DNA of 36,103 bases from contig QHRU01000140.1 of the NCBI GenBank assembly GCA_003220225.1, forward strand, positions 1 through 36,103. The letters are read 5' to 3'. Of the stretch, positions 1 through 36,103 are shown piece by piece. A program made the translations under genes and the position numbers. A model generated the notes under the pieces. That model did not search any database. It was not told the DNA's origin and saw only the letters and a program-made list of their open reading frames with translations. How positions within the stretch are numbered: the stretch's first letter is position 1; each line of letters starts with the position of its first letter. This stretch comes from Candidatus Rokuibacteriota bacterium. GTDB lineage: Bacteria > Methylomirabilota > Methylomirabilia > Rokubacteriales > CSP1-6.

Positions 1-1
1 C

Positions 2-256
2 AGCTTCAAGGTTTCGGTCATCGGCGAGGTCGTCAAGCCGGCCCGGTACGAGCTCAAGAGCCGGACGACGGTGCTCGACGTTCTCGCCCTGGCCGGCGGG
101 CTCAACGAGTTCGCGGCCCGCACCCGCATCGTCATCTTGAGGACGGACGGCAAGGTGATGAGGCGGATTCCTTTCAACTACAACAAGGTCATCGCGGCGG
201 GTGGGGAGCGCGACAATCTCTCCCTCCAACCTGGCGATGTCATCGTGGTGCCATGA
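2..256 (+). CDS. Polysaccharide export protein, C-terminal part (Wza/SLBB type)
   Basis: The open frame runs in from the left edge and stops with TGA at 254-256, so only about 84 C-terminal residues are present. It reads as an SLBB-type beta-grasp domain of outer-membrane polysaccharide export proteins: a V-x-GEVVKPG-like start (here VIGEVVKPARYEL), then LDVLALAGGLNEFA, and the typical ending LQPGDVIVVP. Family knowledge: such proteins form the periplasmic and outer-membrane export channel for capsule or exopolysaccharide. The next gene, encoding a Wzz-like co-polymerase, starts 30 bp downstream, which is the usual order. The N-terminal export domain and lipoprotein signal would lie outside the window, so the class (Wza or the shorter XrtA-type protein) cannot be decided. 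Confidence 0.85.
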   Translation, partial: SFKVSVIGEVVKPARYELKSRTTVLDVLALAGGLNEFAARTRIVILRTDGKVMRRIPFNYNKVIAAGGERDNLSLQPGDVIVVP

Positions 257-286
257 GCGCCGCGGCCGCTCGAGCCGCAGTGAGAC

Positions 287-1855
287 GTGTCGATGCTTGA
301 CCGCATCGTCGGTCTCTGGAGGCGGCGCAAGTGGATCGCTCTGCTCGCCTTCGCCGCTCCGGCGTCGATGGTCCTCGGCCTCGTCACGTCGCTGCCGAAC
401 ATCTACCGCTCGACCGCAACGATCCTCGTGGAGCGCCAGCAGGTGCCCGAGGCCTTCGTGCGGCCGACCGTCACCGGCGAGGTGGAAACGCGGCTGCAGA
501 CCATCACGCAGGAGATCTTCAGCCGGACCAGCCTCGAGGGCCTCATCACCCGCTTCAACCTCTACGCCCGACTGCGGGCGCGGCTCTCGACGCAGAATCT
601 GGTCGCACGGATGCGCAACGACATCATTCTCGTGATGAAGTCCGACGCCACGAACCCGGGCGGCGCCAAGATGGTCGCGTTCACCATCAGCTATCGCGGG
701 AGCGACCCGGCGGTCGTCGCCGAGGTCACGAACACCCTCGCCGCCCTGTTCATCGACGAGAACCTCAGGGTCCGCTCACGCCAGGCCACCGGGACCGCGA
801 ATTTCCTGCGGGCCCAGCTCGAGGAGACCACGGGGCAGCTCGACGTCCAGGAGCGGCAGGTGAGCGACTTCAACCGCAAGCATATGGGCGAGCTGCCGCA
901 ACAGATGAACGCGAACCTCGCGGCCATCGAGCAGCTCAGCACCCAGCTTCGTCTCAACAACGACCGCCAGACGCTGGCCCTGGCCCGGCGCGAGGCTCTC
1001 GAGCGTCAGCTCGCCGACGTGGAGACGGCGCCGGCGATGGCCACCACCTCGGGCGCGCCGGATACGGCGGCGACCCGCCTGGCCCGCCTCCGCAACGAGC
1101 TGCGGGAGCTGCGCACCCAGTACACGGAGAAGTACCCGGAGGTCGCGCGGGTCAAGGCCGAGATCGCCGCCCTCGAGCGCGAGCAGAACGAGAAGAAGTC
1201 AGACGCTCCCAGCGAGGCGGCCACCCCGACGCCTCAGGACCCGTCGATCCGTCGCCTCAAGGCGGCGCTGACCGAGGTCGACGCCGAGGTCAAGGCGCTC
1301 CGGAAGGACGAGTCCCGCTTGCAGGCCGCGACCGCGCGGTACCAGGCGCGCGCGGACAACACGCCGCTGCGCGAGCAGGAGTTCCAGGAGCTGTCGCGGA
1401 ACTACCAGACCACCAAGGATCACTATCAGTCGCTCCTCAAGCGTTACCAGGAGGCGCAGCTGGCCGAAGACATGGAGCAGCGTCAGAAGGGCGAGCAGTT
1501 CAAGATCGTGGACCCCGCCGTCGTCTCCGACCGGCCGGCCGCCCCCAACCGGTCCCGATTCCTGCTCACTGGACTGATCCTCTCGCTGGGTCTGGCCGCC
1601 GCCGCGGTGGTGCTGGCCGAGCAGCTGGACACGTCGTTCCATGCGATCGAGGAGCTCCGAGCCTTCACGAAGATCCCGGTGCTCGTGGGCATCGCCGGCA
1701 TCGCCACCCGCCGGGATACCGTGTTCCGGCGGCGGCGGTTCCGGCTGGCCACGGCCCTCGCCATCCTGGTCGTGCTCCTCCTCGCCGGAGGATCGCATCT
1801 GGCCGGACGAGGGAACGCGACGCTGGTGGCGCTGCTCTCACCGGGGGGCTCCTGA
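287..1855 (+). CDS. Wzz/GumC-like polysaccharide chain-length determinant
   Basis: 522 residues from GTG (an in-frame ATG at 293 is an alternative). A first membrane helix lies at about 16-36, after a basic N-terminus. A long charged periplasmic region follows, with much predicted coiled coil (about 160-400). A GNVR-like segment sits at about 358-400 (PLREQEFQELSRNY, then the QKGEQFKIVDPA stretch), a second membrane helix at about 424-443 after the Pro-rich PAAPNR, and a third hydrophobic segment at about 485-504. This matches the long Wzz proteins of exopolysaccharide loci, including the PEP-CTERM/XrtA subfamily. They sit in the inner membrane, set polymer length and activate a separate BY-kinase. 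No Walker motifs are fused at its C-terminus; the kinase is the next gene, 8 bp on. Confidence 0.9.
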   Translation: MSMLDRIVGLWRRRKWIALLAFAAPASMVLGLVTSLPNIYRSTATILVERQQVPEAFVRPTVTGEVETRLQTITQEIFSRTSLEGLITRFNLYARLRARLSTQNLVARMRNDIILVMKSDATNPGGAKMVAFTISYRGSDPAVVAEVTNTLAALFIDENLRVRSRQATGTANFLRAQLEETTGQLDVQERQVSDFNRKHMGELPQQMNANLAAIEQLSTQLRLNNDRQTLALARREALERQLADVETAPAMATTSGAPDTAATRLARLRNELRELRTQYTEKYPEVARVKAEIAALEREQNEKKSDAPSEAATPTPQDPSIRRLKAALTEVDAEVKALRKDESRLQAATARYQARADNTPLREQEFQELSRNYQTTKDHYQSLLKRYQEAQLAEDMEQRQKGEQFKIVDPAVVSDRPAAPNRSRFLLTGLILSLGLAAAAVVLAEQLDTSFHAIEELRAFTKIPVLVGIAGIATRRDTVFRRRRFRLATALAILVVLLLAGGSHLAGRGNATLVALLSPGGS

Positions 1856-1863
1856 GAGCACCA

Positions 1864-2670
1864 ATGAGCCGACACCGCGTGGCGACCCTCGACGAGTGTC
1901 TCGTGAGCCTCGTGGCCCCCCACTCGTACGAGGCCGAGCAGTATCGTGGCCTCCGACACCTGGTGGAGCAAGCCCACCGCACGTCCGCCCTCTCGGTGCT
2001 CGCCGTCTCCAGCGCGAGCGTCGGGGACGGCAAGACCACCACCGCGATCAATCTCGCCGGCGCCCTCGCGCAGGCGTCCGATGCCCGCGTGCTCCTGATG
2101 GACGTCGATCTCCGCCGCCCCGCGATCGCAGAGCGCCTCGGGGTCGAAGAGGGGCGCCACGGGCTCGTCGACGCGATCCTGAGTCACGACCTCAAGCTGG
2201 CCGACGTGGCCAGACCGTGCGGGCCGCTCAACCTCGCGGTCGTGACCGCCGGCGTCTTCTCCGACATCCCGTACGAGCTGCTGAGGTCCCCGCGACTCGG
2301 CGACCTGCTGGAGCAGGCGCGTCGCGATTACGACTACGTGGTGCTGGACACGCCACCCCTCGTCCCGATCCCGGACGCGCGGGTCATCAGCAAATGGGTG
2401 GACAGTTTTCTCCTCGTCGTCCGCGCCAACACGACGCCGCGCAGCCTGCTCGAAGAGTCGCTGAACCTGATGGATCCGCCGAAAGTGCTCGGCCTCGTGT
2501 TCAACAACGACGAACGGCCGCGCACCACGTACCACGACTACTACGCTGGAAGTGGGCGTCACAACAAGGGAGGGGCGCCGTGGTGGCGGCCCTTCGCGAA
2601 GATCCGCTCGGTGTTCGACCCGGACGCCGCGGGCCGACGGCGCGCCGAACGCCGCAGGGAGATCCGATGA
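1864..2670 (+). CDS. CpsD/Wze-type tyrosine-protein kinase (BY-kinase)
   Basis: 268 residues from ATG at 1864. The ATP site is clear: Walker A SASVGDGKTTT (50-60), Walker A' VLLMDVDLRRP (76-86) and Walker B VVLDTPP (159-165). A short Tyr cluster near the C-terminus (TTYHDYYAG, Tyr223, 226, 227) is the likely autophosphorylation site. Family knowledge: these cytoplasmic kinases dock on the C-terminal end of a Wzz-like activator and cycle between phosphorylated and dephosphorylated states to control polymerisation and export. The stand-alone form fits with the separate Wzz gene immediately upstream. A long in-frame extension upstream is only the shadow of the Wzz gene. No dedicated tyrosine phosphatase is visible in the window. 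Confidence 0.9.
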   Translation: MSRHRVATLDECLVSLVAPHSYEAEQYRGLRHLVEQAHRTSALSVLAVSSASVGDGKTTTAINLAGALAQASDARVLLMDVDLRRPAIAERLGVEEGRHGLVDAILSHDLKLADVARPCGPLNLAVVTAGVFSDIPYELLRSPRLGDLLEQARRDYDYVVLDTPPLVPIPDARVISKWVDSFLLVVRANTTPRSLLEESLNLMDPPKVLGLVFNNDERPRTTYHDYYAGSGRHNKGGAPWWRPFAKIRSVFDPDAAGRRRAERRREIR

Positions 2671-2672
2671 TC

Positions 2673-2678
2673 GGGGGA
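2673..2678 (+). promoter_or_regulatory. Ribosome binding site that fixes the sugar transferase start
   Basis: GGGGGA followed by 8 bases and GTG at 2687. This supports the GTG over the longer in-frame extension into the kinase gene. An ATG at 2667 is in another frame and stops after nine codons. Confidence 0.55.
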
Positions 2679-2686
2679 TCCGCGCC

Positions 2687-4111
2687 GTGGCGCTGACCCT
2701 CGCGCTGCTCGAGGGCGGCCTGCTCTTCACGGTCGTGCTGTTCGTGATCGTCGTCTGGACGCATCCCCTCCTGATGGGCTGGATCGACGTCGCCATCTTG
2801 TTGATGCAGAGTCTGGCGATCTGCGCGTGCTGCATCACGGCTTTCTACTACAACGACTTCTACAACCTGCGCGTCGTCAAGAGCTTCCGGCCCTATGCGG
2901 CCCGGGTCCTGTCCTCGTTCGGTCTCACCTTCCTGCTGCTGGCAGGATTCTACGCGCTCTTTCCGACCGCGAAGATCGCCGACGGTCCCTTCGTCTCCAG
3001 CTTCGCGATCATCGTCGGTCTCCTGCTTCCCTTTCGCGCGGCGTCGTACGCCTTCATGCGGAGCCATCCATTCCGAGAGCGTGTGCTGGTGCTGGGCGCC
3101 GGCGGGCTCGCCGCCCGGCTCATCCGGGAGATCGAGAGCCAGCCGCATCTACGCTACGCCATCGTGGGCGTCGTCGACGACGATCGCGCCGCCGGCAATC
3201 TCCGTCGCCTTCTCCGCGGCCCGCTCGAGCACCTCGACAAGATCGTGAAGGACCTCGAGCCCGACCGCGTGATCGTCGCGCTCTCCGAACGCCGCGGGCG
3301 GTTGCCGCTGGGCCCGCTGTTCGACGCGCGGCTCGACGGCGTCGTCGTCGAACACGGCGTGGAGGCCTACGAGCGGCTGACGGGAAAGGTCGCCATCGAG
3401 GCGCTGACGCCGAGCAGCGTCATCTTTTCGCGCGACTTCCGCAAGTCACGCCTGGAGAGCGCCGCCGGTCGCGGTCTGAGCCTGCTCGTCGCGCTGGCGG
3501 GGCTGATTCTGGTGGCTCCGCTCCTGGGCCTCATCGCCCTGGCCATCAGGCTCGATTCCGGGAGCCCGGTGCTGTTCGTCCACGATCGGGTGGGTCTGCG
3601 TGGCCGCCGGTTCAAGCTCCTCAAGTTCCGGACGATGCACCGGGCCGGAGCGGACGTGTCCGACTGGACCCGAGACCAGACCCATCGTGTGACGCGTCTG
3701 GGGAAGTGGCTGCGGCGCTTCCGGCTCGACGAGCTCCCCCAGTTCGTCAACATCCTGCGTGGCGACATGAACCTGGTGGGGCCCAGGCCACACCGGGTGA
3801 CGAAATACGAAGCGTTCCTGGAAACGATCCCCTACTTTTCGCTCCGCTCCGTGGTTCGCCCGGGCCTCACCGGGTGGGCACAGGTGCGGTACGGGTACGC
3901 GAGCCGGCTCGACGAGGAGACGGAGAAGATCCGGTACGACCTCTATTACGTCAAGCAGCTCTCGCTGGCCCTGGACCTTCGCATTCTGTTCGCCACCGTG
4001 AAGATCGTCCTCTTCGGCCGCGGCTCGCGGACGCGCCCCCGCCGCGACGAAGAGGTGTTCGCAGAGGGTGTCAGGACTGTTTCGCCTCGCGTGAGTTCCG
4101 TCGCGAGGTGA
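2687..4111 (+). CDS. Polyprenyl-phosphate sugar-1-phosphate transferase (PHPT family)
   Basis: 474 residues from GTG. The N-terminal half has about four membrane helices (residues 1-115), then a Rossmann-like CoA-binding-type domain beginning VLVLGAGGLAARLIREIE (about 133-150), and a further helix (about 268-288). The C-terminal catalytic domain has the bacterial sugar-transferase signatures KLLKFRTM, RRFRLDELPQFVNILRGDM and NLVGPRPH. Family knowledge: the enzyme moves a sugar-1-phosphate from a UDP-sugar to undecaprenyl phosphate in the inner membrane and so starts each repeat unit. The layout resembles the WbaP/EpsB-like enzymes of XrtA-type loci. The sugar cannot be read from the sequence; GlcNAc, glucose or galactose phosphate are all possible. 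It is the only initiating transferase in the window. Confidence 0.9.
   Translation: MALTLALLEGGLLFTVVLFVIVVWTHPLLMGWIDVAILLMQSLAICACCITAFYYNDFYNLRVVKSFRPYAARVLSSFGLTFLLLAGFYALFPTAKIADGPFVSSFAIIVGLLLPFRAASYAFMRSHPFRERVLVLGAGGLAARLIREIESQPHLRYAIVGVVDDDRAAGNLRRLLRGPLEHLDKIVKDLEPDRVIVALSERRGRLPLGPLFDARLDGVVVEHGVEAYERLTGKVAIEALTPSSVIFSRDFRKSRLESAAGRGLSLLVALAGLILVAPLLGLIALAIRLDSGSPVLFVHDRVGLRGRRFKLLKFRTMHRAGADVSDWTRDQTHRVTRLGKWLRRFRLDELPQFVNILRGDMNLVGPRPHRVTKYEAFLETIPYFSLRSVVRPGLTGWAQVRYGYASRLDEETEKIRYDLYYVKQLSLALDLRILFATVKIVLFGRGSRTRPRRDEEVFAEGVRTVSPRVSSVAR
4085..4108 (+). promoter_or_regulatory. Hairpin at the 3' end of the sugar transferase gene
   Basis: CCTCGCG (4085-4091) pairs perfectly with CGCGAGG (4102-4108) across a 10-base loop. 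The stem lies in the last codons, directly before the TGA at 4109. No U-run follows, so it is a weak candidate for an intrinsic terminator. It could be a pausing or processing site. Confidence 0.3.
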
Positions 4112-4137
4112 ACACAGCCGAGTAGCAACGCAGTCGG

Positions 4138-4161
4138 TCGAGCCCTGACAGAGGGGCTCGA
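4138..4161 (+). promoter_or_regulatory. Hairpin in the leader of the NusG-like gene
   Basis: TCGAGCCC (4138-4145) and GGGCTCGA (4154-4161) form a perfect 8-bp stem with an 8-base loop. The stem lies just upstream of the ribosome binding site of the NusG-like gene. There is no U-run. Some specialised NusG factors (LoaP) are known to recognise an RNA hairpin in operon leaders, so this may be a recruitment or control element. That role is inference from position and structure only. Confidence 0.35.
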
Positions 4162-4165
4162 ACCG

Positions 4166-4172
4166 AAGGGGG
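4166..4172 (+). promoter_or_regulatory. Ribosome binding site for a TTG start
   Basis: AAGGGGG, then 7 bases, then TTG at 4180. The strong purine run at normal spacing supports the rare TTG as the start of the NusG-like gene. Confidence 0.55.
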
Positions 4173-4179
4173 CGAAGCC

Positions 4180-4752
4180 TTGTCAGGTACGAGGAGCACG
4201 CTCGAAGAGCCTCGATGGGCGGCGGACGATCCGGTCCGCCCGCAGATCACGGGCGCCCGGTGGTACGCGCTGTGGACGCGGAGCCACTGCGAGCAGCTCG
4301 TGCACGACCAGCTGGCCGCACGGGGCTTCAGCCTCTTCATTCCCAAGATCGACGTGTGGTCGCGTCGCGCCGGACAGCGACGGCTGATCCAGACCCCGAT
4401 GTTCCCCGGCTACCTCTTCCTCCATCACGCCCTCGACAAGCACAGCGACACCGAAGTCCGGAAGGCCCGCGGCCTGATGGCCATCCTCGGTGAATCGTGG
4501 ACGTGTCGGGCCGTGGTGCCGGACGAGGACATCGAGGCGATCCAGAGGCTGCTGCACAGCGGGCTCCCCGCCCGGCCGCACCCGTATCTCCGCGAAGGCC
4601 AGCGAGTGCGGATCACGCGCGGGCCGATGGCCGACGTCGAGGGAATCCTGGTGCGCAGCAATTCCAGGAAGGGACTGCTGGTCATCTCCGTCGCGCTGCT
4701 CCGGCGGAGCGTGGCGGTGGAAGTCGACTGCACGATGGTGACGGCGGCCTGA
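4180..4752 (+). CDS. NusG/RfaH-like specialised transcription antiterminator
   Basis: 190 residues from TTG. After about 26 variable residues an NGN domain starts (RWYALWTRSHCEQLVHDQL, about 27-45) and continues with FIPKI, then TPMFPGYLFLH, the usual NusG-paralogue pattern. A KOW motif follows (REGQRVRITRGPMADVEGIL, about 134-153). Family knowledge: RfaH, UpxY/TaA and LoaP-like paralogues bind RNA polymerase and suppress termination in long surface-polysaccharide or secondary-metabolite operons. Its place after the initiating transferase, and ahead of about 31 kb of co-directional genes, fits that role. I see no clear ops or JUMPstart element in the short upstream gap, only two hairpins. The housekeeping NusG is less likely, because secE and ribosomal protein genes are absent. 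Confidence 0.85.
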   Translation: MSGTRSTLEEPRWAADDPVRPQITGARWYALWTRSHCEQLVHDQLAARGFSLFIPKIDVWSRRAGQRRLIQTPMFPGYLFLHHALDKHSDTEVRKARGLMAILGESWTCRAVVPDEDIEAIQRLLHSGLPARPHPYLREGQRVRITRGPMADVEGILVRSNSRKGLLVISVALLRRSVAVEVDCTMVTAA

Positions 4753-4755
4753 GCC

Positions 4756-6735
4756 ATGTGCGGGATCGCCGGTAAGGTCTACCTGGAGCCGCATCGCGGC
4801 GTCGAGCCCGACGCCCTCGCCGCGATGTGCCAGGCGCTCGTCCATCGGGGTCCCGACGACTACGGGGTTCACCTCGACGGCAACGTCGGCCTGGCCATGC
4901 GGCGCCTGGCCGTGATCGACGTCGACACCGGCCGGCAGCCGATTCACAACGAGGACCGGAGCGTCTGGACGGTCTACAACGGCGAGATCTACAACTTCGC
5001 GGAGCTGCAGCGCGAGCTCGAAGCCCGGGGTCATCGCTTCTACACGCGCACGGATACGGAAGTCATCGTTCATCTCTACGAGGAGCAGGGCCTCGACTTC
5101 GTGCGCTCGCTCAACGGCATGTTCACCATCGCGCTCTGGGACGCCGCCCGGCGCCGGCTCGTCCTGGCCCGCGATCGGCTGGGGATCAAGCCGCTGTACG
5201 TCGCGCAGCTCCCTGACCGCCTCCTCTTCGGCTCCGAGATCAAGGCGCTCCTCGCCGATGGCCTGCGTCCGACGGTGGACGTCGAGGCGCTCAGCCTCTA
5301 CCTGTCGCTGCTCTACATCCCGGCTCCGCACACGATCTACCGGGAGATCCGCAAGCTCGAGCCCGGCCATCTTCTGGTCTGGCAGGGCGGGCGGCTCACC
5401 GACCACCGCTACTGGGACCTCGCGGAGATTCGACCGGCCGCACGCGACCTCCGTCCGGCTGCGGTGTCGGCGCAGCTCCTGGACCTCCTCACGGACGCCG
5501 TGCGACGGCAGCTGGTCTCGGACGTTCCCCTCGGCGTCTTCCTGAGCGGCGGGCTCGACTCGAGCACCGTCGTCGCGCTGACGCGGCGGGTCCACTCCGG
5601 CGCCGTCAAGACGTTCTCGATCGGCTTCGACGATCCGTCGTACGACGAGCGCGCGGCGGCCCGGCTCATCGCCCGGCGATTCGAGACGGACCACACCGAG
5701 CTGACCATCACGCCCGACGTCGCCGACCTCGTCCCGAAGCTCGTGAGCCACTTCGACGAGCCATTCGCCGACGCCTCCGCGATCCCGACCTACTATCTCT
5801 CGCAGCTCACCCGACGCCACGTGACGGTCGCCCTCGGCGGGGACGGGGGCGACGAGCTCTTCGCGGGCTACGTCACCTACCAGGCCGACAAGCTCGCGCG
5901 GCTGTACGAGCGGCTGCCGGGGCTGCTCACGCGCGGACTCATTCCTGCGGTGGTGCGGCGGCTGCCGGTCTCCGAGGGCAAGGTCAGCTTCGACTTCAAG
6001 GCGAGACGCTTCATCGCCGACGCGCTGCTGGAGCCGGGACGCCGGCACTACGCGTGGAAGGCCTTCTTCGACGACAGCCTGAAGCGGGACGTCCTGTGCG
6101 ACGACGTCCTCGCCGGTCTCGATGGCCGTCTCGACGCCTTCCCGGTCTACCGCCGCCATTACGACGAGGTCCCTCACCACGACCCGCTCAATCGATTTCT
6201 CTACGCCGACACGCGGGTCTACCTGCCCGACGACATCCTCGTGAAGGTCGACCGCATGAGCATGGCCCATTCCCTCGAGGTCCGCGTGCCCCTGCTCGAC
6301 CACCGGGTCGTGGAGTTCATGTTCCGCCTTCCCGGCGTACTCAAGATGCCCGGCCTGGCGCTGAAGCACGTGCTGAAGCGGACGATGCGTGGCCTCCTGC
6401 CCGACGAAACCCTCCGCAAGCGCAAGGGCGGGTTCAACGTCCCGATGTCCGCCTGGCTCAAGCAGCAGCTCCGGCCGCTCGTCGACGAATACCTGTCCCC
6501 GGCCCGCGTACGGCGCGACGGGTTCTTCCGGCCCGAGACGACGTCGCGGCTGGTGGTGGAGCACATGACCGGCCGCGCCGACTACAGCCGCAACCTGTGG
6601 GCGCTCTTGCTCTTCGGCGTGTGGCTCGAGCAGGCACGGACCTCCGGAGCGAGCGCGGCGACGTCAGCCATCGCGGCGGGACTGACACCATCCTTCGCCC
6701 TGTGCGCCCCCGCCACAGGTGTGATCCGCGGATGA
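4756..6735 (+). CDS. asnB: Asparagine-synthase-like glutamine amidotransferase 1
   Basis: 659 residues from ATG, 3 bp after the NusG-like gene. It begins MCGIAGK, so the class II glutaminase nucleophile is Cys2; HRGPDD (30-35) and YNGEIYN (74-80) complete the glutaminase site. The synthetase half has the PP-loop SGGLDSS (264-270) and later GGDGGDELFAGY. The core is collinear with AsnB. The last 30 or so residues are a low-complexity Ala/Ser-rich tail ending at the overlapping start of the next gene. In polysaccharide loci, related enzymes amidate uronic acids (WbpS type), and XrtA loci carry such amidotransferases. With UDP-ManNAcA genes close by, uronamide formation is more likely than asparagine supply, but this is inference. 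Confidence 0.88.
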   Translation: MCGIAGKVYLEPHRGVEPDALAAMCQALVHRGPDDYGVHLDGNVGLAMRRLAVIDVDTGRQPIHNEDRSVWTVYNGEIYNFAELQRELEARGHRFYTRTDTEVIVHLYEEQGLDFVRSLNGMFTIALWDAARRRLVLARDRLGIKPLYVAQLPDRLLFGSEIKALLADGLRPTVDVEALSLYLSLLYIPAPHTIYREIRKLEPGHLLVWQGGRLTDHRYWDLAEIRPAARDLRPAAVSAQLLDLLTDAVRRQLVSDVPLGVFLSGGLDSSTVVALTRRVHSGAVKTFSIGFDDPSYDERAAARLIARRFETDHTELTITPDVADLVPKLVSHFDEPFADASAIPTYYLSQLTRRHVTVALGGDGGDELFAGYVTYQADKLARLYERLPGLLTRGLIPAVVRRLPVSEGKVSFDFKARRFIADALLEPGRRHYAWKAFFDDSLKRDVLCDDVLAGLDGRLDAFPVYRRHYDEVPHHDPLNRFLYADTRVYLPDDILVKVDRMSMAHSLEVRVPLLDHRVVEFMFRLPGVLKMPGLALKHVLKRTMRGLLPDETLRKRKGGFNVPMSAWLKQQLRPLVDEYLSPARVRRDGFFRPETTSRLVVEHMTGRADYSRNLWALLLFGVWLEQARTSGASAATSAIAAGLTPSFALCAPATGVIRG

Positions 6736-7796
6736 GCGTGGTCGGTGACGGCGCTCACGCCACCGTCGTGTGCCCGGGGTTGGAAGCGGCGACGGTTCCG
6801 TCGGCGCTCAAGGTCGTCGCCCTGGGAGGCGGGACCGGCGTCCCGCTCCTGCTGAGGGGATTGAAGGACGTCGTCTTTCCACACGCCTCGCCCTGGCGCC
6901 CGGCGGCCGATCGGGACCGGATCACCGCGATCGTCACGACCGCCGACGACGGCGGCAGCTCGGGGCGCCTGCGCCGCGCGTACCGGGTCTCGGCGCCCGG
7001 CGACATCCGCAACTCGCTCCTCGCGCTCTCGGGCGCGGACCGTGCGCTGGCCTCCCTCTTCGACTTCCGCTTCGGCGGTGAGAACGAGATCGCCGGACAC
7101 AGCCTGGGCAATCTCATCCTGGCGGCGTTGACACACCTCGAGGGTGATCTCGGCCGCGCCGTGGATCGGGCCGGAGAAATCCTCGGTATCCGCGGCCGGG
7201 TGCTCCCGTCCACCCCCGCGGAGGTCACCCTGACGGCGGAGTTCGTCGATGGCTCGTGCGTCGACGGCGAATCTCGCATCGCCGCGGTGCGCCGACCGAT
7301 TCGACGGGTCCGTCTCCGACCCGAGGCGGCGCCGGCCGCGCCGGCGGCCGTGCGCGCCATCGAGGCCGCCGACCTGGTGGCGATCGGACCGGGCAGCCTC
7401 TACACGAGCCTGATCCCCGTGCTGCTCGTGCGCGAGCTCACGGAGGCGCTGGCGCGCTCGCGGGCCCGGGTCGTCCTCATCATGAATCTGATGTCGGAGC
7501 CCGGGGAGACCGACGGCTATGGCGCCGTCGACTGCCTCACGGCGATCCGGCGCCACGCGCCGGACGCTCCCATCCACGATGTGTTGCTGAACACGGCTCC
7601 CATTCCGCGCGATTCGCTCGAGCGTTACGCGGCTGACGGCGCGATGCCGATCCGCGTGGACATCGAAGCGCTCCGTGCGCTGGGGTGCCGATCGATAGCG
7701 CGGGACGTCCTGGGGGACGGCCCGAAAATCCGCCACGATTCGCGAAAGCTGGCCCGGGCCGTCCTGGAGCTGGCCACCGAGGTGAACGATGAGTGA
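6732..7796 (+). CDS. YvcK/CofD-like UDP-sugar-binding protein
   Basis: 354 residues from an ATG that overlaps the previous stop (ATGA). After a 26-residue leader the conserved features run in order: VVALGGGTGVPLLLRGLK (about 28-45), TTADDGGSSGRLR, APGDIRNSLLALS, GHSLGNLILAAL, AIGPGSLYTSLIPVLLV and NLMSEPGETDGY. These are the family signatures of YvcK (gluconeogenesis factor) and the related phospho-lactate transferase CofD. The GGGTG and DDGGSSG motifs and the absence of any F420 genes favour YvcK. Family knowledge: YvcK is cytoplasmic, needed for cell-wall homeostasis on gluconeogenic carbon, and binds UDP-sugars such as UDP-GlcNAc. Here it directly precedes and overlaps two genes that would use UDP-GlcNAc, which suggests a precursor sensor for the locus. 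Confidence 0.85.
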   Translation: MSVVGDGAHATVVCPGLEAATVPSALKVVALGGGTGVPLLLRGLKDVVFPHASPWRPAADRDRITAIVTTADDGGSSGRLRRAYRVSAPGDIRNSLLALSGADRALASLFDFRFGGENEIAGHSLGNLILAALTHLEGDLGRAVDRAGEILGIRGRVLPSTPAEVTLTAEFVDGSCVDGESRIAAVRRPIRRVRLRPEAAPAAPAAVRAIEAADLVAIGPGSLYTSLIPVLLVRELTEALARSRARVVLIMNLMSEPGETDGYGAVDCLTAIRRHAPDAPIHDVLLNTAPIPRDSLERYAADGAMPIRVDIEALRALGCRSIARDVLGDGPKIRHDSRKLARAVLELATEVNDE

Positions 7797-9099
7797 GTCA
7801 CGTCTGGCCGATCGCATTCGGAACGGTTCCGCCCGCGTCACCGTGATCGGGCAAGGCTACGTCGGCCTTCCACTCGCGGTGGAATTCGCCCGCGCCGGCT
7901 TCAACACCACCGGGCTGGATACCGACCTCGATCGCGTCATCGCGCTCAACGCCGGCCAGTCGTACACCCCGGACGTCGACAGCGAACTCCTGAAAGCGGT
8001 GATCGAGGCGGGCCGCTACGAGGCCACGTCCGACGCCTCGACCCTCGAGCGCAGCGACGTCGTCATCATCTGCGTCCCGACGCCGCTGCGGAAGTCCAAG
8101 GATCCCGACATCTCCTTCGTCGTCGCCGCCGCCGAGAACGTGGCCGCCCACTTCCGGCCCGGTCAGCTCGTCATCCTGGAATCGACGACCTATCCGGGAA
8201 CCACCGAGGAGCTGCTCCTGCCGATGTTCGAGGCGCGCGGCGCCCGCATCGGCATCGACTTCTTCCTCGCGTTCTCCCCGGAGCGCATCGACCCCGCCAA
8301 CGGGAAGTTCGGCCTCGCCGAGATCCCCAAGGTGGTGGGCGGCGTCACCGCGGCCTGCAGCCAGATGGCGGCGTTGCTCTACAGCCAGATCATCAAGCGC
8401 GTCCTCGAGGTGTCCAGCCCCAAGGTGGCGGAGCTGGCCAAGCTCTACGAGAACACGTTCCGCAACGTCAACATCGCCCTCGCCAACGAGTTCTCCCTCA
8501 TGGGGCGCCGCCTGGGCGTCAACATCCGCGAGGTGATCGAGGCGGCGGCCACCAAGCCGTTCGGCTTCATGCCCTTCTATCCGGGCCCGGGGGTCGGCGG
8601 TCATTGCATCGGCATCGATCCCTTCTACCTCGCCTGGAAGATGCGGCTGAATGGCTACGAGTTTCGCTTCCTCCATCTGGCCGACGAGATCAACCGCGCC
8701 ATGCCGGTCTACGTCGTCGAGCTGGTGGCCGAGGCCCTGAACGGCCGACGGCGCTGTCTCAACGGCGCCAGCGTCCTGGTCCTCGGCGTGGCCTACAAGC
8801 GCGGCGTCTCCGACATCCGCGAATCGCCCGCGCTCGAGGTCATCGCCGAGCTGCAGCACAAGGGCGCGCTCGTCTCGTATGCCGATCCGCACGTGCCGTC
8901 GCTCGACGTGGAGGGCACGGTGCTGAAAGCGGTGGAGGTCACCGACCAGCGGCTGGCCGCCGCCGACTGCGTCGTGATCCTGACCGACCATGCCGATTTC
9001 GACTATCGCCAGATCGTCGACGTGTCACGGCTCGTCGTCGACACGCGGAACGCCACCTGGGGCCTGCAGCCCCCGGCCGACCGCGTGGTGACGCTGTAG
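7789..9099 (+). CDS. wecC: UDP-N-acetyl-D-mannosamine/glucosamine dehydrogenase
   Basis: 436 residues; the ATG lies 8 bp inside the upstream gene. The NAD-binding start is VIGQGYVGLPLAVEFARAG (about 19-37). The central domain contains ELAKLYENTFRNVNIALANE, and the catalytic cysteine is Cys273 in GVGGHCIGIDP. The C-terminal UDP-binding domain has VLGVAYKRGVSDIRESPAL. Family knowledge: the enzyme oxidises the C6 alcohol of a UDP-N-acetylhexosamine to the uronate in two NAD-dependent steps. The neighbouring 2-epimerase supports UDP-ManNAc as substrate and UDP-ManNAcA as product. A WbpA-like UDP-GlcNAc or WbpO-like UDP-GalNAc specificity cannot be excluded. The product would be a substrate for the amidotransferases of the locus. 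Confidence 0.9.
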   Translation: MSESRLADRIRNGSARVTVIGQGYVGLPLAVEFARAGFNTTGLDTDLDRVIALNAGQSYTPDVDSELLKAVIEAGRYEATSDASTLERSDVVIICVPTPLRKSKDPDISFVVAAAENVAAHFRPGQLVILESTTYPGTTEELLLPMFEARGARIGIDFFLAFSPERIDPANGKFGLAEIPKVVGGVTAACSQMAALLYSQIIKRVLEVSSPKVAELAKLYENTFRNVNIALANEFSLMGRRLGVNIREVIEAAATKPFGFMPFYPGPGVGGHCIGIDPFYLAWKMRLNGYEFRFLHLADEINRAMPVYVVELVAEALNGRRRCLNGASVLVLGVAYKRGVSDIRESPALEVIAELQHKGALVSYADPHVPSLDVEGTVLKAVEVTDQRLAAADCVVILTDHADFDYRQIVDVSRLVVDTRNATWGLQPPADRVVTL

Positions 9100-9113
9100 G
9101 TGGGGCGCCGATC

Positions 9114-10265
9114 GTGAGGATCGTCAGCGTCGTTGGGGCGCGCCCCAACTTCGTGAAAATCGGCCCGCTCATCCGCGAGATGCGGCAGCACGCCGTCATC
9201 ACGCCCGTGCTGGTGCACACCGGCCAGCACTACGGCGAGGCCATGTCGCAGCAGTTCTTCGCGGAGCTCGACATCCCGGCCGCCGACCACAACCTGGAGG
9301 TCGGGTCGGGCTCTCACGCGATCCAGACCGCCGAAGTCATGCGCCGCCTCGAGCCGCTGCTGATCTCGGCACGCCCCGACGTCGTGCTCGTCGTCGGTGA
9401 CGTCAATTCTACCCTGGGCGCCGCCCTCACCGCCGTGAAGCTCGGGATTTCCGTCGTCCACGTCGAGGCCGGCCTGCGCAGCTTCGACCGGGCGATGCCG
9501 GAAGAGATCAACCGCGTGCTGACCGACGCCATCTCGGACCTGCTCTTCATCACCGAGGTGGGGGCCCGAAGGAACCTGATCCGTGAAGGCATCGCGCCGC
9601 GGAAGATCCACTTCGTCGGCAACGTCATGGCCGACGCGCTGCTCGCGTCCAGGCCGCGCTGGCGAACCTCGTCCATCGTCGACCGCCTCGGCCTCGCCGG
9701 GACGCCGTTCGCCGTGCTGACCCTGCATCGACCGGCCAACGTCGACGATCCGCGGGTCTTCGGTGATCTGCTCGGCGCCCTGCGCGAGATCGGTCGTCAC
9801 ATTCCGATCGTCTTTCCCGTGCACCCTCGAGTCACGTCACGGCTCGCCTCGGAGGCGACGGCGCCGGGTTCCGGCCGCGGACTCATCTGCCGGCCCCCGC
9901 TCGGCTACCTCGACTTCGTGGCGTTGATGAGCCGGGCGCGCCTCGTGCTGACCGATTCGGGCGGCATCCAGGAAGAGACGACGATGCTCGGCGTGCCCTG
10001 CCTGACCCTGCGCGACACCACGGAGCGTCCCGTCACGGTGACCCACGGCACGAACCGTGTGATCGGGACCTGCGCGAAGACGATCGTGAGCGAAGCCCTC
10101 CACACCCTCGAGCATCCGCCACGCCCGGTCGCGCCACCCCCGCTGTGGGACGGCGGCGCCGCGCGTCGGATCGTGCAGATCCTCCTGGCGGAGCGTCTGG
10201 CTCGTCGCGCCCGGGCGCCGGAGTCGATGGCGCCGGCCCCGGCGCTCTCCGGAAGCGGCGCATGA
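9114..10265 (+). CDS. wecB: UDP-N-acetylglucosamine 2-epimerase (non-hydrolysing)
   Basis: 383 residues from GTG, preceded by a purine-rich AGGTGGGG site; the longer in-frame extension is only a shadow of the previous gene. It begins VRIVSVVGARPNFVKIGPL, the usual UDP-GlcNAc epimerase start. It carries HTGQHY, GDVNSTLGAALTA, the acidic catalytic region VHVEAGLRSFDRAMPEEINR, TLHRPANVDD with the conserved His, and LTDSGGIQEET. Family knowledge: it interconverts UDP-GlcNAc and UDP-ManNAc in the cytoplasm. Paired with the dehydrogenase just upstream, it gives the two-step route to UDP-ManNAcA. About 20 Ala/Pro-rich residues at the end are variable. The stop overlaps the next start (ATGA at 10262). 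Confidence 0.93.
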   Translation: MRIVSVVGARPNFVKIGPLIREMRQHAVITPVLVHTGQHYGEAMSQQFFAELDIPAADHNLEVGSGSHAIQTAEVMRRLEPLLISARPDVVLVVGDVNSTLGAALTAVKLGISVVHVEAGLRSFDRAMPEEINRVLTDAISDLLFITEVGARRNLIREGIAPRKIHFVGNVMADALLASRPRWRTSSIVDRLGLAGTPFAVLTLHRPANVDDPRVFGDLLGALREIGRHIPIVFPVHPRVTSRLASEATAPGSGRGLICRPPLGYLDFVALMSRARLVLTDSGGIQEETTMLGVPCLTLRDTTERPVTVTHGTNRVIGTCAKTIVSEALHTLEHPPRPVAPPPLWDGGAARRIVQILLAERLARRARAPESMAPAPALSGSGA

Positions 10266-11611
10266 GCACGGCGCCGACTCGGGCCTGGTGGCAACCGGAT
10301 GCGACGCCGGCGAACGTCACGGCGACCGCGGGGTCGGAGCGGGGGGACGTCGCGGCCTCGGACAGTCCGATTCCGTTCTGGGCCCTGATGGCCTTCACCG
10401 CCATCATGCTGTTGGCGCCCCAGAACTACTTCCCCGTCCTCGCCACCTTCCGGCTCGCGTTCCTCGTTGCCGGCGTGGCCATCGGGACCTACGTCTACGA
10501 CCGGCTCCGGCGCGGGCAGCCGCTCACGATTCTCGCCCCCGAGGTCCGCCGCGTCGGCTACCTGCTCGCCTGGGTGCTCGCCACCATGCCCCTGGGCCTC
10601 TGGCCCGGCGGAAGCTTCGGCGTGCTCGCCGACCTGTACTCGAAGACCCTGGCGATTTTTCTGCTCATCGCCAACACCGTGAACAGCGTGGCCCGGCTCC
10701 GGCTGATCGTCGGAGGGATGACACTGATGGCGGTGCCGATCGCCTTCACCGGCGTGAAGAACTTCCTCTCGGGCGCGTATATCTTCGGCGGGGACAGTCT
10801 TTCGGCGGCCCGAATCACCGGCTACGAGTCCGCGCTGACCGCCAATCCCAACGACCTCGCGCTGATCCTCAATCTCATCATCCCCCTCGCCATCGGCCTC
10901 GTCCTGATCACGCGGCGGCCGCTGCTGCGCGCCCTGCTGCTCCTCAGCGTCGGCCTGCAGATCGCCTCGGTCATCGTGACGTTCTCGCGGGCAGGCTTCC
11001 TGAGCCTCGCCACCATCCTGGGGACGTACTTCTGGACGGTCTCGCGGAGGCCGGAACGCGGGTGGGCCTACGCGGCGCTGATCGTCGTCGTCAGCGCCCT
11101 GCCGCTGCTGCCCGCGAGCTACCTCACGCGTCTGTCGACCATCACCAACATGGAGGCCGACGCGACCGGCTCGGCCCAGGAACGATACGCGCAACAGGTG
11201 GCCGCGGTGCACTACGTGCTGGCGCACCCCATCGTCGGCGCCGGGTTGGGCATGAACATTCTCGCGATCAACGAGACCGGTCTGTCGCCCGCCTGGATGA
11301 ACATCCACAACGTCTATCTGCAGTACGCGACCGACCTCGGCCTTCCTGGCCTGACCCTCTTCCTCCTGATCTTCCTCGGGAGCATCAAGCGCGCGCACCT
11401 CGTCCAGCGTCGCACCGCCGCCAGCCCGGAGTCGCGCGACCTCTTCTATCTCGCGGCCGGGGTCAAGACGAGTCTGCTGTCCTTCGCCATCTCCGCGTTC
11501 TTCTCGCCGGTGGCGTACCACTTTCAGTTCTATTACATCGCGGGACTGGCCGTCGCCGTGATGGCCGTCCACGAGTCCGGAGCGCGCCCCCCGGAGCGCG
11601 GTAGGAGATAG
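10262..11611 (+). CDS. O-antigen-ligase/Wzy-like membrane protein
   Basis: 449 residues with about ten to twelve membrane helices. A 38-residue polar N-terminus precedes the first (about 39-60). A large loop near the C-terminal third contains the ligase-type stretch ending HPIVGAGLGMN (about 321-331), followed by NIHNVYLQYATDLGLPGL. This pattern is typical of the Wzy_C/WaaL superfamily and of the O-glycosylation ligase-like proteins found with XrtA. Such proteins transfer or polymerise undecaprenyl-linked glycans on the periplasmic face. Whether this one polymerises the repeat unit or ligates it to an acceptor cannot be decided from sequence. It is the only polymerase/ligase candidate in the window, so a polymerase role is quite possible. 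Confidence 0.82.
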   Translation: MSTAPTRAWWQPDATPANVTATAGSERGDVAASDSPIPFWALMAFTAIMLLAPQNYFPVLATFRLAFLVAGVAIGTYVYDRLRRGQPLTILAPEVRRVGYLLAWVLATMPLGLWPGGSFGVLADLYSKTLAIFLLIANTVNSVARLRLIVGGMTLMAVPIAFTGVKNFLSGAYIFGGDSLSAARITGYESALTANPNDLALILNLIIPLAIGLVLITRRPLLRALLLLSVGLQIASVIVTFSRAGFLSLATILGTYFWTVSRRPERGWAYAALIVVVSALPLLPASYLTRLSTITNMEADATGSAQERYAQQVAAVHYVLAHPIVGAGLGMNILAINETGLSPAWMNIHNVYLQYATDLGLPGLTLFLLIFLGSIKRAHLVQRRTAASPESRDLFYLAAGVKTSLLSFAISAFFSPVAYHFQFYYIAGLAVAVMAVHESGARPPERGRR

Positions 11612-11615
11612 GGCC

Positions 11616-13559
11616 GTGCCACCTATTAATCTCTTGAAGTTCTTGCCCGTCCTCGCCGAGGGAGGGACGGAAGGCCAGGTGATGAACCTGGTCGACCGGC
11701 TCGATCTCTCGAAATTCGCCGTCCGCTTCGCCTGCTTCAATCGCACCGGCCGGTTCCTGCCGTTCCTCGAGGCGCGCGGCATCCCGGTGACGCCGTACGC
11801 CATCAAGCGCTTCTACGATCTGAGAGCGCTGCGGCAGCAGGCGCGGCTGGCGAACGACATACGCCGGCACCGCGTCGACATCGTTCACAGCTACAACTTC
11901 TACGGCAACGTGTTCGCCGTCCCGGCCGGCCGGCTCGCCCGCATGCCCGTCGTGGTGGCATCCATCCGCAGCATGGGCGAGATGTACACGCCGCTTCAGC
12001 GGCGCGTGCACCGATACGTCTGCCGCCTGGCGGACTGCGTTCTGACGAACGCCGAGGCGATCCGACAGTCGCTCGTCGCCGAGGGGTACGACGCCGCGAA
12101 GATCAGGGTGATCCGCAACGGCATCGACGTCAGAAGCCTCCGAGGCACGGCGGACGGTGGGCCGCGATTCCGGCTGGCCTTCGCGCTACCGGCGGACGCT
12201 CCGATCGTCGCGGTGCTGGCGCGGCTCGGCACCATCAAGGGTCTCGAGTACTTCCTCGAAGCCGCCGTCGGCGTCGCCCAGCGCTTCCCGCGCGCGCGCT
12301 TCGCGCTGGTGGGCGGTGGGACGTTCATCAAGGACGGCCGTAAGGAGCCGCGCGACTACCGGCGCGAGCTGGAGGCGATGGCGCGGCGTCTGGGGCTTGA
12401 GGGGCGCGTCGTCTTCACCGGGGTACGGAACGACGTCGCGGACGTCCTGTCCCAGGTGGCGGTCTCGGTGCTGCCCTCGCTCAGCGAGGGCATCCCCAAC
12501 ACCGCGCTCGAGTCCATGGCCGCCGGCGTCCCCGTCGTGGCCACACGGGTCGGAGGCATTCCGGAAGCCGTCGAGGACGGGGCCACCGGCCTGCTGGTCG
12601 CTCCGCGCGACCCGGCGGCTCTGGCCCGGGCCATCGGTCTGGTGCTCGAGGACCGTGACCTCGCCTGGCGGCTCGGCCAGGCCGGCCGAGAGCGGGTCAT
12701 CCAGCATTTCGGGCTCGACGACATGGTGCGACAGACCGAGGCCCTCTACGCCAGCCTGCTCGAACGTCGCCGTGCGACGGGCTCGCTGGCGCCCCGGCCT
12801 CAGGAGGCCCGTCCGTCGCTAGGCCGCGGTGACGGGAGGAGTCATCCCATCCCTCGAAGCATTTACCACGTGTTCGCCGACGCACGGCGACCGGGAGAGG
12901 AGTTCGTAATGGAGGCAAAGCCGCTGACTCGTACAGCGCCGATGCAGGAACACATCGACCGCGCGGTCCACGATCTCCTCGCGTCGTGCCCGGATCCGGA
13001 ACGGCTCACTGCCGACGAACGGCGCGGGATCATCGCGCGCTACAGCGCCGTGCTCGAAGGCAACTTCATCTACTGGATGACCGGCGCCTACCTCGCGGTC
13101 GCGTCGGCGGAAGCCCACGCGATCATCCAGGACAACCTTCGGGAAGAGGTCCGAGACAACCATCCAGGGATGCTGCGAAGGTTCGCCATCGCCGCTCACG
13201 CCGTTCCCACGGATCTGGATTCGTTCGCCGTCTATCGGCATCTCGAGAACGTCCGCCGCTTCGTGGGACAGCTGTCGGCCGTCAAGATCGTGCTCATGAT
13301 GGCCTTCTTCGAAGGCTTCATCACGCGCTTCATGCCCTATCTGGCGGACCTCGCCAAGCGGCAGGGCTCGTCGGAGTACGAATACACGGACGTCCACGGC
13401 GTCTGCGACGTCGTCCACACGCAAGAGCTCTTCCGCGCGCTCGAGGCCGAGATGGCGCTCGCGCCCGACCTCGAGCCGGAGCCGAAGCTGCTCACGGGCG
13501 TCGAGCTCCTTCGAGCACTGATCCAACGCATCATCACCACGGGCGTCGGGGGGTCATGA
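11616..13559 (+). CDS. GT4 glycosyltransferase, in one open frame with a diiron-oxidase-like domain
   Basis: GTG start with AGGAG 8 bases upstream (11603-11607). Residues 1 to about 390 are a GT-B, family 4 glycosyltransferase: FLPVLAEGGTEGQVMNLVDR near the N-terminus, HSYNFYGNVFAVPAG, RNGIDV, then the donor-site stretch LPSLSEGIPNTALESMAAG and VVATRVGGIPEAVEDG. It would add a nucleotide-activated sugar to the lipid-linked repeat unit. No stop codon follows the domain: about 40 Arg/Pro-rich residues lead straight into the haem-oxygenase-like protein that starts at Met432. The frame encodes 647 residues in all, far beyond the family's usual 370-400. A real fusion, a lost stop codon, or a sequencing indel near 12780-12820 (which would bring in a TAG at 12820) are all possible. 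I favour two functional proteins, with the second also starting at 12909. Confidence 0.8.
   Translation: MPPINLLKFLPVLAEGGTEGQVMNLVDRLDLSKFAVRFACFNRTGRFLPFLEARGIPVTPYAIKRFYDLRALRQQARLANDIRRHRVDIVHSYNFYGNVFAVPAGRLARMPVVVASIRSMGEMYTPLQRRVHRYVCRLADCVLTNAEAIRQSLVAEGYDAAKIRVIRNGIDVRSLRGTADGGPRFRLAFALPADAPIVAVLARLGTIKGLEYFLEAAVGVAQRFPRARFALVGGGTFIKDGRKEPRDYRRELEAMARRLGLEGRVVFTGVRNDVADVLSQVAVSVLPSLSEGIPNTALESMAAGVPVVATRVGGIPEAVEDGATGLLVAPRDPAALARAIGLVLEDRDLAWRLGQAGRERVIQHFGLDDMVRQTEALYASLLERRRATGSLAPRPQEARPSLGRGDGRSHPIPRSIYHVFADARRPGEEFVMEAKPLTRTAPMQEHIDRAVHDLLASCPDPERLTADERRGIIARYSAVLEGNFIYWMTGAYLAVASAEAHAIIQDNLREEVRDNHPGMLRRFAIAAHAVPTDLDSFAVYRHLENVRRFVGQLSAVKIVLMMAFFEGFITRFMPYLADLAKRQGSSEYEYTDVHGVCDVVHTQELFRALEAEMALAPDLEPEPKLLTGVELLRALIQRIITTGVGGS
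12893..12902 (+). promoter_or_regulatory. Strong internal ribosome binding site
   Basis: GGGAGAGGAG lies 6 bases before ATG 12909, inside the long frame shared with the glycosyltransferase. Its strength and spacing argue that the downstream domain is translated on its own. Confidence 0.65.
12909..13559 (+). CDS. Haem-oxygenase-like diiron oxidase/oxygenase (HDO; DUF3865/CADD-like)
   Basis: 216 residues from ATG with a strong ribosome binding site. The all-helical sequence shows the full HDO ligand pattern: Glu50 in VLEGNF, Glu79/Glu80 and His85 in NLREEVRDNHPGML, Glu135 in FFEGF, and His163, Asp167 and His170 in DVHGVCDVVH. Family knowledge: members (UndA, BesC, SznF-type and Chlamydia CADD) use a two-metal site and O2 for decarboxylation, N-oxygenation, C-C cleavage or self-sacrificing pABA formation. 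The substrate here is unknown. The frame is joined in phase to the glycosyltransferase upstream, and its stop overlaps the start of the acyl carrier protein, which hints at an acyl- or aminoacyl-ACP substrate. The family call is by motif from memory; which HDO subfamily it belongs to is uncertain. Confidence 0.75.
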   Translation: MEAKPLTRTAPMQEHIDRAVHDLLASCPDPERLTADERRGIIARYSAVLEGNFIYWMTGAYLAVASAEAHAIIQDNLREEVRDNHPGMLRRFAIAAHAVPTDLDSFAVYRHLENVRRFVGQLSAVKIVLMMAFFEGFITRFMPYLADLAKRQGSSEYEYTDVHGVCDVVHTQELFRALEAEMALAPDLEPEPKLLTGVELLRALIQRIITTGVGGS

Positions 13560-13816
13560 TGGCGACGACGGTGTCGGTGCGGTCCACGGTCACCGCTCGG
13601 TTCGCCGAGGTCGCCAGAGAGCAAAAGAAGACGCTGGCGCCGCTGGCCGACGATCTCGTGCTGCTTGACTCGGGCCTCGACTCTCTCTGCCTGGCCATCA
13701 TCGTCGCTCGGCTCGAGGATGCGCTGGGAACCGACCCGTTCAGCTCAGGCAGCGCTGCCGAGTTTCCCGTGACGCTGGGCGACTTCATCAGGCTCTACGA
13801 AGATGCCGCGCCGTAA
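13556..13816 (+). CDS. Acyl carrier protein
   Basis: 86 residues from ATG 13556; a second ATG follows at once at 13559, and both overlap the stop of the diiron enzyme (ATGATG). The carrier motif is LLDSGLDSLCLAIIVARLE, where Ser43 is the expected phosphopantetheine site. The protein is short, acidic and helical, about the size of a stand-alone ACP or PCP. It would carry an acyl or aminoacyl thioester for the neighbouring enzymes. The following ligase is the obvious loading enzyme. No ketosynthase, thioesterase or phosphopantetheinyl transferase is visible in the window. The last 26 codons are part of a repeat that reappears downstream of the P450 gene. Confidence 0.82.
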   Translation: MMATTVSVRSTVTARFAEVAREQKKTLAPLADDLVLLDSGLDSLCLAIIVARLEDALGTDPFSSGSAAEFPVTLGDFIRLYEDAAP

Positions 13817-13934
13817 TTGGGGCTCACTGTGGAGTCCCGTGAGGGCCGTGGAGTACCCCGACCGCACTCGTTGCGGCGCGGATGCGAGCGTCCCAGTGGG
13901 CAATCTGCTTCGACACGTGAATCTCAGCGGTCGG
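13712..13934 (+). repeat. Direct repeat, copy A (ACP 3' end plus ligase 5' fragment)
   Basis: This segment aligns with 15281-15504 downstream of the P450 gene. Identical blocks include the 16-mer at 13794-13809, TGCGCTGGGA at 13720-13729 and CTGTGGAG at 13827-13834. Hand alignment of the ligase part gives about 104 matches in 150 bases. The ligase part has one 3-base gap, and the ACP part has two single-base gaps. Copy A holds the intact ACP end and a truncated start of the ligase gene. Confidence 0.85.
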
Positions 13935-13955
13935 GTTGCCGAGAAAGTCAGCTGA
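13803..13955 (+). pseudogene. Truncated 5' fragment of the acyl-AMP ligase gene
   Basis: A 50-codon frame, starting at an ATG inside the end of the ACP gene and ending at TGA 13953-13955, translates to a diverged copy of the N-terminus of the ligase at 15358. Shared landmarks are MP near the start, GSLWS, DR, GADASV, then L..GR and E. After about codon 45 the similarity fades, and the P450 gene begins at 13981. It covers about one tenth of the ligase and lacks every adenylation motif, so it cannot be active. It is best explained as the remnant of an ancestral ACP-ligase junction interrupted by the P450 insertion. Confidence 0.75.
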
Positions 13956-13980
13956 CGTGGCGTCCGGAGGCAGAAAAGAG

Positions 13981-15273
13981 ATGACAGCCAGACGCGGCCA
14001 GATCCCACCAGGACCGGAAGAGGAGTACAGCACGACTCAAGAGCTTTTGGACTGGCTGGGCCATCAGTTCAAGCAATTCGGAGACATCTATAAAGCGTCG
14101 ATCTACGGCACCAGCGTGTACGTGATCAGTGACCCGCAGTACACGCAGCACGTACTCGTCGAAAACTGGCAGAACTACGTGAAGGGGCAGGCCATCAAAC
14201 GTGTTGCCTTACTTCTCGGCAATGGCCTCATGGTGAGCGAGGGCGAGTTTTGGAAAAGTCAGCGGCGGATGATCCAACCCGCGTTCCACCGCAAAGCGAT
14301 TGGCGCCTTGATCAAGGTCATGACAACAGCCAACAGCGTGCTGCTGAAGAAATGGGAGGAGGCAGCGCGAAAGCGAGAGAGTGTTAACGTCACCCACGAC
14401 GTCAGCCACATGGTCCTCGAGGTGGTGCTCGTTTCCATCTTTGGAGACGACTACGAGCAGGTCAGCTCGCATTTCAATCTCCTCTCCGAAGAGTCGGCGC
14501 GCAACATGGAGTTCGCCGGTGCGTTCAGATCTTTGGGAAAGATCATCCTGCAGGTTGCCGACCGAAGGCGGAAAGAACACGCCACGTTCACCGACATTCT
14601 TGGCATGCTCATGGAGACGCGCGACCAGCACAGCGGCCAAGCGATGCCGGATCGCCAACTGATCAACGAGGTCATGACCCTCATTGTCGCCGGACACGAA
14701 ACCACTGCCAGCGTCTTGAACTGGACCTGGTATTTGATTTCCCAGCACCCCGACGTCGAGGAGAAGCTGTCGAACGAACTCAACAACTTCCTCGGGAGCG
14801 AGTTCCCTGAGCTTGACGATCTGGCGAGATTCGCCTATACGCGGCAGATCATCGAAGAGTCGCTGCGCTTGTATCCAGCCGGCTGGCTGATGACGCGCAA
14901 GGCGCTGAAAGACGACTACCTCGGTGACTATTTCGTTCCCGCCGGAACCGAAATTTATATTCCACCCTACTTCGTCCAGCGGCACCCTTCCCTCTGGGAG
15001 GATCCGGATCGCTTCAATCCAGATCGCTTTAGTCCCGAGCATTCACAGGATCGACATCGGCGAGCGATGTTTCCTTTCTCCGCGGGCCCGAGATACTGCA
15101 TCGGCGAGTCATTCGCCCGGATGGAGATGCAGATCCATGTAATGATGATCGCCAAGCAGCTGCGGCTGCGGTACGTTCAAACAAGGCCGCTCGAGCTCGA
15201 CGCCGGCGTCAATTTGCGCAACAAATATGATTTCATCATGACCCCTGAACTCAAAGGGATAGCAGATCGCTGA
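13981..15273 (+). CDS. Cytochrome P450
   Basis: 430 residues from ATG 13981, with GGAGG at 13966-13970; an in-frame TTG at 13936 would start inside the repeat and is rejected. It has the I-helix oxygen-activation motif AGHETTAS (237-244), the K-helix ExxR as EESLR (292-296), a PERF-like DPDRFNPDRF, and the haem loop FSAGPRYCIG with Cys373 as thiolate ligand. It has no membrane anchor and no fused reductase, so it needs separate ferredoxin or flavodoxin partners, none of which are in the window. The fatty-acid-hydroxylase-like flavour (CYP4/CYP102/CYP110 relatives) fits an acyl-chain substrate near the ACP, but this is inference. The gene is clearly poorer in GC (about 50-57% in sampled lines) than its neighbours (about 70%) and lies between direct repeats, so it looks acquired. 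Confidence 0.93.
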   Translation: MTARRGQIPPGPEEEYSTTQELLDWLGHQFKQFGDIYKASIYGTSVYVISDPQYTQHVLVENWQNYVKGQAIKRVALLLGNGLMVSEGEFWKSQRRMIQPAFHRKAIGALIKVMTTANSVLLKKWEEAARKRESVNVTHDVSHMVLEVVLVSIFGDDYEQVSSHFNLLSEESARNMEFAGAFRSLGKIILQVADRRRKEHATFTDILGMLMETRDQHSGQAMPDRQLINEVMTLIVAGHETTASVLNWTWYLISQHPDVEEKLSNELNNFLGSEFPELDDLARFAYTRQIIEESLRLYPAGWLMTRKALKDDYLGDYFVPAGTEIYIPPYFVQRHPSLWEDPDRFNPDRFSPEHSQDRHRRAMFPFSAGPRYCIGESFARMEMQIHVMMIAKQLRLRYVQTRPLELDAGVNLRNKYDFIMTPELKGIADR

Positions 15274-15280
15274 TTCCGCT

Positions 15281-15357
15281 CTCGCAGCTGCGCTGGGAGT
15301 TGATCCGCTCAGTGCCTCCGAAAATGCTGACTAACTGTGACCAGGGGCCACTTCATC
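15281..15357 (+). pseudogene. Relic of an acyl carrier protein 3' end
   Basis: Translation of 15281-15327 gives an ALGVDPLS-like stretch matching ALGTDPFS of the ACP (residues 56-63 there), then a stop. One base out of frame, VTRGHFI matches VTLGDFI. Only about 30 codons are represented, and the frame is broken, so this is not a gene. Its position directly after the P450 mirrors the ligase fragment before the P450. Confidence 0.7.
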
Positions 15358-15504
15358 ATGTCTACGAAGATGCCGCACACTGACGGCGGCTCGCTGTGGA
15401 GCACCTTGAGCGCCGCGGGGCACCGTTCCGACCGCGCTCTCTGGGGAGCCGATGCGAGTGTCACTTTGAGCGATCTGGTCCGGGGGTCGAGTCTCGGAGG
15501 TCGG
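15281..15504 (+). repeat. Direct repeat, copy B (broken ACP 3' end plus ligase 5' end)
   Basis: Second copy of the segment at 13712-13934. It begins 8 bases after the P450 stop. The first part (15281-15357) matches the ACP 3' end, and the rest is the true start of the ligase gene. The 16-mer at 15361-15376 is identical to 13794-13809. Copy B thus has the complementary content: damaged ACP, intact ligase. Confidence 0.85.
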
Positions 15505-16770
15505 CTCGAGGAACTCCGCGGGTGCTCAGTACTCGTCACGACCAGGGATCAGCTCTCGGCGGCGCTGGCCCTCATCGAGCTCGATGCCGTCGCGCGCCGA
15601 CTCGTTCTCTGCCCTCCCGATCTGCCTGCCGAGCATCTGCCATTCGTGGCGGCGACGGCGGCGGTGGATGCACTCGTGTCCGATCAGACGGCACCCCGCG
15701 GTGGGGCTCCAGGGATTGGAACCGTCGTTACGTGCACCCCGAAGATCGCGCCGGCAGCCCGCGAGCGGACGGAACGATACCAGACGGAATGGATCCTCCT
15801 GACGTCCGGGACGACGGGCCGGCCGAAGATGGTCGTGCACACGCTGGCGAGCCTCTCGGGAGCGATGCGCGGCGGGAGGTCGCCGGGCGACCCTGCCGTG
15901 TGGAGCACGTTCTACGACATCCGACGGTATGGCGGCCTGCAGATCTTCCTGCGCGCGCTCCTCGGCGGAGGCTCGATGGTGCTGTCCAGCGCCCAGGAGT
16001 CGACCGCGGACTTCCTGATCAGAGCCGGCGCGCACGGCGTCACCCACATCTCCGGGACGCCCTCCCATTGGCGGCGCGCCCTTATGAGCCCGTCCGTACG
16101 ACGGATCACGCCGCGATACGTCCGGCTGTCGGGAGAGATCGCGGACCAGGCCATCCTCGACCATCTCCGGGCCTTCTTCCCGAACGCCGGCATCACCCAT
16201 GCCTTCGCGTCGACGGAGGCGGGTGTGGCCTTCGACGTCGGTGACGGCCTCGCGGGCTTTCCGGCGAGCCTGATCGGGCGGCAGAACGCGGACGTGGAGA
16301 TGAAAGTCGAAGACGGCTCGCTCCGTATCCGTTCCGCGCGCACGGCGAGCCGCTACCTGGGCCACGAGGACGGTCCGCTCGCCGACCGCGACGGCTTCGT
16401 CGACACGGGCGACATGCTCGAACGCCGCGGCGACCGCTATCACTTCGTCGGCCGTCGAGGCGGGATCATCAACGTCGGCGGCTCGAAGGTTCACCCGGAG
16501 GAAGTCGAGGCCGTCATCAATGGCCATCCTCACGTGAGGATGTCGCTCGTGCGGACGCGAAAGAATCCCATCACGGGCGCGCTCGTGGTCGCCGACGTCG
16601 TGCTGAGGGAGGAGCCCGAGGCCGCGAACGGACGGGTGGCGGAGCTCGAGCACGAGATCATGCAGCGCTGTCGCGAGACGCTAGCCCGGCACAAGGTACC
16701 GGCGGCGATTCGCTTCGTGTCGGCCCTGGCCGTGACGCCCAGCGGCAAATTGGTGCGTCACGATGCGTAA
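15358..16770 (+). CDS. Acyl/aryl-AMP ligase (ANL superfamily)
   Basis: 470 residues from ATG with AGGGG at 15343-15347; an in-frame GTG at 15337 lies in the ACP relic and is less likely. The ATP loop is LLTSGTTGRPK (147-157). Later come the A5-like FASTEAG, the A7/A8 region GFVDTGDMLERRGDRYHFVG and GGSKVHPEEVE, and the C-terminal catalytic lysine Lys464 in PSGKLVRH. The N-terminal part is short for the family (about 470 residues against 500-550). Family knowledge: ANL enzymes adenylate a carboxylic acid and pass it to CoA or a carrier protein. Its place one gene from the ACP in the ancestral order suggests it loads that ACP. The substrate is unknown; the divergent acid pocket prevents a guess. 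It overlaps the next gene by 8 bp. Confidence 0.88.
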   Translation: MSTKMPHTDGGSLWSTLSAAGHRSDRALWGADASVTLSDLVRGSSLGGRLEELRGCSVLVTTRDQLSAALALIELDAVARRLVLCPPDLPAEHLPFVAATAAVDALVSDQTAPRGGAPGIGTVVTCTPKIAPAARERTERYQTEWILLTSGTTGRPKMVVHTLASLSGAMRGGRSPGDPAVWSTFYDIRRYGGLQIFLRALLGGGSMVLSSAQESTADFLIRAGAHGVTHISGTPSHWRRALMSPSVRRITPRYVRLSGEIADQAILDHLRAFFPNAGITHAFASTEAGVAFDVGDGLAGFPASLIGRQNADVEMKVEDGSLRIRSARTASRYLGHEDGPLADRDGFVDTGDMLERRGDRYHFVGRRGGIINVGGSKVHPEEVEAVINGHPHVRMSLVRTRKNPITGALVVADVVLREEPEAANGRVAELEHEIMQRCRETLARHKVPAAIRFVSALAVTPSGKLVRHDA

Positions 16771-17497
16771 CGTGATCGTGACGGGCGGCAGTCGCGGCCT
16801 GGGTCTGGGCCTCGCTCGCCGGCTCACCCGAGCCGGCTATCGCGTCATCGCGCTCGCCCGGAAGGAGACCAACCAGCTGACGCTGGCGATGGAGGAGGCC
16901 GAGCGCGCCCACCCCGGATCGTTCCACTTCGTGCCGTTCGATCTGGCCGAGACCGCGGCGATTGCCACGCTCGTCAAGTCGCTGCGCAACGCGCACGGGC
17001 CGATCTACGGGCTGGTCAACAACGCCGCCGTCGGGTTCGACGGCGTGCTCGCTCTCATGCCCAACGCGCAGATCGAGCAGCTCGTCCGGATCAACACGCT
17101 CTCGCCCATCGTCCTGACGAAATACGTGGTGCGCGCCATGATGGCCGACGGCGGCGGGCGGATCGTCAACGTCGCGTCGATCGTCGGCTTCACCGGATAC
17201 AGCGGCCTCTCGGTGTACGGCGCGACCAAGGCCTCGATGCTCGGCTTCACGCGCTCGCTGGCGCGCGAGGTCGGGCGCATGGGCGTGACCGTGAACTCGA
17301 TCGCCCCCGGTTTCCTGGACACCGACATGACGCATGGACTCGACGACGAGCACCGCCAGCAGATCGTGCGGCGCAGCGCGCTGCGCCGCCTCCCGGAGGT
17401 CGACGACGTGGCGGGCGCCGTCGAGTTCCTGCTCGGCGACGCGGCGAAGAGCATCACGGGCACCGTGCTCACGGTCGACGCGGGCAACACGGCATGA
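16763..17497 (+). CDS. Short-chain dehydrogenase/reductase, FabG-like
   Basis: 244 residues; the ATG is 8 bp inside the ligase gene. It is a classical SDR: cofactor motif TGGSRGLG (7-14), NNA at 86-88, and catalytic Ser139, Tyr152 and Lys156 (YGATK). The ending ITGTVLTVDAGNTA is the typical FabG-type C-terminus. It probably reduces a beta-keto or other carbonyl group on a carrier- or CoA-bound substrate, using NADPH, in the cytoplasm. Translational coupling to both the ligase and the next acyl-CoA synthetase (ATGA at 17494) ties it to acyl metabolism. No ketosynthase is present to make a beta-ketoacyl chain, so the substrate may come from housekeeping fatty-acid synthesis or be an alcohol or ketone made by the P450 or diiron enzyme. 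Confidence 0.88.
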   Translation: MRNVIVTGGSRGLGLGLARRLTRAGYRVIALARKETNQLTLAMEEAERAHPGSFHFVPFDLAETAAIATLVKSLRNAHGPIYGLVNNAAVGFDGVLALMPNAQIEQLVRINTLSPIVLTKYVVRAMMADGGGRIVNVASIVGFTGYSGLSVYGATKASMLGFTRSLAREVGRMGVTVNSIAPGFLDTDMTHGLDDEHRQQIVRRSALRRLPEVDDVAGAVEFLLGDAAKSITGTVLTVDAGNTA

Positions 17498-19338
17498 CGA
17501 CCATCCGCGAGCACGCGCCCGGGTCGGTGACGATCCGCGACGGCGGACCGGCGTCGCGATCGGCCGGCCCCACGAGGGTGTGGCTGCGCGCCCTCGAGCT
17601 GACGGCGCCGATCACCACGACGCCCCATCGGATCCTGCCGGCGGTGATCGAAGAGCTCGCCGAGCGATTCGCGGAGGCGCCGGCCTTGCTCTCCGAGGGC
17701 GAGTGCCTGACCTATCGCGGCCTCGCGACGCGCTCCAACCGATACGCCCGCTGGGCGCTCGACCGGGGGCTCGTCAAGGGGGATGTCGTCGGCCTGTTCA
17801 TGCCGAACCGGCCCGAGTACATGGCGATCTGGCTCGGCATCACCCGCGTCGGCGGCGTCGTTGCGCTGCTCAACACCAACCTGTCGGGGGCCGCGCTCGC
17901 GCACGCCGTCAATCTCGTCGCGCCCCGGCACGTCATCGTGGCCGCGGAGCTCCTCGAGCCGTTCACCCGCGCGCTGCCGGACCTCGCCGGCGCGCCGAGG
18001 ATCTGGGCGCACGGCGACAGTCCCGGCGACTTCCCGCGGATCGACGGCGACATCGAGCGGCTCGCGGGCGACGCGCTCGGCGCGGCCGAGGCGCGGCCGA
18101 CAACCATCGAGGATCGTGCGCTCTACATCTATACGTCGGGCACGACCGGCCTGCCCAAGGCCGCACGGATCAGCCACGCTCGGCTGATGCAGTGGAGTCA
18201 CTGGTTCGCCGGCATGATGGACACGCGCGCCAGCGACCGGATGTACAACTGCCTGCCGATGTACCACAGCGTCGGCGGTGTGCTGGCGACGGGCGCGGTG
18301 TTGGTGGGCGGCGGCTCCGTGGTGATCCGGGACAAGTTCTCCGCCCGTCAGTTCTGGCCCGACGTGATCCGCTGGGACTGCACGCTGTTCCAGTACATCG
18401 GCGAGCTCTGCCGGTATCTCGTCCACACAGAGCCCGCGCCCCACGAGACGCAGCACGGGATCAGGCTGGCCTGCGGCAACGGGCTGCGGCCGGACGTCTG
18501 GAACGACTTCAAGACCCGCTTCCGCATTCCCCAGATCCTGGAGTTCTATGCCTCGACCGAGGGCAACGTGTCGATGGTCAACGTCGAGGGCAAGCCCGGG
18601 GCCATCGGGCGCATCCCCGCGTTCCTCGCGCATCGATTCCCGGCCGCCCTGGTGCGATTCGACGTCGCCAGGAACGAGCCCGTCCGCAATGAGGCGGGCT
18701 TTTGCGTGCGCTGCGCGCCGGACGAAGTCGGCGAGGCGATCGGCCAGGTGCTCGAGGAGCCGTCGAACGCGGGCCGGCGATTCGAGGGGTACACGAGCGA
18801 GGAAGACTCCGAGCGCAAGATCCTGCGCGGCGTCTTCGAGCCGGGGGACGCGTGGTTTCGCACCGGGGACCTCATGCGACGGGACGCGGACGGCTACTTC
18901 TATTTCGTCGACCGTATCGGCGACACGTTCCGCTGGAAGGGCGAGAACGTCGCGACCTCGGAGGTCGCGGAGGCGATCTGCGCCTTCCCCGCCGTCAGGG
19001 AAGCCCACGTCTATGGCGTGGCCCTTCCCGGGACCGACGGCCGGGCCGGTATGGCCGCGCTCGTCGCCGACGCCGACGCCGGGCTGGACCTGGCTGCCTT
19101 CCGTGCCCACCTCGTGCGCTGTCTGCCCGACTACGCGCGCCCGCTCTTCCTGCGCATCCGGAGCGCGATGGACGTGACGGCCACCTTCAAGCACACCAAG
19201 AGCGAGTCCGTCCGCCAGGGCTACGACCCGGCCGGCACCGACGACGCCATCTACTTCGACGACCCGGACCGCCATGCGTTCGTCCGGCTCGACCAGACCA
19301 CATACGACCGCATCCAGCGCGGCCGGATCCGTTGGTAA
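17494..19338 (+). CDS. FATP/FadD6-type long-chain acyl-CoA synthetase
   Basis: 614 residues, start overlapping the previous stop. It is an ANL enzyme of the fatty-acid-transport-protein branch: YTSGTTGLPKAARISH (about 213-228), the family-typical NCLPMYHSVGG, FYASTEGNVSM, and GDAWFRTGDLMRRDADGYFYFVDRIGDTFRWKGENVATSEV, here split as two adjoining signature blocks. The C-terminal FKHTK holds the catalytic Lys region. Family knowledge: these enzymes activate long or very long fatty acids or bile-acid-like carboxylates to CoA thioesters, often at the membrane. It is distinct from the smaller ligase at 15358, so the module has two activating enzymes, perhaps one for the ACP-bound and one for the CoA-bound partner. 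The substrate is not deducible. Confidence 0.88.
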   Translation: MTTIREHAPGSVTIRDGGPASRSAGPTRVWLRALELTAPITTTPHRILPAVIEELAERFAEAPALLSEGECLTYRGLATRSNRYARWALDRGLVKGDVVGLFMPNRPEYMAIWLGITRVGGVVALLNTNLSGAALAHAVNLVAPRHVIVAAELLEPFTRALPDLAGAPRIWAHGDSPGDFPRIDGDIERLAGDALGAAEARPTTIEDRALYIYTSGTTGLPKAARISHARLMQWSHWFAGMMDTRASDRMYNCLPMYHSVGGVLATGAVLVGGGSVVIRDKFSARQFWPDVIRWDCTLFQYIGELCRYLVHTEPAPHETQHGIRLACGNGLRPDVWNDFKTRFRIPQILEFYASTEGNVSMVNVEGKPGAIGRIPAFLAHRFPAALVRFDVARNEPVRNEAGFCVRCAPDEVGEAIGQVLEEPSNAGRRFEGYTSEEDSERKILRGVFEPGDAWFRTGDLMRRDADGYFYFVDRIGDTFRWKGENVATSEVAEAICAFPAVREAHVYGVALPGTDGRAGMAALVADADAGLDLAAFRAHLVRCLPDYARPLFLRIRSAMDVTATFKHTKSESVRQGYDPAGTDDAIYFDDPDRHAFVRLDQTTYDRIQRGRIRW

Positions 19339-19369
19339 TCGGCATGGCCGTCCCCGCGGAGGTGAGCAG

Positions 19370-20671
19370 ATGAGAAGCGAGACGATCGCCATTCATGCGG
19401 GGTACGACGTCGATCCGACGACGAAGTCGGTGGCCGTCCCGATCTATCAGACGGTCGCCTATGCGTTCGACAGCGCCGACCACGGCGCCGCCCTCTTCAA
19501 CCTCGAAGTCGACGGTTTTCGGTACAGCCGCATCAGCAACCCCACGACGGCGGTGCTGGAGCGGCGCGTGGCCGCGCTGGAGGGCGGCGTGGACGCGCTG
19601 TGCGTGAGCAGCGGGCAGGCGGCGCTCAACTACGCGGTGCTCAACGTCACCGGGCTCGGCACCAACATCGTCTCCGTCCCGCAGCTCTACGGCACCACCT
19701 ACACCCTGTTCGCTCACCTGTTGCCCAGCCAGGGCATCACCGTCCGCTTCGCGGAGTCCGATCAGCCCGCCGCCATCGAGGCCCTGATCGACGACGACAC
19801 GCGGGCGGTCTTCTGCGAGAGCGTCGGGAACCCGGCGGGCAACATCTGCGACCTCGAGGCGCTCGCTCGCGTGGCCCACCAACACGGCGTGCCGCTCATC
19901 GTCGACAACACGGTGGCCACGCCGATCCTCTTGAAGCCGATCGACTATGGCGCCGACGTCGTGGTGCATTCCTTGACGAAGTTCATGGGCGGTCACGGCA
20001 CCACCCTCGGCGGCATCATCGTCGACGGCGGGCGCTTCCCCTGGCGGGACCACGCCCGCCGGTTCCCGATGTTCAACGAGCCGGACGCCTCGTATCACGG
20101 CCTCGTCTACGTCAACCATTTCGGGGCGGCCGCCTACATCGCGCGCTGCCGCAGCGTCTATCAGCGGACGACCGGCGCCGTGCTGTCGCCCCTGAGCGCG
20201 TTCTTGTTGTTGCAGGGCATCGAGACGGTGGCCCTGCGGGTCGAGCGCCACGTGGAGAACGCCCGGCGCGTCGCCGAATTCCTGCGCGGCGATCGCCGGG
20301 TCGAGTGGGTCAATTACGCGGGCTTCCCGGAGAGTCCCTACCACGCGCTCGCCCAACGCTACCTCGGCGGCCACGCCTGCTCCCTCATGACCTTCGGGAT
20401 CAAGGGAGGCTTCGAAGCCGGCAAGAAGTTCTACGACGCGCTCGGGCTCGTCAAGCGGCTCGTCAACATGGGCGACGCCAAATCCCTCGCGTGCCACCCC
20501 GCCTCGACCACCCATCGACAGATGTCGGCCGAGGAGCAACGCAAGGCCGGGGTGCGGCCCGAGATGATCCGCCTCAGCGTCGGCATCGAGCACATCGACG
20601 ACATCATCGGCGACCTCGATCAGGCCCTCGACGCGACGGGATCCGACCACGGAATGCTGGCGGCCGATTAG
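19370..20671 (+). CDS. metY: O-acylhomoserine sulfhydrylase-like PLP enzyme (MetY family)
   Basis: 433 residues from ATG with GGAGG at 19358-19362. It has the Cys/Met-metabolism PLP fold: YSRISNPTT, SSGQAALNYAVLN, and HSLTKFMGGHGT, with Lys204 as the PLP lysine, then ACHPASTTHRQM near the C-terminus. Length and the DGFRYSR segment fit MetY rather than the shorter MetB/MetZ (about 390). Family knowledge: MetY catalyses gamma-replacement on O-acylhomoserine, normally with sulfide to give homocysteine. Homologues in natural-product clusters use other nucleophiles to build unusual amino acids. Its neighbour encodes the enzyme that would make the O-acylhomoserine. It may be ordinary methionine synthesis captured in the locus, but the position between acyl activation and a decarboxylase suggests a dedicated role. 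Confidence 0.88.
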   Translation: MRSETIAIHAGYDVDPTTKSVAVPIYQTVAYAFDSADHGAALFNLEVDGFRYSRISNPTTAVLERRVAALEGGVDALCVSSGQAALNYAVLNVTGLGTNIVSVPQLYGTTYTLFAHLLPSQGITVRFAESDQPAAIEALIDDDTRAVFCESVGNPAGNICDLEALARVAHQHGVPLIVDNTVATPILLKPIDYGADVVVHSLTKFMGGHGTTLGGIIVDGGRFPWRDHARRFPMFNEPDASYHGLVYVNHFGAAAYIARCRSVYQRTTGAVLSPLSAFLLLQGIETVALRVERHVENARRVAEFLRGDRRVEWVNYAGFPESPYHALAQRYLGGHACSLMTFGIKGGFEAGKKFYDALGLVKRLVNMGDAKSLACHPASTTHRQMSAEEQRKAGVRPEMIRLSVGIEHIDDIIGDLDQALDATGSDHGMLAAD

Positions 20672-20699
20672 CCGTGGCTGATCCCGGGGAGGAACTCTG

Positions 20700-21713
20700 A
20701 TGCCTATCTGTTTGGATCGAGAGTCGAGGCCAGGCCTGTTCGCGGGAGCGGACGGCCTGCCCGAGAATTCACCGGTCGAGTTCCATGAACCGGATCCGAA
20801 CTGCATCACGATCGGCCTCATCAACAACATGCCCGACCCTGCCCTCCAGTCGACCGAACGCCAGTTCGTCGCTCTGCTCGGCGCCGCGGCTGACGGCATC
20901 GTGGTGCGCCTGAAGCCCTACGCCTTGCCGGACGTTCCGCGAACGGAGTGGGGCCGAGACTACGTGAGCCGCTTCTATTCCCGGCTCGACGATCTGTGGG
21001 ACAGCCACCTCGAGGGCCTGATCGTGACCGGGACGGAACCCCGTTTACCGAACCTTCGGGACGAGCCGTACTGGGGCAGCCTGATCCGGGTCCTGGAATG
21101 GGCCGAGGACAACACGCACTCGACGGTCTGTTCCTGCCTGGCCACGCATGCGGCGCTGCTGCACCTCGACGGCATCGACCGGCGTCCGCTCAACGACAAG
21201 CGCTTCGGCGTCTTCGAGTGCGTGCGAGTCGCCGACCACCACCTGACGGCCGACGCGCCGGCCCGACTCCGGATGCCGCATTCCCGCTGGAACGACATCC
21301 CGGAGGACGCCCTGAGCGCGTGCGGCTACGGCGTGCTCACGCGCTCGGACGCCGCGGGCGCCGACGCGTTCGTGAAGGAGCGAAAGAGCCTGTTCGTCTT
21401 CTTCCAGGGCCACCCGGAATACGAGGCCCACACGCTGATGCTGGAATATCGGCGGGACATCAAGCGCTTCCTCACGGGGGAACGGGAGACCTATCCGTCG
21501 ATGCCGCAGGGCTATTTCGACGAGGCAACCGCGGCCGCCCTGACGGCCCTGCGCGCGCGCGCGCTGGCGGACCGGCGCGAGGAGGTGCTCGCGGACTTCC
21601 CGACGGCCCTGGCGGCGGCGACCGTGACCAACACGTGGCGCTCGACCGCGACGCACGTCTATCGCAATTGGCTCACGTACATGTGCGCGCAGAAGGCGCG
21701 ACGAGCCGGGTGA
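20700..21713 (+). CDS. metA: Homoserine O-acyltransferase-like protein (MetA/HTS family)
   Basis: 337 residues from ATG behind GGGGAGGAA (20686-20694). MetA features are INNMPDPALQSTERQF near residue 40, LIVTGTEPR (about 107-115), the nucleophile Cys146 in SCLATHAAL, RMPHSRWNDIP, GHPEYE with the catalytic His, and a C-terminal NTWRSTATHVYRNWL. From memory, E. coli MetA reads TGAPLG and CWAVQAAL at the same sites. The position that sets succinyl or acetyl preference (Gly or Glu in known enzymes) is Arg115 here, and residues after the Cys also differ. The protein is therefore a diverged member, perhaps with another acyl donor or acceptor. It would supply activated homoserine to the MetY-like enzyme 28 bp upstream. 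Confidence 0.8.
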   Translation: MPICLDRESRPGLFAGADGLPENSPVEFHEPDPNCITIGLINNMPDPALQSTERQFVALLGAAADGIVVRLKPYALPDVPRTEWGRDYVSRFYSRLDDLWDSHLEGLIVTGTEPRLPNLRDEPYWGSLIRVLEWAEDNTHSTVCSCLATHAALLHLDGIDRRPLNDKRFGVFECVRVADHHLTADAPARLRMPHSRWNDIPEDALSACGYGVLTRSDAAGADAFVKERKSLFVFFQGHPEYEAHTLMLEYRRDIKRFLTGERETYPSMPQGYFDEATAAALTALRARALADRREEVLADFPTALAAATVTNTWRSTATHVYRNWLTYMCAQKARRAG

Positions 21714-21719
21714 GCCGCC

Positions 21720-23081
21720 GTGGCGTTTGACGAGATCCGGAGCGTCGCGGAGAAGCTCGCGGCCGAGATCGCGGTCGGCCCCATCGTCCCGTCGGTGACG
21801 CCGCAGGAGATCCGCGGTCACCTGGCCGCGCGCTACGATTTCAGCAAGCCGCTCGACCTGGACGAGGTCGGCGCCGACGTCGAGGCGATGCTGCGAACGT
21901 GGCAGGTGCACGTCACCCATCCGCGCTACTTCGGCCTCTTCAACCCGAGCGTGACGCCGGCGTCGATCGTGGCGGACACGCTGGTGGCGATGTACAACCC
22001 GCAGCTCGCGACCTGGCGGACCTCGCCGGCCGCGAACGAGATCGAGCGGCACACCCTCGCCTGGCTGGCGAGCAAGTTCGGCCTTCCCGCCGGCGCCAGC
22101 GCGAGCTTCACGAGCGGCGGAGCGGAAGCGAATCTCTCCGCGGTGATCGTCGCTCTGACGCGGGCCTTCCCGAGCTACGGCGAGCACGGCCTCAAGCATC
22201 TGCCGGCGCCGACGATCTACGTCACCACCGAATCCCACCACTCGTTCAACAAGATCGCGCACATGACGGGGCTCGGGCGCCGGGCGATTCGCACGATCGC
22301 GACCGAACGGAATCTGACGATGGACCTGCGCGACCTCGCCCGGCAGGTCGCGGAGGATCGTCGACGCGGATTCGCGCCTTTCATGGTGGTGGGCACGGCC
22401 GGGACCACGGCCGCCGGCGCGATCGACCCGTTGCCGGAGCTGGCGCGTTTCTGCCGGTCGGAGAATCTCTGGCTCCACGTCGACGCGGCGTGGGGCGGCG
22501 CCGCGATCCTCTCGCCCCGCCTGCGCGGCCATCTCGCCGGCATCGAGGCCGCGGATTCGATCACCTGCGACGCGCACAAGTGGTTCTCGGTTCCCATGGG
22601 CGCCGGGATGTTCTTCTGCCGGCATGCCGCCGCCGTCGGCGAGGCGTTCCACGCGGAGACCTCCTACATGCCGGGGAAGACCGCCGGGCCGGCCGTCGAT
22701 CCGTACACGGCCTCCGTGCAGTGGTCCCGGCGGTTCATCGGGCTGAAGCTCTTCCTGGCCCTCGCGCACCACGGCGAATCGGGCTACGTCGAGATGATCG
22801 AGCACCAGGCCCGCATGGGCGACCTGCTGCGCGAGTCGCTCGCGAGCGCGGGCTGGCAGATCGTCAACACGACGCCGCTGCCGCTCGTGTGCTTCACGCG
22901 GGACGGCCTCGACACCACGAAGTTCCTGGCTGCGCTGTACCGCCAGCAGATCGCGTGGATGTCGGAGGTGCGACTCGGTGCCGGCGCGCCCGTGCTGCGC
23001 GCGTGCATCACGAGCTTCCGCACAACCGCGTCGGACATCGAGGACGTGGTGGGCGCGATGAGCCGGATCATCCAGGGGTAG
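21720..23081 (+). CDS. PLP-dependent amino-acid decarboxylase (group II)
   Basis: 453 residues from GTG, 6 bp after the MetA-like gene. It shows the group II decarboxylase pattern: HPRYFGLFNPS, FTSGGAEANLSAVIVALTRA, TTESHHSFNKIA with the His that stacks on PLP, HVDAAWGGAAILSP, and CDAHKWFSVPMGAGMFF with Lys287 as the PLP lysine. Relatives decarboxylate glutamate, aromatic amino acids, cysteine sulfinate, aspartate or diaminobutyrate. The substrate is not readable from sequence. Following directly on two homoserine-using enzymes, it may decarboxylate a gamma-substituted homoserine derivative to an amine. That amine could be the partner of the acyl chains activated by the nearby ligases. This pathway is inference. 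The C-terminal domain appears complete. Confidence 0.88.
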   Translation: MAFDEIRSVAEKLAAEIAVGPIVPSVTPQEIRGHLAARYDFSKPLDLDEVGADVEAMLRTWQVHVTHPRYFGLFNPSVTPASIVADTLVAMYNPQLATWRTSPAANEIERHTLAWLASKFGLPAGASASFTSGGAEANLSAVIVALTRAFPSYGEHGLKHLPAPTIYVTTESHHSFNKIAHMTGLGRRAIRTIATERNLTMDLRDLARQVAEDRRRGFAPFMVVGTAGTTAAGAIDPLPELARFCRSENLWLHVDAAWGGAAILSPRLRGHLAGIEAADSITCDAHKWFSVPMGAGMFFCRHAAAVGEAFHAETSYMPGKTAGPAVDPYTASVQWSRRFIGLKLFLALAHHGESGYVEMIEHQARMGDLLRESLASAGWQIVNTTPLPLVCFTRDGLDTTKFLAALYRQQIAWMSEVRLGAGAPVLRACITSFRTTASDIEDVVGAMSRIIQG

Positions 23082-23096
23082 ACCCACGCCGAGCCT

Positions 23097-23117
23097 CTCC
23101 TCGCGACGAGCGAGGAG
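23097..23117 (+). terminator. Hairpin between decarboxylase and cupin genes
   Basis: CTCCTCGC (23097-23104) and GCGAGGAG (23110-23117) form an 8-bp GC-rich stem with a 5-base loop, 16 bases after the decarboxylase stop. No U-run follows, so full termination is doubtful. It may reduce read-through or protect an mRNA end. The rest of the 86-bp gap holds no recognisable signal except the next ribosome binding site. Confidence 0.3.
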
Positions 23118-23167
23118 CACCCACTCGTCGGTGTGCGACGAGGATGCGACGACACCCGGAGAGCTCG

Positions 23168-23638
23168 ATGCCCAAATCGATCGTGATGGCCACCGCAGCC
23201 ACCGCCGACCTCGACCCAGCCCCGATCCCGACCAGTTGGATCCTGGAGGGCACGCCGGAGGCGACGAGGAAGCAGTTCGTGAGAACGGACGACCGCAACT
23301 CCTACATCGTCGCCTGGGACTGCACACCCGGGCGCTTCACCTGGCATTACAACGAGGACGAGACGCTCGTCGTCCTCTCCGGCGAGGCCTTCATCACCAC
23401 TGAGGAGGGCGAAGAGCGCCGGCTCGCCCCCGGCGACATGGCCTTCTTCCCGGCCGGGACCTCGGCGATATGGCGCGTTACCAGGCGCATCAGAAAGGTC
23501 GCCGTCGTCCGCCACACGGTGCCGCTGTCGCTGGTCTTTGGCCTGCGCGTCTGGAACAAGATCCTCCGGGTCGTGGGACTGACGGGCGGATCTCCGTTGA
23601 TGCTGAACTTGATCGTCGACTCGGCAGGAATGCTGTGA
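23168..23638 (+). CDS. Cupin-domain protein (DUF861/Cupin_3 type)
   Basis: 156 residues from ATG with GGAG at 23158-23161; ATG 23186 is an alternative. Residues about 30-120 are a small beta-barrel cupin: WDCTPGRFTWHYNEDETLVVLSG, here spanning two strands, then RRLAPGDMAFFPAG and TSAIWRV. The motif pattern (W-x-Y-x-x-DE, and Trp where classical cupins have His) matches the DUF861/EutQ-like group rather than thiol dioxygenases, which need three His. The last 40 residues are hydrophobic with basic ends (VPLSLVFGLRVWNKILRVV) and may touch the membrane. Function is unknown: isomerase, hydrolase or binding protein are all possible. Its stop overlaps the GTG start of the next gene, so it is probably co-translated with that unknown protein. 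Confidence 0.75.
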   Translation: MPKSIVMATAATADLDPAPIPTSWILEGTPEATRKQFVRTDDRNSYIVAWDCTPGRFTWHYNEDETLVVLSGEAFITTEEGEERRLAPGDMAFFPAGTSAIWRVTRRIRKVAVVRHTVPLSLVFGLRVWNKILRVVGLTGGSPLMLNLIVDSAGML

Positions 23639-24573
23639 CTCCGCTGACTACGCGACTTCGTCCCGGCGACCTCGTGGAAGTGAGGGCGCCGGACGAGATC
23701 CTCCAGACGCTGGACGTCGACGGCACGTTGGACCACCTGCCCTTCATGCCGGAGATGATCGAGCTCTGCGGGAAGCGCTTCTCGGTGTCCAGGCGCGTTC
23801 TGAAGACCTGCTACACGGGACTGAACCTGTACGACGCGATGCGGAGGTTCAGGGGCGATGACGTCGTCACCCTCGATGGCGTCCGTTGCTCCGGCGCCGC
23901 GCACGACGGCTGTCAGAAGGCGTGCCTGATCTTCTGGCGCGAAGCGTGGCTCCGCAAAGTCGAGCCGGCGGCCGTCCAGCCCAGGGTGGAGCCGGAGGCT
24001 CGCCAGCGGCTGCGAGCCTGCCTCAAGACCTCGACCGGGCCGCAGACGTACTTCTGTCAGGCGAGCGAACTACTGAACGCAACCCTCGACGTGCCGCGGC
24101 GGGAACAGCTCCGCACCTGCGTCAGCGAAGTCCGTGCCGGCAACCGCACGATCCTCGGGATGGCGCACGGGATTGCGACATGGCTGTACTGGAAGATCCG
24201 CCGACGGCTTCGTGGTGAGTACGCGCGGGGACGCAGCGCGTCCACGCCCGTGGCCGGCCTGAATTTGAAGGCTGGCGACTGGGTCGAAGTGAAATCGATG
24301 GCGAGCATCCGCGAGACGTTGAACGAGGCCGGCTACAACCGCGGTCTGTACTTCACGCCGGACATGCGCCGGTTGTGCGGCGGTCAGCATCGGGTCGATG
24401 GACGGATCGACAAGATCATCGTCGATGGGACGGGAGAGATGCGTCAGCTCCGCAACACCGTGCGTCTGGAAGGGTCCGTGTGCGGATGTGACGACCTGAA
24501 GCTGGGCGGGTGCTCACGTTGCGAAGTCAGCTATTGGCGAGAGATCTGGCTTCGCCGGGTTCCATCGAGATAG
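23635..24573 (+). CDS. Unrecognised Cys-rich protein with two homologous repeats
   Basis: 312 residues from GTG overlapping the cupin stop (GTGA). I do not recognise a named family. Two copies of one domain flank a linker: repeat 1 at about 8-110 and repeat 2 at about 211-309. Shared positions are L..GD.VEV, an I..TL element, F.P.M..LCG (Cys45 and Cys248), V.L.G..C, GC...C or GC..C, and a final WRE.WLR.V. Cysteines cluster at 85, 93 and 97 in repeat 1 and at 283, 285, 293 and 296 in repeat 2, suggesting metal binding. The GD.VEV start looks like a small beta-barrel. The linker is helical and basic, with more Cys and a hydrophobic stretch. The GTG start avoids a long out-of-context extension into the cupin. 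Role unknown; the setting suggests a partner of the metabolite module. Confidence 0.7.
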   Translation: MTPLTTRLRPGDLVEVRAPDEILQTLDVDGTLDHLPFMPEMIELCGKRFSVSRRVLKTCYTGLNLYDAMRRFRGDDVVTLDGVRCSGAAHDGCQKACLIFWREAWLRKVEPAAVQPRVEPEARQRLRACLKTSTGPQTYFCQASELLNATLDVPRREQLRTCVSEVRAGNRTILGMAHGIATWLYWKIRRRLRGEYARGRSASTPVAGLNLKAGDWVEVKSMASIRETLNEAGYNRGLYFTPDMRRLCGGQHRVDGRIDKIIVDGTGEMRQLRNTVRLEGSVCGCDDLKLGGCSRCEVSYWREIWLRRVPSR

Positions 24574-24579
24574 TCGACA

Positions 24580-25677
24580 ATGACCCACCGCGTGAGCCGC
24601 ATCCGCCCGTTCGTCCTCGGCGACGTTCCGCGCGTTGCCGAGTTGCACGAGAGCATTCTGGGCGGGAGCCGTCGCCTCAGCATGGAGAACCGACGACGGT
24701 ATCTCGGCAAGGTGTTTCTCGAGAACCCCTGGTACGACGACACCCTGCCGTCCTTGGTCGCCGAAGAAGGACACGGCCGTATCGTCGGATTCCTCGGAGT
24801 GCTCCCGCGAAGGATGTCGTGGAACGGGCGGTCCATCAAGGTCGCGATCGGCTCGCAGTACATGGTCGAGCCTCACTATCGCGGTCTCACGGGACTGCTC
24901 TTGCAGAAGGCGTTCCTGTCCGGCCCTCAGGATCTCTCAATGACGGACGGCGCCAGCCACGAGTCGGTCAAGCTCTGGAAAGCCGTCGGCGGCACCGACT
25001 CGCCACTGCACAGCATCCACTGGACACGTCCGCTCCGCCCGCTGCGCTACGGCCTCTCTCTCGTGAGCCCGCACGCACCGCTGGCGGCAGCCGCCGCCGC
25101 GCCGTTCTGTGCCGTCCTCGACGCGGTCGCCACGCGCCTGCGCCGGAGCCCTTTGCGGCCCACGACGTCAGCGTCGGGAGAGGAGCTGACGGTCGACGCG
25201 ATCGTGGACTACTCGCAGCAGTTCCTCCAGGGCGCCGCCCTCCGACCCGAGTACGACCGCGGATCGTTGAAGTGGCTGCTCGAGATGGCCGACCAGAAGG
25301 TGTCGTCGGGGGAGCTCCGCAAGGTGCTCGTCCGCAACGCCGACGCCGAGATCATCGGCTGGTATCTCTACTACCTCCGGGCGGGCGGCAACAGTGAAGT
25401 CCTCCACGTCGCCGGTCGGCCCGATCACCTCGGTGCGGTGCTCGACCATCTCTTCTACGGCGCGTGGCGCGACGGCGCGACCGCGGTGTCCGGGAGGCTC
25501 GAGCCGAGGTTCTTCGACGAACTCCGGGCCCGGCACTGCCTGTTCCACGGCCGCGGATCCCCCGTGCTCGTCCACTCGCGCCGGCGCGAGCTGGTCGACG
25601 CCGTCCAGCGCGGCAACGCGCTGGTCTCGCGACTCGATGGCGAGTGGTGGATGTGCTTCCAGGATGGTGGGAGCTGA
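24580..25677 (+). CDS. GNAT-family acyltransferase (double-domain)
   Basis: 365 residues from ATG, 6 bp after the Cys-rich gene. The N-terminal half (about 1-145) is a GNAT fold: RIRPFVLGDVPRVAELHESI, IVGFLGVLPRRM, and the acyl-CoA loop VEPHYRGLTGLLLQKAF. The C-terminal half looks like a second, degenerate GNAT-like domain (VLVRNADAEIIGWYLYYL, then LDHLFYGAWRDGATAVSG). Such two-domain proteins occur in polysaccharide and lipid loci and acylate amino groups. It lies at the boundary between the metabolite module and the second half of the polysaccharide locus. It could N-acylate an amino sugar or the amine expected from the decarboxylase. I cannot choose between them. The next gene starts 2 bases after its stop. 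Confidence 0.72.
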   Translation: MTHRVSRIRPFVLGDVPRVAELHESILGGSRRLSMENRRRYLGKVFLENPWYDDTLPSLVAEEGHGRIVGFLGVLPRRMSWNGRSIKVAIGSQYMVEPHYRGLTGLLLQKAFLSGPQDLSMTDGASHESVKLWKAVGGTDSPLHSIHWTRPLRPLRYGLSLVSPHAPLAAAAAAPFCAVLDAVATRLRRSPLRPTTSASGEELTVDAIVDYSQQFLQGAALRPEYDRGSLKWLLEMADQKVSSGELRKVLVRNADAEIIGWYLYYLRAGGNSEVLHVAGRPDHLGAVLDHLFYGAWRDGATAVSGRLEPRFFDELRARHCLFHGRGSPVLVHSRRRELVDAVQRGNALVSRLDGEWWMCFQDGGS

Positions 25678-25679
25678 CC

Positions 25680-27587
25680 ATGTGCGGAATCAGCGGCGTT
25701 CTCGAGCTCGATCCGCGACGTCGACCGTCCCGCGAGGGCCTGCATCGGATGGCCGAAGTCCTGAGCCATCGGGGTCCGGACGAGGAGGGATTCTACGAGT
25801 GCGGACCCGTGGCATTCGCGCACCGGCGGCTGAGCATCATCGACCTGGCGGGCGGCCAGCAGCCGATGGAGACGCCGGACGGCCAGGTGTGCGTCAGCTA
25901 CAACGGCGAGATCTACAACTACCCGGAGCTGAAAACCGAGCTCGAGCAGCGGGGCCACGTGTTCCGCACCCGGTCGGATACGGAAGTGCTCCTTGCGCTC
26001 TACGTCCACGAAGGGCTCGAGGCCTTCGCGCGGCTCAACGGGATGTTCGCGTGCGCGTTCTGGGACCGCCGGGCGTCCCGGCTGGTCCTCGTGCGCGACC
26101 GTCTCGGCAAGAAGCCCCTGTTCTATTACCGGGACGCTCAGCGCGTGCTGTTCGCCTCGGAGATCAAAGCCCTGCTGGCGTTCGGGGGCGTCGAGCGCAC
26201 GGTCAATCTCCGGGCGCTGCACGAGTACCTCGCCTACGGCTATATCGTCGGCGAGCAGGCCATCCTCGAGGGCGTGCATCGCGTGGAGCCCGGTGAGACC
26301 GTGGTCGTCCACGCCGGGCACGTGAGCCGCCGGCCGTACTGGCGGCTGCGCTTCGAGCCGTCCCCGCGCCCGCCCGGCGAGGCCGAGGCGACCGAGCAGG
26401 CCACCCAGCTGCTGCGCCAGGCGGTCAGGCGGCGAATGATCAGCGACGTCCCGCTCGGCGCCTTTCTGAGTGGCGGGCTCGACTCCAGCACCGTCGTGGC
26501 GCTCATGGCGGAGCTCTCGTCGCGCCCCGTGAAGACGTTTTCCATCGGCTTCGAGGAAACGGACTACTCGGAGCTCGAGGATGCTCGCCGCGTGGCACGC
26601 CACCTGGGCACCGATCACCACGAGATGATCGTCAAGCCGGCAGCGCTCGACGTCCTGCCCGATCTCGTCTGGCATCTCGACGAGCCGTTCGCGGACTCCT
26701 CCGCGCTCGCCACGTATTACGTGTGCCAGGCGGCTCGGCAGCACGTCACGGTGGCGCTTTCCGGAGACGGCGGTGACGAGGTGTTCGCGGGCTACGTGCA
26801 ATACCAGCAGCTGGACCAGTGGCGCCGGCTGCGTCGGATCCCGGGCTGGATCCGCCGCGGCGTGCTGCCGTCACTCAGTCGCGCGGTGCCGTTCACCTGG
26901 CCGGGCTGGAACGCCGTGTATGCGGCCGGCCGACTCGGGGACGACGGAATCGCGCCGAACGTGGGCGTCTACCCGTACATCCGCGACCAGCTCGTCACGG
27001 ACGAACTCATGGCCCAGCTCGACGGATACGATCCGTTCGAACGCTCGCGGCGGCTGACGCGGGAGGCCGGACGGCTCGACCCCGTCAGCCGCTCGCAATA
27101 CCTCGACACGCTCCAGTACCTGCCGGCCGACATCCTCACGAAGGTCGACCGGATGAGCATGGCCAACTCATTGGAGGTGCGGGCGCCCCTGCTCGACTAC
27201 ACGCTGGTGGAGTACGTGGCGACCCTGCCCGTCTCCCTCAAGCTGCGCGGGACGCTGAGCAAGTATCTGCTCCGGAAGGTCGGCGAACGGCTGCTGCCCG
27301 CCGCCACGCTGACGAAGGCCAAGCAGGGCTTCGGCATTCCGAAAGATCTCTGGTTCCGGAAGACGCTCCGGCCCTTCGCGGAGGAGATCCTGCTCGACCG
27401 GCAGAGTCTCGCGCGCGGCTATTTCCGCAAGGACGCCCTGACGCGCATGCTGCGCCACCATGCGACGGGCCGGCGCGATTACAGCACGTGGATCTGGTCG
27501 TTGATCGTGCTGGAGACGTGGTGCCGTCTCTTTCTCGACGCTCCCGCGGCCGGAGTCGCCGGCGCGTGGCGGGGCCCGCGCGGATGA
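25680..27587 (+). CDS. asnB: Asparagine-synthase-like glutamine amidotransferase 2
   Basis: 635 residues from ATG. Cys2 (MCGISGV) is the glutaminase nucleophile, with HRGPDEEGF and YNGEIYN (74-80). The PP-loop is SGGLDSS at 264-270, and the synthetase site continues with LSGDGGDEVFAGY and the ILTKVDRMSMANSLEVRAPL block. It differs from amidotransferase 1 at many positions and lacks that protein's Ala-rich tail, so it is an older paralogue and not a recent copy. Probable role: ATP-dependent amidation of a carboxyl group, perhaps on a different uronic acid or at a later step. It is co-translated with the flippase gene (ATGA at 27584), which points to a polysaccharide rather than amino-acid role. 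Confidence 0.88.
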   Translation: MCGISGVLELDPRRRPSREGLHRMAEVLSHRGPDEEGFYECGPVAFAHRRLSIIDLAGGQQPMETPDGQVCVSYNGEIYNYPELKTELEQRGHVFRTRSDTEVLLALYVHEGLEAFARLNGMFACAFWDRRASRLVLVRDRLGKKPLFYYRDAQRVLFASEIKALLAFGGVERTVNLRALHEYLAYGYIVGEQAILEGVHRVEPGETVVVHAGHVSRRPYWRLRFEPSPRPPGEAEATEQATQLLRQAVRRRMISDVPLGAFLSGGLDSSTVVALMAELSSRPVKTFSIGFEETDYSELEDARRVARHLGTDHHEMIVKPAALDVLPDLVWHLDEPFADSSALATYYVCQAARQHVTVALSGDGGDEVFAGYVQYQQLDQWRRLRRIPGWIRRGVLPSLSRAVPFTWPGWNAVYAAGRLGDDGIAPNVGVYPYIRDQLVTDELMAQLDGYDPFERSRRLTREAGRLDPVSRSQYLDTLQYLPADILTKVDRMSMANSLEVRAPLLDYTLVEYVATLPVSLKLRGTLSKYLLRKVGERLLPAATLTKAKQGFGIPKDLWFRKTLRPFAEEILLDRQSLARGYFRKDALTRMLRHHATGRRDYSTWIWSLIVLETWCRLFLDAPAAGVAGAWRGPRG

Positions 27588-29122
27588 ACACCTCCCTCGC
27601 CCGCAACGCGCTCTGGCTCATGGCCGCCAAGACGGTGGTCTTCGCCGTGGCCTTCGCGCTCCCCCTGGTCCTCGTCCGGCACCTGAGCCAGACCGGGTTC
27701 GGGGTGTACAAGCAGCTCTTCCTCCTCGTCGGCAGCGCCCTGACGATCCTGCCCCTCGGCTTCGTGATGAGCGGCTTTTACTTCCTGCCTCGACATCCGA
27801 CCCGGCGATCCCGCGTGGCGTTCAACATCCTGCTCTTCTATGTCGTGGTCGGCGGCCTGGCGGCGCTGGTGCTGCTGTGGCAACCCGCAATCCTCGAGGC
27901 GCTGTTCCACGACCCGACGCTGGCCGCGCTGGCCGGCCCCGTCGCGATCCTCGTCTTCCTGATGGTCGCCTTCTCGTTCCTCGAGCTGCTCGCGCTGGCG
28001 GACGCCGACGTCCAGGCCGCGTCGCTGCTCATCGTGATCCTGACCCTCACGAAGACGCTGCTGCTGGTGGGGGCCGCACTCGTCTTCGCGTCCATCGAGG
28101 CGCTCGTCTATGCGGCGATCGTGCAGGGTCTCCTGCAGGCGGCGATCCTGCTCTGGTACCTCACGACCCGGTTCCCGGGATTCGGCCGCGGGCCCGACTG
28201 GTCGCTGATGCGGGCGCAGCTCGTGTACGCGATGCCGCTCGGCACGGCGGCCATCCTCTCGGTCGTCCAGGGTGACCTGCCCAGCTACTTCATCGCGCAC
28301 TATTTCGACGCGGCCACATATGCCATCTACGCGGTCGGATGCTTCCAGCTGCCCTTCCTGTCGATCCTGAGCGAGTCCGTCGGTTCCGTCATGATTCCGG
28401 CGGTCAGCCGCCTGCAGCTGGAGGGCAGGGCGTCGGACATCGTGCAGCTCAGCGCGCGCCTCATGCGGGTCATGGCCGCCATTCATTTCCCGCTCTGCGC
28501 CTTCCTCCTGGTCGCCGGCCGCGAGTTCCTCACGGTGCTGTTCACGGTCAGGTACGCCGACAGCTGGCCGATCTTCGCGATCAACCTCGCGCTGATACCG
28601 CTCGGCCTCCTCACCAGCGTGTCCGATCCCGTCCTCCGCGCCTACCCCGAATACATCCCGTTGCTGCTGCGGCTCCGTGTGATCATTCTCGGCGTCCTCG
28701 CGATCGGTGCGTGGCTCGCCGCCTCGCATCTGATGCTGGTCGGCGCTGTCGTCGTCGTGGTGGTGGTCAATGCGCTCGACCGGGTCGTCCTGGCTGTCGT
28801 CCTGGGACGCGCGCTGAACGTCTCGTGGCACGATCTCCCGCTGCTCGGTGACGTCGGCAAGCTGGCCGGCGCCGCCGTGGTGGCCGGCCTGGGCGCCGCC
28901 GCCGCCCGCGGCCTCGTCGGTGGCGCCGGGCCACTCGTGGTCCTCGCGACGAGCGCGGCCGTGTTCGCGGCGGTCTATCTGCTGTCGCTACTGGCGCTCG
29001 GCGTGCCGACGCCGACGGAGCGGGCGGCGGCCCGCGGGCAGGTGGATCGCGTCCTGCAGCGCTGCGGGCTTCGGCGGAGTCCCCCGGGCCTGCGCGGGAT
29101 CCCCGGCGAGGGAGCCCCGTGA
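27584..29122 (+). CDS. Wzx-type oligosaccharide flippase (MOP superfamily)
   Basis: 512 residues with about 12-14 membrane helices spread over the whole length. It starts with the usual LARNALWLMAAKTVVFAVAF and an early loop LVLVRHLSQTGFGVYKQLF, which is typical of RfbX/Wzx and PST family members. Several helices contain the small-residue patterns seen in the MOP superfamily. Family knowledge: it moves undecaprenyl-diphosphate-linked repeat units from the inner to the outer face of the cytoplasmic membrane. It is the only flippase in the window and makes this a Wzx/Wzy-type locus. About 40 polar, Arg-rich residues form the C-terminus. The start and the stop overlap the neighbouring genes (ATGA and GTGA). 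Confidence 0.85.
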   Translation: MNTSLARNALWLMAAKTVVFAVAFALPLVLVRHLSQTGFGVYKQLFLLVGSALTILPLGFVMSGFYFLPRHPTRRSRVAFNILLFYVVVGGLAALVLLWQPAILEALFHDPTLAALAGPVAILVFLMVAFSFLELLALADADVQAASLLIVILTLTKTLLLVGAALVFASIEALVYAAIVQGLLQAAILLWYLTTRFPGFGRGPDWSLMRAQLVYAMPLGTAAILSVVQGDLPSYFIAHYFDAATYAIYAVGCFQLPFLSILSESVGSVMIPAVSRLQLEGRASDIVQLSARLMRVMAAIHFPLCAFLLVAGREFLTVLFTVRYADSWPIFAINLALIPLGLLTSVSDPVLRAYPEYIPLLLRLRVIILGVLAIGAWLAASHLMLVGAVVVVVVVNALDRVVLAVVLGRALNVSWHDLPLLGDVGKLAGAAVVAGLGAAAARGLVGGAGPLVVLATSAAVFAAVYLLSLLALGVPTPTERAAARGQVDRVLQRCGLRRSPPGLRGIPGEGAP

Positions 29123-30327
29123 ACGCCCGGCCCAGGATGAGGCCCGCCTTCGTGGAGACGCCGGCCGACGACACGATCGTGGTGCAGCGGATCGAGGACA
29201 CGGCGACCTTCCAGACACTGCGCCAGGAATGGAACGAGCTGCTGCAGGCCAGCGCGTCCAACTGCGTGTTTCTCACCTGGGAATGGCTCTTCGCGTGGTG
29301 GCGCAACCTGTCCGAGGGCCGTCGTCTGTCGCTGATCACCGTGCGCCGAGGCGGCCGGCTCATCGCGATCGCGCCGCTGGCCGTGCGTCCACGCTCGTTG
29401 AGCCGTCTGCTGCCGTGGCCGTCGCGGGAGTTCCTGGGGACCGGCCTTGCCGGCTCCGACTATCTCGACGTGATCGTCCGGCGCGGTCACGAGCGCGAGG
29501 GGCTGGCGGCCGTGGCGGACGCGCTCGCCGCCGCAGGGGCCGTCCTGGAGCTCAGCCACGTTCCCGCGAACGTCAGCGCCGCCGCGCAGCTCGCCGGCGA
29601 CCTCGCGCGGCGGCTAGGCTGGACCGCCTCGGCCTCCAGGATCAACGTCTGCCCCTTCATCAAGTTGTCCGGCCACTCCTGGCCGTCGTACCTGGCCTCG
29701 CTCGGCTCCGCCCACCGGTACAACGTTCAGCGGCGACTCAAGAACCTGACGAAGCAGTTCGACGTCCGTTTCGAGCAGGCGACCTCGGAGGAGCAGCGCC
29801 GCGAGGCGCTGGAGCTGCTCATCGACCTCCACAACCGGCGCTGGAGCGAGCGCGGGGGGTCGCAGTCGTTCGCCACCGCCGCGCTTCGCGCGTTCTACGA
29901 CGACGTGAGCCGATCAGGCCTCGAGCGCGGCTGGCTGCGGCTCTTCATCCTCCGGCTGGATGGACGACCGGCGGCGGCGCTCCATGGCTACCAGTACGGC
30001 GGGGTGTTCTCCTTCTACCAGGCCGGCTTCGATCCCGCGTTCGCCAAGCAGAGCGTCGGGTTGGTCACGATGGCGCTGGCGATCAAGAGCGCGATCGAGG
30101 AGGGCGCCGACGAGTACGACCTGCTCCACGGCGACGAGCCGTACAAATACCAGTGGGCCGACAAGACGCGTGACCTCGAGCGGATCGAGCTGTTCTCGCC
30201 ATGCGTGCGAGGGCAACTCTCCCGCCAGGCGCTGGGTCTCAGCCGCATCGTCCGGCGGATGGGTCGTCGCGTCTTCGGCAACGCCCTCGCCGACTGGATC
30301 GTCGTGGCGGCGGCCCTCAGCGAGTAA
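29119..30327 (+). CDS. FemAB/BioF2-like GNAT acyltransferase
   Basis: 402 residues from GTG (GTGA overlap); ATG 29137 is an alternative. The sequence matches the acetyltransferase group related to FemAB and the Gly-charging enzymes: FLTWEWLFAWWRNLSEG (about 54-70), LGTGLAGSDYLDVIV, a central SAHRYNVQRRLKNL, LIDLHNRRWSERGG, FSFYQAGFDPAFAKQSVG, then DLLHGDEPYKYQWAD. The FDPAF...S.G and HG.E.YK.. elements are the family's diagnostic ones. Such proteins are common in exopolysaccharide and XrtA loci and transfer acyl or aminoacyl groups, probably to sugar amines. It is soluble by sequence. Two GNAT-type genes in one locus suggest two different acyl decorations. Confidence 0.82.
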   Translation: MNARPRMRPAFVETPADDTIVVQRIEDTATFQTLRQEWNELLQASASNCVFLTWEWLFAWWRNLSEGRRLSLITVRRGGRLIAIAPLAVRPRSLSRLLPWPSREFLGTGLAGSDYLDVIVRRGHEREGLAAVADALAAAGAVLELSHVPANVSAAAQLAGDLARRLGWTASASRINVCPFIKLSGHSWPSYLASLGSAHRYNVQRRLKNLTKQFDVRFEQATSEEQRREALELLIDLHNRRWSERGGSQSFATAALRAFYDDVSRSGLERGWLRLFILRLDGRPAAALHGYQYGGVFSFYQAGFDPAFAKQSVGLVTMALAIKSAIEEGADEYDLLHGDEPYKYQWADKTRDLERIELFSPCVRGQLSRQALGLSRIVRRMGRRVFGNALADWIVVAAALSE

Positions 30328-30336
30328 CGCATCCCC

Positions 30337-31410
30337 ATGACCACGCATATGGGCAGGCAGATCGTCTACTGGCTTCTCGTCCTCAGCGGGCTCGCCTGGC
30401 TTGCCGCCCGTCTGAATCGGCGGAAGGTCCTCGTCCTCGTCTACCACGGCGTCCACGCCGGGTGCGCCGAGCCGTTGCTGAACTTCGACGGAATGCACGT
30501 GCGGGCGAGGCGGTTCGCGCGCCAGATGCAATACGTGTCACGGCGATACCGCGTGGTGGCGCTGGACCGCCTCCTCGAGCCGGGCCAGGCTCCGACACCG
30601 GACCGACCGTGCGCGGTCCTCACGATCGACGACGGGTATCGAAACATCTACCGGGTCGCCTTCCCGATCCTCAAGCGGCTGCGGCTGCCGGCCACCCTGT
30701 TCGTGCCCACGGGTTTCATCCGGGGTGGGCGCGGCTTCTGGTGGGATCGCCTGCGCCTCATCCTCGGCGCCGCGCAACGGCCGACCCTGCGGTTCCGGAT
30801 CGAAGGGACGGAGCGTCTGTTTCCCATTCGCACGGTCGAGGAGCAGCGGGTCACGCTGGCGGCGCTGTCGGACGAGCTACGGCGCCTGCCACGGCCGCGT
30901 CGCGAGGAGGCCCTGTGGTCGCTCGCCACGACGCTCGACGTGCCGCCGGCCGAGGGCGGGACCTTCGCCGAGCCGCTGACGCCCGCCGAGATCCGCGCCA
31001 TGGCCGAGGGTGGCGTCACGATCGGCAGCCACGGGGTCTCGCACGACTCGTTTCTCCTTCTGAGTCGCGACGCGCTGGCGCACGAGTTGACGGAGTCCAA
31101 GCGCCGTCTCGAGCAGTGGACGGGTACGCGCGTGGACTGGCTCGCCTATCCGCACGGCGAGTTCTCCGCCGGCGTCATGAAGGCCGCGCGGCGGGCCGGC
31201 TACCGGGGAGCGGTGACGACGATCGAGGCGCTCAACGACGAGCGCCCCAACCCTTACGCGCTTCGGCGCATCGGCGTGCACGACAACATGACCCTCGCCC
31301 ACTTCATCGTGGCCACGTCGGGACTGCGAGACTTCGTCCTCGGCGTGGTCGCGGCGGGCACGCGGCTCTGGAGTCGCGCGCCGGCTCCGCAGCCTCGCGG
31401 CGTGGCCTGA
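30337..31410 (+). CDS. Polysaccharide deacetylase (CE4 family)
   Basis: 357 residues from ATG. An N-terminal hydrophobic segment (about 8-25) could anchor it. Motif 1 is TIDDGY (96-101), with Asp98 as likely base and Asp99 as metal ligand; the usual Phe is Ile here. Motif 2 is SHGVSH (231-236), with zinc ligands His232 and His236, and the LAYPHGEFS segment (about 269-277) corresponds to motif 3. The insert between motifs is long (about 130 residues), as in the XrtA-associated deacetylase group. Family knowledge: CE4 enzymes remove N- or O-acetyl groups from GlcNAc-type polymers. It would act on the finished or growing polymer, at the periplasmic face if the anchor is real. It precedes the third amidotransferase by 2 bp. 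Confidence 0.88.
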   Translation: MTTHMGRQIVYWLLVLSGLAWLAARLNRRKVLVLVYHGVHAGCAEPLLNFDGMHVRARRFARQMQYVSRRYRVVALDRLLEPGQAPTPDRPCAVLTIDDGYRNIYRVAFPILKRLRLPATLFVPTGFIRGGRGFWWDRLRLILGAAQRPTLRFRIEGTERLFPIRTVEEQRVTLAALSDELRRLPRPRREEALWSLATTLDVPPAEGGTFAEPLTPAEIRAMAEGGVTIGSHGVSHDSFLLLSRDALAHELTESKRRLEQWTGTRVDWLAYPHGEFSAGVMKAARRAGYRGAVTTIEALNDERPNPYALRRIGVHDNMTLAHFIVATSGLRDFVLGVVAAGTRLWSRAPAPQPRGVA

Positions 31411-31412
31411 CC

Positions 31413-33284
31413 ATGTGCGGCATCGCCGGAAAATACCGTCTCGACGGAGCGCCGGTGGATCGGCGGCTCCTCAAGCGCATGGCCGGCGCCATGCTCCACC
31501 GCGGGCCCGACGACGAGGGTTTCTACGTCGACGGACCGTTCGGAATGACCATGCGCCGGCTCTCCATCATCGACCTGGGCGCCGGTCACCAGCCCCTCTG
31601 CAACGAGGACGGCTCGGTCTGGGTCGTGTTCAACGGCGAGATCTACAACTACGTCGAGCTGAGAGACGAGCTGGTCGCGCGCGGGCACCGATTCAAGACG
31701 GCCACCGACACGGAAGTCATCGTGCACCTGTACGAGGACCTCGGCCGCGACTGTGTGCAGCCCCTGCGCGGGATGTTCGGGCTCGCCGTCTGGGACGAGC
31801 GGACGCGGACGTTGCTCCTGGCCCGCGATCGACTGGGCAAGAAGCCGCTCTATTATTCGCTGCGCCCGGGGCGGGCCCTCGTGTTCGCCTCCGAGCTCAA
31901 GGCCCTGCTCGAGGACGCCGCCGTGGAGCGGGACGTCGACGTCGAGGCGCTGGACCGTTACGCCAGCCTGCTCTACGTTCCGTCGCCCGCCTCGATCTTC
32001 CGGGACGTGCGAAAGCTGCCGGCCGGTCACACCCTGGTCTGCACCCCCGAGGGCGCCAGCATCCACCGGTACTGGGACCTCCCGTTGCCCGAGCCGGAGC
32101 CCCGGCCCGACGCGCCCGAACGCTTCCACGAGCTCCTGACCGAGGCCGTCAAGATCCGGCTGCGGAGCGACGTGCCGCTCGGCGCCTTCTTGAGCGGCGG
32201 CGTGGATTCGAGCGCGGTCGTCGCCACCATGGCCAGGCTCCTGAACCGCCCGGTGGTCACGACCTCGATCGGCTTCGACGACGGCGACAGCGAGCTGCCC
32301 TACGCGGCCATGGTGGCGCGTCACGTCGGCAGCGAGCACCACCCACGGATCGTGACGGCGCCGTCGCCGGAGCTGATCGAGCGGCTCGTCTGGCACCTCG
32401 ACGAGCCGTTCGCCGACTCGTCGGCCGTCCCCACGTACTTCGTCTCCATGGCGGCGCGCGAGCACGTCACCGTCGCGCTGTCGGGCGACGGCGGGGACGA
32501 GCTGTTCGCGGGCTACGGCCGGCACCGGGTGGAGGCGCTCGAGCATCGGATCCGACGGGTCCTCGGCCCCCGCGCCGGTCGCGCCGTCGCCCGGGCGGCG
32601 GCGCGGCTGCCGGTCGGCACGAAGGGACGCAACGTCCTCCTCGACGTCGGCCTGCCGGCCGAGGACGGGTGCGCGCGAAAGTTCTATTTCACGCCGGAGG
32701 TGCCGCGGCTCAAGGCGCGGCTCTACAGCGCGTGGCTGCGGGCGGAGACCGAGAAGCTCGATCCCCTCGCGCCGTTTCGCCGTGCGTTCCGGCGCGCCGA
32801 GACGGCCGACGCCGTCAATCGAATCCTCAACGTCGACGTCGCCACGTACCTCTGCGACGACATCCTGGTCAAGGTCGACCGGATGAGCATGGCGCACTCG
32901 CTGGAGGTCCGCGCGCCGCTGCTCGACCACAAGCTCGTCGAGTTCGTCGCGACGCTTCCGGCCGCCTGGAAGCTCAACGGCGGCGGCTCGAAGGTGCTCC
33001 TGCGCTCCGTGCTGGACGGCATGGTCCCGCGCGCGGCGTTCGACCGGCCCAAGCACGGCTTCGTCTCGCCGATCGCCGGCTGGCTGCGCCGGGAGCTGGC
33101 CGGGTACGTCGAGGACACGATCTGCTCCCGCCGGGCCCGCGAGCGCGGCTACTTCGACCCCGCGGGCGTGCGAGCGCTGTGGGCGGCCCATCGCAGCGGG
33201 CAGGCGAACTTCGCGCACGAGATCTGGATGCTGCTCATGCTGGAGCTCTGGCACCGCGCCTTCGTCGACCGCGGGCGCCCCTAG
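31413..33284 (+). CDS. asnB: Asparagine-synthase-like glutamine amidotransferase 3
   Basis: 623 residues from ATG, 2 bases after the deacetylase stop. Cys2 in MCGIAGK, HRGPDDEGF, FNGEIYN (73-79), PP-loop SGGVDSS (261-267) and LSGDGGDELFAGYGRH are all present, so both half-reactions should work. It resembles amidotransferase 1 more than 2 in the glutaminase half (VIVHLYED, LLYVPSPASIFRDVRKL). The Leu of the PP-loop is Val. The C-terminal synthetase half keeps VKVDRMSMAHSLEVRAPLLDH. Like its paralogues it probably amidates a sugar carboxylate, or less likely a metabolite-module acid. All three retain the full set of active-site motifs, which argues for three separate substrates. Confidence 0.9.
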   Translation: MCGIAGKYRLDGAPVDRRLLKRMAGAMLHRGPDDEGFYVDGPFGMTMRRLSIIDLGAGHQPLCNEDGSVWVVFNGEIYNYVELRDELVARGHRFKTATDTEVIVHLYEDLGRDCVQPLRGMFGLAVWDERTRTLLLARDRLGKKPLYYSLRPGRALVFASELKALLEDAAVERDVDVEALDRYASLLYVPSPASIFRDVRKLPAGHTLVCTPEGASIHRYWDLPLPEPEPRPDAPERFHELLTEAVKIRLRSDVPLGAFLSGGVDSSAVVATMARLLNRPVVTTSIGFDDGDSELPYAAMVARHVGSEHHPRIVTAPSPELIERLVWHLDEPFADSSAVPTYFVSMAAREHVTVALSGDGGDELFAGYGRHRVEALEHRIRRVLGPRAGRAVARAAARLPVGTKGRNVLLDVGLPAEDGCARKFYFTPEVPRLKARLYSAWLRAETEKLDPLAPFRRAFRRAETADAVNRILNVDVATYLCDDILVKVDRMSMAHSLEVRAPLLDHKLVEFVATLPAAWKLNGGGSKVLLRSVLDGMVPRAAFDRPKHGFVSPIAGWLRRELAGYVEDTICSRRARERGYFDPAGVRALWAAHRSGQANFAHEIWMLLMLELWHRAFVDRGRP

Positions 33285-33295
33285 GTCGGCTCACC

Positions 33296-34357
33296 GTGCG
33301 CCCCAACGCCAACAAGGTGCTCATCGTCGGCAACTACCCGCCGCCCTACGGAGGGCTGTCCGTGCAGGTGTCGGTGCTCCACGGCTTGCTCGCGGGCAGC
33401 CATGGCTACGCGTGCCGCGTCCTCGACATCGGCGAGGGCCGCCGCCAGCGCCGGCCGGAGTGCCTCGGGGCGAGACATGGCCTCGACTTCGCGGCCAAGC
33501 TCCTCTGGCACGCCGCCGGCCAGTGGATCCTTCATCTCCACACGAACGGCCACAACGTCAGCAGCTGGCTGGGTGCGCTGGCCTGTGCGACGGCCGGGCT
33601 GCTCAACGGGCGCAAGACGGTCCTGAGCCTGGGCTCTGGCCTCGCGCCGGACTGGATCCGCGACGCGGGCCCGATCATGCGCGGGGTGGTGCGACTCACG
33701 CTCGCGCTGACGGGCGTCATCGTCTGCCGCAACGCACGCTCGCGCGCCGCCATCGCCGCGCTGGGCGTTCCGGCCGGCAAGATCGTGGTGCTCTCGGGCT
33801 TCTACGGCCTGGGCCCGACCGAGACCACCACGGTGCCGCCGACGGTGGAGGAGTTCCTGAGCGCGCATTCCCCCGTGATCGGCGCCGTCGCGTCGATCGG
33901 GCCCGAGTACGGCCTTCCGCTCGTCGCCGAGGCGGCCGCCCGCCTGCGAAGCGCGTATCCACGACTCGGGCTGCTCCTCATGGGGCCGGCGGGATTCGCG
34001 CGCGCCGACCTCGATGGGAGCCTGCTCGTCGCCGGCCAGCTTCCGCACGACACGACGCTGGCCGTGATGCGGAGACTGAGCGTGTTCGTCCGCCCGACCT
34101 ATTTCGATGGTGACGCGTCGTCGGTGCGCGAGGCCCTCGCCCTCGAGGTGCCCGTGGTCGCCAGCGACACCGACTTCCGGCCGGAGGGCGTGATCGTGTT
34201 CCGGCGCGGGCACGTCGACGATCTCACCGACAAGCTCGCCCAGACACTCGGCGCCGGACGTTCCCGGCCGCGACCCGGGCCGGCAGATGCCGGCTCGTGG
34301 CCTCGTGTTCTCGCGATCTACGAGCGGCTGTCGCTCAAGGGAGACCTCGCATGCTGA
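33296..34357 (+). CDS. Glycosyltransferase family 4 protein
   Basis: 353 residues from GTG. It has a GT-B layout: an N-terminal VLIVGNYPPPYGGLSVQV (about 9-26), LHLHTNGHN, then a second Rossmann half with GAVASIGPEYGLPLVAEAAARL and the donor-binding region SVFVRPTYFDGDASSVREAL followed by LEVPVVAS. The Glu of SVREAL corresponds to the conserved retaining-GT4 position. The usual EGxP is replaced by YFDGDASS, a common variant in capsule enzymes. It is shorter than the transferase at 11616 and lacks the extension found there. It would add one sugar to the lipid-linked repeat unit on the cytoplasmic side. The gene overlaps the next one by 7 bp. Confidence 0.8.
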   Translation: MRPNANKVLIVGNYPPPYGGLSVQVSVLHGLLAGSHGYACRVLDIGEGRRQRRPECLGARHGLDFAAKLLWHAAGQWILHLHTNGHNVSSWLGALACATAGLLNGRKTVLSLGSGLAPDWIRDAGPIMRGVVRLTLALTGVIVCRNARSRAAIAALGVPAGKIVVLSGFYGLGPTETTTVPPTVEEFLSAHSPVIGAVASIGPEYGLPLVAEAAARLRSAYPRLGLLLMGPAGFARADLDGSLLVAGQLPHDTTLAVMRRLSVFVRPTYFDGDASSVREALALEVPVVASDTDFRPEGVIVFRRGHVDDLTDKLAQTLGAGRSRPRPGPADAGSWPRVLAIYERLSLKGDLAC

Positions 34358-36078
34358 TTCTCGGGATCAACGACGGCCACACGGCCGCCGCCTGCCTCTA
34401 TCAGGACGGACAGGTCAGAGCCGCCATCCAGGAAGAGCGCCTGCGGCGGATCAAGAACTGGGCGGGCATGCCGACCGAAGCGATCGCGGCCGTGCTGCGG
34501 ATGACCGACACCCGTCCGGAAGACATCGACGTCGTCGCCCTCAACGGGCACTGGGCCGCGTTTTCGATGACCCGAGAGCAGCTGATGGAAGAGTACCGGA
34601 GGATCAACGACGTCGACGTGTCGGTCCGTCGCGGTCTTCGGCGCGCGATCAGGCGCGTGGCGCTGGCGACCCCGCTCTACGCGCGCCAGCAGGGACGGCG
34701 CCACGCGGGGCGGATCCGGGAGCTGGTGCGCATGGGGATCCCGGCCGAGCGCGTCGTCTGCGTGGATCATCACACCGCCCACGCCGCCGCTGCCTACTAT
34801 GGTCAGGCCAACTTCGACGACGACATCCTCGTGCTCACGTGCGACGGCGCCGGCGACAGGCTCTGCGCGACGGTCAGCGTCGGTCGGGACGGACGGCTCG
34901 AGCGGCTGCACGCCGTGGACATGGCCGACTCCATCGGGAACATCTACGCGATGGTCACCTACCTCATGGGCATGGTGCCGCTCGAGCACGAGTACAAGCT
35001 CATGGGGCTCGCTCCCTATGCCGACCCCAAGGGCGTCGAGCAGGTCTACGGGGAGCTGAAGCGGCTCATCCGATTCGACGCGCGCAACCCGTTGGGATGG
35101 GAGCGCGCCGGCGGGTGCCCGGAAACGTACTGCTCGTATCGGTTCTTCCGCCAGCTCCTGGATCGCAAGCGATTCGACGCGATCGCCGGCGGCGTGCAGA
35201 AGTTCACGGAAGCCGTGCTGCTCGAGTGGGTGAGGAACTGCATCCGTGAGACCGGACTGCACCGCCTCGCTCTCGGTGGGGGCGTCTTCATGAACGTCAA
35301 GGCCAACAAGCTGATCATGGAGCTGCCGGAGGTCCGGGAGCTGTTCGTCTATCCGTCGTGCGGCGACGAGACGAACGCCATGGGCGCCGCCTATGCGGTG
35401 TACGCGCAGAAGGCGGGGACGGCGAAGATGACGCCGCTGCGAGACCTCTACTGGGGTCCCGAGTTCAGCGACGACGAGATCGCGCAGGCGCTGCGGGGTT
35501 TCGAGTTCCGGGCGCCGGTCCGCTACGAGCGGGAGGACCCGATCGAGCCGCGCGTGGCCCGGCTGCTCGCCGAGGGACACGTCGTCGCCCGCTTCAAGGG
35601 GCGAGAGGAGTTCGGCGCGCGGTCCCTCGGCAATCGCTCCATCCTGGCGGACCCGCGCAACACCGAAGTCGTCCGCGAGATCAACGAGGCGATCAAGGCC
35701 CGGGACTTCTGGATGCCGTTCTGCCCGTCCGTGCTCGCGGAGCGATCGGCCGAGTACCTCGTCAACCCCAAGGGCGTTCGGGCGCCCTACATGATCCTGT
35801 CGTTCGACACGACCGAGCGCTGGACCGAGTTTCGCGCCGGCCTCCATCCCTTCGATCGGACGGCGCGGCCTCAGGAAGTCTCGGCCGAGTGGAATCCCGA
35901 CTATCACGCCCTCATCGAGGAGTTCCAGCGGCTGACGGGCGTCGGGGCCGTGCTCAACACGTCGTTCAACCTGCACGGCTTCCCCATCGTGAGCCGGCCC
36001 GAGGATGCGCTCGACGTCCTCGACCGCTCGGGCCTGCGCCATCTCGCCATCGGCAACTGGCTCGTGTCGAAAGTATGA
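34351..36078 (+). CDS. Carbamoyltransferase (NodU/CmcH/TobZ family)
   Basis: 575 residues from ATG, preceded by AAGGGAG (34338-34344); the longer in-frame start lies in the glycosyltransferase. The N-terminal Kae1-like domain opens ILGINDGHTAAACL and contains HHTAHAAAAYYG (about 139-150), TCDGAGDR and HEYKLMGLAPYAD. The C-terminal YrdC-like part has FKGREEFGARSLGNRSIL, DFWMPFCPSVL and LNTSFNLHGFPI. Family knowledge: these enzymes make carbamoyl adenylate from carbamoyl phosphate and ATP and transfer the carbamoyl group to a hydroxyl of a sugar or antibiotic. Here a sugar of the polymer or its precursor is the likely target. Length fits the family (about 560-600). Its stop overlaps the start of the next gene. 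Confidence 0.9.
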   Translation: MLILGINDGHTAAACLYQDGQVRAAIQEERLRRIKNWAGMPTEAIAAVLRMTDTRPEDIDVVALNGHWAAFSMTREQLMEEYRRINDVDVSVRRGLRRAIRRVALATPLYARQQGRRHAGRIRELVRMGIPAERVVCVDHHTAHAAAAYYGQANFDDDILVLTCDGAGDRLCATVSVGRDGRLERLHAVDMADSIGNIYAMVTYLMGMVPLEHEYKLMGLAPYADPKGVEQVYGELKRLIRFDARNPLGWERAGGCPETYCSYRFFRQLLDRKRFDAIAGGVQKFTEAVLLEWVRNCIRETGLHRLALGGGVFMNVKANKLIMELPEVRELFVYPSCGDETNAMGAAYAVYAQKAGTAKMTPLRDLYWGPEFSDDEIAQALRGFEFRAPVRYEREDPIEPRVARLLAEGHVVARFKGREEFGARSLGNRSILADPRNTEVVREINEAIKARDFWMPFCPSVLAERSAEYLVNPKGVRAPYMILSFDTTERWTEFRAGLHPFDRTARPQEVSAEWNPDYHALIEEFQRLTGVGAVLNTSFNLHGFPIVSRPEDALDVLDRSGLRHLAIGNWLVSKV

Positions 36079-36103
36079 CGCTCGTCTCGCCGATGCGCCG
36101 GTG
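36075..36103 (+). CDS. Start of a further gene, cut by the window edge
   Basis: An ATG at 36075 overlaps the carbamoyltransferase stop (ATGA), the same coupling used by many gene pairs here. Nine codons (MTLVSPMRR) are visible before the edge. Nothing can be said of its product. Confidence 0.45.

Follow-up and report, generated by a model that had tools for sequence, protein, structure and literature searches.

The window analyzed here is a whole contig of 36,103 bp from a draft genome of 6.03 Mb, and it contains a conserved gene set encoding a haem-oxygenase-like protein, an acyl carrier protein (ACP), an AMP-forming ligase, a FabG-like reductase, FadD-like, sulfhydrylase-like, and MetA-like proteins, and a PLP decarboxylase. 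The first gene of this cluster encodes a haem-oxygenase-like (Haem_oxygenas_2-type) protein at 12870–13559 (this and all features up to the reductase lie on the forward strand), whose hit to Pfam PF14518 (E 3.5e-6) is slightly under the cut-off and which has orthologues at 67–75% in the family clusters. Its coding region makes up the 3′ portion of an extended open frame (11616–13559; 647 aa without a stop) with Pfam matches for both a glycosyltransferase and the haem-oxygenase-like domain; the gene is separate in relatives, and the long frame represents either a fusion or a coincidence of frame. An intact 86-aa ACP follows at 13556–13816 (PP-binding Pfam score 21.8 against a cut-off of 20.8; 68–79% to most family ACPs). 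The intact AMP-forming acyl/aminoacyl ligase occupies 15358–16770 (AMP-binding E 1.3e-18, AMP-binding_C E 1.4e-12; 60–77% to family orthologues), and the FabG-like short-chain reductase, which Pfam identifies and which comes after the ligase in most relatives, lies in the same operon at 16763–17497. Genes for the FadD-like acyl-CoA ligase, the O-acetylhomoserine sulfhydrylase-like PLP enzyme, the MetA-like acyltransferase, and the PLP decarboxylase start at 17494, 19370, 20700, and 21720, respectively. A search of open papers found nothing on the product of this cluster. Amid polysaccharide genes, the window also contains three open frames resembling asparagine synthetase (glutamine-hydrolysing) (4756–6735, 25464–27587, and 30201–33284) and a carbamoyltransferase-like gene (34297–36078), all named from their translations only.

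Between the ACP and the ligase, the operon contains a gene for an intact cytochrome P450 of 430 aa (13981–15273). The Pfam p450 domain (PF00067, E 1.3e-79) covers most of the protein, and the translation contains the haem-cysteine motif FSAGPRYCIG (FxxGxRxCxG), EESLR (ExxR), and AGHETT (AGxET). A GGAGG at 13966–13970, 10 nt before the ATG at 13981, is its likely ribosome-binding site. Both sides of the gene carry remains of the genes found whole on the other. To the left, the whole ACP overlaps the start of a truncated, decaying ligase open reading frame (13803–13955), which begins with an ATG inside the ACP end, has one in-frame 3-nt deletion, and stops after 50 codons at a TGA (13953–13955). 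To the right, alignment identifies a frameshifted ACP 3′ end of approximately 35 codons (15272–15357), now the leader of the whole ligase. Open reading frames, Pfam matches, and alignment thus agree with the initial annotation that each gene is whole on one side of the P450 and truncated on the other.

The initial annotation had also aligned 13712–13934 with 15281–15504, and local alignment extends these direct copies of the ACP-ligase junction to 13712–13952 and 15281–15519, the upstream copy being recovered by repeat search as well. The alignment score of 83.5 (match 1, mismatch −1) compares with a mean of 13.6, a standard deviation of 2.1, and a maximum of 23.5 in 1000 first-order shuffles, and a second scoring gave 106 against a shuffle maximum of 35. 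Chance similarity was ruled out by these scores, which are 3–4 times the best of 1000 shuffles; the lack of significant similarity that the initial annotation had named as contrary evidence is not what the alignment gives. The earlier hand count of about 104/150 matches in the ligase part was close to the computed value (90 of 134 bases identical over 13819–13952), and the 16 identical bases reported at 13794–13809 and 15361–15376 match exactly. Direct repeats on both sides of an insert, with each gene whole once and truncated once, are the features expected of a single-crossover integration scar.

Such a scar should have an uninterrupted target in relatives, and this target is present. At least eight related family clusters (L019, L020, L023–L027, and L031) have the ACP-ligase overlap without a P450, with the ligase ATG inside the last ACP codons as in GAAGATGCC, which bears out the ancestral overlapping operon that had been read from the window alone. 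This overlap coincides exactly with the 16 bases that the two window copies share, TCTACGAAGATGCCGC. Because ACP coding constrains one copy and the ligase start constrains the other, their identity needs no recent exchange; the block is the coding overlap of two genes and not necessarily the mark of a crossover.

To assign the differences between the copies, ten family orthologues were used as reference. In the ligase part, 36 of 44 differences are derived in the truncated copy and six in the intact ligase, with two unassigned. Changes in the truncated copy are spread evenly over the three codon positions (14/9/13), and 5/6 of those in the intact ligase fall at third positions. First and second positions differ at 25/89 sites between the copies versus 8/91 between the window ligase and that of L031. 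This codon-position contrast is weak on its own (Fisher p 0.08 versus nine orthologues pooled and 0.048 versus L031 alone), and the argument for decay is based on the polarized count of 36 versus 6. With a branch of 0.43, the ligase relic lies near the value of 0.31 obtained for third positions of the intact ligase. In the ACP part, changes in the downstream relic occur at all codon positions, and a loop of the intact ACP has changed as well. The initial annotation had attributed the divergence of roughly 30% either to a donor from a related cluster or to an old event. Since 36 of the 44 ligase-part differences arose in the truncated copy, a reading of this divergence as donor distance was rejected and a related-cluster donor is unneeded to account for it; the old event is the better of the two alternatives, and the divergence is mostly decay after that event.

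The P450 originated outside the window's family. No homologue above approximately 36% identity was found in 99 relatives, including all 57 family genomes, and a scan of genome contigs recovered homologues at 53–71% identity in five Acidobacteriota MAGs and one Bradyrhizobium, the nearest, from Acidobacteriota and Bradyrhizobium, at 65–71%. All six (L043–L048) are in or beside homologous cluster genes, and the clusters with the 65–71% homologues contain DUF, ACP, ligase, SDR, FadD, MetY-like, and MetA-like genes; flanks unrelated to ACP and ligase, which the initial annotation had named as counter-evidence, were not encountered. Their P450s belong to the same clade as that of the window, but none lies between ACP and ligase: that of L043 precedes the haem-oxygenase-like gene, that of L045 sits immediately ahead of the ACP-ligase pair, and those of L044, L046, L047, and L048 follow the MetA-like gene. 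Flanking junction copies were not detected in these six clusters. The window P450 groups with those of L045, L044, and L047 (tree support 93/97), and a search for further P450 carriers in 396 genomes from the phylum to which L045 belongs returned only that of L045 itself. The GC content of the window gene is 0.563 versus approximately 68%, and its GC3 is 0.735, compared with 0.83–0.93 for its neighbors and 0.61–0.69 for its P450 relatives, a composition consistent with an older import that has partly adapted. These distributions point to a mobile accessory gene of an uncharacterized cluster common to Acidobacteriota, Bradyrhizobium, and the window's family. In L047 (3638–4850), the P450 match is in two pieces without residues 101–123 and with a change of frame, reflecting either a broken gene or an assembly error.

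We consider an insertion of the P450 gene with duplication of the junction to be very well supported, with a probability of about 0.9. A P450 that serves the same cluster type in other phyla would have been acquired by an ACP-ligase operon within the window's family, and the event would have duplicated approximately 240 bp of the junction, placing direct repeats on either side of the gene. With the ACP whole on the left and the ligase whole on the right, the pathway would have kept both functions and gained a P450, and the spare ligase start on the left and spare ACP end on the right would have decayed neutrally afterwards. Judging from its neighbors only, the enzyme probably oxidizes an ACP-bound or released product. 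The event itself may most likely have been the integration, by a single crossover, of a small circularized fragment carrying the P450 and a within-family junction segment, much as the initial annotation had proposed; nearly as likely would be an illegitimate insertion that duplicated the native junction. We place the circle slightly ahead because the geometry (approximately 240 bp duplicated, a one-gene insert) is that of a precedent in E. coli. When a small, non-replicating, cut plasmid was conjugated into E. coli, 56/60 integrants had a partial duplication of the target, and the 14 duplications sequenced (109–950 bp) were explained by trimming, recircularization, and one crossover; only four integrants came from homology-facilitated illegitimate events, a type that leaves deletions (PMC3240628). 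The window resembles these Campbell-type integrants in that an insert lies between short direct target duplications of comparable length, but it differs in that the E. coli experiment used a known plasmid of identical homology as donor, whereas the event in the window is old and no donor was found. A P450 beside a within-family ACP-ligase junction, as the donor would have it, is present in none of the 57 family genomes. Against the circle is also the ACP relic, which is without its first 50 or so codons and would require either a further deletion or a donor that had already lost this part, and the relics are too short for their placement to separate a within-family donor from a native duplication. 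For the whole chain of P450 entry, a within-family circle, a single crossover, and later decay, we estimate roughly even odds.

Placement of the relics on a fixed tree, with only approximately 100 (ACP) and 135 (ligase) bases, bears on the competing explanations. Placed separately, the two relics have different best positions. For the ligase relic, the best position is the branch of the window's own ligase (RELL 0.55, AU 0.91), with many other branches compatible, and for the ACP relic it is within the window's family; as one unit they fit several branches, including the window's own (AU 0.57 in the joint test of these short relics). The position of the ligase relic agrees with a short tandem duplication or staggered-end insertion, in which the window's own junction would have been doubled while illegitimate or inter-chromatid joining captured the P450 fragment; both relics would then be native, and donor homology would have played no part. 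This explanation makes a donor junction and a circle unnecessary, accords with a ligase relic divergence near the neutral expectation, and has a parallel in transformation, which can make tandem duplications by inter-chromatid joining after uptake of a small fragment (PMC3784515), although those merodiploids span approximately 100–900 kb between existing repeats, compared with approximately 240 bp and a foreign gene at the joint in the window. However, the ligase relic shares no base exclusively with the window ligase, and the ACP relic is closer to L023/L025 than to the window ACP, a difference that is not significant; overall we regard a native duplication as possible but doubtful. The differing best placements are also what a linear donor with the order P450-ACP-ligase might produce, through a homologous joint on the right and an illegitimate one on the left, leaving a native ligase relic and a donor ACP relic. 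L045 has that order, and lies in the P450 subclade nearest that of the window, but its ACP does not match the ACP relic: L043 and L045, the acidobacterial P450 carriers, were rejected as its source (AU 0.008 for both). Such events also usually leave deletions rather than duplications (PMC3240628), and a linear donor appears quite unlikely.

The same genome contains a second cluster on contig C1 and an ACP-SDR pair on contig C157, which raises the prospect of a fusion between two paralogous clusters or cluster copies with deletion of the DNA between them. As relic sources, however, the C1 copy (L022, AU 0.016 in the joint test), the branch of L019, a relative of L022 in the same genus (AU 5.7e-6), and L028/L029-type tips (AU below 0.004) were all rejected, in trees without the C157 pair (L032), which was aligned, and we judge such a fusion very improbable. 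The GC step at the P450 borders could likewise suggest a transposon, a cassette, or an assembly artefact. Transposon insertion was rejected, as neither terminal inverted repeats nor a transposase was found at the P450 ends; no second gene lies between the relics, ordinary target duplications are far shorter than the one seen here, and a misjoin is at odds both with decayed relics on the two sides and with the kinship of the P450 to genes of the same cluster type. We give this group of explanations next to no weight.

The locus is a true, well-preserved, and old recombination scar, formed by an ordinary mechanism rather than by a novel type of system; a search of the open literature found no comparable scar in a biosynthetic cluster. 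It shows the entry of a tailoring gene between two overlapping, translationally linked genes, neither of which was broken: the duplication provides the overlap a second time, and the extent to which the redundant halves have decayed offers a rough clock. The ACP still overlaps the truncated ligase, whose frame closes at 13955 and leaves 25 nt to the P450 ATG. The intact ligase would be uncoupled from the ACP. Its ancestral start is at 15370, and sequence changes in the ACP relic (derived at the columns of 13775, 13776, and 13791) have produced an AGGGG at 15343–15347 and an in-frame ATG at 15358, a possible new ribosome-binding site and start for the ligase. A promoter scan found no sigma-70-like promoter in the segment, and folds of the relic regions were not notable. 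On its fullest reading, the locus would be a datable natural case of P450 transfer between phyla within one cluster type, in which an accessory gene entered the overlap by one-step duplicative integration with no gene lost and a dead ACP end became the ribosome-binding site and start of the ligase; taken as a whole, this sequence of events is unlikely.

Incomplete copies of the cluster occur in this genome and in another (G054). Within the same genome, the second cluster copy (L022, G000:C1) lacks the ACP and SDR, and the ACP-SDR pair (L032, G000:C157) lacks a ligase. In L023 (G054:C55, 10159–10421), the SDR match ends after approximately 72 residues, the MetY-like gene follows at once, and FadD is missing. 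Another decaying copy, L030 (G054:C250, 8562–10124), has its ligase in two overlapping frames, and only the N-terminal half of its ACP was detected.
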